A stretch of DNA of 64,000 nucleotides from Providencia rustigianii DSM 4541. Its GTDB lineage: Bacteria > Pseudomonadota > Gammaproteobacteria > Enterobacterales > Enterobacteriaceae. The translations under genes and the position numbers were made by a program. Below, piece by piece: positions 1 through 64,000 of the stretch. The stretch covers positions 381,409 through 445,408 of the forward strand of contig NZ_GG703817.1 of NCBI RefSeq assembly GCF_000156395.1, written 5' to 3'. The notes beneath the pieces were generated by a model. That model searched no databases and was not told the origin of the DNA. It saw nothing but the letters and a program-made list of their open reading frames with translations. Positions within the stretch are counted from its first letter, which is position 1. Each line of letters starts with the position of its first letter.

Positions 1-84
1 TTGCCCCAAGATCAAACGCCAACGTTTTGCCAGCTGGATCTGTTCTTCGGTTAATTTGAGTTCTTCCGGTTGCGGGTTATCCAT
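1..84 (-). CDS. YehP-like protein, N-terminal fragment cut by window edge
   Basis: Only the first 28 codons are inside the window; they begin MDNPQPEELKLTEEQIQLAK and stay open to base 1. The ATG (84-82) overlaps the stop of the preceding DUF5682 gene as ATGGATAA, which implies translational coupling. In E. coli the gene after yehM is yehP, a von Willebrand factor A protein that partners MoxR-type ATPases, so the position suggests that identity. No VWA motif is visible in this short piece; the call rests on gene order. Confidence 0.55.
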   Translation of the reverse strand, partial: MDNPQPEELKLTEEQIQLAKRWRLILGQ

Positions 85-2635
85 GGGATGGCTCCTCACT
101 GTGTGACTTAAACCAGCCAGTTAATCCTTGGTCAGCAAGTTGTTGTTGAATTTTTTGTTCTAATTCCATGGCTTGTAGAAGCTGCTGTTGATTAAATTGA
201 GCTTGATGCAACGTGAGGTCGTGGGTCTCGATGGACAGTTTCTGAGCGACTACCCGAGCCATATTGGCATTTTGTTTTGGTGTGAGCTGACTGAATGCAA
301 AACGCAGATCTGGCAGAACTTGAATAAAGCGATTGTCATCCCACTGGCTTAATAGCTGGTTCAGCAACTCGATTAGCAAGGGTAAACGTACCACTAATTC
401 TGGCGCTGTACGCATGATCCCAATAAAGTAACCGATGGCGAGTTCCGGATCGCTCCCCAAACTGAATGTGCGTTCAATCTCTTTTGTGAGTACAGACTCG
501 TCGATCTTTCCTCCCAGATAGCGGATCGCATCCACTGCCCCTTTAATTAATGGCGCATGATTAAGCTGTCCGTCTAAGCGATCGAGCTGTGCATAAAATT
601 CAGTGGAATAGTCACTGTGTGGGTTGATTTCAGGAATGAAGGTGATGAGCTCTCGACATGAAAGTAGCGCATTAAAATCGTGCTCTTGTCGCTGTTCATC
701 TCCTTGGCTAATCTGATCAAGGCAATAAAATGCTTGTTGCAGCACCTTATCGAGACGCTGGCGTATCCCACTATCCTGCTCAATATCAAAGACACTGCGA
801 CCTCGCCATAAATGCACTAATTTATGGCCACACGCCACCAATGATTCAAACTTGGCATCTTGCTGAATATAGCTATCAAGCAAGTTAAACAGTGTCGGAA
901 TACGCTGATGCAACCCAATCAATGCCGCTTGCATCAATAAGGTCACGGCACTTTGGCTTGAACGACTGACACCTTGCTCCTCTAACTGTTTCTCCATTTG
1001 TAAAATCTTATTCAATGCAATGGATTTCAGCTGAGTCCCTTTCTCGGATAACGCAATTAGCTCCCCTTCCACATTGGGTGTCCACGCGTACTGCCACTCT
1101 TCGAACAATAAATCCATCTGATTAACCGATAAAAAATTGGGTCCTGCAATTAATTTTGCAAAATGGATCTCTAGAAATGCTAAAAGATGTAGAAAGCGGC
1201 TACGTAGACGATGTTGCTTATTGCGGTAGACATCTAAACGACTAACTTTGGCTAACGTATCATCCAGTTTAAAACGAAAGGCTTTTGCAATGTCATAAGT
1301 TTCCGAAACTAATGGTGGCGTGATAGTGCCTTTGGGGATCTGCCCTAAGGTAAAACCAGAAAAACAGGTTTTTATCTCATGCCATAATTCATTTTGACTT
1401 TCATCTAAACTGCCTTTGATAAATGCACTTTGTAGCCCATCCAAAAGGTCATAGCGGCCTGGCCCCGTGTGTCCACGAAAAGCCGCTAATCTTAAGCTCT
1501 GTTCTGCGGCCAATTTAACCGATAAAAATCCCGGCGCGGCATCAAATTGTTTTTCTCTCAGGGATTCAGCCACTTTAGACAAAAATCCAATGCCTTGTTG
1601 ATGACGATAAATGGCTGTAGGGATCATTTTTTGTTGCAGTTGGTCAGCACGTTGCTGTAGTAAGCCTTCCCAGACTTGCTGATAAAATGCAGGTGACGGC
1701 ATCCCCGATGCATAGCCATTTAGTGCATCAAGACGGTCATAACTGTAGCGGATCAGCCAAGCGCTATCCTGCTCTGCCATTTTTTGCTGTTGGGTAAATT
1801 GTTTTTGCTGTACTGGTGTCAGTGCAAAGTGATGCTCAATGGACGGAGCTAATCCTTCAATTAATGCAAGGGTATGAAATCCCCCCGTCACTACCACAAT
1901 TTTTGCGTTCGGCTCTTGGGATTTAATGGTTTGGATATGGGCTTGCATATGGGATTCACGTTGGGTCGACCCCTCAGAATCAAGAACTTCAGGCTCATAA
2001 TCTAAACGAGCCAAAGCACACCAAATAAAACTGTCACGGAAAAATCCCGTCCAATTGGCAACGGACTCTAATGGGCGTAATTCGAATAAATGTTCCCATA
2101 ACTCATCGTGATCTCGACAACCACATTTTTTAGCTAACTGGGCAATAAACAAGCTATGCGCAAGATAACGCTCTCGTTGTAAACTCTGATTTTGATTGTC
2201 TATTTTGTGGTCGAGAGCAATTTGTGCAGCCCAAGGTAAATCAATAAATCGAAGTTTTGCATTGTGCTGGTTACCAGCCTGTAAAGCCTGCCATTCTGGG
2301 GAGTATTCACAAAAGGGGAAGTATGCAGATTTAGTGACAGCGTCACTTTCACCTTGGTCAATATCCGCTATTTTTAGCTCCGTCTGCCCCATTATGGCGA
2401 TCGGTGGACGAGTCTCGCCATCCAATAGGCCGACAATCAGTGAATTAAAACTATCCGGACCTTCAACTAACACATAATCAGGCTGAACCTGCTCAATTAA
2501 GGTCAATACGCTATACGCACACGCTGGGCTATGATGGCGAACAGGTGCAAAATAGATATTTTGAGACTCAAGGGATTGCCACTGATTGAGTGCTTGTTGT
2601 AGCCGTTCGGGTAAAGTGATGGATGACAAACTCAC
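77..2635 (-). CDS. yehM: DUF5682 family protein (YehM-like)
   Basis: This 852-residue protein is of the DUF5682 type, the family of E. coli YehM. The N-terminus has the family signature PVRHHSP (residues 31-37) followed by a strand ending in VLVEGP (55-60). A second conserved patch, VVVTGGFH, lies near residue 250. The HHSP...VEGP...GGFH pattern recalls TraB/TIKI-like folds, which is my inference. There is no signal peptide or membrane segment, so it should be cytosolic. It lies in a same-strand cluster with a MoxR ATPase and a DUF4132 protein, and its stop overlaps the next start by 8 bases. Its biochemical activity is unknown. It is probably the substrate- or effector-side component of the MoxR machine. 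Confidence 0.85.
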   Translation of the reverse strand: MSLSSITLPERLQQALNQWQSLESQNIYFAPVRHHSPACAYSVLTLIEQVQPDYVLVEGPDSFNSLIVGLLDGETRPPIAIMGQTELKIADIDQGESDAVTKSAYFPFCEYSPEWQALQAGNQHNAKLRFIDLPWAAQIALDHKIDNQNQSLQRERYLAHSLFIAQLAKKCGCRDHDELWEHLFELRPLESVANWTGFFRDSFIWCALARLDYEPEVLDSEGSTQRESHMQAHIQTIKSQEPNAKIVVVTGGFHTLALIEGLAPSIEHHFALTPVQQKQFTQQQKMAEQDSAWLIRYSYDRLDALNGYASGMPSPAFYQQVWEGLLQQRADQLQQKMIPTAIYRHQQGIGFLSKVAESLREKQFDAAPGFLSVKLAAEQSLRLAAFRGHTGPGRYDLLDGLQSAFIKGSLDESQNELWHEIKTCFSGFTLGQIPKGTITPPLVSETYDIAKAFRFKLDDTLAKVSRLDVYRNKQHRLRSRFLHLLAFLEIHFAKLIAGPNFLSVNQMDLLFEEWQYAWTPNVEGELIALSEKGTQLKSIALNKILQMEKQLEEQGVSRSSQSAVTLLMQAALIGLHQRIPTLFNLLDSYIQQDAKFESLVACGHKLVHLWRGRSVFDIEQDSGIRQRLDKVLQQAFYCLDQISQGDEQRQEHDFNALLSCRELITFIPEINPHSDYSTEFYAQLDRLDGQLNHAPLIKGAVDAIRYLGGKIDESVLTKEIERTFSLGSDPELAIGYFIGIMRTAPELVVRLPLLIELLNQLLSQWDDNRFIQVLPDLRFAFSQLTPKQNANMARVVAQKLSIETHDLTLHQAQFNQQQLLQAMELEQKIQQQLADQGLTGWFKSHSEEPSHG

Positions 2636-2698
2636 GGATTTACTCTCTTATTGAAAATAAATGACCAAGCGACCTTGGCCATTTCTGAGTGACTAACG

Positions 2699-3808
2699 TT
2701 ATTGCCAAAACTCTCGCGAGGCTTCAAAAAAGGCTTTCCATTCAGGGCTCTGTTTGGCTCTTTCTCGTGCAACGTTATCAATGTAATAACGCATCCGTTT
2801 GATGTCATCCGCGTTATCTTTGAGCACCACCCCAATTAATTGACGAGCCACCGCGCCTGCACTTAATGTCCCATCCCCCAAATAGTGGGCTTCTAGCGCA
2901 CAAGCATAGGCAATATTGACGGCTTCCGCGGTGGACATCACTGCATCAGGGGTTTTAATGCTTCCCCCATCTTTAGTATTTCCCGAACGTAATTCTTGGA
3001 ATGTAGTGACTAATAATTCAATGACATTATTCGGAACGGTTACCTCTCCATCCAACTCCCCTAATTCTGCCGCTAATTGCTTATTAATCAGCTCAATTTC
3101 AAATGCAGGGTCTTGAATCGGTTTTACAGTTTCAAAATTAAAACGACGCTTCAGTGCTGATGACATTTCATGAACACCACGGTCACGTAAGTTCGCCGTA
3201 CCAATCAGATTGAATCCAGATTTAGCACTGATCCGCGCATTATCTTTCATTTCTGGGATCATCATTTGCTTTTCTGACATCATGCTCACCAACACATCTT
3301 GAATTTCCGGTGGGCAACGGGTGATCTCTTCAAAACGGACAATTTTGCCCTCTTTCATCCCTTGATACAGTGGCGAACTCACCAAGGCTTTTTCTGTCGG
3401 ACCTTCTGCAAGCAATAACGCATAGTTCCACGAATACTTAATATGGTCTTCCGTTGTTCCCGCTGTTCCTTGAATGGTTAACCCAGAATCCCCGCTAATT
3501 GCCGCGGCCAATAACTCAGATAACATGGATTTTGCCGTACCCGGCTCTCCCACTAACATGAGGCCTTGTTTACCGAGTAAAGTCACTATCGCTCTATCTA
3601 CCAGCGCATCATCTCCGAAAAACTTCGGTGTAATTTGCAGTGACTCATCCCCTAAAATAAATTGCCTAACCGCTCTCGGTGAACGTAGCCATCCTTGTGG
3701 TTTCGGGTTAGCTTTATCCGCTTGTGTTAATCGTTCAAGTTCATCCGCGAAGCGCACCTCTGCGCTTTCGCGCAGAACACTTCCGTCTGATTTTTTTGCT
3801 TTCGCCAT
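2699..3808 (-). CDS. yehL: MoxR-family AAA+ ATPase (YehL-like)
   Basis: This 369-residue AAA+ ATPase is of the MoxR type and homologous to E. coli YehL. Visible motifs are Walker A GEPGTAKS (residues 87-94), a Walker B-like strand IVRFEEI, and the sensor-1 region IGTANLRDRG. MoxR ATPases generally act as chaperones with VWA-domain partners. Here the neighbours are a DUF4132 protein upstream and DUF5682 then a probable YehP downstream, all on the minus strand with gaps of 34 and 63 bases, consistent with one operon. There is no signal peptide, so the protein is cytosolic. The client is unknown. Confidence 0.9.
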   Translation of the reverse strand: MAKAKKSDGSVLRESAEVRFADELERLTQADKANPKPQGWLRSPRAVRQFILGDESLQITPKFFGDDALVDRAIVTLLGKQGLMLVGEPGTAKSMLSELLAAAISGDSGLTIQGTAGTTEDHIKYSWNYALLLAEGPTEKALVSSPLYQGMKEGKIVRFEEITRCPPEIQDVLVSMMSEKQMMIPEMKDNARISAKSGFNLIGTANLRDRGVHEMSSALKRRFNFETVKPIQDPAFEIELINKQLAAELGELDGEVTVPNNVIELLVTTFQELRSGNTKDGGSIKTPDAVMSTAEAVNIAYACALEAHYLGDGTLSAGAVARQLIGVVLKDNADDIKRMRYYIDNVARERAKQSPEWKAFFEASREFWQ

Positions 3809-3842
3809 GTCTGTTTCCTAAATGAATGTGCTAATTATTGAA

Positions 3843-6800
3843 TTACCAAGGGGTTTTCTTTTCCCATTCAGGGTCAAAACCGGCACAGGCATCAGCAACT
3901 TTCAGATAATCTGCATAACTTTCTGCCAGAAGGATCGGAGGAACATTTTTCAATTCAAGATAGCTGCGATTCCATGAACTTTTTTGTGATTGGTCAAAAC
4001 TCAAAGAATAAAGTACCGCTGGAATATTTTCTTCAGGCACATAACTTCCACTAAATTCGATATATACATAGCAATCTAAGCTAGCAAAATATTTCGAATA
4101 GTGGCAAAAACTTCCACCGTCTTCGGCTTGACCACGTTGATAGCCCATCTTGGTTAATACGCCGCGTAACGTATAGGTATCCGTGACCCAACCTTTTCTA
4201 TCTTCAATTTCTGTGAGTGTTAACTCTAATTCAGGAATTTTATGTTCCATTTGTGAGAACAAAAATTTCACTTTGTAATCTTTAAAATGCGCCATCCACG
4301 CTTTACGATCCGCATCAGACAATAACGCCGCATGGGCCAGTTTGATTGACGAATCCGCACTTAATTCGACCTCATCATCCTCAAGATCCAACAAACTCCC
4401 ATCATCGGATGGACGGAACTGATTAATCACTTGGTCATCTTTAACTTCTAGCCAAACCAGTCTTTCAATTAAGCCACGCATAATGGGATGATTTTGAATA
4501 TATTCTTGCCAATCTGCTGTACTCCACAAACGCTCTGCACACATTGCTTCATACAAACGGGCGGTTTGTAACTCGATGACTTGCTTTAGTTCTTTTTTAC
4601 TTGATGTGAGTAATTTTTTCGATTCTTTAATCAATTCTTCATTGTCAGTTTTACGCGCCGCAGGTAAGGCTTTGATCTCTTTACCTTCAGGGTTAAATAG
4701 CACCAATTTTTGTTGGGCATCTAACTTGGCGGTAAAGTTTCGGTCACCATATTCCAATACCAATGTCCCCGTTTCATCCATACCGGCGGTTGGAATAGTA
4801 CGATCTGCCAACTCATCTGCACTCCAGCCATTACGCTGTGCAATGATGGCAACTAATCCACGGGCTTTTTCCTGTACTGAGGTTGTCCGATAGCGGCGAG
4901 ACAGTGACAATAATAGTTGGATAATCAGAGGGTCATTACTGACTGCAATCGCGTCAATCATCGCTTCGATTTGAGCACGGCGTTGATAATGGTCACGCAT
5001 ATAGTTACGGAGCATCGTGACGGCAATATGCCCTTCAATGCCACAAATTAGCGCCAACATGCCTTTATCACTGATAGCAGAACCTAAATAACGGCGCAAA
5101 ACTTCATTTTTGATATCGTTATACGTCTGCTCCAGCGTGTAATTTTCATATTGTGAATAATACTCTGGCCAGCGTTTGAGCCAATTTTGATAGTTAGCCA
5201 GCCGCTGAGGAGCATCTCGCTCAGCTTCTGCCATTGCGACTTCCAAAGATGGGCCTGCAATATCTTGGTTGATAAAACTGTTCAGAATAAAACTACCCAG
5301 TTTACGCTGGCTATCTACGGATAATAGGCTGATATAACGCTGCAACAGCCCATTACCTGCTGGCATTTTTAATTTCACCGCAAGGATGATCCACCAGCGA
5401 ATAATCGCCGGATCGACTGCTTTATTATCCTGCCATTTCAGCGCAGGGATCGCGCCTAAATCAAACCACGCCATACTAGCTGGCGCTTTACCTTTCAGGC
5501 CTGTTTGGGCTTCGGATAATAAGACTTTTGGCGATAAGTAGCTGGATATATCTTCACCGAGTTGTTCCAGAGCCGTCAGTAGTGCCGCACGAACTACTTC
5601 TCGTTTTTCTTTCTTCAGTAATGCATACAGCGGTTTTAATGAATCTGGGTGTTTTAAGCGCGCTAACCATTCAATTGCCGTGACACGAATTTCTTGCTTA
5701 CCGGATTCTAATCCCTCAGCGGCACTCACATGAATATTTGGCAACGTTTCTAATAATTTTTGGGCGCTTAACCGGTGGGTTTTATTTTCCCCCAAGGCAA
5801 GTTCCATGATCCGCGGAATAAAGCGCGCAGGAACCTTTGGAAATAATGCTAAGACATCAATCGCGTTGGCAGCATCATATTCTTGGTAATTTCGGTGACC
5901 TTCATGCTGAGGGATCAATCCTAATGCTTCACTTAAGAAATCAGGATATTGCATAAAGAACGGCCAGACCTGCTCCGCGTCTTTAAACATGGATAGACCA
6001 TCGGTATAAGAACGCAAACACAGATCGGCAATCAAGCGATTTGGGTTTTTAAAACGACACAGCTCAAGTCCAGCCTCAAGTTGACGCAATTCTATTTGGG
6101 AAATAATCCGTTGCGGCAGCCCTCGAGTAATATGGTAACTTGAGAAATTATCGGTATCTGGACGGTTATGGTTTATCAAGCGTAATGCATGAAATAACGT
6201 GAACTCAGGAAGATTAGAGATGCGTTCTTTATGCGTAATGACGTTATATTCATGGTCAGAAATCACCCCTACGCCGGTATTTAGTTTGGTTAATATCCCC
6301 GCACACTCATCTTCGTTGTGTTTTTGAAGTTCAGCATAGTGACGTTGTGCCCACGTATATTTATGTTTTTCTTGCTTATTTTCTTCTAATTCTCGTTCCG
6401 CATTTTCTTTAGCTTTTTGCTCCATTTCACGGAAGTTAGTCACTAAAATATCAACTGCACTTTCAGGAAGTGGCGTATCTTCAAGCATAATAATTTCAGG
6501 TAACTCAACCTCTTTCACTTCATTCGCGGTATCCATCACGTCGAAGCGGGAAATAGCGCTTTCAATACTTTTTAATACGGTTTTATTGGTTTCAACGTTT
6601 AACGCAGCTTCAAGTACATCACGATCTTTACCAATACGTGCAAACAGATCCGCCGCTTGAGTTCGCTGTTTAGGGGTGCCTTCCAATAACACTTTGGTTA
6701 AATGCATTTTGACAGATTCAGCGGGTAAGACTGCCACCACCGGCTCTGCAGCTGTACGTACTGTTTTTAATGCGCTGGTGGCAAATAACACCAAACTATC

Positions 6801-7577
6801 AGCAAATTCGCGGCTCAGATCCTGATCTTTTTTCAGGTGATCGATGAGTTGAATTTGCCCTGCTGCTGACAATGTATTAACCAAAGTCTGCTTAACAAAT
6901 TCTTGCTCTGCCAGTAAATAGGCTTTTAATCCCGGAATGGCAAAGAATAAATTTAGGTGGTCATAGTGGTAATCAGAGAGATTTTGGCGATCAAAAATAC
7001 CATACAAAATGGTATTGGCAGGTTGCTCAGCCTCTGTCTCAACTAACTGACTGAGTAGCTCTAAACTCCAATGTTTACGATGCTCGTACTTTGCATTACG
7101 GGAATTATCGAATGTCGTCCCAAATGCATCACACAGTAAATACATCATCCATGACGGTAGTTCAGGCGTCAGTACTTTTATATTCGCTTCTTGGCAAATG
7201 GCTGCGAGCACCTTTGCAAAGCGGGCAATTTGGATGGGGGTAATGTCATCACCGACTTTGGAATATAATTTATGACGGGCATTTTTACTTTGGCGAATTA
7301 GCTTTGAATACGGGTTAGCATCAAAATTATTACCTGGCCACCACCAATCAACAGTACCTGGTTTATCTAATAAAACGGTCACTTTTTCTTTATCTAATTG
7401 ACCCAGTTTCATCAAAATTTCAGGGGATTTCCCCTCAATAACATAGTCAAACAGCTCTTTGGGTAAGCTTTCTTCAAATGCCGCTAATGGTAAGAGGGTT
7501 TCTTGTAAATATTGTAGCCCTACCGTTGCCCCTTTTTCACCATAAATTGGAAGAAGGTCAAATGTAACTTTCGCCAT
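3843..7577 (-). CDS. yehI: DUF4132 domain protein (YehI/MolR-like)
   Basis: This 1244-residue protein matches the large DUF4132 proteins typified by E. coli YehI (MolR), close to the roughly 1200-residue family length. The middle is rich in short helical repeats of HEAT character (for example the stretch around residues 620-690, with repeated 'ALL..L' patterns). The last 400 residues contain the conserved DUF4132 region, including the TDTYTLRGVLTKMGYQRG segment. It has no membrane segments or signal peptide. It is first in the minus-strand cluster with the MoxR ATPase and DUF5682 genes, mirroring the E. coli yeh locus. Its function is not established; a scaffold in a MoxR/VWA complex is plausible. 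Confidence 0.85.
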   Translation of the reverse strand: MAKVTFDLLPIYGEKGATVGLQYLQETLLPLAAFEESLPKELFDYVIEGKSPEILMKLGQLDKEKVTVLLDKPGTVDWWWPGNNFDANPYSKLIRQSKNARHKLYSKVGDDITPIQIARFAKVLAAICQEANIKVLTPELPSWMMYLLCDAFGTTFDNSRNAKYEHRKHWSLELLSQLVETEAEQPANTILYGIFDRQNLSDYHYDHLNLFFAIPGLKAYLLAEQEFVKQTLVNTLSAAGQIQLIDHLKKDQDLSREFADSLVLFATSALKTVRTAAEPVVAVLPAESVKMHLTKVLLEGTPKQRTQAADLFARIGKDRDVLEAALNVETNKTVLKSIESAISRFDVMDTANEVKEVELPEIIMLEDTPLPESAVDILVTNFREMEQKAKENAERELEENKQEKHKYTWAQRHYAELQKHNEDECAGILTKLNTGVGVISDHEYNVITHKERISNLPEFTLFHALRLINHNRPDTDNFSSYHITRGLPQRIISQIELRQLEAGLELCRFKNPNRLIADLCLRSYTDGLSMFKDAEQVWPFFMQYPDFLSEALGLIPQHEGHRNYQEYDAANAIDVLALFPKVPARFIPRIMELALGENKTHRLSAQKLLETLPNIHVSAAEGLESGKQEIRVTAIEWLARLKHPDSLKPLYALLKKEKREVVRAALLTALEQLGEDISSYLSPKVLLSEAQTGLKGKAPASMAWFDLGAIPALKWQDNKAVDPAIIRWWIILAVKLKMPAGNGLLQRYISLLSVDSQRKLGSFILNSFINQDIAGPSLEVAMAEAERDAPQRLANYQNWLKRWPEYYSQYENYTLEQTYNDIKNEVLRRYLGSAISDKGMLALICGIEGHIAVTMLRNYMRDHYQRRAQIEAMIDAIAVSNDPLIIQLLLSLSRRYRTTSVQEKARGLVAIIAQRNGWSADELADRTIPTAGMDETGTLVLEYGDRNFTAKLDAQQKLVLFNPEGKEIKALPAARKTDNEELIKESKKLLTSSKKELKQVIELQTARLYEAMCAERLWSTADWQEYIQNHPIMRGLIERLVWLEVKDDQVINQFRPSDDGSLLDLEDDEVELSADSSIKLAHAALLSDADRKAWMAHFKDYKVKFLFSQMEHKIPELELTLTEIEDRKGWVTDTYTLRGVLTKMGYQRGQAEDGGSFCHYSKYFASLDCYVYIEFSGSYVPEENIPAVLYSLSFDQSQKSSWNRSYLELKNVPPILLAESYADYLKVADACAGFDPEWEKKTPW

Positions 7578-7962
7578 GTTAATTTCCTAAATGTATTTAT
7601 ATAACAAATTCTTACCATTTTTTGTGGTGAGTCTCAATTTGATTATTCTTATTCCTGATTATTTAATTTTTATCCTTAAATTTTCATTTGGAATTAAATG
7701 CCAATAATTTAAATATCCTCAATTAATCCCCCTCAAAAAACTGTACTAATCTCTTAATATTGGGGGATTCAATAACAATAACGGCGCAATGACAATTAAC
7801 TCCAGAAATAACAGCTATATTTATTTTTATCCATTTTTGTATCTTTAATCATTGTTTTTTGCTCATGCTATTGCTCATTTAAACACCATAAATCCATTGA
7901 CTAGATCAACAGTCTAATATTAGACTGTTTGTATATTTAATCTGAAACACTGGAAAACGAAA
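7578..7962. other. Intergenic region, divergent promoters
   Basis: This 385-base AT-rich gap separates the divergent yehI and ridA genes and must carry both promoters. No ORF with a convincing start is present. The only clear structure is the perfect palindrome at 7908-7929, 34 bases before the ridA start. Confidence 0.7.
7908..7929. promoter_or_regulatory. 22-bp perfect palindrome, probable operator
   Basis: The half-site AACAGTCTAAT is followed immediately by its exact reverse complement, with no spacer. It lies 34 bases upstream of the ridA ATG, where a dimeric regulator would bind over or just after the promoter. The obvious candidate is the YheO-type regulator encoded at the end of the same cluster, but that link is inferred. 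Confidence 0.6.
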
Positions 7963-8355
7963 ATGAAAAACTCGATTACTTACACAAATGCTCAAGGGCT
8001 GATCCCGCCTCGCGGGCATTATTCGCATTGCGTGACAGCCAATGGGTTTATCTTTATTTCAGGACAACTGCCTGTTGATAGCCACGGTACAGTCCACACA
8101 AATGTGCCTTTTGCACAACAAGCCGAACAAGTATTGTCAAATTTAGAGGCCTGTTTAACGGCGTGTGGCGTGGGCAAGCAACATCTTGTTCAAGTTCGTG
8201 TCTATATTGCAGATATGAATGACTGGCAGGTATTTAATCAAATTTATGCTACTTGGATTGGGGAATATCGCCCTGCTCGTGCAGTAGCAGGCGTTTCAGA
8301 GCTACATTTCGGCGCTGGCTTAGAAATTGAAGCCACCGCGGTTGCAGCAAACTAA
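7963..8355 (+). CDS. RidA family protein (enamine/imine deaminase)
   Basis: This 130-residue protein is a full-length RidA/YjgF/UK114 family member. RidA hydrolyses the reactive 2-aminoacrylate-type enamines and imines released by PLP-dependent dehydratases. The usual features are present: the N-terminal phenylalanine/glycine strand FIFISGQLPVD, the helix with LSNLEACLTACG, and near the C-terminus the conserved arginine in YRPARAVAGV followed by LEIEATAVA. It begins the plus-strand cluster and is followed after 24 bases by a PLP ammonia-lyase that would generate exactly such intermediates. The two most likely act as a pair. This may be a specialised paralogue rather than the housekeeping RidA. 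Confidence 0.9.
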   Translation: MKNSITYTNAQGLIPPRGHYSHCVTANGFIFISGQLPVDSHGTVHTNVPFAQQAEQVLSNLEACLTACGVGKQHLVQVRVYIADMNDWQVFNQIYATWIGEYRPARAVAGVSELHFGAGLEIEATAVAAN

Positions 8356-8379
8356 ATCATGAATCAATAGGGTCACACT

Positions 8380-9348
8380 ATGAAAGAATTAATATTACCC
8401 ACTTATCAAGATGTTGAAGCTGCCTCTGCACGCATTGCTAATTTTGCGCATAAAACCCCTGTAATGACATCCTCAACGATAAATAAACAATTTGGGGCTG
8501 AATTATTTTTTAAATGTGAAAACTTTCAGCGGATGGGTGCATTTAAGTTCCGAGGTGCACTTAATGCACTCGCACAATTCACGCCACAGCAGAAAAAAGC
8601 CGGTGTAATTGCGTTTTCTTCCGGCAACCATGCACAAGGGATCGCTCTGGCGGCACAAATTTTGAACATCCCTGCAACAATATTAATGCCTCTGGATGCC
8701 CCTGAAGTCAAAGTGGCCGCTACAGAGGGATATGGTGCAAGTGTTGTCAGATTTGATCGTTATACCCAAGATAGAGAGCAATTGACTCAAGAGTTGGCAA
8801 CCCAACAGGGGCTTACAATTATTCCACCTTTTGATCATCCGCATATTATTGCTGGGCAAGGTACATCAGCCAAAGAGCTATTCGAAGAAGTTGGCGAATT
8901 GGATGCCTTATTCGTTTGCCTTGGTGGTGGCGGATTACTGTCCGGTTGTGCGCTGGCAGCGCGAGCATTATCCCCTAATTGTAAAGTTTATGGCGTAGAA
9001 CCGGAAGCCGGCAATGATGCCCAACAATCGTTTAGAAGTGGCAAAATCGTGCATATTGAAACCCCAAAAACGATTGCGGATGGTGCGCAAACTCAACATA
9101 TTGGGCATTATACTTTTGCCCTGATCCAACAAAATGTTGATGATATTTTGACTGCCACGGATGAACAATTGGTTGACTGCATGAAATTCTACGCTGAAAG
9201 AATGAAAATGGTCGTAGAGCCAACGGGGTGTTTATCCTTTGCGGCAGCGGTAAAGATGAAAGAAGAATTACGCGGTAAACGTATCGGTATTATTGTCAGC
9301 GGCGGAAATGTGGATATTAAACGCTTCGCAGAATTAATGTTAGCTTAA
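8380..9348 (+). CDS. PLP-dependent threo-3-hydroxyaspartate ammonia-lyase-like enzyme
   Basis: This 322-residue fold-type II PLP enzyme belongs to the threonine dehydratase/serine racemase group. The Schiff-base lysine is K56 in GAFKFRGA, the substrate loop is SSGNHAQ (80-86), and the phosphate-binding loop is GGGG (182-185). Stretches such as ENFQRMGAFKFRGA and ERMKMVVEPTGC resemble threo-3-hydroxy-L-aspartate ammonia-lyase (compare yeast Sry1), which yields oxaloacetate and ammonia. Threonine/serine dehydratase or serine racemase activity cannot be excluded from sequence. An AGGG ribosome site lies 7 bases before the ATG. It is downstream of ridA and upstream of a YheO-type regulator, as a small catabolic operon. 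Confidence 0.85.
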   Translation: MKELILPTYQDVEAASARIANFAHKTPVMTSSTINKQFGAELFFKCENFQRMGAFKFRGALNALAQFTPQQKKAGVIAFSSGNHAQGIALAAQILNIPATILMPLDAPEVKVAATEGYGASVVRFDRYTQDREQLTQELATQQGLTIIPPFDHPHIIAGQGTSAKELFEEVGELDALFVCLGGGGLLSGCALAARALSPNCKVYGVEPEAGNDAQQSFRSGKIVHIETPKTIADGAQTQHIGHYTFALIQQNVDDILTATDEQLVDCMKFYAERMKMVVEPTGCLSFAAAVKMKEELRGKRIGIIVSGGNVDIKRFAELMLA

Positions 9349-9431
9349 GCAATTAATGCCCCTTCTCTATTAGAATTTCTACAAATAGTTTAACATTGAA
9401 CAAGATATCGAAAAGATGAAGGGGTATGGTC

Positions 9432-10076
9432 ATGGCAAAACCAAAAGAAAATAGCCTACTGGCTCAAGTCGAAGCCATTGCAAAAGGTCTCAGTGAAACT
9501 TTTGCCCCGTTTTGTGAAGTGGTTGTCCATGATTTGAAAAATCCAGAGCGATCTATTTTATCTATTCATAACAATCTATCTGGGCGCAAAGTGGGTGAAC
9601 CCACGACCGAATTAGGATTAGCCAGAATAGCATCCGCTGATTTTCCAAATATTATCGCCAATTATGCAAACCAATTTCCAGATGGCCGTCCGGCAAAAAG
9701 TACGTCGATCGGTATCAAAGATGAAAATGGTCAATACGTTGCAGCACTGTGCTTAAATTTAGATATGACACAGTTTCGCAGTATGCAAAGCATGCTTTCT
9801 CAATTTACCGAAGTTGGTTGCAGCCCAATTAAAGAGCATCTTGAGCCCATTGGTAGTGAAGCTATTCGCAGCCGTATTGATCAGTTTGCCGCCTCTCTTG
9901 CTGCGACGCCACGATCACTAAAAGCGGATGAGCGTGTCGCTCTCATTGAATTACTACGCCGGGAAGGTCTTCTGGATATCAGAAAATCTATGGATACTAT
10001 TGCCCAGCATCTTGGCGTTTCTCGAGCGTCTGTCTATTTATACGCAAAAAAAGATAGCGAGTTTACTAAAAGTTAA
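9432..10076 (+). CDS. YheO-type PAS/HTH transcriptional regulator
   Basis: This 214-residue regulator has an N-terminal YheO-like PAS sensor domain (about residues 10-125, with the PTTELGLARI and STSIGIKDENGQYVAALCLNLD strands). Its C-terminal helix-turn-helix of the HTH_22 type carries the recognition region MDTIAQHLGVSRASVYLYAKK. Relatives include the D-arginine regulator DauR and E. coli YheO, which sense amino-acid-type ligands. The ATG at 9432 was chosen because AAGGGG lies 7 bases upstream; an in-frame ATG at 9426 is too close to it. The gene is 83 bases after the ammonia-lyase gene and probably controls the cluster through the palindrome at 7908-7929. That pairing is inferred. Confidence 0.88.
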   Translation: MAKPKENSLLAQVEAIAKGLSETFAPFCEVVVHDLKNPERSILSIHNNLSGRKVGEPTTELGLARIASADFPNIIANYANQFPDGRPAKSTSIGIKDENGQYVAALCLNLDMTQFRSMQSMLSQFTEVGCSPIKEHLEPIGSEAIRSRIDQFAASLAATPRSLKADERVALIELLRREGLLDIRKSMDTIAQHLGVSRASVYLYAKKDSEFTKS

Positions 10077-10186
10077 CAGGAACGAGGATAGTTATTTTTG
10101 TTGGTATTGATTATCTGTTTTTAGCCATAGCCTTTTAGACAGACTTACTGCATAAATAGCCTATCGTCACAAAACATGGAAATAAA

Positions 10187-11071
10187 ATGACAAATACTGC
10201 GCCTTTACCTCTGTATTATGATTCTTTTGGGAAACCAGAAAACCCTGCCGTTGTACTGATCCCCGGTTTAGGGGGGCATAACATTAGTTGGACCACTGAA
10301 TTTTGCCAACAAATTGCCGATGCGGGGTTCTATATTCTCCGCCCTGATAACCGTGATGCGGGTCTATCACCCCATTTATCTGATTATCCGTCGATTGATA
10401 TTGCTGAACTCTCGAAGAAATTACAGGCTGGAGAGCCAATTGACGTTCCCTATACGTTATTTGATATGGCTGATGACTATATTGCGTTATTAGATAATTT
10501 ATCCATTGAAAAAGCGCATATTGTCGGGCGCTCCATGGGAGGGTTTATCGCTCAAATCATTGCGGCGAAAGCTAACCATCGAGTACTCTCTCTGTGCCCA
10601 ATTATGTCATCTACTGGTAATCCGAACTTACCACCAAGTGAACCTGACGTTATGCAGATGCTCACCAGTTCTGGTGCTGATCCTAAACAAGATTTAGATG
10701 CCTATTTAGCCGGACAAATCGCATTTTATCGTCGAATTGGCTCAACTTGCGTCCCATTTAATGAAGAACATTGCCGCAATTATCTTTTGCAAGCTTTAGC
10801 TCGAAATTATTCTCCTGAAGGAACTAAACGCCAGCTGGTTGCCACTGTAGTGACTGGTGATCTAAGGCCTCACTTACCCAACGTGACCGCACCAACATTA
10901 GTGATCCACGGAGCGGTTGACCCGTTATTCCCAGTTACCTCAGGTCAGGATATTTTTGACAATATTCAAAATGCTGAATTAGAGATTATTGATGGTATGG
11001 GACACGACACACCGCCAGAGTTAAATCCAATCATTGCCGACATGATTATTTCGCATATGCAAGGTTGCTAA
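10187..11071 (+). CDS. Alpha/beta-fold hydrolase
   Basis: This 294-residue alpha/beta hydrolase has the oxyanion-hole segment LIPGLGG near residue 29 and the nucleophile elbow GRSMGG near residue 116. The candidate catalytic Asp is in HGAVDPLFP and the His in DGMGHDTPPE. It has no signal peptide, so it is probably cytosolic. The substrate is unknown; relatives include esterases and lactonases of the DhaA/YnbC-like soluble group. It stands alone after the YheO-type regulator gene, with a 110-base gap, and converges on the Fe-S protein gene downstream, with a hairpin terminator between them. Confidence 0.8.
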   Translation: MTNTAPLPLYYDSFGKPENPAVVLIPGLGGHNISWTTEFCQQIADAGFYILRPDNRDAGLSPHLSDYPSIDIAELSKKLQAGEPIDVPYTLFDMADDYIALLDNLSIEKAHIVGRSMGGFIAQIIAAKANHRVLSLCPIMSSTGNPNLPPSEPDVMQMLTSSGADPKQDLDAYLAGQIAFYRRIGSTCVPFNEEHCRNYLLQALARNYSPEGTKRQLVATVVTGDLRPHLPNVTAPTLVIHGAVDPLFPVTSGQDIFDNIQNAELEIIDGMGHDTPPELNPIIADMIISHMQGC

Positions 11072-11098
11072 GTCTGACTGAGTGCGGATTATTGTAAG

Positions 11099-11118
11099 CG
11101 CTCCTCTAGGAGCGTTTT
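11099..11118 (+). terminator. Rho-independent terminator after hydrolase gene
   Basis: A 6-bp GC-rich stem (CGCTCC / GGAGCG) with a 4-base loop is followed by TTTT, between the convergent hydrolase and Fe-S protein genes. Confidence 0.65.
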
Positions 11119-12055
11119 ACAACCATCCTTGTTTTTGATGTTGGGTACATATAGGACAGATTTTCTTATCCTGCTCCCATGAAAAGAATGGCAATTGGCA
11201 TTTCTGGCAAGTGCTATCATGATAATGATAAATCGTAGGTTCGCTATTTTTTGCAACATGGGGATGTACATGAATAGATTGTGGAAAACAGACCACCTGA
11301 CAACTCATACATCCCGTGCAACGCTTCTCATCCACTTTGAATTGGTGATCTTCAATTTCAATCGCTTGCTCATCGCACACTTTGGCGCAAGCGCCACATA
11401 AAATACAGCTCGCCGCATCTAATTCAATCTGAAACCAACTATCTTCAGGATAGAATTGTTTCCTCGCGTTTAAACCGGTTTTCACCATTCCTTTATCTAG
11501 GGGTTGCAGATCCAGTTTTTGACGAAATAACATTCTACGGCGTCCACTATCTACGGGAGCAGGCTCAGTGATTGTTAATCGCCAGATAGGCTCTTGTAGT
11601 GCTTGTAACTTGAGATTTAAGGCTGCCAACGTAGGCAACCACTTATCCACGAGTGGCTCAGGAATTTGCATTCCACGGATAGCATATTGGCGGTGCCATA
11701 CAATAAGCTCTTCTGTACTGGCTAACGGTTCATCATGGCTAATCACCAAATCACTATCTTGGTAGGTTCGTTCATGTGGAAGAATATTTTCAATCGCATC
11801 GACTGGGCAACTAAATAAACAGTTACCACACTGGTAACAGAGTTGGTCATCAATTTTCGCATCCATAAAACCAAAAGAAATAGCGTCTACCGGACAATTG
11901 GTTGCACAGTTTTCACAGAGGCTATTTTTCAGTCGCTTTCTCACGCACCTATCATTGATAACAGGCTCAGGAGGAAGATCTAAATGGATAAAACGACGCA
12001 TAACTCTTTTCCCAATCACATCGGATATTAGTTTATTTAATTCAACTCTAATCAA
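11117..12055 (-). CDS. Multi-cluster 4Fe-4S ferredoxin-type protein with C-terminal zinc ribbon
   Basis: This 312-residue protein carries four cysteine clusters. The first is CENCATNCP, with an extra Cys 11 residues before it. The second is CYQCGNCLFSCP, the third CILCGACAKVC and the fourth CTGCMSCQVVC. The last three have the regular CxxCxxCxxxC spacing of 4Fe-4S ferredoxin domains; the first lacks one regular Cys and may use the upstream one. The C-terminus has a separate CQKC...CPIC pair typical of a zinc ribbon. There is no signal peptide or membrane segment. It looks like an electron-transfer subunit, but no redox enzyme partner is adjacent. I do not recognise the exact family. Confidence 0.75.
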   Translation of the reverse strand: MIRVELNKLISDVIGKRVMRRFIHLDLPPEPVINDRCVRKRLKNSLCENCATNCPVDAISFGFMDAKIDDQLCYQCGNCLFSCPVDAIENILPHERTYQDSDLVISHDEPLASTEELIVWHRQYAIRGMQIPEPLVDKWLPTLAALNLKLQALQEPIWRLTITEPAPVDSGRRRMLFRQKLDLQPLDKGMVKTGLNARKQFYPEDSWFQIELDAASCILCGACAKVCDEQAIEIEDHQFKVDEKRCTGCMSCQVVCFPQSIHVHPHVAKNSEPTIYHYHDSTCQKCQLPFFSWEQDKKICPICTQHQKQGWL

Positions 12056-12224
12056 TATAGTAGCGAATTTATTTATAAATAAAACAATATGACAAAATCT
12101 GCATATTTTATGGCGTATACTATATCAATTCATATTATTTGATAATCAAGTAACTGTTTTTGATCTGGCGTAAATCTACAGATGCCAAATGATTTTTCCT
12201 GCAATTCCCAACAAAGGTTTGTAT

Positions 12225-13382
12225 ATGAATAATTTTGAGTTTTACAATCCAACCCGTATCGTTTTTGGTGAAGGCAAAATTGGCGAACTAGATCGCTTAG
12301 TTCCTACAAATGCAAAAGTTTTAGTGCTGTTTGGTGGCGAAAGTGCTCGAAAAAATGGCACTCTTGATGAAGTCACGGATGCATTAAAAAGTCGCCAAGT
12401 TGGCTATTTTGGTGGGATCGAAGCAAATCCACGTTATGAAACATTAATCAAAGCTGTCGCCCTAATTGAAAATGAAGGCTATGATTTTTTGCTTGCTGTC
12501 GGTGGCGGTTCAGTGATTGATGGAACCAAGTTTATTGCGGCTGCGGTGAATTATCCCGGGGATAAATGGGAAGTTGTGACCAGCGGTGGATCAACCATTA
12601 AAACTGCCCTTCCTTTTGGTACCGTACTCACCTTGCCTGCGACCGGTTCTGAAATGAATAAAGGCTCAGTGATCACCCGCGAAGAACTGCATTCTAAACT
12701 GGCGTTTATGAGTGACAAAGTATTTCCACAATTTTCTATTTTAGACCCTGTTAAAACATACACTTTGCCCCCTCGTCAAATCAGTAATGGGGTTGTAGAT
12801 GCATTCGTGCATGTTATCGAGCAATATTTGACCTACCCGGTCAATGCCAATGTTCAAGATGCGTTTGCTGAAGGCTTACTAAAAACCTTAATTGAAATTG
12901 GTCCTAAAGCGCTGGAAAACCCAACGGATTATGATGTCCGAGCCAATTTAATGTGGACCGCTACGTTAGCATTAAACGGTTTAATCGGTGTTGGTGTTCC
13001 CCAAGACTGGGCTACACATATGTTAGGACACGAAATTACCGTGCTATACGGATTAGACCACGCCCAAACTTTAGCAATCATATTGCCTTCCATGATGCAT
13101 GAAAAACTAGCGCAAAAGCAGGCTAAAATGGCGCAATACGCTGAGCGAGTTTGGGGTATTCATGACGGTAGCGAGAAAGAAAAAGCGTTAAAATCTATTG
13201 AGTTAACTCGCCAATTTTTTGAATCAATGCAAGTTAAAACGCGTTTCAAAGATTATCAATTAACCCAAGATGTTGTTGAACCATTAGTCGACAGCTTAGT
13301 GGCCCATAATATGGTGACATTAGGTGAGCATGGGGATATTACACCGGAAGTTAGCCGTCGCATCTTTATCGCATCATTATAA
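12225..13382 (+). CDS. yqhD: NADPH-dependent aldehyde reductase / iron-type alcohol dehydrogenase (YqhD)
   Basis: This 385-residue group III metal-dependent alcohol dehydrogenase is closely similar to E. coli YqhD (387 residues) along its whole length. YqhD reduces short-chain aldehydes, including lipid-peroxidation products and glyoxals, with NADPH. Visible features are the dinucleotide-binding AVGGGSVIDGTKF, the metal-site Asp and His in NGVVDAFVHVIEQY, and further His residues in MLGHEITVLYGLDHAQTLA. The ATG at 12225 is chosen over one at 12189 because AAAGG lies 7 bases upstream and the protein then starts MNNFEFYNPTRI as in YqhD. The AraC-type activator YqhC is not adjacent, unlike in E. 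coli. Confidence 0.95.
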   Translation: MNNFEFYNPTRIVFGEGKIGELDRLVPTNAKVLVLFGGESARKNGTLDEVTDALKSRQVGYFGGIEANPRYETLIKAVALIENEGYDFLLAVGGGSVIDGTKFIAAAVNYPGDKWEVVTSGGSTIKTALPFGTVLTLPATGSEMNKGSVITREELHSKLAFMSDKVFPQFSILDPVKTYTLPPRQISNGVVDAFVHVIEQYLTYPVNANVQDAFAEGLLKTLIEIGPKALENPTDYDVRANLMWTATLALNGLIGVGVPQDWATHMLGHEITVLYGLDHAQTLAIILPSMMHEKLAQKQAKMAQYAERVWGIHDGSEKEKALKSIELTRQFFESMQVKTRFKDYQLTQDVVEPLVDSLVAHNMVTLGEHGDITPEVSRRIFIASL

Positions 13383-13708
13383 TTTGTTGAGATATTGACC
13401 CAGTATAAGAGCGCAATTTATTGCGCTCTTTGTCTATTAATAATTTAAGATGGCTCTATTTTAATTAATTAGAATAATTGATTTATTTTTTAGACAGTTA
13501 TGTTAGCAGCAGATAACTCTGCTAAAGATTAAAGCTCGATTCATAGCCAGATCATTGATTGGCAATGGCACAATAGCCTACTCAAAATATTGTTTTAGTT
13601 TTCACTTCCTACAAGCCATTTATTAGCGTACTAATTTTATGTATTTTATATAACTGATTTGCATAAAACATGTGTATAACAAAAATATTGTCTTCTAGGT
13701 CGTGAGTC
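13383..13708. other. Intergenic region between yqhD and ydeE-like gene
   Basis: This 326-base AT-rich stretch holds the yqhD terminator and, presumably, the promoter of the downstream MFS gene. No supported ORF or further repeat was seen. Confidence 0.6.
13407..13431 (+). terminator. Rho-independent terminator after yqhD
   Basis: A 10-bp perfect stem, AAGAGCGCAA / TTGCGCTCTT, with a TTTA loop lies 25 bases after the yqhD stop. Confidence 0.75.
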
Positions 13709-14896
13709 ATGTTGTCTAAATCTAATATCTCCAATACAGCGCTGTTAGTTTCCTCACTTCTCCTCACTATTGGGCGCGGTGCAACTTTACCATTTATGGC
13801 GATTTACCTCACAAGGCAGTACCACATGGCAATCGACATTGTGGGTATTGCCATGACAATCGCGTTAACGGTTGGTGTACTCTTTAGTATGGGGTTCGGA
13901 ATACTCGCAGACCGTATAGATAAAAAACGCTGCATGTTAATTGCGGTCATTGCATTTATTTGTGGTTTTATCGCCATTCCATTGATGAATAGCGCACTAT
14001 TGGTAACCGTTTTTTTCTCATTAATAAACTGTTCTTATTCTGTATTTTCTACCGTCTTAAAAGGCTATTTTGCGGATACACTCTCCTTAGCCCTTAAAAC
14101 CAAAGTATTTTCCCTTAATTACACGTTTATTAATATTGGATGGACAGTTGGCCCACCCATCGGCACTTGGTTGCTGATGTACAGCGTTAATTTACCGTTT
14201 TGGCTCGCGGCCATTTCTGCAGCTGCGCCTATCTTTTTTATTCAACGCTTCGTTCAAAGTACGAGACCGGCCAGTTATGTCGATGGTCAACCACGGGTAT
14301 GGAACCCAAAAGCGATGCTACACGACCGTGCATTAGCGTGGTTTATTCTCTCCACATTCCTCGGTTCATTGGTATTCGGTTCATTCATGACATGGATCTC
14401 CCAATATATTATTACCGTTGCGAATAGCGATTTTGCTCAAGCTGTTATTGGGGTGATTTTACCGGTGAATGCGATTGTTGTTGTTTCTTTGCAATATACG
14501 GTTGGTAAGCGAATTACGCCTGAAAATTTAAGGCGACTAATGACCATAGGCAGTATGTTCTTTGTTGCTGGTTTAGCGGTATTTATGGGGGCTGGAAACA
14601 ATCTCTATCTATGGGCACTGGGCTCGTTTATTTTCACCCTCGGTGAGCTTATTTACGCCCCGGGAGAATATATGCTGATTGATAGCATTGCTCCCGAAGG
14701 CATGAAATCGAGCTATTTCTCAGCACAAGCACTGGGGTTATTGGGAGGTGCATTTAACCCAATGATGACAGGATTCGTGCTAACCGAACTACCGGCTTAT
14801 TCCATCTTTATTATTCTGATGGTTGTGACGGTACTGGCTTGGCTGAGTATGTTGAATGGCATGAGGATAAAAAATAATCAAACCTTGGCTATCTAA
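13709..14896 (+). CDS. ydeE: MFS efflux transporter, YdeE-like
   Basis: This 395-residue twelve-helix major facilitator transporter aligns along its length with E. coli YdeE, an inner-membrane exporter implicated in dipeptide efflux. The N-terminal helix SLLLTIGRGATLPFMAIYL is almost identical, as are GFGILADRIDKKR (the motif A loop between helices 2 and 3) and the EIYAPGEYML-type segment in helix 9-10 (here ELIYAPGEYMLID). It is a monocistronic plus-strand gene with a hairpin after it. The substrate is inferred from the homologue only. Confidence 0.9.
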   Translation: MLSKSNISNTALLVSSLLLTIGRGATLPFMAIYLTRQYHMAIDIVGIAMTIALTVGVLFSMGFGILADRIDKKRCMLIAVIAFICGFIAIPLMNSALLVTVFFSLINCSYSVFSTVLKGYFADTLSLALKTKVFSLNYTFINIGWTVGPPIGTWLLMYSVNLPFWLAAISAAAPIFFIQRFVQSTRPASYVDGQPRVWNPKAMLHDRALAWFILSTFLGSLVFGSFMTWISQYIITVANSDFAQAVIGVILPVNAIVVVSLQYTVGKRITPENLRRLMTIGSMFFVAGLAVFMGAGNNLYLWALGSFIFTLGELIYAPGEYMLIDSIAPEGMKSSYFSAQALGLLGGAFNPMMTGFVLTELPAYSIFIILMVVTVLAWLSMLNGMRIKNNQTLAI

Positions 14897-14900
14897 AAGA

Positions 14901-14935
14901 AATCCCGCTAATGATACCCTCCTTAGCGGGATTCT
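14901..14935 (+). terminator. Hairpin terminator after ydeE-like gene
   Basis: An 11-bp stem, AATCCCGCTAA / TTAGCGGGATT, separated by 11 bases lies 4 bases after the stop codon. The U-tract after it is weak. Confidence 0.6.
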
Positions 14936-15030
14936 CTGGTAACTACTTTCTTTTTCCAGATTGAAAAATCATTTTATGCGAACTTTTTAAGACCTACATG
15001 GTGGTCTATAACGCTTCCAACGTTTTACGT

Positions 15031-16215
15031 TTAATGGCAAACACAGACAACGTTGAGTTCCTGGTCGGGTCGATTTTTCTTACGAATGATAAGCAAAATA
15101 ACCATGCTACCCATCAATGCTAATAAGGTTCCCGTGAAGCTAATAACGGTATAACTATATCCATGGGATAAAATACCCGCCCCAACGGCAGCACCAATGG
15201 CATTTCCAAGATTAAAAGCACCAATATTAACAGAGGATGCCAGTGCTTGCGCCCCAACAGCCGCATTCATCACTAAGATTTGAATCGGTGGTACTAATGC
15301 AAAACTACAAATACTCCAGAATAATAAACCTAATGTTGCGCCTAATGTATTAACCGCAATAAACGGAAATAGCACCATACTGCTCGCCAACAATAGAAAT
15401 AATAACATTAATGTAGGGTATAAGGATTTATCTGCAAAATATCCGCCAAGATAATTACCAATACTAAATCCAACACCAATGACCACTAACATAATAGTTA
15501 TTGTTTGGTCAGACGCATTAATAAAGTGCATCAGCATCGGTGTAATAAATGTATATAAGGTAAACATTGCACTTGCCCCTAATACTGTAGACAGCATGCC
15601 GAGCATCACTAATGGACGTTTTAAAATACGCAGTTCATTTTTTACATTCACAGTACTGCCTTGAAGATGACTAGGAATTGCAAAAATTAAACTCACAATC
15701 GTCACCAGCCCTAATGCTGAAATCGCATAAAAAGCCTCTCGCCAGCCTATTAACTGAGTTAATTTGGTCACTAAAGGTACCCCTCCAATTCCCGCAATAG
15801 TTAGTCCCATAAACATGGCAGCAATCGCACTGGCTTGTTTTCCCGGGGGGACCACACTGGCAGCGACTATTGCACCTAGCCCAAAGAAAGCACCATGATT
15901 TAAGCTTGTAATTAGCCTAGAAAGTGACAGTGTCACTAAGTCAGGCGATAGCCCAGAAAGAAAATTACCCACTGTAAATATTGACATTAAAAACACTAAA
16001 GCTACTTTTGGGCGCTTACTGACCAGCAACAATGTCATTATAGGCGCACCAATCATCACCCCAAGCGCATAAATCACAACCACGGCACCGACAGAAGGAA
16101 TATCTTCCTGAATATTTTCAGCAATATACGGTATCATTCCCATTGGTGAAAACTCAGTGACACCAATAGCAAATGCCCCGATTGATAATGCAATAAGCGC
16201 AGTATTTATTCTCAT
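15031..16215 (-). CDS. ydhP: MFS transporter, YdhP/AraJ-like
   Basis: This 394-residue DHA1-type major facilitator protein is closely similar to E. coli YdhP. It has the N-terminal helix ALSIGAFAIGVTEFSPMGMIPYIA and the helix 4-5 segment LITSLNHGAFFGLGAIVAASVVPPGKQASA, both nearly identical to YdhP. GVGFSIGNYLGGYFADKS and SSVNIGAFNLGNAIGAAVGAG are also conserved. AGGA lies 7 bases before the ATG. It is divergent from a LysR gene (start at 16324), a usual arrangement for a LysR-controlled exporter. Its physiological substrate is not known. Confidence 0.9.
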   Translation of the reverse strand: MRINTALIALSIGAFAIGVTEFSPMGMIPYIAENIQEDIPSVGAVVVIYALGVMIGAPIMTLLLVSKRPKVALVFLMSIFTVGNFLSGLSPDLVTLSLSRLITSLNHGAFFGLGAIVAASVVPPGKQASAIAAMFMGLTIAGIGGVPLVTKLTQLIGWREAFYAISALGLVTIVSLIFAIPSHLQGSTVNVKNELRILKRPLVMLGMLSTVLGASAMFTLYTFITPMLMHFINASDQTITIMLVVIGVGFSIGNYLGGYFADKSLYPTLMLLFLLLASSMVLFPFIAVNTLGATLGLLFWSICSFALVPPIQILVMNAAVGAQALASSVNIGAFNLGNAIGAAVGAGILSHGYSYTVISFTGTLLALMGSMVILLIIRKKNRPDQELNVVCVCH

Positions 16216-16323
16216 TTTAAGATCCTAATAAAGCCATCCAAATTGACCGACGGCAATTTTTCCATATTGAATGGCGTAGAAAAACCCGTTAAGGTGGGAA
16301 TAACTTTTGCGAGAATTGCAACA

Positions 16324-17223
16324 ATGAAAATTACTTTAGATGAGTTACAAACCTTTATTAGTGTGGTCGACAGCGGGTCAATCACTCGTGCTGCTGAACA
16401 ACAATGTATGACTGTATCCACGGTAAGTAGAGCGCTATTGCGATTAGAAGAAAAAGTTAAAACCACATTACTCTATCGCACCACACGCTCGATTAAATTG
16501 AGTGAAGAAGGCATTGCATTCTTGCAAAAAGCGCGAGAAATCGTCAATTTAGCCCAAGAAGCTGAAGATTTGCTTTCAGCCAGGCAATCTATCCCATCAG
16601 GTAAATTACGAATTGACGCCTCCACCCCTTTCTTGACCCATGTTATCGCCCCTCTAATTCCTCTATTTTATGAGCGATATCCTCAAGTTGAGTTAGAGAT
16701 CAATAATAATGAAGGCATTACTAACTTATTAGAAAAAAAGACCGATGTCGCTTTTAGGATCGGAACATTGAAGGATTCGTCCCTAAGCGCTACGTTACTT
16801 GGCTATAGCCAAAAAAGGCTCGTAGCAAGCCCTACTTATCTCGAGAAATATGGTACTCCTCAAAATATCGAGGATCTAAACAAACATTGCCTGCTCGGGT
16901 TTACAACACCGGAATCATTGAATTATTGGCCAATAGAAGATTCTAGTGGCAACTTATTGAAAATTCATCCGAATATTGCGGGCGCTAGCGGTGAAGTTTT
17001 GTACCACTTAGCATTACAAGGCACTGGAATTTTATGTTCCGCTGACTTTGTGACTTTAGATGCCTTTGCCAGTGGCCGCCTCGTCCAAGTTCTTGAACAT
17101 AAAACTATCTCGATGAAACAGCCAATCAATGCGGTTTATTATCGAAATCAGGCAGTTTCCCCTCGCCTAAGCTGCTTTATTGATTTTATCAAAAAACATA
17201 CAACCAAAATCGAACCCAGCTAA
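16324..17223 (+). CDS. LysR-family transcriptional regulator divergent from ydhP-like gene
   Basis: This 299-residue LysR regulator starts MKITLDELQTFISVV. The winged helix-turn-helix covers residues 1-60 (GSITRAAEQQ...VSRALLRLEEK...LLYRTTRSIKLSEEG), followed by a periplasmic-binding-like effector domain that starts near residue 90 (GKLRIDAS). The ATG at 16324 was preferred over one at 16243 because it matches the family start, although no strong Shine-Dalgarno is visible. It resembles the YafC/DmlR-like subgroup. Its 108-base divergent spacer with the YdhP-type exporter implies that it controls that gene and itself. Confidence 0.85.
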   Translation: MKITLDELQTFISVVDSGSITRAAEQQCMTVSTVSRALLRLEEKVKTTLLYRTTRSIKLSEEGIAFLQKAREIVNLAQEAEDLLSARQSIPSGKLRIDASTPFLTHVIAPLIPLFYERYPQVELEINNNEGITNLLEKKTDVAFRIGTLKDSSLSATLLGYSQKRLVASPTYLEKYGTPQNIEDLNKHCLLGFTTPESLNYWPIEDSSGNLLKIHPNIAGASGEVLYHLALQGTGILCSADFVTLDAFASGRLVQVLEHKTISMKQPINAVYYRNQAVSPRLSCFIDFIKKHTTKIEPS

Positions 17224-18062
17224 TCCTTAGTTGGGCGTTTTCTAAACCCACTGAGTGTGATCCCAGTTTGTCGTTTGAAATAACGGCACAAATAGGAGGT
17301 ATCTTCAAAATTAAGCTCATTGGCGATGCCTTGAATAGATAAGGTACCTAAATCCAGCAATGCTTTGATCTCTAAAACAACCTGCCTATCAATTAATGCT
17401 TTAGGCGGGTCTTTAAAGAAATCTTTTGTAATCTGAGATAAGTAAAATGGCGTAATAGACAGCTGTTTAGCGTAAAATTTAACGTCTCGATGTGTTTTGC
17501 AATGCTTTGTAATCAAATCCCAAAATCGCCAACATAATTGCGATTTGCGGCTACGATCTTCCTGTAAATCAATATTTGACTGTTCAACTTGATTCGCTAT
17601 TTCTAAGAAAAAATTTTGCAAATGATGACGTAATTGCAGTTTGCTAAACTCACTTTGTTGTTGAAGATAATAAAGCAGAAGTTGATGCCAATGTGTAAAC
17701 AGCGTTGATTGCAGTTGTGTCATGGGTAAAACAGGATAAATATTAAAGAATGCAAATAATGGATTCGGTAAAACAAAAGCCACATCGGCTGCAAATCTTT
17801 TATCTAGCATAATGTAGTCAATTGAAAAATTTTTAGATTTTTTCTTTAACATTAAAAATGTATCGTCATACAACACTAAAATGTCATTTTTACGTACTAG
17901 ATATTGTTTAAAATTAATATTAAAAACACCTCGCCCCTGCCGACAAACACACAGAGTGACATAATCCGTAGACAATAATGTATCCTGCTTTTTGTCTAAA
18001 TTTGTTATTCCTGCACTAACGATATCTTGCCAATGATACTGGTGGTTTTTTAAATTTCGCAT
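17220..18062 (-). CDS. AraC-family transcriptional regulator
   Basis: This 280-residue regulator has an N-terminal cupin-like sensing region and a C-terminal AraC double helix-turn-helix (about the last 100 residues). The latter contains FYAKQLSITPFYLSQITKDFF and GIANELNFEDTSYLCRYFKRQTGITLSGFRK. The start at 18062 is chosen because AGGA lies 7 bases upstream; in-frame ATG codons further up (18098, 18068) lack that. Its stop overlaps the end of the convergent LysR gene by 4 bases. It is divergent from a GNAT acetyltransferase gene that it may control. The effector is unknown. Confidence 0.85.
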   Translation of the reverse strand: MRNLKNHQYHWQDIVSAGITNLDKKQDTLLSTDYVTLCVCRQGRGVFNINFKQYLVRKNDILVLYDDTFLMLKKKSKNFSIDYIMLDKRFAADVAFVLPNPLFAFFNIYPVLPMTQLQSTLFTHWHQLLLYYLQQQSEFSKLQLRHHLQNFFLEIANQVEQSNIDLQEDRSRKSQLCWRFWDLITKHCKTHRDVKFYAKQLSITPFYLSQITKDFFKDPPKALIDRQVVLEIKALLDLGTLSIQGIANELNFEDTSYLCRYFKRQTGITLSGFRKRPTKD

Positions 18063-18203
18063 ACTCATATCCTGATATTTTCCATCGCATCCTAACATAA
18101 GTTGTCAAAAGTACCCAAAATGATCGATTTTTGCGCTTATAAAACATAAATAAATACCTAAAATAAGTACCATTCTATAATGCACAAAATACAAAGGTAA
18201 AAA

Positions 18204-18752
18204 ATGGTGTTATATACAGAACGATTAATATTGCGTCCTTGGCAACTCACTGATGCGGAAGATCTCTATCATTACGCAAAAGATGAACGTATTGGCCCTA
18301 TTGCGGGATGGCCTCCTCATCAAAGTGTTGAAGAAAGTACTGAAATTATTAAAACAATTTTTATGCGCGACAATGTATTCGCCGTGGCATTAAAAGAAAA
18401 TAATAGAGCTATCGGGCTCATTGGCTTATCAATTGGAAAACAGAGTAATTTCCCTATTGGTGATAATGATGCTGAATTAAGTTATTGGATTGGAGTCCCT
18501 TTTTGGGGGCAAGGTTTAATTCCTGAAGCGATTCAAGAAATTATGCGCCACGGTTTTAAAAATATAAAACTCGATAACTTATGGTGTGGCTATTTTCAAG
18601 GCAATCAGCAATCAAAAATTGCACAAGAAAAATGCGGTTTTAAATATCATTCAACGTTAAAACCTCAATTTATTGAGTTGATTGGTGAAACTAAAACCGA
18701 AGAAATTAGCCGTATTAGTTACAATGAATGGATTAATTTTATTAAAAAATAA
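18204..18752 (+). CDS. GNAT acetyltransferase, RimJ/RimL type
   Basis: This 182-residue GNAT N-acetyltransferase begins with the RimJ/RimL-like signature MVLYTERLILRPWQLTDAEDLYHY. It carries the acetyl-CoA loop region in ELSYWIGVPFWGQGLIPEAIQEIM (Q/G-x-G-x-x/A variant) and the C-terminal NLWCGYFQGNQQSKIAQEKCGFKYH. Relatives acetylate protein N-termini, antibiotics or small molecules, and the acceptor cannot be told here. It is divergent from the AraC gene and followed by a strong terminator. Confidence 0.85.
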   Translation: MVLYTERLILRPWQLTDAEDLYHYAKDERIGPIAGWPPHQSVEESTEIIKTIFMRDNVFAVALKENNRAIGLIGLSIGKQSNFPIGDNDAELSYWIGVPFWGQGLIPEAIQEIMRHGFKNIKLDNLWCGYFQGNQQSKIAQEKCGFKYHSTLKPQFIELIGETKTEEISRISYNEWINFIKK

Positions 18753-18760
18753 TTACTGAG

Positions 18761-18791
18761 ACGCTATCGTTTTTTAGATGGCGTTTTTTTT
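18761..18791 (+). terminator. Strong rho-independent terminator
   Basis: An 8-bp stem, ACGCTATC / GATGGCGT (one G-U pair), is followed directly by eight T residues, 9 bases after the acetyltransferase stop. Confidence 0.85.
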
Positions 18792-18951
18792 GGAGGATAA
18801 TTTATTGGTAGTTTTCCCCGCCTTGCTGATCAATTTGTAACAATCTGCTGCAATTTTATGAAAAGATCCCACAGCCTGCATCCATCAATGCTATGATTTC
18901 CTGACACTTATAAACAACACATCATATTATAAAAATAACCAAGGTAAACAC

Positions 18952-20379
18952 ATGCAGGACTACGGTATTTGGACAATCATCACTCCCATCGTCACCATTC
19001 TTTTGGCGATCCTAACCCGGCAAGTGATGCTCTCATTGATGTTAGGGATCTTGGTTGGCTTCACTGTTATCAACGATCACAATATTTTACTGGGTGTTCG
19101 CGGTACAGTTGACGGAATTATCGATACATTTGCTTCCGCAGGGAATACACGCACCATCGTCTTTATGGTCATGATCGGTGGGATTATGCGCTTAGTTGTT
19201 GTCACGGGCGGTGTACGCGCCCTCGTACAGCTTCTCACAAACAAAACCAGACTAATTAAAAATCGAACAGCAACACAATTATTGGCAATTCTAATCACAT
19301 CATTGATCTTTATTGAAAGCTCAATTAACCAGCTGGTGGCTGGTGCATCAACTAAGAATTTGGCTAGACAATATGGCGTTGCTCCAGAAAAAATGTCCTA
19401 TTTAATTCAAACTGCCTGTGTTTCGGTCTGCTCTTCCGCCATTATTAACGGTTGGGGAGCGGTCATTATGGGGTTAATTGGAGTACAGATCTCTCAAGGA
19501 CTGATTTCTGGCGAACCTTTTGATATTTTAATTAAGTCTATCGGTTATAACTTAATGGCATGGTTATCTCTCGCAACCATTTTATTCTATGTTCTCACCA
19601 ATATTTCGTGGGGACCGATGAAAAAAGCCGAAGACAAATACCAGCAACACTTTGTTTCAGGAAAGCTGACTAACACAACAAAACAAAGTGAAGAAGACGA
19701 AATAATCGAGCACCCAAATGCCTATTCAGTTCTGAACTTTTTTATTCCTATTCTCTCCACTGTATTGATGGTGCCTGTTGCCCTCTATATCACTGGAGAT
19801 GGTGACTTTACTAAAGGTAGCGGATCAACATCAGTCTATTGGGGAGTCATGTTCGGTACCGCCGTTTCTTTCTGCTGGTTTATCGGAAGAAGGCTACTGA
19901 ATATCGATAACTTTTTTAAAGAATTATTTATTGGCTACGCCAGTATGCTAAAAATCAGTTCGATTATGATCTTAGCCTTCTTAATGGGTAATGTATCTTC
20001 GGAACTTAACACCGGCGCTTATATTGCCGAAGTGACCCATGGAATAATGGCACCTGGTTTTTCTATTGGCTTCATTTTCATTATCAGCGCCATCATGTCC
20101 CTCGCAACAGGGACCTCTTGGGGAACGTTTGCGATAATGATCCCCATCGGTGTGCAATTGGGATTATCTGTGGGTATGCCAATAGAATATATGATTGGCG
20201 CCGCTATCTCTGGTTCTATTTTTGGCGATATGACTTCACCCATTTCAGCCGATGCGATCGTGGCATCAATGGCGACAGATTGTGACCATATTGAACATAT
20301 TCGTACTCAAATGCCATATGCAATAGTTACCGCAAGCGTGGTTCTTGCGATTTATCTCTATTTAGGTTTTACCAATTAA
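18952..20379 (+). CDS. NhaC-family permease, possible amino-acid transporter
   Basis: This 475-residue, roughly twelve-helix membrane protein is of the NhaC Na+/H+ antiporter family (Na_H_antiporter domain). Features include the early TRQVMLSLMLGILVGF helix, SLIFIESSINQLVAGASTKNLARQYGVAPEKMSYLIQ, and near the end ATGTSWGTFAIMIPIG and GSIFGDMTSPISADAIVAS, all typical of this family. It is 15 bases upstream of a D-cysteine desulfhydrase gene and surely co-transcribed. NhaC-family members next to amino-acid catabolic enzymes often turn out to be amino-acid carriers. Uptake of cysteine or a related amino acid is therefore a better guess than pH homeostasis, but it is inference. Confidence 0.85.
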   Translation: MQDYGIWTIITPIVTILLAILTRQVMLSLMLGILVGFTVINDHNILLGVRGTVDGIIDTFASAGNTRTIVFMVMIGGIMRLVVVTGGVRALVQLLTNKTRLIKNRTATQLLAILITSLIFIESSINQLVAGASTKNLARQYGVAPEKMSYLIQTACVSVCSSAIINGWGAVIMGLIGVQISQGLISGEPFDILIKSIGYNLMAWLSLATILFYVLTNISWGPMKKAEDKYQQHFVSGKLTNTTKQSEEDEIIEHPNAYSVLNFFIPILSTVLMVPVALYITGDGDFTKGSGSTSVYWGVMFGTAVSFCWFIGRRLLNIDNFFKELFIGYASMLKISSIMILAFLMGNVSSELNTGAYIAEVTHGIMAPGFSIGFIFIISAIMSLATGTSWGTFAIMIPIGVQLGLSVGMPIEYMIGAAISGSIFGDMTSPISADAIVASMATDCDHIEHIRTQMPYAIVTASVVLAIYLYLGFTN

Positions 20380-20394
20380 TACAGGGGAATTTAG

Positions 20395-21384
20395 ATGTCA
20401 CTTCAACAAAAATTAACTCAATTCGCTAAAGTTGACTTGCTTAAAGCATCGACCCCACTGAATCGACTAGATAATTTATCTCGTTTGTATGGGCGCGAAA
20501 TTTATATTAAACGCGATGATATGACCCCTCTTGCTATGGGTGGCAATAAGTTACGTAAACTCGAATTTTTAATGGCTGATGCACTCGAAAAAAATGCAAA
20601 AGTTATCGTCACCGCAGGTGCCATTCAATCTAACCATGTGAGACAAACTGCAGCTGTCGCCGCAATGTATGGATTAAAATGTGTTGCGTTATTAGAGAAT
20701 CCAATTCAAAGCGAAGATCATAATTTTCTAAGCAATGGAAATAAATTACTCACCGATTTATTTGATACTCAGTGCGTAATGTGCGATGAATTAACCGACC
20801 CTCAAGCTCAAATGGCAGATTTAATTGAATCATTAAATCTTAACGATGCCTATATTGTGCCCGTGGGCGGTTCGAATGATATTGGTGCATTAGGCTACGT
20901 TCAATGTGCCATTGAAATTGCACAGCAAAAGCCCACTGATATTGAATTTGATAAGATTATTGTCGCATCGGGTAGCGCAGGAACCCATGCCGGGCTCGCT
21001 ATCGGACTGCAAGAGTTACTCCCTAACTCACAACTTATCGGTGTGACAGTTTCTCGTAAGCAGCAAGATCAAGCGCCAAAAGTTGAAAAACTGCAACATG
21101 ATTTAGCTAAGTTACTACAGATTGAAAAAACACCAAAAATTACCTTATGGGATAACTTCTTTGCGCCTATGTATGGTATGCCAAACCGTGGTGGTTTAGA
21201 TGCCATTAAATTGCTAGCGCAAAAAGAAGGCATCCTACTGGACCCCGTTTATACGGGTAAAGCGATGGCTGGTTTAATCGATTATCTCGATAACTCATCA
21301 GAAAAAACACCCGTATTGTTTGTCCATACTGGTGGCGCACAAGCACTATTTGCCTATGCTGAAATCAACAAAACGATAAACTAA
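20395..21384 (+). CDS. dcyD: D-cysteine desulfhydrase
   Basis: This 329-residue fold-type II PLP enzyme is closely similar to E. coli DcyD (328 residues) and the ACC deaminase group. It degrades D-cysteine to pyruvate, sulfide and ammonia. The PLP lysine is K52 in [11 protein letters not shown], the substrate motif is [14 protein letters not shown], and the cofactor phosphate loop is [11 protein letters not shown]. The C-terminal [10 protein letters not shown] is also typical. In E. coli dcyD sits with the cystine ABC transporter genes; here the partner is an NhaC-family permease 15 bases upstream, an alternative transport solution. Confidence 0.93.
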
Positions 21385-21391
21385 TTTTAGG

Positions 21392-21430
21392 GCTCTATGG
21401 GAGATTAATTCCCCCATAGAGCGCTTTATT
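21392..21430. terminator. Bidirectional terminator between dcyD and eamA-type gene
   Basis: A 10-bp stem, GCTCTATGGG / CCCATAGAGC, separates two convergent genes. It is followed on the plus strand by GCTTTATTTA. Confidence 0.7.
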
Positions 21431-22349
21431 TATCTGTACTTTTCCGATTCGTAATCACTAAGCCAAGTACAATTACACAGCCCCCCAATAAAACCATTGA
21501 CGTGATTTTCTCATTTAAAAAGAGTGTACCGATGATGACTGCCGTTAACGGATTAAGTGCAATAAATGAGCCCGCACTGGCTGCTCCTAACTTATCGACA
21601 CCTTGGTAGTACCAAACATATGCCAATGCAGAGCCTAAGATGCCTAAATAAACCAAGCTAATAAAATCATTGGAGGATAAATGTGTAATCCCTTCTATTG
21701 TTAATACACCTGTCATTCCCGAGACTAAAATAAGTAACAATGTCCCAAATAAAACAGCGTAAGTAACCGTATGCAGTGCACCAACTTCACGAATAACATG
21801 CTTGCCAGCAACCGTATAGATCCCCCAACTCACTACGCAACCCAATATCGCTAAGTCACCTTTGTTCGTCAGAAAACCTCGAGTATCTGAGGTTTGATCG
21901 GACAGTAGTATTACCGCCCCCGTAACACAAAGTAAGATACCAATCCCTTTAATCTGCGTTACTTTTTCTTTCCAAAGTAAAAAAGAAATTAAGGCAATCA
22001 TCGCTGGATTAATGGCAACTAATAGTGCTGCTCGTGATGCAGGAATAACCTGCAACCCGTAGAAAAATAAAATTTGGTAAACAAATATCCCGCTCGTACC
22101 GAGTAACATGATTTGCCCTAACTGGGATAATGTGATTTTTTTCCAACCAATCTTGGTTAAGCTAAGTAGTGAAATCAGCGCTATGCTAGCAAATATAAAG
22201 CGTATTGTGGCCGATAATAATGGGGAAATATCCGTTTGTAATACCCTGCCAGCAATAAAGGTTCCTCCCCAAATTATAGAGACAAAAACCATCTGTAACA
22301 TCATCAGATTAATGGGTACTTTCTGAGTGACTATTTTACCTTTTTCCAT
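21426..22349 (-). CDS. EamA-family (DMT superfamily) transporter
   Basis: This 307-residue drug/metabolite transporter has two EamA repeats of five helices each. It carries the family motif FVSIIWGGTFIAGRVL in helix 1, and in the second half ALAYVWYYQGVDKLGAASAGSFIALNPLTAVIIG. Such proteins commonly export amino acids or metabolites across the inner membrane. It is divergent from a LysR gene (start at 22452), which probably regulates it. The substrate is unknown. AGAGG lies 5 bases before the ATG, supporting this start. Confidence 0.88.
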   Translation of the reverse strand: MEKGKIVTQKVPINLMMLQMVFVSIIWGGTFIAGRVLQTDISPLLSATIRFIFASIALISLLSLTKIGWKKITLSQLGQIMLLGTSGIFVYQILFFYGLQVIPASRAALLVAINPAMIALISFLLWKEKVTQIKGIGILLCVTGAVILLSDQTSDTRGFLTNKGDLAILGCVVSWGIYTVAGKHVIREVGALHTVTYAVLFGTLLLILVSGMTGVLTIEGITHLSSNDFISLVYLGILGSALAYVWYYQGVDKLGAASAGSFIALNPLTAVIIGTLFLNEKITSMVLLGGCVIVLGLVITNRKSTDK

Positions 22350-22451
22350 TTCTGCCTCTTAGAATAAGAAAATTTGCATTTTATTGACCCAATGCAATAA
22401 GACAGATAAGTTATTTGTTATCTACTATCATAATCAAATGAGCATTTACTC

Positions 22452-23330
22452 ATGACACTTGGACAACTTGAGATATTTACTATTGTTGCTGAATTGAAAA
22501 GCTTTACATTGGCCGCAATGCGCTTAAATATTTCCCAATCTGCCGTTTCCCATGCGATTAAATCTCTCGAAAAAGATTTAAATATCAGTTTATTTACTCG
22601 TGAACAAAATCAAATATCACTGACTGAAATTGGGCATTCATTACTGATTCGCGCTCATCATATGCTGAGCATTCAAGAAGCAATGAAACAGGAATCACTT
22701 GCAGCTAATGGTTTAAAAAAAGGTATTTTGCGGATAGGTTCATTTGGCCCAGGATCTTCTATGACAATTCTCCCTCCACTGCTTAATACTTTTCGCCAAC
22801 AATATCCTTTTATTAATATTATTGTCGATGAAGGTGATGATGAAAGTGTGGCTCGCTGGCTGCAAGAAAAACGTGTTGATATTGGATTTGTTGTATTGCC
22901 CGATGAGCGATTTGATACGTTTAAAATAAGGCAAGATCAATTTGTTGCGATATTACCATTAGGGCACCCTCTTGCAGAATATGATAGCGTAACATTGAAG
23001 CAATTATGCGATTATCCATTTAATCTGACCCAAGCAGGATCAGGGAAAACAGTCATGGATTTATTTTCTGCACAAAAACTGACGCCCCAAATCCATTTTA
23101 GAACACGCCAGTTACTGAGTACTTTTGCCTTAGTCGCCCGTGGAGAAGCGGTCTCTATTGTTGCTCAACTCGCCATACCCGAAGAGACAACGAATTTAGT
23201 CATCAAGCCTCTATTTCCGAAAGTTGAAAGAAATGTCGCATTGGCGATGAATAACCAGAATGAAGCCTCTCCAGCGGCAAAGGCATTCATCAAGCTGGTA
23301 GAAAAAATAAGTGTTCGATTACCGGACTGA
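22452..23330 (+). CDS. LysR-family regulator divergent from EamA transporter
   Basis: This 292-residue LysR protein begins MTLGQLEIFTIVAELKSFTLAAMRLNIS, with helix-turn-helix residues to about 60 (QSAVSHAIKSLEKDLNISLFTREQ). The effector domain runs from about residue 90 (GILRIGSFGPGSS). It is 102 bases from, and divergent with, the EamA exporter gene, the usual control arrangement. Its last 12 bases overlap the 3' end of the convergent yqfB gene. The ligand is unknown. Confidence 0.87.
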   Translation: MTLGQLEIFTIVAELKSFTLAAMRLNISQSAVSHAIKSLEKDLNISLFTREQNQISLTEIGHSLLIRAHHMLSIQEAMKQESLAANGLKKGILRIGSFGPGSSMTILPPLLNTFRQQYPFINIIVDEGDDESVARWLQEKRVDIGFVVLPDERFDTFKIRQDQFVAILPLGHPLAEYDSVTLKQLCDYPFNLTQAGSGKTVMDLFSAQKLTPQIHFRTRQLLSTFALVARGEAVSIVAQLAIPEETTNLVIKPLFPKVERNVALAMNNQNEASPAAKAFIKLVEKISVRLPD

Positions 23331-23648
23331 ATTTGTTAGGCGATAATGAATGACATACAAGCAATCTTCTGTTGGATAAATCTCGCGGATTAAATTTTTC
23401 AATGTATCTAATGCCATCGCTTCTTGTGTGGCATGATAGTCAGAAATATCGTCATAGTTGAGCGGTTCAACCGAGAGTATTTCAATATCGGTATAGTATT
23501 TTCCCGTTTCTAGCGCATAAACTTTAACAATAGAGCCAGGAACATAATGGCTTTCACTTTGGTCACGAATAGTAATCACTTTCTCGCCAGAAACTACTAA
23601 TGGCAATAAACGTTCAAAAAAAGTAATTGTGTCTGGGATATTTTTCAC
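23319..23648 (-). CDS. yqfB: ASCH-domain N4-acetylcytidine amidohydrolase (YqfB)
   Basis: This 109-residue single ASCH-domain protein is similar to E. coli YqfB (103 residues), which hydrolyses N4-acetylcytidine to cytidine and acetate. Conserved pieces are ITFFERLLPLVVSGEKVITIRDQSESHY, which contains the catalytic Lys/Thr region, then YHATQEAMALDTLKNLIREIYP and the final strand YVIHYRL. It is monocistronic on the minus strand and overlaps the convergent LysR gene end. Confidence 0.9.
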   Translation of the reverse strand: MKNIPDTITFFERLLPLVVSGEKVITIRDQSESHYVPGSIVKVYALETGKYYTDIEILSVEPLNYDDISDYHATQEAMALDTLKNLIREIYPTEDCLYVIHYRLTNSVR

Positions 23649-23741
23649 CGTTTTTCCTTAATCTTCTCTTAATTCAATAAATGCTATCCCATGTAGTATA
23701 TCAACAGCAATCTTTCGATTATCAATATTATAAGGTTTACC

Positions 23742-24548
23742 ATGAATTTTTCAGATCACACTGCAATAACGTATAACGAAAAAAATTTTTATACACTTGA
23801 GCATCATTTTTGGTCTGCTATTTGTTTATCAACCTATGATATTACACCGACAACTGTCGCCTACTTCTCTGAGCTAAATATGCCCATATTCAACTATATT
23901 TATTTACACTCAGGGGCGACGACAGCCAGTTTTGAAGTGGCGAATGACTTATTTAAGCAGCAATCAAAGCCCTACGTTTTAGTTGTCCATTCTGCGGAAT
24001 TAGCTAAATTTTCAGCGTTGATTCAAGAGTATCAACTTGTTAATGATGGTGAATCAACAGCGATGGTATTAGAACAACAGGATTTAATTAAGCAGGCGCC
24101 ATGCTGTTTACCTGATTTTTATCACATTGAACAATGTAACCAAAATTTATCATGTTGGGCTGAACCATTAGTTACTGCATTTCCAGTAGACTCTGATGTT
24201 GAGGTCAAAGATGAAGAGTCTGTTATTGATCAATATATTCGCTATCATCAGCGTGCGCTGGATAAAAATATCAATATGCTGCACTTTGTCTTATTCCATC
24301 ATCAGCGCCCTGTCACCAGTTTAACGCTTACGATTTATAAGGATCTGGCTCGTTTAGATGATATTGGTACTGATATTGAATATCAACGCAAAGGCCTTGC
24401 AACTATGTTAATCAAACACGCCCTTCACATATGCCATCAACACGATATAAAACGGTGTTATTTAGAAGCATCTAGCGATGGGCTCTCTGTGTATAGTAAA
24501 TTAGGATTTAAGCCTATCTTTAATTATTACAGCTATATATCCGAATAA
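23742..24548 (+). CDS. GNAT acetyltransferase with unusual N-terminal half (paralogue 1)
   Basis: This 268-residue protein has a C-terminal GNAT domain (about residues 135-268) with a Q-R-K-G-L-A-T-type acetyl-CoA motif in DIEYQRKGLATMLIKHAL. A conserved C-terminal piece is CYLEASSDGLSVYSKLGFKPIFNYYSYI. The N-terminal 120 residues (FYTLEHHFWSAICLSTYDI...FNYIYLHSGAT) are not a classical GNAT and may be a degenerate GNAT-like fold. It is a clear paralogue of the protein at 26019-26804, with the same architecture. The acceptor substrate is unknown. Confidence 0.8.
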   Translation: MNFSDHTAITYNEKNFYTLEHHFWSAICLSTYDITPTTVAYFSELNMPIFNYIYLHSGATTASFEVANDLFKQQSKPYVLVVHSAELAKFSALIQEYQLVNDGESTAMVLEQQDLIKQAPCCLPDFYHIEQCNQNLSCWAEPLVTAFPVDSDVEVKDEESVIDQYIRYHQRALDKNINMLHFVLFHHQRPVTSLTLTIYKDLARLDDIGTDIEYQRKGLATMLIKHALHICHQHDIKRCYLEASSDGLSVYSKLGFKPIFNYYSYISE

Positions 24549-24553
24549 AATGT

Positions 24554-24586
24554 TGCCCAACCGATTTCAGTTGGGCATATTTTTAT
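24554..24586. terminator. Terminator between convergent genes
   Basis: An 8-bp stem, TGCCCAAC / GTTGGGCA, is followed by a T-rich run (TATTTTTATTTT). It lies between the acetyltransferase and secreted hydrolase genes. Confidence 0.8.
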
Positions 24587-24591
24587 TTTAT

Positions 24592-25518
24592 TTATTTCAC
24601 TTTAATCGTTGTATACCAATGTTGAATATCATTGACTATAACTGAAGTATGATTATTCCCAGAGCTGTCTTTAAAATAATGATCTAATGTTGGATAGGTT
24701 TTATACGTTATATTCGGATTAGCAATGTCATTCATCATTTTCTCTGAACTTTCAACATCAACATTAATATCTGCTAATGTCTGGATCACTAAATGCGGTT
24801 TGTTCACTGATTCAAGCAACTTTTTATTGTCAATTGTCAGAGCTTCATACCACCAATTTTTTCCATGGTTGCTAGGAAATTGGTCATCCTCTAATTGATT
24901 CTGTAATACAGCATTCGCGAACTGTTTAAATCCTTCAGTTGATGCTTCAACTTCCTCTGATGGAACACTGTTTTTTATACTATAAATAACGTCATCAATA
25001 AAATATTGCCCACCACCATTGAGTGAAATTGATGCATCAATAAAATCAATTTTTGATGCAATAATATTTGTCACTATTGCACCTTCACTACCACCCAGTA
25101 ATACAATGTTTTTATAGTCTTTTTTTATTTCATTTAAGACTGTTATGTAGTTATCAACCCTTTCATAGTAAGAATCATTTTGCATATAGACTATTGGACA
25201 ATCTTCAGTTAACGCACTTTCATTTTCCTTACCAGTTTGAGGGGTTAACCCTGTTTTTTCTACTAGTAAAATATCACTATTGGGTAATATCTGGCTAAAG
25301 TTAGCCATTATATTTTGATTATTTAAGATACTTTTACAATCTGACCCTTGAATTAAAACTAACAAATTTTCAGTTTTTTTTGATGTGTTTTTCAACAAGT
25401 AATAATGGATCTCTTTTTCGCCACTCTTCAGCACTTGTTTTTCATAATTGGTAGTTTCAGATAATGTAGTCACGGGATAGCTAAATACACACATGGCTAT
25501 AAAAATAATTTTTTTCAT
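24592..25518 (-). CDS. Secreted/periplasmic alpha/beta hydrolase
   Basis: This 308-residue protein has an N-terminal signal peptide (MKKIIFIAMCVFSYPVTTLS, cleavage near residue 20). The mature part is an alpha/beta hydrolase with oxyanion segment IQGSDC (about 56-61) and nucleophile elbow GGSEG (142-146, Ser144). A candidate Asp lies in TLADINVDVES and the His in TLDHYFKDSSGNNH. It resembles prolyl-oligopeptidase or dienelactone-hydrolase-type esterases, but I cannot name a subfamily. It lies between the two paralogous GNAT genes and is convergent with the first. Confidence 0.75.
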   Translation of the reverse strand: MKKIIFIAMCVFSYPVTTLSETTNYEKQVLKSGEKEIHYYLLKNTSKKTENLLVLIQGSDCKSILNNQNIMANFSQILPNSDILLVEKTGLTPQTGKENESALTEDCPIVYMQNDSYYERVDNYITVLNEIKKDYKNIVLLGGSEGAIVTNIIASKIDFIDASISLNGGGQYFIDDVIYSIKNSVPSEEVEASTEGFKQFANAVLQNQLEDDQFPSNHGKNWWYEALTIDNKKLLESVNKPHLVIQTLADINVDVESSEKMMNDIANPNITYKTYPTLDHYFKDSSGNNHTSVIVNDIQHWYTTIKVK

Positions 25519-26018
25519 TATTGCATCTCAATAAGCTTGATATTTAACCTGAAAATACAGCGTATTATTCAACAGTATCCATGATTTCTTTTGTAGATAA
25601 CTTAAACCCCAATCAAGTAGCATATTCATGCCAATACGATGATTGAATTAAAGCTACCATAACAAATAAATTAATTAGATAGTATCATCTAGCTACAGAA
25701 AAAATTATCGCTCAGCGTAAACTGACCAAATAATACAATTTAGCAAGGGGACATGTATACCGCACAAAATGACCTGTTGACCTTGCTAATATGATTTATA
25801 GATATTGAATTGAAAATCTTTACATAGGAATGCGACCTAGGCCAGAAGATGAGATAGCAATCATCGAAAGTGTTGATGATTTTGAGGGTTGATATATTAT
25901 CAGTAGATATACATCAATGGCTTTAGTACCAATAAGTTAAATAACAATCTTACATGGGATCAAACACGCTATATTAACCCCATATCGATTAACACGCTTT
26001 ACATCAGGTAACTGAGAC
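25519..26018. other. 500-base intergenic region with a small dyad
   Basis: This AT-rich stretch lies between the divergent hydrolase and GNAT genes. It has a 9-bp inverted repeat, TTAGCAAGG (25740-25748) and CCTTGCTAA (25781-25789), and no supported gene. A 20-codon ORF starting at the ATG near 25828 has no homologue I recognise. It may be a decayed insertion or an unrecognised RNA. Confidence 0.4.
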
Positions 26019-26804
26019 ATGAATATTCCGCTCTACTATTTACGACATTACCAATCGATCGAAAAGACGTTTTGGACCTCGATTTGTGAGCACAGCATAC
26101 AAATTGCACAACATACAATCTGTTATTTGACCCCGCTGAATTCTCCTGCGTTTAACTTTATCTACTTACAGCCTGACTCCACACATCACGCATTTATGCA
26201 GGCTTATAATCTGTTTGTGGCACAAAAAAAGAACCACACATTGGTAATCCCTGAAGAAATGTTGCCAAAAGTGGTCAAAGATATTGAAGCTCTTAATTAT
26301 AAACGTGACAGCGTCACAACCGCAATGGCACTCTCATTATCCCAGCAAAAAGACGTAAATTTACCCGACAATCAAGTTGATATTGTTTTAGCCAACCATG
26401 ACCTTTCCCTCTGGGCTAAACCTTTAGTTTCTGCATTTTATCTCTCAGAAGAACATGACTTAGTTATCCAAGAATATGTTCGTTATCATGAAGATGCCCT
26501 ACAACAAGGTGCTCCACAATTTCACTTTGTACTGTTAGTTGATGGTGAACCCGCCACATCAATGACGATAACCATTGAAGGCGAACTTGCTCGATTTGAT
26601 GATATTGGTACAGAACCTAGGTTTCAGGGAAAAGGCTATGCTTCTCAACTGATTGATTATGCATTAGCATTTTGCCGGCAACAGCGAGTTGAGCATTGTT
26701 TCTTGGATGCTTCTGAAGCAGGATTTGATCTTTATAAGAAATTTGGTTTCGAACCACTATTCCGTTATATCAATTATGTTTGGTGTGAAAATAATGCTCA
26801 GTGA
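26019..26804 (+). CDS. GNAT acetyltransferase (paralogue 2)
   Basis: This 261-residue protein has the same design as the gene at 23742: an N-terminal half with HYQSIEKTFWTSICEH...FNFIYLQPDSTHHAF and a C-terminal GNAT domain. The latter contains ELARFDDIGTEPRFQGKGYASQLIDYALAFC, with the acetyl-CoA loop Q-G-K-G-Y-A. It ends HCFLDASEAGFDLYKKFGFEPLFRYINYV. The two probably arose by local duplication and then diverged. It is followed by a hairpin before the convergent ddlA. The substrate is unknown. Confidence 0.82.
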   Translation: MNIPLYYLRHYQSIEKTFWTSICEHSIQIAQHTICYLTPLNSPAFNFIYLQPDSTHHAFMQAYNLFVAQKKNHTLVIPEEMLPKVVKDIEALNYKRDSVTTAMALSLSQQKDVNLPDNQVDIVLANHDLSLWAKPLVSAFYLSEEHDLVIQEYVRYHEDALQQGAPQFHFVLLVDGEPATSMTITIEGELARFDDIGTEPRFQGKGYASQLIDYALAFCRQQRVEHCFLDASEAGFDLYKKFGFEPLFRYINYVWCENNAQ

Positions 26805-26828
26805 TTGATTTAAAAATGGATTACTACC

Positions 26829-26865
26829 ACACTTTGCCGATAGCTAAAAACTATCGGCAAAGTGT
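26829..26865. terminator. Long perfect hairpin between convergent genes
   Basis: A 15-bp perfect stem, ACACTTTGCCGATAG / CTATCGGCAAAGTGT, with a 7-base loop lies between the GNAT gene and ddlA. It has no U-tract but is well placed as a bidirectional terminator. Confidence 0.65.
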
Positions 26866-26871
26866 TAGTGA

Positions 26872-27975
26872 TTAAATTTCATCACATGCCGTTTTTAACG
26901 ACGCCGTTTGCTCGAATTTTTCCATTCCCAGCTCAATTAAACGACTAATCAGCTCTTGATATGTCATTCCGCCTTGCTGCCATAATTTAGGATACATACT
27001 AATATTCGTGAAGCCCGGTAATGTATTAATTTCATTGATAACCACATCATTAGTATCAGTTAAAAATACGTCAACACGGGACATCCCACTACAATTTAAG
27101 GCTTGATAGGCTTCTAGTGCAATTTGACGAATTTTTTCACTAACAGCTTCGTCTAAATCGGCGGGAGCAACAACAGAGGCACCGTTCTCATCAATATACT
27201 TAGTGTGGTAAGCATAAAAACTATCGTGTAAAACAATTTCACCGCATGGGCTAGCGAGTGGCTGTTCATTACCTAAAACTGCACACTCAATTTCTCGCCC
27301 TTTTACTGCACTTTCAATCAATACTTTAACGTCAAATAGGAATGCAAAATCCAGCGCAGCATAAAACTCGCTCTCATTGTTTACTTTACTGATGCCAACA
27401 GAAGAGCCTTGATTGGCAGGTTTAATAAACAATGGTAAGCCCAGTTTTTCAACGGTTGCAGCATAGCTAATTTGCTCTCGCCCACTTTTTAATATCGTGA
27501 TAAATGGTGCAATATTTAAACCTGCATCACGTAATAAGCGTTTGGTAACGTCTTTATCCATGCAGGCAGAAGAGCCTAAAACACCTGGACCTACAAATGG
27601 CAGATTCGCCATACGTAATAGGCCTTGCAGTGAACCATCTTCTCCTAGATTGCCATGAACAATAGGAAAAATAACATCAATTTGTGGGAGTGGTTTCGCA
27701 TCTTCCAGAGAGATAAATTGTTCTTTTTGCTTTCCAGGAACGATAGCAATGCTGCGTTTTGGAGTGTTTAATGCAATATGAGCAGGGTCATCACCGTGGA
27801 CTAAAAAGTTGGCTTCATCATATTCATGCCATTGCCCCTCTTTATTAATGCCAATCAAGCACACATCAAATTTATTACGATCTAAACCATTAATAATATT
27901 TTTAGCTGACTGAAGAGAAACCTCATGTTCAGTCGATTTTCCACCAAAAATGACACCAACCCGGATTTTGCTCAT
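26872..27975 (-). CDS. ddlA: D-alanine--D-alanine ligase A
   Basis: This 367-residue ATP-grasp ligase joins two D-alanines for peptidoglycan synthesis. It is closely similar to E. coli DdlA (364 residues). Conserved segments are VGVIFGGKSTEHEVSLQSA (N-terminal domain), PIVHGNLGEDGSLQG, CMDKDVTKRLLRDAGLNIAPF, LPLFIKPANQGSSVG (ATP-grasp lysine and glycine loop), GREIECAVLG, and VVINEINTLPGFTNISMYPKLW (the metal-binding Glu/Asn and omega-loop end). It is a monocistronic housekeeping gene. Confidence 0.97.
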   Translation of the reverse strand: MSKIRVGVIFGGKSTEHEVSLQSAKNIINGLDRNKFDVCLIGINKEGQWHEYDEANFLVHGDDPAHIALNTPKRSIAIVPGKQKEQFISLEDAKPLPQIDVIFPIVHGNLGEDGSLQGLLRMANLPFVGPGVLGSSACMDKDVTKRLLRDAGLNIAPFITILKSGREQISYAATVEKLGLPLFIKPANQGSSVGISKVNNESEFYAALDFAFLFDVKVLIESAVKGREIECAVLGNEQPLASPCGEIVLHDSFYAYHTKYIDENGASVVAPADLDEAVSEKIRQIALEAYQALNCSGMSRVDVFLTDTNDVVINEINTLPGFTNISMYPKLWQQGGMTYQELISRLIELGMEKFEQTASLKTACDEI

Positions 27976-28118
27976 TATTTACTCCAACTTGAAAACATCA
28001 AAATATATCAAGGAAATATAGCACGCAGAGAAATAGTTATGTCATAAAAACTTTGTTTCTTATGGAGGTTCGATGATTTAATAACCAAATTTGCATGCTG
28101 GTATAAATTCTCGGTCTT

Positions 28119-28985
28119 CTACTGAGTCAGCTGTAGGCTTTGATTCACATTCTCGATTAGCCATTCCATGAAAATCCCCCCCGCACTGTGTGTATTTAAC
28201 ATTTTAGGCGCAAGAATATAGTAGGCAGAACCATCTTCTATGAAACCTTCCGGAGCCATTAGCTGTCCTGATTTAATCTCATCAGCAACCATCAAAAATG
28301 AAGCCATTGCGATTCCTTGCCCTGCCAACGCGGCCTGTAGGCACAAATAAAAGTGCTCAAAATTAATCCGTTTATTGCCTTGCAGATTCACGCCAGTTCG
28401 AGACTGCCATGTTTCCCATACTGTTGGCCGAGATGACGGAGTCAGTAAATTCATTCGCTGATATGGCGTATCATCGACACGTTTGACGACTCCCATTCTC
28501 TCTGCACAAATTCGTGTTGAATGAATATTATCATTCCATTTGAAATCATTGCGCCGTAGAGCCAAATCAACCCCAGTTTTAGCAAAATCGATAGGTCCGC
28601 CAGCCGCAATTAAATGGACGGTAATATCTGGATATTGCCGATAAAAATCGGTCAATCTCGGGATCAGCCATTTCATCGCTATGGTGGGCTCACAAGATAA
28701 ATTCACGACTTGTATGTCCGGTGGCTGCTCTAGTTGCTTTACTGTTTCTGCAAGTTGTTGAAACATACTAGTTGTTGTTTGAAATAACAATTTTCCTTCT
28801 AACGTCAAGAAAATAGCGCGATTTCGTCGCTCAAACAAATGAATACCGAGGTGTTCCTCAAGTAATCGGATCTGGCGGCTAATTGCGCTATGTGTAACAT
28901 GCAACTCTTGTGCCGCTTTCACAAAGCTTTCGTAACGTGCGGCCACGTCAAAAAAACGTAATGATGCTAATGGAGGTAGTTTCAT
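28119..28985 (-). CDS. LysR-family regulator, GcvA-like
   Basis: This 288-residue LysR regulator has the GcvA/AmpR-subgroup N-terminus MKLPPLASLRFFDVAARYESFVKAAQELHVTHSAISRQIR and the usual effector domain (INLSCEPTIAMKWLIPRL-type start near residue 90). Its start is 151 bases from, and divergent with, a LysE-type exporter gene at 29137, suggesting it regulates amino-acid export there. The inducer is unknown. Confidence 0.87.
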   Translation of the reverse strand: MKLPPLASLRFFDVAARYESFVKAAQELHVTHSAISRQIRLLEEHLGIHLFERRNRAIFLTLEGKLLFQTTTSMFQQLAETVKQLEQPPDIQVVNLSCEPTIAMKWLIPRLTDFYRQYPDITVHLIAAGGPIDFAKTGVDLALRRNDFKWNDNIHSTRICAERMGVVKRVDDTPYQRMNLLTPSSRPTVWETWQSRTGVNLQGNKRINFEHFYLCLQAALAGQGIAMASFLMVADEIKSGQLMAPEGFIEDGSAYYILAPKMLNTHSAGGIFMEWLIENVNQSLQLTQ

Positions 28986-29136
28986 AAATAGGTAACGAAA
29001 TCTGACAGATTTACATGAGGATAAATCGCTTTTTCAATATCTGCAATCTATTGATAATAAAACTCTCAAATTAGATTGATTGACTTATCTTTCATCAATA
29101 TTTAAGTCAGTTTTCATTGTCTTTAGGATATTAACT

Positions 29137-29757
29137 ATGAATGAAATTCTTGCTGTCGCAACTATCACGATCCTCGCTGTGATTAGTCCTGGACCTGATT
29201 TTGCTATGGTAACTAAAAATAGCTACTCTTATGGTCGTAGAATTGGGTTATTTTGTGCTCTAGGTATAGCTATAGGAGTACAAGTTCACGTGCTATATAC
29301 CATTTTTGGGGTCACGTTGATTATTATGAGCTCCCCCATGCTATTTCTTGTCGTAAAGCTCCTGGGGGTTGGCTATTTGGTTTATATTGGCTATAAATCA
29401 TTAACAAACAAAACGCTAATCAGTACTGAAGATAAAATTGGCGACTTTATTGAACCATCAATATTAAGCGCATTTAAAACCGGTTTTTTAACCAATGCCT
29501 TAAACCCTAAGACCATGTTTTTCGTGGTATCTGTTTATACTCAAGTTATTCAAGCCAATAACTCACAATGGCTAAATTTTGGTTATGGATTATTTATTTC
29601 TTTTGCTCATTGGATCTGGTTTAGTTTGATTGCCCTCTTTTTTGCCGCACCATTAATCCGCAATAAGATCTTAAAATATCAACTCGCTATGGATCGGGTA
29701 ATTGGGGGGCTACTCATTATTTTAGGTCTCTCTTTATTATTTTTTAATATTAACTGA
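29137..29757 (+). CDS. LysE/RhtB-family amino-acid exporter
   Basis: This 206-residue, six-helix LysE-type exporter starts MNEILAVATITILAVISPGPDFAMV. The PGPD motif after helix 1 is the family hallmark, and TNALNPKTMFFVVSVYTQ is the conserved central motif. The ATG at 29137 is chosen because AGGA lies 8 bases upstream and the protein then begins as other RhtB/RhtC proteins do. It is divergent from a GcvA-like LysR gene. The substrate is probably an amino acid such as threonine or homoserine, but it is not resolvable here. Confidence 0.9.
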   Translation: MNEILAVATITILAVISPGPDFAMVTKNSYSYGRRIGLFCALGIAIGVQVHVLYTIFGVTLIIMSSPMLFLVVKLLGVGYLVYIGYKSLTNKTLISTEDKIGDFIEPSILSAFKTGFLTNALNPKTMFFVVSVYTQVIQANNSQWLNFGYGLFISFAHWIWFSLIALFFAAPLIRNKILKYQLAMDRVIGGLLIILGLSLLFFNIN

Positions 29758-29820
29758 TTTGAAAATGTATTTTTACTTATCACTAGTGCTGTTATTTTTT
29801 TATAAAACAACAGGCTAAGC

Positions 29821-29852
29821 TTAACGAAAAATTAAGGTTTAACTTTCGTTAA
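29821..29852. promoter_or_regulatory. 9-bp inverted repeat upstream of RND efflux operon
   Basis: TTAACGAAA (29821-29829) and its complement TTTCGTTAA (29844-29852) lie 63 bases before the adaptor gene start. The position would suit an operator, though no regulator gene is adjacent. Confidence 0.35.
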
Positions 29853-29914
29853 TGGTAATACTTGGCGTCTTTAACTAACGTGTTCCTAACGCTACTTTAG
29901 GAATAAATTTATTT

Positions 29915-31000
29915 ATGAGCCGTCTATGTATTACCTTGATATATTTATATTTTATATCATTCTCTTCATTTTCAGAAAATATGCGCCTCAATGTCTCTCA
30001 GCCACAGAAAACACAATATATTCAAACTCTCACCTTGCCGGGAAAGTTTATTGCTCAAAATGAAATTTCAATCGGGTCACCATTACAGCAGCAAATGGTG
30101 ACTGACGTTTTTGTTGAAGAAGGTCAATGGGTAGAAAAAAACCAACTATTAGCGACATTAGAATCTCCTGTTCAAACCGCGTCAGTTAAACAATTACAAG
30201 CTGAAATAGAGAAAGCAACGGCTTATATCAAACAGCAAAAAGCCTTATCTGTTCAAGCGCAAAAAGAATTGAACCGACTCATTCCATTAGCAAAATCAGG
30301 CGTAATTTCTGCCAGTGAGTTTGAAAAAACCAAGTCGGATTCTATCGCTGCGAACGCATTATTAGAAGCCAGCCGCGCAGAGTTACGACAATTACAAGCA
30401 CAATTAACCAAAGAACAGAGCCAACAGGATAAATCACGAATTATTGCGCCTGTTTCGGGTGTAATCAGTGAGCGCTTAGCCATGCGAGGAATGCTTTCTG
30501 ATAATCAATTACTGTTTAAAATTATCGAAAATAATCAAATTGAGTTTGAAGGGTTAGCTCATGCTTCGGAGCTAAAGAATTTATCACGTATAGATTCAAT
30601 CGCCTTGAAAACCGAAGACAATCAGCAATTATCTGGAACTCTACGTTATCTATCCCCTAAGGTGGACTCACTCTCTCAGCAAGGGAAAATACGTATCAGT
30701 TTAGAGGGAAATCAATCCCCAATTCAGGTAGGTGAATCGGGCATAGCGATGATTTCGTATGCAGCGAAGCCACAAATAACCTTGCCATACAGTGCCATTC
30801 GAACACTCAATAATGGCATACGTATTATTTTTATCGTTGAAAATAATACAGTAAAACAACAAACAGTCACTATCGGAAAACCTCACAGCGGTTTAGTTGA
30901 AATATTATCGCCGATATCCCTCGATATTGATGTAGTCACTAATGCACAAGCTTTTTTAACTGAAAATGATGCAGTGACGCCAGTCAAGGATAGTGAATGA
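29915..31000 (+). CDS. RND efflux periplasmic adaptor (membrane fusion protein)
   Basis: This 361-residue membrane fusion protein begins with an export signal-like segment (MSRLCITLIYLYFISFSSFS), without a lipobox cysteine at the right place. The body has the HlyD-type lipoyl half-motifs (IGSPLQQQMVTDVFVEEGQWVEKNQLLATLES and RIIAPVSGVISERLAMRGML) flanking a coiled-coil hairpin (about residues 90-165). It bridges the inner-membrane pump to an outer-membrane channel. Its stop overlaps the permease start by 4 bases (ATGA), so the two are co-translated. No outer-membrane factor is encoded nearby, so a TolC from elsewhere is expected. Confidence 0.92.
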   Translation: MSRLCITLIYLYFISFSSFSENMRLNVSQPQKTQYIQTLTLPGKFIAQNEISIGSPLQQQMVTDVFVEEGQWVEKNQLLATLESPVQTASVKQLQAEIEKATAYIKQQKALSVQAQKELNRLIPLAKSGVISASEFEKTKSDSIAANALLEASRAELRQLQAQLTKEQSQQDKSRIIAPVSGVISERLAMRGMLSDNQLLFKIIENNQIEFEGLAHASELKNLSRIDSIALKTEDNQQLSGTLRYLSPKVDSLSQQGKIRISLEGNQSPIQVGESGIAMISYAAKPQITLPYSAIRTLNNGIRIIFIVENNTVKQQTVTIGKPHSGLVEILSPISLDIDVVTNAQAFLTENDAVTPVKDSE

Positions 31001-34000
31001 AACTGCAATTATCGTCATGGGCAATTACTCGCCCGATTCCAACTATCGTGATTTTTCTCGCACTCACCATCGCTGGAATATTTTCATTTAACCAATTATC
31101 TGTTACTGCTAACCCAGTGATTAACTTTCCAATTGTCACCGTCACCATCACTCAAGACGGTTCATCACCGACAGAAATGGAAAATGCAATTACTAAACCC
31201 GTAGAACGTGCTGTTTCGGGCATTCCTGGAATTCGTCATATTTCATCGACAATAACCGAGGGTATTTCAACCACTGCAATCGAGTTTGATTTAAATATTG
31301 ACGCTTACATTGCGACCAATGATATCCGAGAACAAATAGCTCAAATCAGGAGTGACTTACCCCAAACCATTGATGAACCGTTAATCAATCGAATTGATAT
31401 TGAAGGTGGTGCAATATTACGTTACGCGATTTCTTCTGATACTCAATCTATTGCCGACCTTTCATGGTTTGTTGATGACACGATTAGTAAACAGTTAATA
31501 ATGACACCCGGCGTACAAAAAGTGAGTCGTCTAGGCGGTGCGGATAGCGTGATCCGCGTAGAACCAGATGCAAATAAACTCGCATCATTACAACTGTCAA
31601 TTGTTGGTATCAATGAATTACTAAGAAGTGTTCATCAAAATTCGGCTGGAGGTTCTTCAAAATACAATTCACTGCAACATACGATTCGGATTTTAGGTGA
31701 AAAAAAGAGCGTTGACGATATTAAAAATATTCAGCTTCCGATTGGTGACCAACGTTGGATAAAACTTGATGATATTGCGACCATTTACCAAGGGCAAAAA
31801 ACAGCCAAGACAATTTCACAGTTAAATAATGAAGATGTCGTGGGTTTTGCTGTTTTTCGTGCGAAAAACTCTAGTGATACTGAGGTTGCTAAAGGTGTTG
31901 AACAGGCACTTGAACAACTCAGGCTTAAACACCCTGAAATGTCGATTCAGTTAGTATCATCGACAGTGAAATATACCGAATCTAGCTACCATTTAACCAT
32001 TCAGACCTTATTAGAAGGTGCATTTCTTACCATCATAATTGTCTTCTTTTTCTTAAAAAGTTGGCGTGCAACTCTTATTGCAGCAGTCGCATTGCCGCTT
32101 TCTATTCTTCCAACATTCTTTATATTGACTATTTTCGATTACACACTAAATAGTATAACTCTACTCGCCCTCACCTTAGTGATTGGCATTTTAGTCGATG
32201 ATGCCATCGTTGAAATTGAAAATATTCAAAAATATATCGAGCGTGGTGAACGCCCATATTTAGCCGCATTAAAAGCCTCGGATGCTATTGGGTTTGCTAT
32301 AGTGGCCATTACCCTTACCATTGTTGCCGTCTTTTTACCTGTCAGCTTTATTGGTGGTTTTATCGGTAAATACTTTGTTCCTTTTGGTATTACCGTTTCC
32401 GCAGCGGTGCTTTCCTCATTACTCGTTGCCAGATTAGTCACACCATTAATGGCTGCCTATGTATTACTACCAGCAAAAAATATTAACCACCAAAACTCCA
32501 TTCCTAAATGGATTAAAAAATATACGCAGTTATTATCTGCAACGTTGAGGCACAGAAAACTCGCTTTATCTTTAGCCTTAATTTTTTTAATCGGCTCAAT
32601 GTCTAGCATAACTTATTTACCCGTAGGCTTTATGCCTGACGGTGATATGAGTGTTAGCCAAATTGAGGTGGAATTCCCACCCGGAACTCCCGTGGAAAAG
32701 ACACAACAAGCCATTAAGAATATGGCGCTAAAACTAAAAGATCGCTCGGAAATTAAATCAATATATACCATTGCAGGGATCAGTGACGATGCTGATGGTA
32801 TTGCTCAGCATAAAGGTCAATTGATACTGACATTAACGGCTCCCAATGAGCGAAAAATGTCACAAAAGCAATTTGAAAATTCGATCTCTTATTTGTTGCA
32901 ACAAAATCCTGATGCTCGATATACCTTTAGCAACAGTGATGGCAATAAAGAATTTTCACTCACGTTTACTGGATCCAATCCTGATGAATTAGAAGTTGCT
33001 ATGCACAAATTGCGAGATGCGGTTGCAACCGTTAAAGGAATTAATAATGCACGAGTCGTCAAACCGTTATTGCGTAAAGAACTCATCGTCTCGCCTAACT
33101 TACCGGATTTGGGAAGAACCGCGGTAAATGTCGAAGAAATAGCGAATACTCTGCGGGTTGCAACTATTGGTGAATCCAACTCACGTAGTGCAAAATTCAA
33201 TTTACCAGAGCGGCAATTAGCTTTACAGGTCACTTTACCTGACTACCAAAAAGACGATGTGGATGTTTTAAATAATTTATATGTCCGCAATAATGAACAA
33301 CAAACAGTTCCTATTAAATCGGTAGCTAGCATCGATTTCAGCGATGGTCCATCCCAAATAGACCGGATCAATCGTTCCAGAAAAATGTCTATCGAAGGTA
33401 ACTTAGAAGGCCTGACTTTAGGTGAAGCAATAGAAAATGTGATGGCTTTGCCAGAGTATCAATCCTTACCTATAAGTGTTGAACCACTGGAATATGGCGA
33501 CATGGAATATATGCTTGATATGTTTGAGCGGTTTAGTTCAACGATGATATTTAGCATATTATTGGTTTTTGCGATTCTTGTTATCCTTTTTAAGGATTTT
33601 ATCCAACCAATTACCATCTTAGCAGCCCTTCCGTTCTCAATTGGCGGCGCTATTATTGCCTTAGTACTTTATGACGCCATGATCGACTTACCCGTCATTA
33701 TCGGAATACTAATGCTAATGGGAATAGTCACTAAAAACTCGATTTTATTAGTTGAGTTTATTTTAGAGAAAGAGCGCGCCGGATTACCCCGTGACGCTGC
33801 AATTATTGAAGCCGGCCAAGAACGTATTCGCCCTATCATTATGACAACATTAGCTATGATTGCTGGCATGATACCATTAGTGCTGACTAGCGGTGCAGAT
33901 TCAGGTTTTAGAGCACCTATGGCGGTCGCGGTTATTGGTGGGTTAATAAGCTCTACGTTGCTCAGTTTGCTATTTGTGCCTGTAATTTATAGCTTTATGG

Positions 34001-34083
34001 ATGATTTAAAAAAGAAAATCTTACCCTTACTTGCAAGATTCACATCAGTTACTCAAGAAGATAGAGACATAAAACACAGGTAG
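30997..34083 (+). CDS. RND-family efflux permease
   Basis: This 1028-residue HAE1-type RND pump has the expected twelve helices and two large periplasmic loops. Features are the first helix PTIVIFLALTIAGIFSF, the proton-relay aspartates in helix 4 (VIGILVDDAIVEIENI), and the ERGERPYLAALKASDAIG loop. The second half repeats this with LMLMGIVTKNSILLVEF. It is the inner-membrane motor of a tripartite drug or solvent exporter together with the upstream adaptor. It is followed by a hairpin terminator. Substrate specificity cannot be read from sequence. Confidence 0.94.
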   Translation: MKLQLSSWAITRPIPTIVIFLALTIAGIFSFNQLSVTANPVINFPIVTVTITQDGSSPTEMENAITKPVERAVSGIPGIRHISSTITEGISTTAIEFDLNIDAYIATNDIREQIAQIRSDLPQTIDEPLINRIDIEGGAILRYAISSDTQSIADLSWFVDDTISKQLIMTPGVQKVSRLGGADSVIRVEPDANKLASLQLSIVGINELLRSVHQNSAGGSSKYNSLQHTIRILGEKKSVDDIKNIQLPIGDQRWIKLDDIATIYQGQKTAKTISQLNNEDVVGFAVFRAKNSSDTEVAKGVEQALEQLRLKHPEMSIQLVSSTVKYTESSYHLTIQTLLEGAFLTIIIVFFFLKSWRATLIAAVALPLSILPTFFILTIFDYTLNSITLLALTLVIGILVDDAIVEIENIQKYIERGERPYLAALKASDAIGFAIVAITLTIVAVFLPVSFIGGFIGKYFVPFGITVSAAVLSSLLVARLVTPLMAAYVLLPAKNINHQNSIPKWIKKYTQLLSATLRHRKLALSLALIFLIGSMSSITYLPVGFMPDGDMSVSQIEVEFPPGTPVEKTQQAIKNMALKLKDRSEIKSIYTIAGISDDADGIAQHKGQLILTLTAPNERKMSQKQFENSISYLLQQNPDARYTFSNSDGNKEFSLTFTGSNPDELEVAMHKLRDAVATVKGINNARVVKPLLRKELIVSPNLPDLGRTAVNVEEIANTLRVATIGESNSRSAKFNLPERQLALQVTLPDYQKDDVDVLNNLYVRNNEQQTVPIKSVASIDFSDGPSQIDRINRSRKMSIEGNLEGLTLGEAIENVMALPEYQSLPISVEPLEYGDMEYMLDMFERFSSTMIFSILLVFAILVILFKDFIQPITILAALPFSIGGAIIALVLYDAMIDLPVIIGILMLMGIVTKNSILLVEFILEKERAGLPRDAAIIEAGQERIRPIIMTTLAMIAGMIPLVLTSGADSGFRAPMAVAVIGGLISSTLLSLLFVPVIYSFMDDLKKKILPLLARFTSVTQEDRDIKHR

Positions 34084-34099
34084 GAATAGTAAAACAAGG

Positions 34100-34136
34100 C
34101 TCCCCGAAAATGAGAACTACACCAAATTTCGGGGAG
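34100..34136 (+). terminator. Hairpin after RND operon
   Basis: A 10-bp stem, CTCCCCGAAA / TTTCGGGGAG, lies between the convergent RND permease and leuE-type genes. Confidence 0.6.
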
Positions 34137-34157
34137 TTAGAAGTATGAGGATGCTAA

Positions 34158-34799
34158 TTAGGCGGTCAATGCTAATTTTGCACCAAACATTAAGAATACA
34201 GCGCCAATACAGCTATTTGAAAACTTGGATAATTTTTTATTATGCTTAACCATATTGGTCACTGCGACTGCACCAAATATCAGCATAGATAAATAAAACA
34301 TACTGCATGCTTCCAAGATCACGCCCAATACAAAGAATGGTACGCCTGCGTTTGGATATGCAGGATCAATAAATTGGATAAAGAATGAGACATAAAAAAT
34401 AATCATTTTAGGATTTAACAGACTTAGGACGACCGCCTTTTTATAGGTTCCTTTAGTTTCTAAAATGATGCTATCAACATCTGTTGCTGACTCTTTTTTA
34501 TGTAATACCGAATATAGCGTTTTAATACCTAAATAAAATAAGTAGGCGGCACCAGCATATTTAATAACACTAAAAAATATTGGTGAGGTTTTGACTAAAG
34601 ACGCCACACCTAAAAATGATAAAAAAATGAGCAATGCATCACCTGTAAATACACCTAATGCTGCTTTATATCCATTTTTTACACCATATTTTGCACTGCT
34701 TGTTAAAACAAATAGAGAATTAGGGCCTGGTACCAGAGTAATAAAAATCACACCGATAAGATAAGTCCATAAGTTTGTAATACCTAGATTTTCAAGCAT
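34158..34799 (-). CDS. leuE: LysE-family leucine exporter (LeuE-like)
   Basis: This 213-residue LysE-type exporter is closely similar to E. coli LeuE/YeaS (212 residues). It begins NLWTYLIGVIFITLVPGPNSLFVL with the PGPN motif. The central LSLLNPKMIIFYVSFFIQFID and the six predicted helices are as in LeuE. LeuE exports leucine and related hydrophobic amino acids across the inner membrane. It is convergent with the RND operon. Confidence 0.88.
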   Translation of the reverse strand: MLENLGITNLWTYLIGVIFITLVPGPNSLFVLTSSAKYGVKNGYKAALGVFTGDALLIFLSFLGVASLVKTSPIFFSVIKYAGAAYLFYLGIKTLYSVLHKKESATDVDSIILETKGTYKKAVVLSLLNPKMIIFYVSFFIQFIDPAYPNAGVPFFVLGVILEACSMFYLSMLIFGAVAVTNMVKHNKKLSKFSNSCIGAVFLMFGAKLALTA

Positions 34800-35251
34800 A
34801 GGAAACCCGCTAACTCAATAAAAGTTATAACAATAAATTCACATTCATACTGAATAGAGACTATGATACACACCTTTCATTTTCAATAAAAGATATCACT
34901 ATATTATTAGTGATATAACAAATTTAAATTTTAATTTATTCGAAAAACCCAGATTAAACCAATTGAATCACAGTTATAATATGAAACAAAAAACCAAATT
35001 TATGATAGCAATCAGAAGCAAGCCAAAAACAAAATTAAAGCAATATTTTATTCTGAATAAAAAATAAAACTCGATATCTAATTCCGGTTAATTACCATGA
35101 ATGAGGATAGTGAATTGTTTTAGATTTCAAGATATAACATGAGTAGCTACCGGTTATTATCCAAAAATGATTTTAAGCAAATAGCTGTAGATGTGTTGTT
35201 TGCTCTCTTCCATAAAATAAATTCAGCTTCATTAATAAATAGGTATTAATA
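34800..35251. other. 452-base AT-rich intergenic region
   Basis: It lies between the divergent leuE-like and azlC genes and must contain both promoters. Only very short lysine-rich ORFs occur (for example 28 codons from 34981), with no support. No repeat or RNA signature was seen. Confidence 0.5.
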
Positions 35252-35965
35252 ATGTCAGTTCAGCAACAAAAACCTTGGCAACAAGCCCTAATGGATGGTG
35301 CAGTCCACACTTTACCGTTAAACCTTGCCGTTATCCCTTGGGGAGTTTTAGCAGGCTCAATGGCAGTAGAAACGGGATTAACGTTTTGGCAAAGTATTGC
35401 AATGTCTGCAATGGTTTTTGCTGGTGCAGCGCAATTAGTCACTTTGGGATTGCTAAACTCAGGGGCGGGCTATATCACTATCATCATTTCTGTATTTTTT
35501 ATTACCTCTCAACATCTGCTATACGGATTAACACTGCGCCCACACGTGAAAAATTTCACTGCGCCACAGAGATTAAGTATTGGATTCTTATTAACCGACG
35601 AGTTATTTGCCATCAGTGCAGCCAAACGACAAGCATTAAGTTTCCCCTACTTATTTGGTGCTGGCTTTAGCTTTTATCTTGTTTGGTTGGTTACTAGCTT
35701 ATGCGGCATTGTCATGGCCAATCTCGTGGGAGATCTGAGTAAGTTGCATCTCGATTTTTCTGTTGTAGCAACTTTATTAGCTATCGTGGTGCCATTAACC
35801 AAAAAGATCAGTACGGCTTGTGGAGTATTATTTTCACTGGTTACTGCCATCACCCTCTCAATGTATTCAATTAGCAGTGCGATTGTCATTGCCGGTGTGG
35901 GTGGAATGTTTGTTTCTGTTGGGGTTGCACGTTTATTCGGAGAAGAAAAACGATCTGGATTTTGA
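35252..35965 (+). CDS. azlC: AzlC-family branched-chain amino-acid exporter subunit
   Basis: This 237-residue AzlC (YgaZ-like) membrane protein is the large subunit of a two-component branched-chain amino-acid exporter. The N-terminus contains the conserved NLAVIPWGVLAGSMAVETGL, followed by MSAMVFAGAAQLVTLGLL and LTLRPHVKNF...FLLTDELFAISAAKR, all typical of the family. Its stop overlaps the AzlD-type gene start by 4 bases, so the subunits are coupled. Confidence 0.9.
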   Translation: MSVQQQKPWQQALMDGAVHTLPLNLAVIPWGVLAGSMAVETGLTFWQSIAMSAMVFAGAAQLVTLGLLNSGAGYITIIISVFFITSQHLLYGLTLRPHVKNFTAPQRLSIGFLLTDELFAISAAKRQALSFPYLFGAGFSFYLVWLVTSLCGIVMANLVGDLSKLHLDFSVVATLLAIVVPLTKKISTACGVLFSLVTAITLSMYSISSAIVIAGVGGMFVSVGVARLFGEEKRSGF

Positions 35966-36264
35966 TAATTAGCTTAACCGCGGTCGTTTTTTCTTTGCGC
36001 TATGTTTTCCTTATTCCTCAATTACCTATACGGTTACCTTTAATCGTTCGACAGGCCCTAAGTTATTCAGCTCCCTGTTTACTGACTGCCATTTGTGCTC
36101 CCGTTATTTTGCTAGAAAATCATGAAATTCGTAGTTTCCCGGATAACCCTTATTTATGGGGAGCGCTATTTTGTGTGGTTGTAGCATCCATACTTAAAAA
36201 TATGCTGCTAACAGTAGGATTAACATTAGTCTTTTTCTATGGGCTGATTTACTTTATGGCATAA
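35962..36264 (+). CDS. azlD: AzlD-family exporter subunit
   Basis: This 100-residue, three-to-four-helix membrane protein is of the AzlD (YgaH-like) family, the small partner of AzlC. It has the conserved RYVFLIPQLPIRLPLIVRQALSY region after helix 1 and PYLWGALFCVVVASILKNMLLTV near the end. It starts inside the end of azlC (ATGA overlap) and completes the branched-chain amino-acid exporter. Confidence 0.88.
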   Translation: MIISLTAVVFSLRYVFLIPQLPIRLPLIVRQALSYSAPCLLTAICAPVILLENHEIRSFPDNPYLWGALFCVVVASILKNMLLTVGLTLVFFYGLIYFMA

Positions 36265-36380
36265 TTGTTTTCTTATATTGCGTAAATTATAAAGCATCGG
36301 TGGCTACCTTTGCTTTATAATGCCCCCTCATTTGCTATTTTAAGCTTATTTTTTGTACCATTTATTGGAAAATTTACCCC

Positions 36381-36845
36381 ATGTTGAATAACTATGTTTT
36401 ACGAAGTGTTCGCTATATGTTGGATTTGAGCGATGCTCAGATGGTTGATATCGTAAAACTTGCAGACTTAACGGTCACTAAAGAAGAAATGGTTCTTTGG
36501 CTTAAAAAAGACACAGATCCTGATTATGTCGAATGTAATGACAATGTACTTGGACATTTTCTTAATGGATTGATTTATTTTCGCCGAGGCAAAGATGAAG
36601 AGCGTCCGATGCCTGAAGTAGAGACTCGTTTGAGTAATAACATTATTATGAAAAAATTGCGGGTAGCCTTCGAGCTTAAAGATGTTGATATGACTGAACT
36701 TTATCAGTTAGTTGATTTTCGTGTATCCAAGCCAGAGCTAAATGCTATTTTCCGTAAACCAGGTCATAAAAATTACCGTGAATGCGGGGATCAATTGCTA
36801 CGCTACCTGCTTAAAGGACTCACTATCCGCTTACGTGGTGCTTAA
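36381..36845 (+). CDS. yehS: DUF1456 protein (YehS-like)
   Basis: This 154-residue protein with two tandem DUF1456 repeats is closely similar to E. coli YehS (156 residues). Repeat 1 contains LRSVRYMLDLSDAQMVDIVKLAD...GHFLNGLIYFRRGKDE. Repeat 2 contains IMKKLRVAFELKDVDMTELYQLVDFRVSKPELNAIFRKPGHKNYRECGDQLLRYLLKGL. The function of the family is unknown. It is monocistronic and convergent with a LysR gene, with a weak hairpin between (GGGAAAA / TTTTCCC near 36863-36883). Confidence 0.92.
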   Translation: MLNNYVLRSVRYMLDLSDAQMVDIVKLADLTVTKEEMVLWLKKDTDPDYVECNDNVLGHFLNGLIYFRRGKDEERPMPEVETRLSNNIIMKKLRVAFELKDVDMTELYQLVDFRVSKPELNAIFRKPGHKNYRECGDQLLRYLLKGLTIRLRGA

Positions 36846-36882
36846 GCACTATCCGTATAAAGGGGAAAACAATCCATTTTCC

Positions 36883-37773
36883 CTATAAATTTTGCGTTAA
36901 ATAACTAAGAAATTTATCGACTATCGGTGATAGTGAACGGCGAGTGGCATAGACTGCTCGCAACTCAATGGGAGCTGGTTGAATATTTTCAAAATGAATT
37001 TCGACTAATTTCCCTTGCTGAAGATTATCCTGACAAGCCTCTTTCGATAATATTGCGTATCCTAAGCCGTTAATTGCCCCTACACTCGCAAGCATTCCAC
37101 TATTTACTCTATATTGGCTCGTCACAATAACTTTTTTCTGTTGCCCATTTTTTTCTAAAAATATCCACGGCTGCCCATGCAATGCACTTAAACTAGAAAT
37201 ACATGGCATCTCGGATAATTGGCTAATCGTTTTAGGGGTCCCTGTAGTTTTAATTAACTCCGGAGAAGCCACGATAACACTTTCCCATGATTTAAGAAGT
37301 TTTGAGTGGTAACGGCTATCAGCCAGATCCCCACGATGAAATGTCAGTAATAAATCGATATCATCACTGATGACATCCAAGGGAACTAATTGGGTATCAC
37401 AATGGATAGCTAATTTGGGGTGTTCGATAGCAAATTTGGCCAGTAATTCTGCCAATAACAAGCTTCCAGACTCACTGGGAATAGTGAGCCTTAAGGTTCC
37501 ACAGAGCTCTCTCGGATCACGAATTTGTTGCAGTGTTTCTTCTAACTCACTATATAGTTTATGGCTTTTTTTCAGCAATAAAGCCCCTTGCTCGGTTAAA
37601 CGCATTTGTCTTGTTGTTCGTTCAATAAGTTGACAATTTAATTGCGCTTCTAACTGCTTTATGGCGCGACTAATATTTGATGTTGGCATAGAGAGTAACT
37701 TTGCTGCATTCGCAAAGCTACCTTGTGACGCCACTGCGACAAAAATGCGTAATAAATTCAAATCAACCCGCAT
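36883..37773 (-). CDS. LysR-family regulator downstream of accA-like gene
   Basis: This 296-residue LysR regulator begins MRVDLNLLRIFVAVASQGSFANAAKLLSMPTSNISRAIKQLEAQLNCQL (helix-turn-helix), with an effector domain from about residue 90 (GTLRLTIPSESG). It resembles the large DmlR/YafC-like subgroup. It is only 42 bases after the stop of the AccA-like gene on the same strand, so the two may be co-transcribed. That would be unusual for fatty-acid genes. The ligand is unknown. Confidence 0.85.
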   Translation of the reverse strand: MRVDLNLLRIFVAVASQGSFANAAKLLSMPTSNISRAIKQLEAQLNCQLIERTTRQMRLTEQGALLLKKSHKLYSELEETLQQIRDPRELCGTLRLTIPSESGSLLLAELLAKFAIEHPKLAIHCDTQLVPLDVISDDIDLLLTFHRGDLADSRYHSKLLKSWESVIVASPELIKTTGTPKTISQLSEMPCISSLSALHGQPWIFLEKNGQQKKVIVTSQYRVNSGMLASVGAINGLGYAILSKEACQDNLQQGKLVEIHFENIQPAPIELRAVYATRRSLSPIVDKFLSYLTQNL

Positions 37774-37815
37774 TTGACTACCTAATTCGTTATGACTAAT
37801 AAGGCACTAATAACA

Positions 37816-38775
37816 TTAGCAGTAACCAAATGCCATTATTTTTTGGTAACGCTGAGTGAGCAATGAATCAATATCGAGTTGGCTTAGCTCCGCTAAATCC
37901 GCCAGTAATTGTTGTTTCAGATGTTGCGCAGCTAATTGATAATTACGATGTGCGCCGCCTAATGGTTCTGGAATAATTGTATCAATAATTGCCAACTCTT
38001 TTAATCTAGTCGCTGTCATTCCCATCGTTTCAGCCGCTATTTGGGCTTTTTGGGAATCTTTCCATAAAATAGATGCACAGCCTTCTGGTGATATTGCTGC
38101 ATAGGTACTGTATTGCAGCATATTAATTCTATCGCCAACCCCAATACCTAATGCGCCGCCTGAACAACCTTCCCCTGTGATCACGCAAATAATAGGCGTT
38201 TTTAAATGGGACATTTCCATAATATTTCTTGCGATAGCTTCAGCTTGACCCCGTTCCTCGGCGCCAACTCCCGGATATGCTCCCGCAGAATCAATAAAAA
38301 CCACCACAGGTAAATGAAATCGCTCCGCCATTTTCATTAATCGCAATGCTTTTCGGTATCCCTCTGGAGAAGGCATCCCAAAGTTTCTCATCACTTTTTC
38401 TTTGGTATCTCGCCCTTTTTGCTGCCCTAAAACCATTACGGGTTGTCCATCCAAACGAGCCAGTCCCCCCACAAGGGCTTTATCATCGGCAAATGCGCGA
38501 TCTCCAGCCAGCTCCTCAAATTCAGTAAAAATTAATGGAATATAATCAAGAAGATAGGGACGTAATGGATGCCTAGCCAATTGCACAATTTCCCATGCGC
38601 TCAATGATGAAAATATTTTTTTTGTTAATGAAACACTTTTTTCTTCAAGAAGTTGGATCTCTTCTTCAAGTTTTATTTCAGAAGCATGACTCTGTTGCTT
38701 GTATGCAACTAATGCATCAATTTTTTCATTGAGTTCAACAATCGGTTTTTCGAAAGCAAGAGAATGAATAGACAT
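37816..38775 (-). CDS. accA: Acetyl-CoA carboxylase carboxyltransferase alpha subunit (AccA), probable extra copy
   Basis: This 319-residue protein is homologous to AccA over its full length, the same length as E. coli AccA. AccA pairs with AccD to transfer the carboxyl group from biotin to acetyl-CoA for fatty-acid synthesis. Conserved parts include [65 protein letters not shown] and [19 protein letters not shown]. The usual FIDTPGAYPG reads [10 protein letters not shown]. The usual neighbours (dnaE, tilS, ldcC) are absent; a LysR gene follows and a GNAT gene precedes. This suggests a paralogue rather than the housekeeping gene, which I cannot prove from one window. The ATG at 38775 has AAGG 5 bases upstream. 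Confidence 0.85.
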
Positions 38776-38881
38776 ACACACCTTAAAATTAATATATCAA
38801 TTTTAACAGTGTAAATAGAGAATCAATCCTATTCTATTGATAAAAATAGGATTGATTATTATCAATAATGGGATAATGCTA

Positions 38882-39406
38882 TTATTCGTTCAGATTTTTA
38901 CGTAACAATATCGAAATACTGCCATTCATAAAGACTTCTTTATCTTGAATATAACCTAATTTATCAGCAACTCTTAATGAACGACTATTTTTCGGATCAA
39001 TGAAACAGATGCTCTGTTGATGTTTTTTCTGAGATATTAGCCAAGATAACGCGGCTTGCATTGCTTCTGTTGCGTAGCCTTTTCCTTGGTATTCCGCCGC
39101 GATTACCCATCCAGCTTCTGGGATCCCTTTGATGGGTGGCTCTACCGTTCGGTGGAAATCTGCAAAACCCAGATCCCCCACATAGACGCCAGTATTTTTA
39201 TCTCTTACCGCCCAATAACCGAAGCCAAGTAACGGCCATAATCCCCCATAGGCGAGCATTCTCATCCACGATTCTCGCTCCGTGGAAGGCTTACCACCAA
39301 TATGTTGTACCATCGATGTGTTGGCCCATAACTGTGTCAAAGCAGTAAAATCACTCACTTCATGTTTTGACAAAATTAACCTGTCAGTTTCCAGTGTCGG
39401 GATCAA
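38882..39406 (-). CDS. GNAT acetyltransferase, RimJ/RimL type
   Basis: This protein of about 174 residues begins MIPTLETDRLILSKHEVSDFTAL, a standard RimJ/RimL-type start. It has the acetyl-CoA loop in EAGWVIAAEYQGKGYATEAMQAALSWL and the C-terminal NSRSLRVADKLGYI. I chose a TTG start at 39406 because AAGGAG lies 6 bases upstream. An ATG at 39448, which would overlap the end of amn, has no ribosome site. It follows amn directly and is probably co-transcribed. The acceptor is unknown. Confidence 0.82.
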   Translation of the reverse strand: MIPTLETDRLILSKHEVSDFTALTQLWANTSMVQHIGGKPSTERESWMRMLAYGGLWPLLGFGYWAVRDKNTGVYVGDLGFADFHRTVEPPIKGIPEAGWVIAAEYQGKGYATEAMQAALSWLISQKKHQQSICFIDPKNSRSLRVADKLGYIQDKEVFMNGSISILLRKNLNE

Positions 39407-39425
39407 TTGAGTCTCCTTACTTTCA

Positions 39426-40892
39426 TTACCTAAATGGTGGTTCATCAAATGTTCTTAATTTTCGAGAGTGTAACTTATCCCCCTCTTGTCTTAAGAGATC
39501 GATCGCACGAATACCAATTTGTAGATGTTCTGATATAGCTCCCTCATAGAAGCTATTCGCCTGCCCCGGTAACTTAATTTCACCATGAATTGGTTTATCA
39601 GAAACACATAACAACGTCCCATATGGTACGCGAAAACGGTATCCTTGAGCGGCAATAGTGGCGCTCTCCATATCGACAGCGACAGCACGGCTTAAACTAA
39701 AACGTCGAGCTGTCGCAAAGAAACGTAACTCCCAGTTTCTATCATCTGTAGTTACCACAGTTCCGGTACGTAAGCGCTGCTTAACTAACTCTCCGGGCAT
39801 ATTGCTTACTTGTTTAGTTGCGTCATATAACGCCCGTTGAACTTCAGCAATACTAGGAATCGGAATATCTGGTGGTAATACGTCATCTAGAATATGGTCA
39901 TCCCGTAGATATGCATGAGCTAAGACATAGTCACCAATTTTTTGGCTTTCTCTTAATCCACCACAGTGACCTATCATTAACCATGCATGAGGGCGTAATA
40001 CGGCTAAATGATCACAGATATTTTTTGCATTCGATGGACCAACACCAATATTAACAAGAGTAACACCAGCCCCATCTCGAGCAATCAGATGATATGCAGG
40101 CATTTGAAATTTTTTCCACGTTAAATCTGAGGTGGCTATTTGTGGGTCTGCATTTTCAGCTGTTAGATAATTATGACCTACACAGGATAAGGCAATATAG
40201 CGACTCTCCGGATCACAAATTTGCTCACATGCCCAGTTAACAAACTCGTCGACATACCGGTTATAGTTAGTAAATAAAATATATGGCTGAACGTGTTCTG
40301 GTGGTGTTCCTGTATAATGCTTTAGTCGAGCAAGGGAAAAATCAACCCGTAGAGCATCAAAATGGGAAAGTGGCATATCATCCGTGACATGATATAAGCC
40401 ATCGGTAATATCATCACTAATATGCGATAAATCAGTAATTGGGAAATGAGCGGCTAAGCTACTGCTCATGCTTCTATCGAGTATTAAGTCAGACCCATCA
40501 ATCACAAATGGATAAGGTATTTCAGTTTTAGAAGGACGAACTGCAAAGGAAACATCATAATCTTGCTGAAAAATTGTCAATTGCTCAACGAGATAAGCTC
40601 TAAATAAATCAGGTTGGGTAATTGTAATACTATAATCACCCTGCTTGACAAAGCGTGCATATGCGCGAGTTTTTTCACAATGGTCGACTTTACCAATCCA
40701 AGTAACACACAATTCTGGGTAGGCGAATAAACCATTTTCTCTCGCTTTTACATCTGGAATGGTTCCTTTTTCGATGTAGGTCGCGATTGCATTTCTTAAT
40801 GCTTCGATCGCATTTGAATAGAGTAATGAAAGTTTTTCTATGGTCTCTTCAATCGAGAGATTTTCATATTTTCGGTATTGTTCCAAAGACAC
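39426..40892 (-). CDS. amn: AMP nucleosidase
   Basis: This 488-residue AMP nucleosidase splits AMP into adenine and ribose 5-phosphate. It is closely similar to E. coli Amn (484 residues). The N-terminal regulatory domain includes YPFVIDGSDLILDRSMSSSLAAHFP. The catalytic half has VNIGVGPSNAKNICDHLAVLRPHAWLMIGHCGGLRESQKIGDY, AVDMESATIAAQGYRF and LCVSDKPIHGEIKLPGQAN. The GTG at 40892 was chosen because AAGGAG lies 6 bases upstream; a TTG two codons earlier abuts the ribosome site. A GNAT gene follows. Confidence 0.96.
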   Translation of the reverse strand: MSLEQYRKYENLSIEETIEKLSLLYSNAIEALRNAIATYIEKGTIPDVKARENGLFAYPELCVTWIGKVDHCEKTRAYARFVKQGDYSITITQPDLFRAYLVEQLTIFQQDYDVSFAVRPSKTEIPYPFVIDGSDLILDRSMSSSLAAHFPITDLSHISDDITDGLYHVTDDMPLSHFDALRVDFSLARLKHYTGTPPEHVQPYILFTNYNRYVDEFVNWACEQICDPESRYIALSCVGHNYLTAENADPQIATSDLTWKKFQMPAYHLIARDGAGVTLVNIGVGPSNAKNICDHLAVLRPHAWLMIGHCGGLRESQKIGDYVLAHAYLRDDHILDDVLPPDIPIPSIAEVQRALYDATKQVSNMPGELVKQRLRTGTVVTTDDRNWELRFFATARRFSLSRAVAVDMESATIAAQGYRFRVPYGTLLCVSDKPIHGEIKLPGQANSFYEGAISEHLQIGIRAIDLLRQEGDKLHSRKLRTFDEPPFR

Positions 40893-41214
40893 ACCCAACT
40901 CCTTATCAAATGACGTAATTTTGCTGGATCAGTGTATGTTATTCATTGTCTTCTCACAAGAAATTGCTTTTATCGTCTGATTATTTAATAGATTATCTTT
41001 CGCAATTTTTATTAATTAATATTTAGTTAAATTTACGTAATTAATTTTATAAGTATAAAAATTATTTTAAGAAAAAACTTATAGTCCATCACCATTAATT
41101 TATGATTAATTACTTATGCATTATATATTTTAAAGTGATTTCATATTACTAACAGTATATAAGTTTATTTTTATAAAAGCTGTTTCAATACTTTATAGGT
41201 ATTAAGGAAATTTA
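40893..41214. other. 322-base very AT-rich intergenic region
   Basis: It lies between the divergent amn and the MliC-like gene. The last 200 bases are almost entirely A and T and presumably include the MliC-gene promoter. No ORF or clear operator was seen. Confidence 0.5.
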
Positions 41215-41547
41215 ATGAAAAAAACACTTTTAATTTCATCTATCACTGCTTTATCTATTCTAGCAGCCTCTTCATCTGCATTCGCAGCTAAAACAGACAC
41301 CTACAATTGTGATGGACAAAAAATTAAGGTTTCTTTTCCTAATCAAGATACAGCAGTGATGCTTTATAGCGACGAATTAATTGTTATGAAAAGTAAGGAA
41401 GCCGCAAGCGGAGCTCGTTATGTGGGTGAGAACTTCCAGCTATGGAGTCATAAAGGCGGGTTAAATCTGGCAACTATTTCTGAAGATGATGCAGTCAATA
41501 ACCGTGTATCAGATGATAAAGGTCGTGATTGTAAACTGGTTAAGTAA
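41215..41547 (+). CDS. MliC-family lysozyme inhibitor, periplasmic
   Basis: This 110-residue protein has a signal peptide (cleavage after SSAFA, near residue 24) and no lipobox, so it is periplasmic. The mature domain fits the MliC/PliC C-type lysozyme-inhibitor fold: YNCDGQKIKVSF at the start, the hallmark SGARYVGENFQLWSHKGG loop, and a final Cys (RDCKLVK) that could form a disulfide with the first. MliC proteins insert the SGxxY loop into the lysozyme active site, protecting the wall from host lysozyme. E. coli MliC is a lipoprotein, so this soluble form differs. A terminator follows. Confidence 0.85.
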   Translation: MKKTLLISSITALSILAASSSAFAAKTDTYNCDGQKIKVSFPNQDTAVMLYSDELIVMKSKEAASGARYVGENFQLWSHKGGLNLATISEDDAVNNRVSDDKGRDCKLVK

Positions 41548-41566
41548 TTTAAATTAAGAATTAATG

Positions 41567-41603
41567 TACGGCATTAACTGTAATAGTCAATGCCGTATTT
41601 TTA
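41567..41603 (+). terminator. Rho-independent terminator
   Basis: A 9-bp stem, TACGGCATT / AATGCCGTA, is followed by TTTTTATTT, 20 bases after the MliC-like gene. Confidence 0.8.
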
Positions 41604-41785
41604 TTTAGAATAGCCAATACTAATTATTGGCCAGTAATTTTCTATAAAATTTAATTTGTTAGTTGAAATATGAAATTTTAGCACCATTGAAAAATAGGAG
41701 TAACTAAAAGTACGATTTACTATTCCACTAAATGAAAATTGTAATTAGGTCTCTCTATTGTTTTACCAACAACGGAGAACCTATT

Positions 41786-42244
41786 TTATAATGGCATTCT
41801 ATACTCAATAACCCCTGGTTTTTCTGCAACCCAATTATACAACTTTTGTCCTCGTAAATTGGTTTCTTGTGTATGCCAATATAAACGTCCACATTGATTT
41901 TGTTTGGCCTGATTATGAACAAATTCAATCAGCTGTTTTCCCACATGCCTTCCTCTAATTTCTGGCGTGACATAGAGGTCTTCTAAATAACAGAAATTAT
42001 TTTCTGCCCATGTTGAACGATGATATAAGTAATTCACAAAACCAACCACGTTATCCCCTTCCAATGCAACAGCACAGTACATCGGTTCATCTGCATTAAA
42101 AAAGCGTTCCCAGGCTTTTAATGTGATCTCTTCACTTAAATCAACGTTATAGAATTTTTGATATTCCAACCAATAAACTAACCATTGTGGGTAATGTTCT
42201 TGAGATACAAATTCAACTGTTACTGGTAATGTTGCACTATTCAT
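41786..42244 (-). CDS. GNAT acetyltransferase
   Basis: This 152-residue GNAT protein has the diamine-acetyltransferase-like layout. It begins NSATLPVTVEFVSQEHYPQWLVYW and has CYLEDLYVTPEIRGRHVGKQLIEFVHNQAKQNQCGRLYWHTQETNLRGQKLY, with the acetyl-CoA loop RGRHVGKQL. The ATG at 42244 is chosen because AAGG lies 6 bases upstream; an ATG at 42268 is possible. It is divergent from a MocR-type regulator gene (42349), which probably controls it. The acceptor is likely an amine or amino acid, by analogy. Confidence 0.87.
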   Translation of the reverse strand: MNSATLPVTVEFVSQEHYPQWLVYWLEYQKFYNVDLSEEITLKAWERFFNADEPMYCAVALEGDNVVGFVNYLYHRSTWAENNFCYLEDLYVTPEIRGRHVGKQLIEFVHNQAKQNQCGRLYWHTQETNLRGQKLYNWVAEKPGVIEYRMPL

Positions 42245-42348
42245 AATAACCCTTCCATTTGTAGACATATTACATAATGGGGCTATAGTACTTAGCTATC
42301 TGGTACTTCATAAGATACACTTTTGTTATTTATTTAGGATCCACTTTA

Positions 42349-43836
42349 ATGCGCCGAAAACAGCAAGCTCAATTTCCGCTTTTATTGATTGAAAAAGGGC
42401 GAATTAATGAAGGGGTATACCATACCATTCGGAATGCAATTCTAGATGGCAGAATTATTGCGGGAATTAAATTACCTTCCACGCGCGCCCTCGCAGAAAT
42501 GATGTCAATTTCTCGCAACTCTGTGATTGCTGGTTTTGATCGTTTAGTGGATGAAGGCTATCTTTATACTAAATCAGGGTCTGGGACCTATGTATCCGCA
42601 CAAATTCCGGATGAGCTAGTACGCACAACAAGTCAACCACAAGTGGACGATTCACCAGAAAATCATGCGGTTTTTCTTAACCCCATAATAAATGATTTAG
42701 ATCACCTATGGGAACAATCTCGCCCTAATACCGATAAACATCAGGTATTTAATATAGGTATTGGTTGTGTAGACCAATTTCCTCATGACCTTTGGGGACG
42801 TCTATTAGGTCGAGTTTGGCGTAAATCAAAACTGGCTATTACCCACTATAATCACCCTGATGGTTATGCTCCGTTAAAAAAACTACTTGTAGATTATGTG
42901 CGTTCAACCCGAGGAGTACACTGTACAGAAAAACAAATTATTATTGTTAATGGTACCCAGCAAGCTATCAATTTAGTTGCTAAAGTATTATTAAAACAGA
43001 AAGATAAAGTTTGGCTTGATGACCCCGGATATGACAGCGCCCGGGCAATATTTACTGCAGCTGGCGCCTCAATTGCCCCAATTCCATCCGATGATGAAGG
43101 AATGGATATCGCCTATGGAGCCAAGAATCATGGGGATGCTAAGCTGATTTATACCACACCATCCCATCAATTTCCTTTAGGCATTACGTTAAGTTTATCT
43201 CGCAGATTAGCGTTATTAGATTGGGCACAACAAAACAATGCATGGATATTTGAAGACGACTACAACAGTGAATTTCGTTTTCTCTCTAAACCGATCCAAG
43301 CTTTGCAAGGATTAGATAACCACCAGAGGGTTATTTACGCTGGTACATTTTCAAAAATGATGTATCCAGGATTTAGGTTGGGATTTTTAATTGTTCCAGA
43401 AAATCTGAGTGCAGCATTTACTATGATGAAGTACTACAGCGATAGTCATTGTAGTTATTTAGAACAAGCAGCCTTAGCCCAATTTATTCAAGAAGGTCAT
43501 TACGCACGTCATATTCGAAAAATTCGTAAAATATGCCATGAACGGCAAAATGCTTTCTGCCAACATATTCAATTATATGTTCCTCATTTATTTGATGTGC
43601 AAATGACTGATTCTGGTATCCATACAGTTTGCTGGATAAAACAAGGTTATAGTTTGGATATTATCCTAAAACAGTGTCGAGAGCTCAATTTTGGTGCCCA
43701 ACCTTTGTCTCGCTACTGTATTAATAGCCCAAATAATAATGCAATTCTGTTTGGCTATGCGGCGCATACTGAACAAGATATCATCCAGAGTATTCAAGAT
43801 TTAAGTCAAAAGCTGTTGAAGATATACCCAAGATAA
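42349..43836 (+). CDS. MocR/PdxR-family regulator (GntR HTH fused to aminotransferase fold)
   Basis: This 495-residue fusion has an N-terminal GntR winged helix (residues 1-90: VYHTIRNAILDGRIIAGIKLPSTRALAEMMSISRNSVIAGFDRLVDEGYLYTKSGSGTYV). The rest is a class I aminotransferase-like domain. The PLP lysine region is VIYAGTFSKMMYPGFRLGFLIVP, and the phosphate and pyridine contacts lie in IIIVNGTQQAINLVAKVL and VWLDDPGYDSARAIF. MocR regulators bind PLP as effector. It is divergent from the GNAT gene at 41786-42244, its likely target. Confidence 0.92.
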   Translation: MRRKQQAQFPLLLIEKGRINEGVYHTIRNAILDGRIIAGIKLPSTRALAEMMSISRNSVIAGFDRLVDEGYLYTKSGSGTYVSAQIPDELVRTTSQPQVDDSPENHAVFLNPIINDLDHLWEQSRPNTDKHQVFNIGIGCVDQFPHDLWGRLLGRVWRKSKLAITHYNHPDGYAPLKKLLVDYVRSTRGVHCTEKQIIIVNGTQQAINLVAKVLLKQKDKVWLDDPGYDSARAIFTAAGASIAPIPSDDEGMDIAYGAKNHGDAKLIYTTPSHQFPLGITLSLSRRLALLDWAQQNNAWIFEDDYNSEFRFLSKPIQALQGLDNHQRVIYAGTFSKMMYPGFRLGFLIVPENLSAAFTMMKYYSDSHCSYLEQAALAQFIQEGHYARHIRKIRKICHERQNAFCQHIQLYVPHLFDVQMTDSGIHTVCWIKQGYSLDIILKQCRELNFGAQPLSRYCINSPNNNAILFGYAAHTEQDIIQSIQDLSQKLLKIYPR

Positions 43837-43934
43837 ACAGAAGTAATTTTCGCCCTCATTCTGATTGCTGCTAAGAACGAACAGCTTATAAGATAACTTT
43901 AATGCACACTTTATCACCATATTGAGGTTATCTT

Positions 43935-44516
43935 ATGACAAGAATAAATTACCCGTCAGAACTTGAGGTTGGAGATATTATTTTCACCAGTATTGGCACT
44001 GAGTTATTTCGTCAAATAGCCTCCGCATCACTGTGCTGGAGCAACCATGTCGGTATGATTATTGGGCATAATGGCGAAGATTACTTAATCGCTGAAAGCC
44101 GAGTTCCGCTGTCAACAACTACGACACTATCACGCTTTATCGCTCGCTCAGCTGAGCATCGTTATGGTGTTCGTCGCTTATCGACACATCTTGATGAACA
44201 CCAAAAACAGGCGCTTATTGATGAAGTTCCTTCAAGATTAAATAAGTTCTATCATACGGGGTTTAATTACGATTCATCTCGTCAATTTTGCTCAAAATTT
44301 GTCTTCGATATATATCAATCTGCCCTGTCCATTCAGATCGGAGAAATCGAGACATTTCATACATTATTGTCCAAAAATCCCGATGCAAAACTTAATTTTT
44401 GGAAACTTTGGTTTATAGGCTCTATTCCGTGGGAACGTACAACGGTGACTCCCGCAAGCCTATGGCAACACCCCGAGTTATCACTCATTTATCGCAGTCA
44501 TGATGATATTCACTAA
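43935..44516 (+). CDS. yebB: YebB-like permuted NlpC/P60 (YiiX/YebB) family protein
   Basis: This 193-residue protein is closely similar to E. coli YebB (200 residues), of the permuted papain-like NlpC/P60 superfamily. The candidate catalytic His is H38 in [27 protein letters not shown], and the Cys is C119 in [14 protein letters not shown]; the His-before-Cys order marks the permuted subgroup. There is no signal peptide. The role is unknown; the fold is shared with peptidases and amidases acting on peptidoglycan or lipids. It is monocistronic with a terminator. Confidence 0.92.
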
Positions 44517-44556
44517 GCCAGATTAGTCGATTGATTGATTATTCCCTCACGCTATT

Positions 44557-44581
44557 AGCCCCATTAAAGTGGGGCTTTATC
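44557..44581 (+). terminator. Rho-independent terminator after yebB
   Basis: A 7-bp stem, AGCCCCA / TGGGGCT, with a 6-base loop is followed by TTAT, 41 bases after the yebB stop. Confidence 0.7.
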
Positions 44582-44754
44582 TATCATTTCAAGACTTTTA
44601 GGAGCAACTTCAGCTGTATACTTGTCATTTCTTTTGACTCTCTTCATCTGTCACCATACCCTCCTTAGCACAAATGATTTTTAGTCTCTTATTTGCTTGC
44701 TCAAAGGGCTGACTGGATGAGCAAAATTTAGTGAAATAATTAGAGGGAAACTCA

Positions 44755-45051
44755 ATGGCAAATCAATTTAGAGAAAAACAAGTTCCTTTAATGTTATTGG
44801 TTTCTTATGGTGATTCGTCTCCGAGCAGTAGCAACCTAGGCAGTTCTAGTGGAGGAAACAAAATGGAGTCAAGATTAAGTAGCCTTGAAAATGATATGAA
44901 AGCAATCAAAACTGATGTGGCGGTAATTAAATCAAATTATCTAACAATCAGTGATTTACATAAAGAGCTTGGTTCTCAAACCAAATGGATTGTTGGCATT
45001 ATTCTTGCAGCTTCAGGTATTAGCTTAGCAATTGCGAAATTGATTTTTTAA
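44755..45051 (+). CDS. Small coiled-coil membrane protein with two possible starts
   Basis: This protein of up to 98 residues has a serine/glycine-rich leader (residues 14-35), then a coiled coil (ESRLSSLENDMKAIKTDVAVIK, about 37-70) and one C-terminal transmembrane helix (WIVGIILAASGISLAIAKLIF). The shape resembles XhlA-type phage hemolysin or holin-accessory proteins, without identifiable homology. Two starts have excellent ribosome sites: ATG 44755 (GAGGG, 7-base spacing) and ATG 44863 (GGAGG, 7-base spacing), giving 98- and 62-residue forms. No phage genes adjoin it. Function unknown. Confidence 0.7.
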   Translation: MANQFREKQVPLMLLVSYGDSSPSSSNLGSSSGGNKMESRLSSLENDMKAIKTDVAVIKSNYLTISDLHKELGSQTKWIVGIILAASGISLAIAKLIF

Positions 45052-45094
45052 GTGTCAACAAGTAGGCATAAATTAATCTTTTGAAATTTAATAT

Positions 45095-45121
45095 AAAAAG
45101 GCACCCCTTGAGTGCCTTTTT
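45095..45121. terminator. Bidirectional terminator between small membrane protein and mesD
   Basis: A 10-bp stem, AAAAAGGCAC / GTGCCTTTTT, with a 7-base loop gives U-tracts on both strands. It terminates the small membrane gene and mesD, which converge here. Confidence 0.85.
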
Positions 45122-45142
45122 AGTCGCTAACTCTTTGCTAGT

Positions 45143-46174
45143 TTATTTCGTTGAGAGTTCTCTACGAATGATCTCTGCTCCTGCGCTTAAGGCATTGAGT
45201 TTACCTCTCGCTACCTGATGAGATAAAGGAGCCATGCCACAGTTGGTCGAAGGATAAAGCTTATCTGCATCAACAAACTGAAGCGCTTTCCGCAATGTAT
45301 CCGCGACTTCCTCGGGTGTTTCTATAGTATGGCTTGCCACATCAATAGCCCCAACCATCACTTTTTTTCCTCGAATCAATTCAAGCAGGTCCATAGGAAC
45401 GTGCGAGTTGTGACACTCCAGCGAAATTATATCAATATTAGAAGTTTGTAGCTTAGGGAAAGCCTCTTCGTATTGCCTCCACTCCGTTCCCAAAGTTTTC
45501 TTCCAATCGGTATTAGCCTTAATGCCATACCCATAGCAGATATGCACCGCAGTTTCACATTTAAGCCCTTCAATCGCCCTTTCTAATGTGGCGATCCCCC
45601 AATCATTCACTTCATCGAAAAAAACATTAAACGCGGGTTCATCAAACTGGATAATATCGACACCTGCTGCCTCTAATTCTTTGGCTTCCTGATTGAGAAT
45701 TTTGGCAAACTCCCAAGCAAGTTTCTCACGGCTTTTATAGTGATTATCATAAAGTGTATCGATCATTGTCATTGGGCCGGGCAAAGCCCATTTAATAGGC
45801 TGATTAGTTAGCTGTCGCAAAAATTTAGCATCTTCCACAAATACGGGCCTTTGACGAGCTACTGCCCCAACAACTGTAGGTACACTTGCATCATAGCGGT
45901 CACGAATTTTAACGACCTGACGCTTCTCAAAATCAACGCCACTAAGGTGTTCAATAAATGTTGTCACAAAATGTTGTCGTGTTTGCTCACCATCGCTGAC
46001 GATATCAATACCGGCTCGTAACTGATCGTCCAGAGATAAACGCAAAGCATCTTGTTTACCTTGGATTAATTCTTCATTTTGTAACTTCCACGGAGACCAA
46101 AGTGTTTCAGGTTGTGCAAGCCAAGATGGTTTAGGTAAACTGCCAGCTGTCGATGTAGGTAATAATTTTTTCAT
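45143..46174 (-). CDS. mesD: Core methionine synthase MesD (MetE C-terminal-like)
   Basis: This 343-residue protein corresponds to the zinc-binding catalytic half of cobalamin-independent methionine synthase. It starts LPTSTAGSLPKPSWLAQPETLW and has SDGEQTRQHFVTTFIEHLSGVDF, LPGPMTMIDTLYD and IIQFDEPAFN. Zinc ligands are visible as the His/Cys in VHICYGYG, Glu/Cys in ISLECHNSH and Cys in STNCGMAPL. The N-terminal half of full MetE is absent. It follows mesX by 27 bases on the same strand. The pairing with a DUF1852 gene identifies it as MesD, whose methylation of homocysteine requires MesX and oxygen rather than folate. It ends at a bidirectional terminator. Confidence 0.92.
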   Translation of the reverse strand: MKKLLPTSTAGSLPKPSWLAQPETLWSPWKLQNEELIQGKQDALRLSLDDQLRAGIDIVSDGEQTRQHFVTTFIEHLSGVDFEKRQVVKIRDRYDASVPTVVGAVARQRPVFVEDAKFLRQLTNQPIKWALPGPMTMIDTLYDNHYKSREKLAWEFAKILNQEAKELEAAGVDIIQFDEPAFNVFFDEVNDWGIATLERAIEGLKCETAVHICYGYGIKANTDWKKTLGTEWRQYEEAFPKLQTSNIDIISLECHNSHVPMDLLELIRGKKVMVGAIDVASHTIETPEEVADTLRKALQFVDADKLYPSTNCGMAPLSHQVARGKLNALSAGAEIIRRELSTK

Positions 46175-46201
46175 AATAAATGACCTTTTATTTTTAGTTA
46201 A

Positions 46202-47179
46202 TTAGTGTGTGTAGTTAGCAGACCATTGATCAAGAATATTCTTATAGGGCTTAATGAAGTACTCTTCAGTAAATTTCCCCTGCTCAATAGCCAACTGGCT
46301 ACGCTCTTCTCGGTCATAAACAATTTTTGTTAATGAGTAATCTTGCTGATTCAGGCTTGGCTGATAACATTCACCTGCCACAGAATTTGCATTATAAATC
46401 TCAGGTCGATAAATCTTTTGGAAAGTCTCCATCGTACTTATCGTACTAATAAGCTCAATATTCGTGTAATCATTCAGTAGGTCACCTTTAAAATAAAAAG
46501 CCAAGGGAGCCGCACTATTTTGAGGCATAAAATAACGCACTTGCAGCCCCATTTTTTTAAAATATTGGTCGGTCAAGGAAGTGCCTTTCTGTTGGTACTC
46601 TATGCCTAATGTCGGGTGTTGGTTTCCTGTCCGATAATAAACATCTTTATTTGAAACGCTTAAACATATTATTGGTGATTTATTAAAGTTTTCTTTGTAT
46701 TCATTTGAATTCACAAAATATTTAAATATATTGCCATGCAGATCACCAAAATTATCTGGAATGCTAAAGTTAGGTTGATTTTTATTATGATCTAACAGCA
46801 ATACACTAAAATCATAATCTCGCACGTAAGAGGAGAAATTATTACCTACAACACCCTCAATACGCTGGTTTGTTTTTTGATCAATAATATTGGTTTTTAA
46901 TATTTCAATTACAGGGAATGTATGACCCTGATTTTCAATCTTCATTGAAACAGAAATGATTTCAAGTTCTACTGAGTAACGATCACCTTTAGGATTATCC
47001 CAATACGCAAGTGAATTAAAACGATTATTAATCATCATCAACGTATTTTTTAAGTTCGTCTGGCGGTCTTTTCCTCTAGCTAAATTAGCAAAGTTGGTCG
47101 TTATACGAGTATTTTTAGAGGGGTTATAATTTTCATCAAAAAGACTGCTCTTAATCGTAAATGTAAAGTCTCTGTTCAT
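46202..47179 (-). CDS. mesX: DUF1852 protein MesX, partner of MesD
   Basis: This 325-residue DUF1852 protein starts MNRDFTFTIKSSLFDENYNPS. Strongly conserved segments include RITTNFANLARG, YWDNPKGDRYSVELEIISV, VVGNNFSSYVRDYDFSVLLLDHN, RTGNQHPTLGIEYQQ and MGLQVRYFMPQNSAAPLAFYFKGDLLNDYTN. MesX is thought to act with oxygen and supply or activate the methyl donor for MesD. The ATG at 47179 matches the family N-terminus; ORF continuation to 47263 is probably untranslated. The pair is likely transcribed from upstream of 47263, where a MetR-type box lies. Confidence 0.92.
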   Translation of the reverse strand: MNRDFTFTIKSSLFDENYNPSKNTRITTNFANLARGKDRQTNLKNTLMMINNRFNSLAYWDNPKGDRYSVELEIISVSMKIENQGHTFPVIEILKTNIIDQKTNQRIEGVVGNNFSSYVRDYDFSVLLLDHNKNQPNFSIPDNFGDLHGNIFKYFVNSNEYKENFNKSPIICLSVSNKDVYYRTGNQHPTLGIEYQQKGTSLTDQYFKKMGLQVRYFMPQNSAAPLAFYFKGDLLNDYTNIELISTISTMETFQKIYRPEIYNANSVAGECYQPSLNQQDYSLTKIVYDREERSQLAIEQGKFTEEYFIKPYKNILDQWSANYTH

Positions 47180-47341
47180 CGTGGTTTTATTTCCTAAGCA
47201 CTGATATGAAAATTTTATTCGCCCCTTGATTGCCGAGAATTTTCTCGTCATCTCATTTACCAATCTTCATATTCTCAATAAGTTATGAACCATTAATGCC
47301 AGAGCCTTTCGATGAGTTAAAGCGACTTAATTTCATTAGAA

Positions 47342-47358
47342 CATGAACTATATTCATG
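47342..47358 (-). promoter_or_regulatory. MetR-type binding site upstream of mesXD
   Basis: CATGAACTATATTCATG is a 17-base near-palindrome containing TGAA, five bases, then TTCA, the MetR consensus. It is centred about 170 bases before the mesX ATG. MetR activates metE in E. coli, so the logic fits. Occurrence alone could be chance. Confidence 0.5.
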
Positions 47359-47384
47359 ATCAGGTATGTAATGCGTGGTTATTT

Positions 47385-47400
47385 AGCCATCCAGATGGCT
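47385..47400. promoter_or_regulatory. 16-bp dyad, weak MetJ-like candidate
   Basis: AGCCATCCAGATGGCT reads as two adjacent 8-mers that weakly resemble MetJ boxes, 27 bases beyond the MetR site. The match is partial. Confidence 0.25.
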
Positions 47401-47620
47401 TTAAAGCCACGGATTTACACGCTTTCCAATAAAAAATTATTCATGCCAGATTAATTGAATTGCACTATGTATCGCGCTTAAAAAAGATGAAAAAAATCTA
47501 AATATTTAAAATATGGATAGCGTGGTCTTGATAAAAATTAAAAATGGGCATCTCAAAATAGAATATTGAGTAATTTTCAATCAAGAGAATGTGAAAAAAT
47601 TCAGACTATATGAATGCACA

Positions 47621-47651
47621 AAAAAAAGGCACTCGCCCCCGAGTGCCTTTT
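47621..47651 (-). terminator. Rho-independent terminator
   Basis: A 12-bp stem, AAAAGGCACTCG / CGAGTGCCTTTT, with a CCCC loop has a long U-tract on the minus strand. It is very similar to the hairpin at 45095-45121. Confidence 0.8.
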
Positions 47652-47817
47652 GACTACAACTCACTGAATTTAGAGTAAAAAACTCCTATTCAGCGGTTCT
47701 GGTACTAGTGCGGATTAGGTAGTCAAATGCGCTAAGTGCGGCGTTCTAAAAGTGACTTAGGTGATTGATATAAAAGGACTTAGTCAATAGTCAATGTCCA
47801 CATATTGACCACGCTTG

Positions 47818-47845
47818 AAAAGCCTCTTTTGACGAGAGGCTTTTT
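47818..47845 (+). terminator. Rho-independent terminator
   Basis: A 10-bp stem, AAAAGCCTCT / AGAGGCTTTT, with a 7-base loop is followed by TATT. It lies next to the 3' end of the minus-strand gene at 47853 and may act in both directions. Confidence 0.7.
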
Positions 47846-47852
47846 ATTCTTC

Positions 47853-48089
47853 TTATATTTCAATGGGTGGGAGTAGTTTTTTAGCCTGTTCAATCAAGGT
47901 TTCAATAACTGCCAGAGGAATATTTGGCTCATAACAAGTTAATGTAAATTGATGGGTAACATCCGAGTAAAAAACTTCAGCAAGTTGTAACACTGGATCA
48001 GTATTCGCAACATTCAATTCAAGGTACATCCCATCCCTAACAATGTCACTACCTCTCACAAATTCGTATACAGTACTATCAAAAATCAT
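47853..48089 (-). CDS. Small protein of unknown function
   Basis: This acidic protein of 78 residues begins MIFDSTVYEFVRGSDIVRDGMYLELN. The ATG at 48089 has GAG 6 bases upstream; a GTG at 48116 would add 9 residues. There is no signal peptide, membrane segment or cysteine cluster beyond one Cys (TCYEPN). The mixed strand/helix pattern would suit a small immunity or antitoxin-like domain, but no partner is adjacent. I do not recognise it. It sits at the left edge of the phage-like cluster and may be host or element DNA. Confidence 0.55.
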   Translation of the reverse strand: MIFDSTVYEFVRGSDIVRDGMYLELNVANTDPVLQLAEVFYSDVTHQFTLTCYEPNIPLAVIETLIEQAKKLLPPIEI

Positions 48090-48295
48090 AGTTATCTCAT
48101 TAAGTGATGTGGTCACATTTTATTAATTTTAAGTGTTACTACAGGCTCAAAGGTGTCCATCGGCTTTGACTACTGTCTCATGGCATAATACTATTTCAAA
48201 AACAAATTTCGTAAGATATAAAAAATCATTTTATTACTTAATTAGTCGTATAAAAAATAATGCATATTTATTAATTTCATCATGAGGACTTTATA

Positions 48296-48667
48296 TTGAA
48301 TGCGTATGTCCCCCCTCCGAAATATAGCTCTATTTCAATATCCATTCCTGCTAACTTGAAAGATGATTTTCTGTTAGAATGTAAGCAAGCTGGATTAGAT
48401 GCTGTTGAGCCAATATTTTTATCCGTTGATCCTCCCAGCACCATAGAATTATTATTTGAAACATTAAAAAAAAGCAAAGTCATGGTGCCAAAATTAATCG
48501 AGGTGCTACACATGTTTATGAAACAACGCAATGTTAAAATTGAAGTCAGTGATAATAAAAAAATCATTGAATTATCTGGTTATTCTGAGGAGGAAGTTCG
48601 CCGTTTACTAGAAGCGAGCGAAGTGATTCAAATTTCTCATAAAGAAAATGATAATGATACCATCTAA
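48296..48667 (+). CDS. Small protein, possible effector-associated constant component (EACC1)-like
   Basis: This 123-residue protein probably starts at TTG 48296, with GAGG 8 bases upstream. It has an N-terminal strand region (YSSISISIPANLKDDFLLECKQAGL), a long helix (IELLFETLKKSKVMVPKLIEVLHMFMKQR), then two strands and a helix (NVKIEVSDNKKIIELSGYSEEEVRRLLEAS). That last pattern resembles EACC1 domains of NTP-dependent conflict systems. The match is by pattern only and no effector is beside it. Its strand is opposite to ogr, with a hairpin after it, and it is visibly AT-rich like other cargo genes here. Confidence 0.6.
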   Translation: MNAYVPPPKYSSISISIPANLKDDFLLECKQAGLDAVEPIFLSVDPPSTIELLFETLKKSKVMVPKLIEVLHMFMKQRNVKIEVSDNKKIIELSGYSEEEVRRLLEASEVIQISHKENDNDTI

Positions 48668-48672
48668 AAAAT

Positions 48673-48696
48673 TAGCCCTGATATGAATCAGGGCTA
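48673..48696. terminator. Hairpin between convergent small gene and ogr
   Basis: A 10-bp stem, TAGCCCTGAT / ATCAGGGCTA, with a 4-base loop is followed by TTTC. It terminates the plus-strand gene and ogr. Confidence 0.75.
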
Positions 48697-48702
48697 TTTC
48701 TT

Positions 48703-48951
48703 CTAAAACATCTCCACCTGTTTTTCTCCCCTATGAGATCTTGGTAACTCATCTATTGGAATTTTAAAACCTTCAGGAAGTTCTTGCGGGATTGTTTTTG
48801 TGAGATAAATCTCTACTGAGGTTATAGTCGTAAAAGAACAACCACACAGCATATTCTGGCACTGATGATAGCTTCTACGGGTTTCACTACTCATGGATTT
48901 ACTGGTTTTGGTATAAGTCACAGCGCCACACTGGGGACAATTGAACGCCAT
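48703..48951 (-). CDS. ogr: Ogr/Delta-family late-gene activator
   Basis: This 82-residue zinc-finger activator is of the P2 Ogr/P4 Delta family, which binds upstream of late promoters and recruits host RNA polymerase. The zinc ligands fit the family: C5 and C8 (CPQC), then C31 and C36, giving CxxC-x22-C-x4-C. Between them is TYTKTSKSMSSETRRSYHQCQN, and after them the FTTITSVE strand. In P2, ogr lies just after D; here a plus-strand membrane gene separates them. It probably drives the tail operons in this cluster. Confidence 0.93.
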   Translation of the reverse strand: MAFNCPQCGAVTYTKTSKSMSSETRRSYHQCQNMLCGCSFTTITSVEIYLTKTIPQELPEGFKIPIDELPRSHRGEKQVEMF

Positions 48952-49036
48952 TTTTTAACCTTGGGTTTGGAGTATGCCTTAAGTTAGGTTAATCTATTCA
49001 TCACAAAAATCAATTAAAAATCAGAAAGGAATTCCA

Positions 49037-50287
49037 ATGAGTAATAAAGACGGGAAAATTGAATTTTTCAGTTTAATAGTTTCTATTTGTACTATGCTTG
49101 TTTTTATATCACCTATTTTATTACTTAATTACTTAAAAACATTAAATTCACAAAACATATTTCCATTTCTTTTAAGTGAAACATATATTTTCCCTTCCCT
49201 ATTGTTTATATCTTTTTTTTGGGCTTTTATAATACTTTTCCTATTCATCATTCCATCATTTTTTTATCTTACAACAAGAAAAATTTCATCAAAGAGTGAT
49301 ATCAAAGAATTTAAATTACCATTATTTGAATATTCATCAATTATTATATTAAATCCTATATTATTATACTCATCTCTTTGTGTTTTTAATATTGACAACA
49401 TTTTCGGTGCAATAATAACCGTATCAATACTAGCCATCAACACCATTCTTATTTTAGGGTCAAATATGATTTTGAAAACAAAAAATAAGAAAAACTATAT
49501 ATTTCAAACCATATCACTCATCACTATAACATTTTCAATATACCTCATTATATCCTTCTACATTAACCTGTATATTTCTTATATACCTTTTGTGCTTTTT
49601 TTAATATACCTTTCAGCAACCTTAATTAAAAATAGAAGTCGTGTTATTAATTCCATAAAATCAATTGATTACTTTAAATCATTGGAGTTTCATGGTGTCT
49701 TTAATATTTTATGTATCATTTCCCTGGGTTATATCGCCACTCTTGTTATTGCAGGAAATTTAAATGGTGATTTGGAAGTCAATAATGGGTTCACTGATTA
49801 CCTATTAACACTAGTAGTTTTTTATATAATTCCTAATTTATTATTTTTAAATGCAAGTGGATTAATTAGATATGTTCTATTTGCCTCATACTTATTCATT
49901 GTTTCATTTCATTCAAATATTATTGAAGTTATTTCTTATCGTTCGTTTAACACTATGAATTTTATAAATGATGAAGCCATAAACATAAGCATTCAAAAGT
50001 GGCATGATGTTAAGTTACCGATACCTTTAAAAAATGATAAAATCATCATGACCTCTTTTAACGCATTTCAAACACAAAAATATTCTTTATTATGTAATTA
50101 CGATGATAGTAAGTATTTAACTTATAAAATTCATTTTGAATCATTATCTGAACATTTAAATCGTAAAAATACTACACACTGTGTATTAGCTGAAAATGAA
50201 AATATTCATCTTATTCAATCCAATAAGCTTATCGAAACTATTCCAGTTTCAGCCGAACCTATCCCTCATCAATACCAACATCTTTGA
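49037..50287 (+). CDS. Polytopic membrane protein, cargo gene between ogr and D
   Basis: This 416-residue protein has about eight or nine hydrophobic helices in its first 310 residues, then a soluble tail of about 100 residues. The tail contains DEAINISIQKWHDVKLPIPLKNDKIIMTSF and CVLAENENIHLIQSNKLIETIP. It has no recognised domain. The DNA is strikingly AT-rich with A/T-ending codons, unlike the GC-richer tail genes beside it, so it looks like an acquired cargo gene (moron). It is on the plus strand between minus-strand ogr and D, and its last 29 bases overlap the convergent D gene. Superinfection exclusion or phage defence is a possible role, without direct evidence. Confidence 0.75.
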   Translation: MSNKDGKIEFFSLIVSICTMLVFISPILLLNYLKTLNSQNIFPFLLSETYIFPSLLFISFFWAFIILFLFIIPSFFYLTTRKISSKSDIKEFKLPLFEYSSIIILNPILLYSSLCVFNIDNIFGAIITVSILAINTILILGSNMILKTKNKKNYIFQTISLITITFSIYLIISFYINLYISYIPFVLFLIYLSATLIKNRSRVINSIKSIDYFKSLEFHGVFNILCIISLGYIATLVIAGNLNGDLEVNNGFTDYLLTLVVFYIIPNLLFLNASGLIRYVLFASYLFIVSFHSNIIEVISYRSFNTMNFINDEAINISIQKWHDVKLPIPLKNDKIIMTSFNAFQTQKYSLLCNYDDSKYLTYKIHFESLSEHLNRKNTTHCVLAENENIHLIQSNKLIETIPVSAEPIPHQYQHL

Positions 50288-51350
50288 TCCTTATTTCTAA
50301 CTCCAAACTTGTGACAAAGCCGTGACCATCGATTTGATGAACAACTCGGCTAATCACCCACTGGTGACTATCAATGGTCGGTTTAAAGCCTGTCACGGTC
50401 ACTGGCATCTCAGGATAAAGGTCTGCGCGACCCTCAGCTAAGGTAATATTAAATTCTGCTACGCCCCTTTGTAATTTTGACCATTTGGCCGCGGCGGCAC
50501 GTTTAGCCGATTGCTCGTTTTTAAAGGTTTGTCGCATTACAAAAACGTTACCCTCGGCGCCCTCGATGTAATCGCCCTCTTTTTTACTCGACTTCTCTTT
50601 TTTAGGCTTTTGCTTACGTTTAAGATTGGTTTTCTTTTGTTTGCCATAGTTCAAATCTAGCCAATAGGCTTGTACGCCAGTGTACGCTTGCCGGTCAGCC
50701 AATCGAAAATAATGCCGATCGCCACTTTCCCGCATGATGGTAATCACCGATAAGGCCTTTCCGCTTTGTGTGACGCCTTGATTAGGAACGATAAATAACA
50801 AACTGCCATTTTTAATGGTGGCTATCGCGCCGAGCATTTCAGCCATGCGCGTTAAGAAACTGATATCGCTCTCATTGGTCTGGTCGGCGTGATCAATTTC
50901 AATGTGCATCAATTGTTTGCTAACGGCGGGTTTAAGGTTATAGCGCCCTGCTATCGCGCTCACCACATCAGAGACTTTGATATCGTGCCAGCTATACTCC
51001 CTTTTGACGTTGAAATCTTGCCGAAAGTCCGCACTACGGGCGGTGACGGTGATTTGGTCGGGAGGGCCTGAATGGCTAATTTCATCAACGGTATACATCC
51101 CTTTATATATCAAGGCTTCACCTTGCCAGCCCAGGGAAACTGAAATTTCAGCCCTCCGCGCTGGTAACGCAATTTTGCCGTCAGTATCATCGATAGTGAG
51201 TTCTAAGGTATCAGCTTCAAAACCGCGATTATCCGTTAATGTTAATGACATTAGCCGGTCATTGACGCTCAACAGCTGCACGCCCCCGACTGTTAAATCA
51301 AATGCAGGAACTTTGACTAAATTCCCCTCAGCCCAATCCATAAAAGCCAT
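50259..51350 (-). CDS. D: P2 gpD-like late control / tail protein
   Basis: This 363-residue protein is homologous to P2 gpD, a baseplate hub/late control protein of the gp27-like group. Near-identical motifs are NDRLMSLTLTDNRGFEADTLELTIDD, SADFRQDFNVKREYSWHDIKVSDVV, FLTRMAEMLGAIATIKNGSLLFI and KWSKLQRGVAEFNITLAEGRADLYPEMPV. A lysine-rich linker lies near residues 230-250 (KKTNLKRKQKPKKEKSSKKE). The ATG at 51350 has AGG 8 bases upstream. It lies on the minus strand with ogr, opposite to its normal operon mates FI-U, because the latter are inverted. Confidence 0.93.
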   Translation of the reverse strand: MAFMDWAEGNLVKVPAFDLTVGGVQLLSVNDRLMSLTLTDNRGFEADTLELTIDDTDGKIALPARRAEISVSLGWQGEALIYKGMYTVDEISHSGPPDQITVTARSADFRQDFNVKREYSWHDIKVSDVVSAIAGRYNLKPAVSKQLMHIEIDHADQTNESDISFLTRMAEMLGAIATIKNGSLLFIVPNQGVTQSGKALSVITIMRESGDRHYFRLADRQAYTGVQAYWLDLNYGKQKKTNLKRKQKPKKEKSSKKEGDYIEGAEGNVFVMRQTFKNEQSAKRAAAAKWSKLQRGVAEFNITLAEGRADLYPEMPVTVTGFKPTIDSHQWVISRVVHQIDGHGFVTSLELEIRIKDVGIDEG

Positions 51351-51508
51351 ATTCACCACCTAGCCAATTCAATATGCCTAGATTGGCGTCACGCGCGTAG
51401 GTGAGCAATCGCCCGTTGTTCTCTTGTGTCTATGAGAACGCTAAGTACATGATTTGTTATCAAACATCCCTGAGAATGAGAATAAATAGACATCAGGAGA
51501 TAACAGCG

Positions 51509-52675
51509 ATGGCCGTATATCATCACGGTGTTGAGGTCAATGAAACTACCGACCTTAGCACCCTTATTCGAGATATCGACACCTCAGTGATTGGGATTGT
51601 CTGCACCGCAGAAGATGCCGATCCCGAGGCGTTCCCACTCGACACCCCCGTGTTAGTTACGCGCATTAAAACGGTACTTAGTAAAGCAGGAAAAACCGGC
51701 ACGCTTTACACCACACTCAAAGCCATTGACGACCAGTGCAGCCCAAAAGTAGTCATTGTGCGCGTTGCTGAAGCGAAAGAAGGCAGCGAAAAAACTCAAG
51801 ACCAATTAGTGATTGGTGGTACCGGTGACGATGGTCGCTATACTGGCCTTTATGCCCTACTGACCGCCGAAGCCAATATCGGTGAACGCCCGCGCATATT
51901 GGCAGTACCGAAACTTGATACCAAACCGGTTGCTATGCAGCTTGCGATTTTTGCCGAGCAGATCAAAGCCTTTGCCTATATCAGCGCGAACGGCTGTAAA
52001 ACTATCGCGGAAGCCAAGAAATACCGCGAAGATTTTAATCAGCGCGAAGTGATGATCATCTACCCTGAATTTATCGCCTACAACTTGCAAAGCGGTAAAA
52101 ATGAAACCATTCCCGCCACCGCTTACGCCATTGGTTTACGTGCCAAGATTGATGCGGAACAAGGCTGGCATAAGTCGATTTCTAACGTGCCGGTTAATGG
52201 CGTTCTGGGTATTAGCGCCGATATTTATTGGACATTACAAGGTAAAGACACCGACGCCAACGATTTAAACAGTCACCAAATCACCACGTTAATTAAGCGC
52301 GATGGCTTTCGTATTTGGGGTAATCGCACCGGTGATAATGAAATTTATACTTTTGAAGTCTATACCCGCACCGCGCAAATATTGGCTGAAATGATCGCCG
52401 AGGCGCATTTTAGCTATATCGACAAAACTCTCACGCCATCATTGGTGAAAGATATTGTCGATGGAATCAACAGTAAAGGCGCGCAACTCGTCACGCAAGG
52501 CCGTTTATTGGGGTTCCAATGTTGGTATGACCCATCGGATAACCCGAAAGAAAATTTACGCGATGGCAAGGCGCACATACGCTACAAATATACCCCCGTA
52601 CCGCCACTGGAAAACCTGTCTTTAACACAGGAATTCACTGACGAATATTTCACTGTTTTCGACCAACTGGGCTAA
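51509..52675 (+). CDS. FI: Tail sheath protein (P2 FI-like)
   Basis: This 388-residue contractile tail sheath protein is homologous to P2 gpFI. It begins MAVYHHGVEVNETTDLSTLIRDIDTSVIGIVCTAEDADPEAFPLDTPVLV. It also contains the conserved KPRILAVPKLDTK-type loop (here RPRILAVPKLDTKPVA), ALGLRAKIDQEQGWHKT-type (AIGLRAKIDAEQGWHKS) and YTPVPPLENLSLTQEFTD near the end. The ATG at 51509 has AGGAG 10 bases upstream and matches the family start; ORF continuation to 51401 is not needed. It opens the inverted module. Confidence 0.96.
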   Translation: MAVYHHGVEVNETTDLSTLIRDIDTSVIGIVCTAEDADPEAFPLDTPVLVTRIKTVLSKAGKTGTLYTTLKAIDDQCSPKVVIVRVAEAKEGSEKTQDQLVIGGTGDDGRYTGLYALLTAEANIGERPRILAVPKLDTKPVAMQLAIFAEQIKAFAYISANGCKTIAEAKKYREDFNQREVMIIYPEFIAYNLQSGKNETIPATAYAIGLRAKIDAEQGWHKSISNVPVNGVLGISADIYWTLQGKDTDANDLNSHQITTLIKRDGFRIWGNRTGDNEIYTFEVYTRTAQILAEMIAEAHFSYIDKTLTPSLVKDIVDGINSKGAQLVTQGRLLGFQCWYDPSDNPKENLRDGKAHIRYKYTPVPPLENLSLTQEFTDEYFTVFDQLG

Positions 52676-52687
52676 GGAATTTCGATT

Positions 52688-53200
52688 ATGGGTATGCCTA
52701 AAAAACTCTTTTTGTTTGATCTGTTTATTGATGGTCAAACCTACCTTGGACAAGTAGAAGAAGTCACCCCGCCAAAGCTATCGCTGAAAACGGAAGATTA
52801 TCAAGGTGCCGGTATGGTGGGTTCCGTTGCGGTCATGATGGGCTTGGATTCAGGCGCGTTAGATATGGAAGCCACTATGGGCGGCTTGCTGGCTGAATTA
52901 TTGGAAAGTTGGGGCGGCACGATTGATGGTAAGCAATTTCGTTTTGCGGGCTCTTACTACAATGATTCAACTGGCGAATCCATCCCGTGTGAAATTCAAA
53001 CCCGCGGGCGCTTTACTGAGCTTGATTTTGGTAGTGCAAAAGCTGGCGATAATACACAGCATAAGTACACCATCAAAAATACCTACTGCAAGATCACCAT
53101 CAATAACAAAGAAGCCTTTGAGGTGGATTTGCTGAATATGGTGTGGAAAGTCAATGGCAAAGACATGTTAGAAAAACATCGCGCCAATATTGGCCACTAA
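52688..53200 (+). CDS. FII: Major tail tube protein (P2 FII-like)
   Basis: This 170-residue tail tube protein is homologous to P2 gpFII, which polymerises inside the sheath. It starts MGMPKKLFLFDLFIDGQTYLGQVEEVTPPKLSLKTEDYQGAGM. The conserved pieces are RFAGSYYNDSTGESIPCEIQTRGRFTELDFGSAKAGDNT and DLLNMVWKVNGKDMLEKHRANIG. It lies 12 bases after the sheath gene. Confidence 0.96.
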   Translation: MGMPKKLFLFDLFIDGQTYLGQVEEVTPPKLSLKTEDYQGAGMVGSVAVMMGLDSGALDMEATMGGLLAELLESWGGTIDGKQFRFAGSYYNDSTGESIPCEIQTRGRFTELDFGSAKAGDNTQHKYTIKNTYCKITINNKEAFEVDLLNMVWKVNGKDMLEKHRANIGH

Positions 53201-53221
53201 CTTTTAATAGGAAGATTTACT

Positions 53222-53527
53222 ATGGCTGAAGTTATTCAATTCGACGCACCTATCAAATTAGAATCAGGGCAAGAAGTGACTGAAATCACTATCACGGACA
53301 CCATGAAACAAGTTGGCGCGCTGCGTGGCTTAAAATTGTATGACGTGATGACTTCTGATGTGGATTCACTGATTAAGTTACTGCCCCGCGTCACCTCACC
53401 CCGCTTAACTGAGCGCGATGTTTCACAGCTTCCGATTCCGACATTTAATGCGTTAGCGACGGGTATTGCCAATTTTTTAGTACCGAGCTCCCCGCCAGAG
53501 ATGACAGACATCGCGGACGAGTCATAG
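53222..53527 (+). CDS. E: Tail protein gpE (P2 E-like)
   Basis: This 101-residue protein is homologous to P2 gpE, a tail assembly chaperone. It has the conserved MKQVGALRGLKLYDVMTSDVDSLIKLLPRVTSPRLTERDVSQLPIPTFNALATGI. Near its end is the slippery site T_TTT_TTA (53473-53479), at which ribosomes can slip -1 to make the longer E+E' protein. It is 21 bases after the tube gene. Confidence 0.92.
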   Translation: MAEVIQFDAPIKLESGQEVTEITITDTMKQVGALRGLKLYDVMTSDVDSLIKLLPRVTSPRLTERDVSQLPIPTFNALATGIANFLVPSSPPEMTDIADES

Positions 53528-53673
53528 AGTGCCCCAACGTTGAAACGGATGAGTTAATCGCCGATATCGCCACCGTTTTTCACTGGGCGCCGTCTGAATA
53601 TGACGCCATGACGGCCTCTGAACTCCTGTTATGGCACCAACGCGCAGCCGCCAGAACAGGAAATGAACCATGA
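53222..53673 (+). CDS. E': Tail assembly chaperone gpE+E' (frameshift product)
   Basis: A -1 shift at 53479 fuses the first 86 residues of E to a 64-residue extension ending in DELIADIATVFHWAPSEYDAMTASELLLWHQRAAARTGNEP, a clear P2 GpE' (Phage_P2_GpE) domain. The total is about 150 residues. The E' frame has no good start codon of its own, so frameshifting is the likely expression route. Its stop overlaps the tape-measure start as ATGA. By analogy with lambda G/GT, the fused form recruits the tape measure and tube protein. Confidence 0.8.
53473..53479 (+). other. Programmed -1 frameshift slippery site
   Basis: TTTTTTA is phased as T TTT TTA in the E frame. P2 E/E' uses the equivalent T_TTT_TTG. 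Slippage keeps the downstream frame open to the stop at 53671-53673. Confidence 0.8.
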
Positions 53674-56600
53674 GTAATCGCAATTTAAATATCAAAGTTT
53701 CGTTAAGTGCTGCGAATAAGCTATCTTCCCCTGTTAGTGCTGCACAGCGCAGCGCGGCAGGGTTAGCGACACAAATCAAAGCCACACAAAACACTATCCG
53801 CAACCTACAAAGCCAATCGAAAACATTCGAGCGACTTTCTAATTCCGTCAATAAAAACTCACAGGCTTACGAGACAGCTAAAAATAAAGTCAAAGCGTTA
53901 CGCGACCAGTACCCGCCACTAACCCAGCAAACTGAAGAACAAAAAAGAGCTTTAGCTGCTGCTCGTTTGGAACGTGATCGCTACGGCCGCACGCTTGACA
54001 AAGAGAAACAAAAACTTAATAACGTGACAGCGTCACTCTATCGTCATGGCGTATCGGCACGTCAAAGCGGTGATGCCACAGCACAAGTGACGCGACGAAC
54101 TGAAATTTATAATCGCCAGTTAGATGAGCAACGCCGACGGTTATCTGCCGTGACTCGAGCGCAAGGTCAATATGCCAAGTCAAAAGAGTTACGTAATAAG
54201 CTAGCGACGGGGGGTGCAATCGCGACCGCGGGCGGTGCCGGTGCGCTTTATGCAGGCTCGCGAATTACGGCTCCTGGTCGTGATTTTGATGAGGGTATGT
54301 CAACGGTTCAAGCCCTCACCCGATTAGATAAGAATTCTCCTCAGCTGGCGATGTTACGCCAACAAGCCCGAGAACTGGGCGCCAGTACCGCTTATACCGC
54401 CACTGATGTTGCCGCCGGTCAGAAGTTTTTGGCCATGGCCGGTTTTACACCTGATGCAATTAAGGCGGCATTGGGTGGCGTATTGAACATGGGTTTAGCC
54501 GGCGATATGGATCTTGGTGAAGCCTCCGATATTGGTTCAAACGTCCTGACTCAATTTCAATTGAAAGCCGGTGAAATGAACCGCGTCTCTGATGTACTCA
54601 CCGCCACGTTTACCCGTAGTAATACCGATTTACGCCAACTCGGTGAAACCATGACCTATGCAGGCCCTATTGCCGCACAACTTGGCGTCAGTCTTGAAAG
54701 TATGGCAGCGATGGCAGGAACCATGGCTGATAACGGCATTCGAGGCAGTATGGCGGGTACATCGCTCCGCGCCGGTTTATCACGCATGGTTGCTCCTGTT
54801 GGCAAAGGTCAAGCCGCCCTCGACAAGCTAGGGATTAGCGTTAAAGATGCCAGCGGAAAACTGCGCGATGCCGACGCGATTTTAAAAGATGTTGGCAAGA
54901 GTATGCGTAAGTTTGACCAAGCCAGCCAGATTCGCATGAAAAAAGATATTTTCGGCGAAGAAGCGATGGTTGGTATGGGCGCAGTAATTGATTCGGTGAT
55001 GAATGGCCGTTATGACGCGCTGAAAACGGCCAATATGGGCGCCGAGGGCGAAGCTGATAAAAACGCCAAGGTTAAGATTGATAACTTAAAAGGCGACCTG
55101 AAACAGTTGCAATCCGCGTGGGAAGATCTCGGTATTGAGATCCAAGAAAATGTTGATTCCCCTTTGCGGCGTGTGACTCAATCATTGACTGGCTTTATTG
55201 GTCAAGTTGGCCAATGGATGAAAGCACACCCTAAAATGACGCAAGCCCTTGCCGTCGGTGGGATTGCCATTGCAACATTAGTAACTGTACTCGGTACCTT
55301 AGCCCTTGCTGTAGCAGCAGTTATTGTTCCGTTTGCTGCGATGCGATTAAGTGTGTTTATGCTCACCGGTGGCCGTGGTCTCGGTGGACTTATTCCTAAA
55401 TTAGGCTCATTTTCGTTTGGCTTAAAAAGTTTAATTCCTTCCATTGGTAAAACAGGTCGCAGCGTGCGTGATTGGTTGCCTATCTTTAGCAATGCTAAAG
55501 GGGCAGTTAGCCAGCTTTCATCTGGCGTGATGGCACTTGGTCGAACCGGATTTACGAGTATTTTAGCCGGCGCGGCCTCTACCGGTGGCGCCCTTTCTTT
55601 GTTATTCACCAATCCATTAGGGGCATTAACGGCTCTTGGCTCTGGAATTCAAGGACTTGCCACTGTTGGGTTTGGTAGCTTAATGACCGCCGGTAGTAAC
55701 GCGATTGGTGTTATTGGGGGCGGTTTTTCCTTGTTATTGAGTCCTGTTGGGTTATTTGTCGCAGCCATTGTGGCGGCTGGCGTGTTGATTTATCAATACT
55801 GGGAACCGATTAAAGCCTTTTTCAGTGGATTTTGGGATGGTTTCACATCTGCCCTTGCCCCGATGGGTGCGGCATTCAGCGCCACCTTTACCCCATTCGC
55901 CCCGATATTCGATGGCATTTCAAATGCCGTCAGCAAGGTCTGGAACTGGTTTAAAGAATTGCTTTCACCGGTTCAACTGTCTACTGAAGAATTGAAATCC
56001 TGTACTGAAGCCGGTCAGGTATTTGGTGACGTGGTGGGTAAAGCCATCAGTGCCCTATTCTGGCCAATTCAGCAAGTCGCCAAAGGCTTAGGCTGGATAT
56101 TAGAAAAGCTCGGCGTTATTCCTGATGCAGCCAGTGCCGCTGCCGATGCAGCAAGAGCCATGGGTGTTGACCCGAATGAAAAAGACCCATTTAAGGTACT
56201 CAATTCGGTTTCATCCTATGCAGGGAAAACCGCCAAAGCCAATGAGCAAGCCAAAAAACAGCAAGCCGAGGCAACCAGTAAAATCACCAGTAGCGTGATG
56301 GTTGCGGGTAAACAGTTGGAAAAAAGCAGCGAGTTACAGCAAAAAGCCAATGAAGTTAACCCGTTAGAGAATGCAGAGAAATACGGTACTTTGGTTTATG
56401 ACGGCGCAGAGAAAAAGAGCAAAACCAAAGGCAGTAAATCCGCGTTAAGTGATGCGGCCGAAAGTGTCGATAGAAATAAACTCGGCGATATTGTGTTTAA
56501 AAACTTTCCTGCGGTGACGGCGGTTGATGGGTTGTATCGAGAGCCACGTATTTCCGCTCAAAAGCAGCCGTCATTGCTATCACAACTCAATGATTCCCTT

Positions 56601-56834
56601 ATCAATACGTTTGCTCCTATTCAGCCAAAATTGAGCGCAATACCTGTGGCGGTATCCCCGACCCGACCAGAACGCCAAGTGATGCAACCTGAATACAATA
56701 CCTTTGAATTACATTTCCACGGGGTTGATGTGAATAACGAGAAGAAGCTAGCCGACGTTGTGAAGCAACAATTAACCGCACTATTACGCGAACGCGATAG
56801 CCGCCGCCGTTCCAGCTTAAAGGATCAGGATTAA
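53670..56834 (+). CDS. T: Tail tape-measure protein (P2 T-like)
   Basis: This 1054-residue tape-measure protein sets tail length. It begins with a coiled-coil region (residues 1-160: AANKLSSPVSAAQRSAAGLATQIKATQNTIRN). The TP901 core follows (about 200-420), with FDEGMSTVQALTRLD, LGASTAYTATDVAAGQKFLAMAGF and TLRQLGETMTYAGPIAAQLGVS-type segments. Then comes a hydrophobic transmembrane-like region (about 525-560 and 640-700). It is homologous to P2 gpT, with a start overlapping the E' stop. Confidence 0.95.
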   Translation: MSNRNLNIKVSLSAANKLSSPVSAAQRSAAGLATQIKATQNTIRNLQSQSKTFERLSNSVNKNSQAYETAKNKVKALRDQYPPLTQQTEEQKRALAAARLERDRYGRTLDKEKQKLNNVTASLYRHGVSARQSGDATAQVTRRTEIYNRQLDEQRRRLSAVTRAQGQYAKSKELRNKLATGGAIATAGGAGALYAGSRITAPGRDFDEGMSTVQALTRLDKNSPQLAMLRQQARELGASTAYTATDVAAGQKFLAMAGFTPDAIKAALGGVLNMGLAGDMDLGEASDIGSNVLTQFQLKAGEMNRVSDVLTATFTRSNTDLRQLGETMTYAGPIAAQLGVSLESMAAMAGTMADNGIRGSMAGTSLRAGLSRMVAPVGKGQAALDKLGISVKDASGKLRDADAILKDVGKSMRKFDQASQIRMKKDIFGEEAMVGMGAVIDSVMNGRYDALKTANMGAEGEADKNAKVKIDNLKGDLKQLQSAWEDLGIEIQENVDSPLRRVTQSLTGFIGQVGQWMKAHPKMTQALAVGGIAIATLVTVLGTLALAVAAVIVPFAAMRLSVFMLTGGRGLGGLIPKLGSFSFGLKSLIPSIGKTGRSVRDWLPIFSNAKGAVSQLSSGVMALGRTGFTSILAGAASTGGALSLLFTNPLGALTALGSGIQGLATVGFGSLMTAGSNAIGVIGGGFSLLLSPVGLFVAAIVAAGVLIYQYWEPIKAFFSGFWDGFTSALAPMGAAFSATFTPFAPIFDGISNAVSKVWNWFKELLSPVQLSTEELKSCTEAGQVFGDVVGKAISALFWPIQQVAKGLGWILEKLGVIPDAASAAADAARAMGVDPNEKDPFKVLNSVSSYAGKTAKANEQAKKQQAEATSKITSSVMVAGKQLEKSSELQQKANEVNPLENAEKYGTLVYDGAEKKSKTKGSKSALSDAAESVDRNKLGDIVFKNFPAVTAVDGLYREPRISAQKQPSLLSQLNDSLINTFAPIQPKLSAIPVAVSPTRPERQVMQPEYNTFELHFHGVDVNNEKKLADVVKQQLTALLRERDSRRRSSLKDQD

Positions 56835-56838
56835 TATT

Positions 56839-57270
56839 ATGATGATGATTTATGGTATGTTTGTGTTTGAACTACGCACCGCCCCTTATCAGACTTTTAA
56901 CCATTCACTCGACTGGCGCCACGTTAAAAATGACCGTGTTGGCCGCAGTGCCAAATGGCAGTATGTCGGCGCCGGTGAAGATAAAATCACGTTGTCCGGC
57001 ACGCTTTACCCCGAAGTTACCGGCGGTGATGTGTCGCTGGAATTACTGAAAACTTCAGCCTATGTGGCTAAGCCACTGCCTTTGATTGAGGGCACAGGAA
57101 CGATTTACGGTATGTATGTGATCACTAATCTGGTTATGGATAGGACAGAGTTTTTTACCGACGGTAAGGCGAAGAAAATAGATTTTACGCTGTCGTTAAG
57201 TCGAGTTAGTGAGGATGTTAGGGAGAGACTGGCTGGGGTGGATGTTGGGGAATTGATGGGGCTGTTTTGA
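56839..57270 (+). CDS. U: Tail protein gpU (P2 U-like)
   Basis: This 143-residue protein is homologous to P2 gpU, a tail terminator/baseplate protein. It starts MMMIYGMFVFELRTAPYQTFNHSLDWRH and has the conserved AGEDKITLSGTLYPEVTGG, IEGTGTIYGMYVITNLVMDRTEFFTDGKAKKIDFTLSLSRV. The C-terminal tail of P2 U (about 15 more residues) is missing. It closes the inverted FI-U module and converges on the RelA/SpoT-type gene. Confidence 0.93.
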   Translation: MMMIYGMFVFELRTAPYQTFNHSLDWRHVKNDRVGRSAKWQYVGAGEDKITLSGTLYPEVTGGDVSLELLKTSAYVAKPLPLIEGTGTIYGMYVITNLVMDRTEFFTDGKAKKIDFTLSLSRVSEDVRERLAGVDVGELMGLF

Positions 57271-57320
57271 TAATATATCTATATTAAATAGGTCAAGTTT
57301 CCATAAATATATCTGTCAAA

Positions 57321-57355
57321 ATTACAGCCTTTCATTGAATTCGAAAGGCTGTAAT
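57321..57355. terminator. Long hairpin between U and the RelA/SpoT-domain gene
   Basis: A 13-bp perfect stem, ATTACAGCCTTTC / GAAAGGCTGTAAT, with a 9-base loop lies between two convergent genes; a short U-run follows on the minus strand. Confidence 0.7.
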
Positions 57356-57380
57356 TAAGGTTTGCGTACATATCAAAGAA

Positions 57381-58682
57381 TCAATTTAAAGCCAATGACT
57401 TAGACTCATAAGCTTTAAAATGAAATTTATAATTTCCTTCTTCTATGCGCCCTAATTTTTTATTAAATATATGAACGTTAAAGTTGTGAGGTTGCCCTAC
57501 ACCTATTTTAATCGTTAGATCCGATATATCAGTGTTAGGACAAGTTGTTTCAGTTGTTATAACTTCAACGATAGGGATAGTCTCAAAGCGTGGGTTAAAA
57601 TGCCCAGTAAAGGTAGCGAATTTATTACTTCTAATAACTTCAATTTCAATATCGCCTTCATAGCAATCTTTAGTATTTGTTTTGTCAACTTGCCCTAAAA
57701 CCACTACAACAGGATTTTTTTCATTACGATTGAGACGAATATTCTCACTAGTTTGTGATTTTAGCTCTTCTTTTAAACTTTCTATCTCAGAGCGTTGTAC
57801 ATCTATGAGTTTTTCATATTGTTCCTGTACTTCATCAATATTTTTCTCATGGGTGGACAGTTTTTTAATATTATCTTGTAATTTTTCTTTCTCTTCTAAG
57901 AATTGCTTTTCTTTTTTGCTTCTTTCTTCTTCTAGTTCATTATTTTTTTTTATTAATGCAATAAGCTCATTGACATAACTACCCATTTCATCAGCACTAC
58001 CTGCCAAACGGTTAAATATTGTTAAATAGCTCATTAAATTTTCATCTTCTGAATAATCAGGGTATCTAACTTTATGGTCAATCTCACTCCAACCTTCTTC
58101 AAAAATTGTCCTTGTTTGAACTTCACAATAAATTTGTACCGAATGTATATTTGTAGCTGGGACTAAATAATGTATCGAACGATAGTTATAAAAATGTACT
58201 TTCTGCTCACAGTCAAGGTGATGAGAATATATGTCCATGACATCCCCCTCCCTGTGATATATAATTACAGGCTCATCTTCCTTAATAACCCATCTAGATA
58301 GAATATGATTATGTACTTCTTCCCAGTCACTTTTGAACAAATAAATTGCTCTAACTCCAATTAAATCAGTGATTATTGCTTTATAATTCCCAACATTGAT
58401 GCTTTTATATTTTTCATTTAACTGTACTTCATTAAGCTTTCTAACTATCTTTTTTATCACATGAGATACACTTTTTATTCGCCAGCGAACTGAATGTACT
58501 GCGTTGCAACGTTGTATCTTCTTAGCTATGTATTCAGCTTCATCTAGTAAGGTCAGTTCATTTTCTTTATAATCTTCTGCAATTTCTTTCAATACATCTA
58601 TAGCAATACCACTTCTTTCAACACTTTCAGCACTTACACCCATATCTTGTAAAAACTGCGAATTATTATTTTCTATACTCAT
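57381..58682 (-). CDS. RelA/SpoT-domain protein with coiled coil and C-terminal domain (cargo gene)
   Basis: This protein of 433 residues has three parts. A RelA/SpoT nucleotide pyrophosphokinase domain (about 60-210) keeps the key residues: RIK (68-70), DLIGVR (106-111), YRSIH (167-171) and EVQTRT (187-192), followed by the EEGWSEIDHKVRYP helix. Next is a long coiled coil (about 245-316). The last 110 residues form a strand-rich domain (VVVVLGQVDK...HFNVHIFNKKL). No HD hydrolase or TGS/ACT domains are present. It should make an alarmone or pyrophosphorylate a target such as tRNA. The ATG at 58682 is a judgment; a GTG at 58733 would add 17 residues and neither has a strong ribosome site. It is AT-rich, at the P2 Z/fun cargo position. 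Confidence 0.85.
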   Translation of the reverse strand: MSIENNNSQFLQDMGVSAESVERSGIAIDVLKEIAEDYKENELTLLDEAEYIAKKIQRCNAVHSVRWRIKSVSHVIKKIVRKLNEVQLNEKYKSINVGNYKAIITDLIGVRAIYLFKSDWEEVHNHILSRWVIKEDEPVIIYHREGDVMDIYSHHLDCEQKVHFYNYRSIHYLVPATNIHSVQIYCEVQTRTIFEEGWSEIDHKVRYPDYSEDENLMSYLTIFNRLAGSADEMGSYVNELIALIKKNNELEEERSKKEKQFLEEKEKLQDNIKKLSTHEKNIDEVQEQYEKLIDVQRSEIESLKEELKSQTSENIRLNRNEKNPVVVVLGQVDKTNTKDCYEGDIEIEVIRSNKFATFTGHFNPRFETIPIVEVITTETTCPNTDISDLTIKIGVGQPHNFNVHIFNKKLGRIEEGNYKFHFKAYESKSLALN

Positions 58683-58955
58683 AATTTTTGACCACAAAAG
58701 TTGGTGACTTATTATCAATTTATTATCTTTCACTTAAATTATTTAATGCTATTTGTTACTTAATTATCACTATAATTAGCTCTATCAAGTCTCACCCAAA
58801 AAATCACTATCATCTAATTTAAAAAATAAATCAACATTATTAATATTCATATTTCAATACTAAGATATTCATCTAAAACATGCTATTTATTTATAATTGA
58901 TACATACGGTAAAGGATTCTACACAATAAATACATTAATTATCTTAATGCCTGTC

Positions 58956-59459
58956 TCACTTTGGGCTAACTGGCCAATTAATATCCAACCCCAACTCAAC
59001 ATCCACCCTATTCACCTGCACTCGATACTCTTTCCACGCCCTTAACTGCTCCCGTTCTTCATCTGTCGCAATACCAAGCTCCACCGCATCTTGCAAAGGG
59101 GTAATAGCATCAGAAATTTCACGTAGTAATGTTTGTTTTTTTGTTTTATTTTCTGAAACTACGCGTTCTTTTGGGCTTTGATATACATAAATTTCACCAT
59201 TTTTAACTCGGTGAAAATCAGGGTTTATAATGGTTTTCTCATCTAGCTCCAAAACATAATATCCTTCGGGATAAAGCATAGATATATCATTGGAAATAGA
59301 CGCAATTATCCCTTCATCATCATAAAGTATTTTGACGGTGTTTTGACTAAACATTGATTGTTGCTGATACCAGTCGCCGTCAATATTTTTCAGATAAACA
59401 ATATTGGAATAATGTGAAGTATCAGGAAGATAACGCTCAAATTTTTTAGTTAGTGACAT
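58956..59459 (-). CDS. tfa: Tail fibre assembly protein
   Basis: This 167-residue tail fibre assembly (Caudo_TAP) chaperone is the counterpart of P2 G. The C-terminal half has the family pattern KQTLLREISDAITPLQDAVELGIATDEEREQLRAWKEYRVQVNRVDVELGLDINWPVSPK. The N-terminal part (RYLPDTSHYSNIVYLKNIDGDWY) is variable, as expected for fibre-specific contacts. Its start overlaps the fibre gene end by 14 bases. Confidence 0.92.
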   Translation of the reverse strand: MSLTKKFERYLPDTSHYSNIVYLKNIDGDWYQQQSMFSQNTVKILYDDEGIIASISNDISMLYPEGYYVLELDEKTIINPDFHRVKNGEIYVYQSPKERVVSENKTKKQTLLREISDAITPLQDAVELGIATDEEREQLRAWKEYRVQVNRVDVELGLDINWPVSPK

Positions 59460-60867
59460 TTAACCATGCTCCATTAACAAGTATTTGTAGTGTGGCAACT
59501 CGAGCTTTATTGATATAGGTGTCTTGAGATCCTGCGTTGACGCGATATAAACCAACAATAAATTGGTGCATTGGAAATGAGGTCCATGCCGATATATTGA
59601 CAGGAACTTCGGTATAAGCCGATATTCTGAAACTTTTATTACCTAGTGTGCCTCCAATTTTACTATCAACCTCAGCTTTCGTATAAGCTCCCACATCCCC
59701 TGCATTCAGCGAGATATCCGCACTTAAAGCCTTGTTGTTAACTTTGCGTCCACTTGGCACGCGACCATTGGCATTATTATTGGCATTGGTCGCTGCCGTA
59801 TTCGCGCTATTTGCAGTTGTTTGTGCATCGGTACCGGCTTTTTTAGCATCCGCAACTTTGGTGTCAGTTTCTACCTTGGTATATGCTCCGACATCACCCG
59901 CAGTCAGTGAAATATCTGCACTTAACGCTTTGTTATTAACCTTTCGCCCGCTGGGAACCCGTCCATTGGCATTATTATTCGCATTGGTAGCGGCTGTATT
60001 GGCACTATTTGCGGACGTCTGTGCATCTGTGCCCGCTTTTTTCGCGTCCGCGACTTTAGTATCCGTTTCTACCTTGGTATATGCGCCGACATCACCCGCA
60101 GTCAGTGAAATATCGGTACTTAACGCTTTGTTATTAACCTTTCGCCCGCTGGGAACTCTCCCATTCGCATTATTATTCGCATTGGTAGCGGCGGTATTGG
60201 CACTATTCGCGGTCGTCTGCGCATCGGTGCCGGCTTTTTTCGCGTCCGCGACTTTAGTATCCGTTTCTGCCTTGGTGTACGCTCCGACATCACCAGCATT
60301 CAGAGTGATATCAACATTTAGCTGTTTATTATTCACTTTACGAGTGATTGGAACGGCACCAACGTCACTGGCCGTCAATTCAGTGATTCTTTTATCCAAT
60401 ACCTGAATAGCGTCATCCACGTATTGGCGTGTTGCTAATACAACAGTCGGATCAATCTTCAGTGTTACCGACTCAGTATGGCTAACAATCAGAATCATGC
60501 GGATGGTTTGCGTGCGACCAGAACCCTCAGCTAACAGTGGTTTATAGGTCTCAGGACAATTAGCCACCGCCACCAATAAACCCGATTTATCAAACAAACC
60601 GATTTCGCGTATCCACCAACCGCCCTCATTTTCGGGGATCACTTGTTCAGCAATAACTTGGTTTGTATTTATCGAGTCAATAAACAACGTGTTGATGGCT
60701 GCACGGCGTTTTTCATTGACTAATTTAGTCTGTTTAGTATCCGGTGCGGGCAATATGCCGCCGCCGTCACCCACAGCCATGTGTGTTAACTCAATTTTTG
60801 TGCCGAGAGCTGTCGCCTCTGCGAGCACTTTTTCACCGTAAGTGGTGAGCAATGCAAAATATTTCAT
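59446..60867 (-). CDS. H: Tail fibre protein (P2 H-like) with tandem repeats
   Basis: This 473-residue tail fibre protein, shorter than P2 gpH, has the conserved P2-type N-terminus (MKYFALLTTYGEKVLAEATALGTKIELTHMAVGDGGG...GGWWIREIGLFDKSG). This attaches the fibre to the baseplate. It continues with collagen-like shaft repeats and a variable tip (FPMHQFIVGLYRVNAGSQDTY). Residues 192-389 are three 66-residue tandem repeats. The C-terminal receptor tip is unlike P2, so its host range differs. It overlaps the I gene and tfa. Confidence 0.92.
   Translation of the reverse strand: MKYFALLTTYGEKVLAEATALGTKIELTHMAVGDGGGILPAPDTKQTKLVNEKRRAAINTLFIDSINTNQVIAEQVIPENEGGWWIREIGLFDKSGLLVAVANCPETYKPLLAEGSGRTQTIRMILIVSHTESVTLKIDPTVVLATRQYVDDAIQVLDKRITELTASDVGAVPITRKVNNKQLNVDITLNAGDVGAYTKAETDTKVADAKKAGTDAQTTANSANTAATNANNNANGRVPSGRKVNNKALSTDISLTAGDVGAYTKVETDTKVADAKKAGTDAQTSANSANTAATNANNNANGRVPSGRKVNNKALSADISLTAGDVGAYTKVETDTKVADAKKAGTDAQTTANSANTAATNANNNANGRVPSGRKVNNKALSADISLNAGDVGAYTKAEVDSKIGGTLGNKSFRISAYTEVPVNISAWTSFPMHQFIVGLYRVNAGSQDTYINKARVATLQILVNGAWLNVTN
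59701..60294 (-). repeat. Three 198-bp tandem repeats in the tail fibre gene
   Basis: Three in-frame 66-residue units (GDVGAYTK...NNANGRVPSGRKVNNKALS...DISL) occupy residues 192-389, with a partial fourth starting at residue 390. The copies differ by only a few codons, so recombination could change copy number and shaft length. Confidence 0.9.
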
Positions 60868-61475
60868 TGGAGAGTGACCCTCATTTCATCGATAACGTGG
60901 ATTGCCGCCCCTGTGGAGATAATCCCACCGGTACTGATCACATCTGGCGTATATGGGTAAACCGTAAGTTCATCACCGCCATAACTGGTCGCAGCGCAAT
61001 AAATACTTCCCTTAGTTTCAAGTTGAATAGTCATTCCAATAAGATGGCGACTTGCTGGCTTAGCATCAAAAATTAATGCTTCTAACTCCCGATACATTTC
61101 TTCAGTAATACCCGTTTCAAGTACGCCAATATCAAGGCGAAATGTGCCGGCAGTTTCGTTAGTTTTCCACCACTCAATCACCCGAATCAAATAACCGAGA
61201 GGCTCTACCACACGACGCAATGCTCCGATGGTGCCCTTGTGTTTATGAATAAACATCGCGGCCTTGATAGCATCGCGTTTGGCTTTTTCTGACCAGTTTT
61301 TATCCCACCGATCAACACTGAACGCCCAGGCTAAATACGGCAGTAAATGTACTGGACATAAATCAGGGTTCCATAGAATGCGAATGGGGATTGGCACACG
61401 TTCTATTTCCGCTAAAGCCTCAGCGGCGGCAAGCTCTAGTGCTGATGAACCGACAGGCAGTAATCGGCTATTCAT
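60864..61475 (-). CDS. I: Baseplate protein gpI (P2 I-like)
   Basis: This 203-residue baseplate protein of the P2 gpI family helps join fibres to the baseplate. Conserved pieces are MNSRLLPVGSSALELAAAEALAEIERVPIPIRILWNPDLCPVHLLPYLAWAFSVDRWDKNW and AMFIHKHKGTIGALRRVVEPLGYLIRVIEWW. It overlaps J by 8 bases and the fibre gene by 4. Confidence 0.94.
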   Translation of the reverse strand: MNSRLLPVGSSALELAAAEALAEIERVPIPIRILWNPDLCPVHLLPYLAWAFSVDRWDKNWSEKAKRDAIKAAMFIHKHKGTIGALRRVVEPLGYLIRVIEWWKTNETAGTFRLDIGVLETGITEEMYRELEALIFDAKPASRHLIGMTIQLETKGSIYCAATSYGGDELTVYPYTPDVISTGGIISTGAAIHVIDEMRVTLQ

Positions 61476-62379
61476 CTGAGCCCCCTAGCGCCACATTAAT
61501 ATGGGTACAAAAACTGGCCTGTGTTTTATCTAATTTGATATCTGTCGAGGGCTTTTTCAGTTCCACACGTTGCACGCCTTGAACATGTAAAGCCGCATAA
61601 ATAGCACTGAGCACAATGTCACGACCTAACCGGTGTTGCTGTGTCGCATAGCGTTTCACTTGTTCCTCTGCCGTCACCATAATCGGCTCATATTCAGGCG
61701 AGGGATAACAATAAATCACCGCATCGATTTCATAGTTAACGATGGTTGCCGATTGAACGGTGACGCGGTCAGCGACAGGGCGTACATCCTCATCGTTTAA
61801 AGCCAGATCCACTTTTTCGATTAAATCAGCCGGTGCAGAACCATTCCCCTCACGGGATAACACCGTCACAGTGACATGAGCCGGTAACGGGCTGATCACC
61901 GAGGCATCAGATACCCGACCATCAGCACTGCGAGCATGATACTCATAGCTGCCTATAGGACCTGCAACACTAAGGGCTTCAAAGGCGGCAGGAATACGCA
62001 AGCGTAAGTTAGAATCTGACTCATACACCGGCGCAATCGGTGGAATAGCGCTCTCGTCACCGGCGGATAACATCAACCGCTTAACGTTATTATTGGCGGC
62101 GAGTTGATCGAGATCCGCCCCTGTAGCAAAAGCGACCATTGAAGCGCGCGCTGCTTCATTCACACGCTGGCGCCAGATTAATTCACGGTAACTATTTTCT
62201 TGTAATAACTTGGTCAATGGCTCGGATTCTAGTTCCAAGGTACGGGCGACAGCTTCCCGCTGTTCTTCAGGCATAGCAGCAATTAATGCTGTTTTTCGCG
62301 CGGTAAATATCACCTCAAAATCTAATAGTTCGACCACGTCCGGTGCGGGTAATAAACTTAAATCAATACTGGCTGCCAT
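61468..62379 (-). CDS. J: Baseplate assembly protein gpJ (P2 J-like)
   Basis: This 303-residue baseplate wedge protein is of the P2 gpJ family (gp6-like). It starts IDLSLLPAPDVVELLDFEVIFTARK. It has the conserved LTKLLQENSYRELIWRQRVNEAARASMVAFATGADLDQLAANNNVKRL and GSYEYHARSADGRVSDASVISPLPAHVTVTVLSREGNG segments. Its start is 4 bases after W. Confidence 0.94.
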   Translation of the reverse strand: MAASIDLSLLPAPDVVELLDFEVIFTARKTALIAAMPEEQREAVARTLELESEPLTKLLQENSYRELIWRQRVNEAARASMVAFATGADLDQLAANNNVKRLMLSAGDESAIPPIAPVYESDSNLRLRIPAAFEALSVAGPIGSYEYHARSADGRVSDASVISPLPAHVTVTVLSREGNGSAPADLIEKVDLALNDEDVRPVADRVTVQSATIVNYEIDAVIYCYPSPEYEPIMVTAEEQVKRYATQQHRLGRDIVLSAIYAALHVQGVQRVELKKPSTDIKLDKTQASFCTHINVALGGSDE

Positions 62380-62383
62380 ACTG

Positions 62384-62725
62384 TTACCTCACAGGAATAG
62401 AAATCGAAACTGGCTCACCCGTTGGCATAATCACACCCGATAAACTGACCGCCATTTCACCAATATCTGAACGAATATAATCAATGGTTTGTAACCTGAC
62501 CCTTGGCTCCCACTGCATCAGCGCCATATAACAAGCGCTCATGATTTTAAGGCGCAGCGCAGAGTTTTGTGGCTGGTCAATCAAGTCATACAACAGTGAG
62601 CCGTATTGCCGGCGCATTACCCGCGAACCGATTGGCGTTCGCAAAATATCCGCGATACTTTGGCGAATATGCTCACTGTCAGTCAGGTTGCTCCCTGTTT
62701 TCCCATTCATGCCGCAATATTTCAT
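62384..62725 (-). CDS. W: Baseplate protein gpW (P2 W-like, gp25-type)
   Basis: This 113-residue baseplate wedge protein is of the gp25/gpW type. It has the conserved HIRQSIADILRTPIGSRVMRRQYGSLLYDLIDQPQN and MACYMALMQWEPRVRLQTIDYI-type region (here MSACYMALMQWEPRVRLQ). Its start overlaps the V stop as ATGA; a second ATG 15 bases on (62710) is possible. Confidence 0.94.
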   Translation of the reverse strand: MKYCGMNGKTGSNLTDSEHIRQSIADILRTPIGSRVMRRQYGSLLYDLIDQPQNSALRLKIMSACYMALMQWEPRVRLQTIDYIRSDIGEMAVSLSGVIMPTGEPVSISIPVR

Positions 62726-63351
62726 TTCGGCCCATCCGTACGACTGCCGCCACGTTCAACACCGCCATGATTATGATCATCAATAACAACCCCATTTGAA
62801 GAAAACGTTCCATTTTTATGGGTAATATTTCCAGTCATTTCACCGCCCTTTTCCACTTTCAACGTGGCTGTGGTGAGGTTATTAGTACAAATGACGTTCG
62901 GTGTATCAAATTTGATTTCAACGGAGGCTTTGCAAATCACTTTTTTAGTTGTGACCGTAATTTCGTCGCTGGCTTCAATCACCGCTTTTTTAATGCCCAC
63001 CGCCTTTAATGTTCCGTTTTCGGGCTCATATTCGATAACCGCACCATCAGAAAAGGTATGATTCAATGCATTAGCTGAATGTGACGGCGCGGGATTATCG
63101 TTGCTGTATAACGAACCCAAAACAAAACCGGTTGTTAACTCGCCACCAATAGCGCCAATTAACACTTGTTCTCCCACCGTTGGCGCCCAATGGCTGCGTG
63201 ACTCACCGGCACGCTGAACTAACCATCTAATCCAATCCGTGACCAATTCACCCGATTGAACGCGGCAACAATCATTGTCTAAGTCCACTTCAGTGACCAC
63301 ACCTTGACGCAAAAGATTACTGAGTAACCGATATAGCTCTTGCGCATTCAT
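62722..63351 (-). CDS. V: Baseplate spike protein gpV (P2 V-like)
   Basis: This 209-residue central spike protein pierces the target membrane on contraction. It has an N-terminal OB-fold region (LLRQGVVTEVDLDNDCCRVQSGELVTDWIRWLVQRAGESRSHWAPTVGEQV), a triple beta-helix (KVICKASVEIKFDTPNVICTNNLTTATLKVEKGGE) and a C-terminal apex with HNHGG. The HxH there would coordinate the iron ion found at the P2 spike tip. Both ends overlap neighbouring genes (ATGA). Confidence 0.95.
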   Translation of the reverse strand: MNAQELYRLLSNLLRQGVVTEVDLDNDCCRVQSGELVTDWIRWLVQRAGESRSHWAPTVGEQVLIGAIGGELTTGFVLGSLYSNDNPAPSHSANALNHTFSDGAVIEYEPENGTLKAVGIKKAVIEASDEITVTTKKVICKASVEIKFDTPNVICTNNLTTATLKVEKGGEMTGNITHKNGTFSSNGVVIDDHNHGGVERGGSRTDGPK

Positions 63352-63986
63352 AGTTGCCCCACTAAATCGAGATAGATTATTTCCAACAAGCCTAGGCGCT
63401 CATGCTCTGAAAGCCCCAACAACTCCCGTTTAGGATAACGCGCCCGCGCCAACTGATTCACGGCACCCTCAAGCCCATATTGATGCTCTCTGGCAATGGC
63501 AGCGGCTTTACCTTGAAAACCCACAACCGCACTGTTTTGGGTGCTACGCGCCTGTAAAAAATGCACAGCACGTAATCGCCGAAACATAGGAACATTACGC
63601 TTAGTGGTTCGTTTTACTGATGAGAAATTAATATCTAAAAAGCGTAAGATATCTTGGCGATAAAACGTTCTTACTGCGCCTCTATCCTCATCAAATCCGG
63701 TGATGGTTTTACCGCGTCGACCTTTGGAACCTTGCCAATTTCGTAGCGTACGAACATCACCACGATGGATAAAACGGATCTGCTGCTGGGCGCGTAATAC
63801 TTTACGTTTACGGGGTTCATACGCTGTGCCGTCCGCATTTTTTTGGCTACGAATACGTTTTTGTTGAGCCGTTCGAATAGCCTTGGCTAATTTTGTTGTA
63901 AGTCGTTTTCGATATGCATTCGACGTCGTAGAAAGTAACCTTTTTAATTCATCATCTAATTGCGTCACCAAGGAATTATCATGCAT
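63348..63986 (-). CDS. S: Tail completion / virion morphogenesis protein gpS (P2 S-like)
   Basis: This 212-residue protein of the P2 gpS (phage virion morphogenesis) family is basic throughout. Features are LTTKLAKAIRTAQQKRIRSQKNADGTAYEPRKRK and AREHQYGLEGAVNQ...YPKRELLGLSEHERLGLLEII. Its stop overlaps the V start as ATGA. It is the last complete gene before the right edge; the expected preceding gene R lies outside. AGGA 10 bases upstream supports the start. Confidence 0.93.
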   Translation of the reverse strand: MHDNSLVTQLDDELKRLLSTTSNAYRKRLTTKLAKAIRTAQQKRIRSQKNADGTAYEPRKRKVLRAQQQIRFIHRGDVRTLRNWQGSKGRRGKTITGFDEDRGAVRTFYRQDILRFLDINFSSVKRTTKRNVPMFRRLRAVHFLQARSTQNSAVVGFQGKAAAIAREHQYGLEGAVNQLARARYPKRELLGLSEHERLGLLEIIYLDLVGQL

Positions 63987-64000
63987 ACGTCAATATTCCT

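What the first reader, a model, noticed from the sequence alone, without database searches (positions are those of the whole stretch)
57381..58682. RelA/SpoT-domain cargo gene with coiled coil and extra C-terminal domain, at the Z/fun position
All key synthetase motifs are present (RIK, DLIGVR, YRSIH, EVQTRT), so it is probably an active nucleotide or tRNA pyrophosphokinase. The gene is AT-rich, sits in the phage at a known cargo hotspot, and has no adjacent small antitoxin ORF. The C-terminal domain, joined by a coiled coil, could be a built-in regulator or phage sensor as in CapRel-type fused toxins. This architecture looks uncommon to me.
Basis: partly seen in the sequence, partly recalled or inferred. 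Interest (0 to 1): 0.75.

Follow-up and report, generated by a model that had tools for sequence, protein, structure and literature searches.

The report
Prophage alarmone-synthetase-like enzyme with sensor-like tail
A dormant virus in this bacterium carries an enzyme related to bacterial stress-signal makers, joined by a long rod to a small domain predicted to fold like the tip of a virus tail fibre; it may be an alarm against competing viruses, and its end part seems to be swapped between relatives like a replaceable sensor.

Summary
The ORF is real (57381-58682, minus strand, 433 aa): an intact RelA/SpoT synthetase core, a long predicted coil and a seven-stranded C-terminal beta domain. It lies in a P2-like prophage between gpU and gpG. 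In sister prophages of the genus that slot holds Shedu SduA, Abi_2 with a PDC-S39 candidate, other genes, or nothing. The core belongs to a widespread phage-borne family (it matches phrog_2211, function unknown; 50 viral-contig loci, one identical to the window). Catalytic residues are invariant in 48 aligned proteins, and core dN/dS is 0.07-0.08 in the three of six pairs where it could be measured, while the C-terminal tails vary strongly (up to 41 clusters among 48). In this member the tail is a beta sandwich whose predicted fold best matches phage/pyocin fibre tips and H-type lectins (Z 7.5-9; no sequence link). By sequence it is homologous to the C-terminal domain of PIN_8 proteins and of membrane-anchored coil proteins. 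No partner antitoxin was found. Best reading: a single-gene, CapRel-like anti-phage effector with an exchangeable sensor, but not a CapRel member, since its core is nearest RelP/RelQ. Substrate, trigger and defence are untested. New variant of a known kind.

The parts
57381..58682 (-). RelA/SpoT-coil-beta-domain gene, 433 aa (P0001)
   Evidence: open frame; PF04607 E 9.2e-14; phrog_2211 E 3.7e-67 over residues 1-313
58065..58682 (-). synthetase core, residues 1-206; active-site motifs at 58437-58496 (H63-K82), 58350-58367 (DLIGVR), 58170-58184 (YRSIH), 58107-58124 (EVQTRT)
   Evidence: invariant residues in 48 proteins; RelQ 5dec Z 17.0, 178 residues, 2.3 A
57732..58043 (-). long helical coil, residues 214-317
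   Evidence: AlphaFold2 helices 214-277 and 282-317; heptad test p 0.01
57408..57707 (-). C-terminal beta sandwich, residues 326-425, fibre-tip/H-type-lectin-like predicted fold, shared by sequence with PIN_8 and membrane-anchored proteins
   Evidence: pLDDT 91.9 as a lone domain; fold matches; sequence homology
57271..58955 (.). cargo slot between gpU and gpG; holds other genes or nothing in sister prophages
56839..57270 (+). gpU (tail), flank of the slot
   Evidence: PF06995 E 5.2e-39
58956..59459 (-). gpG-like tail fibre assembly protein, other flank of the slot
   Evidence: PF02413 E 3.6e-29
59446..60867 (-). gpH-like tail fibre
   Evidence: PF12571 E 2.2e-62; no sequence similarity to P0001 beyond chance

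Best explanation
It is a prophage-borne, single-gene anti-phage effector that works like a fused toxin-sensor. The N-terminal core is a pyrophosphotransferase of the small-alarmone-synthetase fold. The long coil makes it an oligomer, and the C-terminal domain holds the enzyme off until it meets a ligand made during infection by a competing phage. On binding, the enzyme pyrophosphorylates a nucleotide (making an alarmone) or the tRNA CCA end, growth stops, and the competing phage fails. The C-terminal part is the exchangeable sensor. [quoted passage not shown] Inferred: activity, oligomerisation, autoinhibition, trigger, defence.
For: (1) Motif residues invariant in 48 proteins; core dN/dS 0.080, 0.078 and 0.072 in three of six pairs tested, the other three (one with the window's gene) having saturated dS. 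(2) Tails vary while cores stay: L034/L035 84% core and 28% tail, L070/L074 81% and 21%, shuffled tails 23.6 +/- 7.8; 48 tails make 41 clusters at E 1e-3, an upper bound as some tails are short. In CapRel too the C-terminal region is the least conserved and was swapped in a chimera to test phage range (PMC9712102, passages; the outcome was cut off there, that it sets specificity is recalled). (3) The slot holds Abi_2 with PDC-S39 (E 4.4e-115) in L113, and Shedu SduA (E 9.8e-136) in the partly syntenic L118. (4) No constant partner among 49 loci (ORFs of 50 aa or more within 4 kb); the commonest neighbour family is near 11. (5) The C-terminal domain is also joined to PIN_8 domains and to membrane-anchored coils. 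(6) Its Rel-type carriers form one clade (support 0.986) inside a clade (0.999) whose other members have unrelated tails, as one tail swap would give.
Against: No defence test exists. PADLOC gives nothing below E 0.0047, and those weak matches lie in the coil; a PIN_8 carrier of the domain has no PADLOC match either (L086). The core is closer to housekeeping RelP/RelQ than to toxSAS, so it might be a mild alarmone synthetase. Tail variation could be relaxed constraint or short low-complexity ends: the closest pairs keep their tails (core 92-95%, tails 51-86%; window against L032/L033 75-76% core and 49-50% tail), and tail dN/dS is 0.14-0.32, not above 1. Some sister slots hold genes of no known defence family (L116) or mainly a NOV_C protein (L112, L114). 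The model gives no view of an autoinhibited state.
Confidence: 0.5

Rival explanations
1. It is a lysogenic-fitness gene: a small alarmone synthetase that adjusts host growth or prophage stability under stress. The coil and beta domain serve oligomerisation or binding of a host metabolite.
For: Core closest to RelP/RelQ, known (p)ppGpp synthetases; a tail-less Fusobacterium homologue of about 259 aa matches residues 9-240 at 40.7%, and fpRel is the SAS listed for Fusobacteria (PMC3153485, passages); RelP and RelQ are oligomers (recalled).
Against: Strongly variable tails, and a slot that takes defence genes in some sister prophages.
Confidence: 0.25
2. It is the toxin half of a toxin-antitoxin pair whose antitoxin lies elsewhere in the prophage or genome.
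For: Many toxSAS have separate antitoxins (PMC11782079, PMC8832971, passages).
Against: No neighbour family is constant among 49 loci; no ORF over 44 aa in the gaps beside the gene.
Confidence: 0.08
3. It is a lytic-phase gene that shuts down host synthesis or excludes others after induction, expressed with the late genes.
For: It sits inside the late tail region and points the same way as gpG-gpV.
Against: AT-rich and slot-specific; none of the other same-genus genomes among the 147 searched has a match; homologues lie in varied phage contexts.
Confidence: 0.1
4. The C-terminal beta domain is only a trimerisation cap on the coil; recognition lies elsewhere or nowhere.
For: Closest predicted folds are fibre tips and lectins (their trimeric or oligomeric state recalled). 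The conserved G, P and F-N-x-H positions could be structural.
Against: Most relatives have unrelated tails instead, so a cap is not generally needed. It is compatible with the best explanation.
Confidence: 0.2

Closest known systems
CapRel-SJ46 (fused toxSAS defence protein)
   Same: Single gene, RelA/SpoT-fold enzyme at the N end, least conserved part at the C end, prophage-linked (PMC9712102, passages).
   Different: Core nearer RelP/RelQ (Z 16-17) than CapRel (Z 11.6); long coil and all-beta C-terminal domain in place of the pseudo-zinc-finger; tRNA activity not shown.
Small alarmone synthetases RelP/RelQ (and fpRel)
   Same: Fold, motifs and best sequence-profile matches; Fusobacterium relative probably fpRel (inferred from PMC3153485).
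   Different: Phage-borne, with coil and exchangeable tail; RelP and RelQ chains in the PDB are about 210-240 residues.
phrog_2211 (unknown function)
   Same: Residues 1-313 match profile positions 1-310 of 395, E 3.7e-67.
   Different: The C-terminal beta domain lies outside the match.
H-type lectins and phage/pyocin fibre tips (LKA1 gp49, R1 pyocin fibre, Helix agglutinins, discoidins, SLL-2)
   Same: Predicted fold of the C-terminal domain, Z 7.7-9.0 over 83-91 residues.
   Different: No sequence link (Pfam, PDB profile); part of an intracellular enzyme.
Tha and Tai prophage defence (tail-directed)
   Same: Prophage defence aimed at or triggered by tail proteins or tail assembly of other phages (abstract texts).
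   Different: Different proteins and mechanisms; named only as precedent for a tail-linked trigger.

Membership tests
RelA/SpoT synthetase-fold (SAS) proteins | RelA_SpoT domain above the curated cut-off | tested here: met
   PF04607 52.1 bits, cut-off 27
RelA/SpoT synthetase-fold (SAS) proteins | Catalytic motifs intact and conserved | tested here: met
   17 named residues invariant in 48 proteins; which residues are catalytic is recalled
RelA/SpoT synthetase-fold (SAS) proteins | (p)ppGpp or (pp)pApp synthesis | not testable with these tools
   needs enzyme assay
CapRel fused toxSAS | Core closest to CapRel among known synthetases | tested here: not met
   RelQ 17.0, RelP 16.1, CapRel 11.6; none of 41 PDB hits up to E 10 is named CapRel, FaRel2 or Tas1
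CapRel fused toxSAS | C-terminal pseudo-zinc-finger antitoxin domain with YXXY motif | tested here: not met
   C-terminal region is a predicted seven-stranded beta sandwich; no YXXY in residues 318-433 by reading
CapRel fused toxSAS | tRNA CCA-end pyrophosphorylation and phage-triggered activation | not testable with these tools
   needs experiments
phrog_2211 | profile match over most of the profile | tested here: met
   E 3.7e-67, profile positions 1-310 of 395; only P0001 was scanned, not the other family members
H-type lectin domain | Fold | tested here: inconclusive
   Z 7.7-9.0 to H-type lectins and fibre tips, unrelated folds 5.5-6.4; Foldseek does not separate them from CBM3 modules; no sequence support
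H-type lectin domain | Carbohydrate binding | not testable with these tools
   needs experiments
P2 Z/fun cargo slot | Variable cargo between the fibre-assembly gene and the FI operon | tested here: inconclusive
   Cargo slot beside gpG is shown, but the other flank is gpU because the FI-U block is reversed; P2 order recalled

The most novel reading that the evidence does not exclude
The coil plus beta tip is a mimic of a phage tail fibre inside the cell. It senses infection by meeting, or co-assembling with, newly made fibre or tailspike chains of the invading phage, and this switches on the synthetase. The same tip on PIN_8 proteins and membrane-anchored coils would then be a general, unnamed bacterial sensor module for phage fibre tips or their chaperones.
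Probability: 0.12. Interest if true: 0.88.

Novelty: new variant of a known kind. Interest (0 to 1): 0.62.

Why it matters
If right, CapRel is not a single case: a second, widespread group of phage-borne RelA/SpoT enzymes, with a core nearer RelP/RelQ, would pair one constant catalytic core with many exchangeable tails. That gives a ready set of natural variants for finding what phage proteins such tails read. The beta domain, which no Pfam model recognised here, links these enzymes to PIN_8 proteins and membrane proteins and gives a handle on several uncharacterised, possibly defensive genes at once.

Tried and rejected
Housekeeping synthetase: rejected as a simple reading, because no characterised enzyme matched the whole protein (PDB sequence hits cover the core or the coil only), though the core is nearest RelP/RelQ.

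Assembly error behind the reversed FI-U block: rejected; L112-L116 show the same order and the window has no N.

C-terminal domain copied from the prophage's own fibre: no sequence similarity.

RNA antitoxin: no Rfam family at gathering threshold in 48-64 kb. Promoter and terminator scan of 57200-59000 gave nothing above shuffles (9 promoter-like sites against 10.0 expected, 0 terminators against 0.5).

Searches with nothing or little: genome contigs with the whole protein, the C-terminal domain by tblastn in plasmids and phages, A5 in viral contigs, megablast of 50200-63990 in phages. The whole protein by tblastn: 1 of 50,697 phage records and 5 of 72,556 plasmid records, all over the core only. 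The weak G382 match has four stops in frame and was left out. E. coli: L030's gene by distant blastn hit 1 of 5426 genomes, 72% over 143 bases on a plasmid; no protein-level search was made there.

Rows dropped before counts: of 50 viral loci, L031 is 100% identical to the window's protein and was set aside; 49 proteins were extracted with starts picked by script (48 end in a stop, L062 runs off the contig); L062 and L079 (same tail and coordinates as L078) were left out of the 48-row alignment A3, which includes the window's protein. In the tree one of the two 259-aa rows (Ilyobacter, Fusobacterium) was lost through a duplicate row name, and the tip labelled Ilyobacter is probably the Fusobacterium one. 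Of six pairs, three have saturated core dS. L090 is the same protein as G866, and L098 the same locus as G085. Fold searches list ranked matches only; families not listed are not excluded.

Print: the listings (capped) showed no title or abstract start on this protein, on phrog_2211 or on this beta domain; the main text of PMC9122126 has no 'RelA', 'ppGpp' or 'alarmone', and that of PMC9519451 no 'ppGpp', 'toxSAS' or 'synthetase'. Jimmy 2020 was not held. This is not an exhaustive search.

Full report
What was checked. The ORF at 57381-58682 on the minus strand encodes 433 aa. RelA_SpoT is the only Pfam family above its cut-off. The protein matches phrog_2211, a family of unknown function, over residues 1-313. 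No NCBIfam model reaches its cut-off, and PADLOC gives only weak coil matches, best E 0.0047.

Setting. The gene lies in a P2-like prophage: an Ogr-like zinc-finger ORF at 48703-48951 (named by reading), gpD at 50259-51359, sheath, tube, gpE-like, tape measure and gpU on the plus strand, the gene, then gpG, gpH and gpI on the minus strand. Beyond the window the same contig continues with genes that read as capsid, terminase, portal and replication genes and, at L110 17758-18774, an integrase; these were named by reading only. GC is 0.30-0.35 over the gene and 0.46-0.51 in the prophage on both sides.

The slot. gpD homologues occur in 15 of 24 genomes of the genus, the window's own included. 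Seven regions around the closest ones were fetched. Five (L112-L116) match the window over gpD, over FI-U and over part of gpH to gpV; L118 matches in part and L117 only at gpD and the ORF before it. Between gpU and gpG: L112 and L114 hold a NOV_C protein plus a 162-aa protein (no Pfam or PADLOC match for L112's); L113 an Abi_2 protein and a PDC-S39 candidate; L118 Shedu SduA and a NOV_C gene that reads as frame-broken; L116 two proteins without informative families; L115 nothing, gpU ending about 30 bases from gpG. So the slot is a cargo site that takes defence genes in some sisters, and the gene studied here is one choice among several.

The family. A scan of viral contigs with an eight-sequence alignment gave 50 loci, one identical to the window's protein. 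Of the 49 others, 48 genes end in a stop and one runs off its contig. In the 48-row alignment 37 columns are invariant, among them the motif residues listed above. Core dN/dS is 0.080, 0.078 and 0.072 in three pairs; in the other three of six, one with the window's gene, dS is saturated. Tails give 0.136, 0.321 and 0.288 in the same three pairs. Heptad periodicity in the 80 residues beyond the core reaches p < 0.05 in 39 of 48. Beyond the coil many tails lose similarity even between close cores: L070/L074 81% core and 21% tail, L034/L035 84% and 28%, shuffled 23.6 +/- 7.8. The closest pairs keep theirs (core 92-95%, tail 51-86%), and over the 23 pairs with 70% core identity or more the mean tail identity is 30.6%. 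The 48 tails form 41 clusters at E 1e-3, an upper bound because some tails are as short as 16 residues. No neighbour family (ORFs of 50 aa or more within 4 kb) accompanies the gene: the commonest, DNA C5 methyltransferase-like by reading, is near 11 of 49 loci; gpD-, tape-measure- and gpU-like genes (by reading) are near 9, 8 and 8. In whole genomes the family is sparse: 8 of 147 relatives match at E 1e-3, of which the own genome and 3 others at E below 1e-59; 11 of 369 of the class, of which the own genome and 2 others at E below 1e-66.

The C-terminal domain. Full-length AlphaFold2 model: mean pLDDT 85.7, pTM 0.59. Domain alone, 16 sequences: pLDDT 91.9, pTM 0.83. VIA-align ranks LKA1 tailspike gp49 (Z 9.0, 90 residues, 2.6 A), R1 pyocin fibre (8.6), phi297 tailspike (8.3), discoidin II (8.2), Helix agglutinins (7.7-8.0), SLL-2 (7.7) and AP22 gp54 tailspike (7.5) first; CBM3, AP2 mu, a herpesvirus tegument protein and others follow at 5.5-6.4, mixed with more fibre proteins. 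Foldseek is weaker: no PDB match at E 1e-3 or below, R1 pyocin fibre first at 2e-3, and CBM3 modules ahead of the lectins. BFVD lists four matches at E 1e-3 or below: one named H-type lectin domain, one tail fibre, one lyase superfamily, one uncharacterised. The tool warns that Z near 8 can be a common arrangement. There is no sequence link to lectins or fibre tips. So the fold assignment is likely but function is not carried over.

Homology of the domain. The 115-aa domain alone found a PIN_8 protein in G118 at E 6e-5 (PIN_8 by Pfam). Proteins of the same kind occur in a Sphingomonas plasmid (annotated PIN domain protein), G866 and G921. A profile from the four Rel-type domains scored three of the four PIN-type domains above all 2000 shuffles; the fourth (Sphingomonas) fell below one shuffle. 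The reverse profile scored all four Rel-type domains at E 2e-11 or better, best shuffle 0.15; hhalign gave 97% probability. A genome-contig scan gave 14 loci: eight full-length proteins of the PIN type (L086-L092 and L094; L086 and L092 tested by Pfam, the others assigned by reading; L090 equals G866), one fragment (L099), four coil proteins of 280-291 aa with a signal-like start and one membrane stretch by reading (L093, L095-L097), and the broken Rel-type copy in Citrobacter (L098, equal to G085). The membrane type is 34-38% identical to the window's domain, the PIN type 24-27%. By the positive-inside rule (inference) the domain of the membrane type faces the cytosol. Some of these genes lie near HNH, DUF4145, PIN_12, PLD-like (by reading) or methylase genes, which hints at defence but was not tested against a background; the one PIN_8 carrier scanned has no PADLOC match.

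One gain. In a FastTree of cores, the window protein, L032, L033 and the Citrobacter fragment form a clade (0.986) within a clade with L034/L035 (0.999), whose tails are unrelated. The domain was most likely acquired once, on an existing core plus coil.

Relation to known systems. CapRel has a C-terminal pseudo-zinc-finger that restrains the toxSYNTH core through a YXXY motif, and its C-terminal region is its least conserved part (PMC9712102 and PMC11782079, passages); that this region binds phage proteins and sets specificity is in those passages only in part and otherwise recalled. The present protein shares that layout but fails two CapRel features: its core is nearer RelP/RelQ and its C-terminal domain is not the pseudo-zinc-finger. 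Fusobacterium has a tail-less relative; Atkinson 2011 lists fpRel as the SAS of Fusobacteria (PMC3153485, passages), so the core is probably fpRel-like (inference). Whether the product is an alarmone or a modified tRNA cannot be told from sequence here.

Verdict. The interpretation as a fused effector with a built-in sensor is the best-supported one but untested (0.5). The novel element is the exchangeable-tail family and the beta domain shared by three architectures.

Noticed in passing
window 51401-57270 against 50259-51359 and 58956-63351: FI-FII-E-T-U block is on the strand opposite to gpD and gpG-gpV, unlike P2 (recalled); the same order is seen in five sister prophages of the genus, so it is a lineage trait.
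   Followed up: partly
window 49037-50287: Very AT-rich multi-pass membrane protein (by reading) of 416 aa between the Ogr-like ORF and gpD, no family above noise in Pfam, PHROGs, PADLOC or NCBIfam; similar-looking 434-455 aa proteins in L112, L113 and L118, slot empty in L114-L117. A second cargo slot.
   Followed up: partly
L110 9293-11417: Two ORFs of 452 and 254 aa between a portal-like gene and a large replication-like gene (by reading): perhaps a third cargo slot of the same prophage.
   Followed up: no
L093 4452-5294, L095 4407-5282, L096 1264-2112, L097 4404-5252: Family of 280-291 aa proteins with signal-like N end, one membrane stretch, a coil (all by reading) and the same beta domain; in L097 next to a PIN_12 gene, in L093 and L095 near DUF4145 genes.
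   Followed up: partly
L009 583-1953 (G118) and L085 541-2007 (G921): PIN-type proteins with the beta domain carry a further C-terminal piece: IF2_N (E 4.2e-7) in one, a zinc-ribbon-like stretch (by reading) in the other.
   Followed up: no
L118 11661-14000: Sister prophage slot with a Shedu SduA gene beside a NOV_C gene that reads as frame-broken.
   Followed up: no
L011 7832-8555 (PQ189348.1): A Vibrio phage of the Vinavirales carries a relative of the core; the annotated CDS there is much shorter than the match, so the gene may be broken or misannotated.
   Followed up: no
A9 members against PHROGs: Two of 16 members of the beta-domain alignment match phrog_9788 (unknown function), best E 1.4e-5; a possible further phage architecture.
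   Followed up: no
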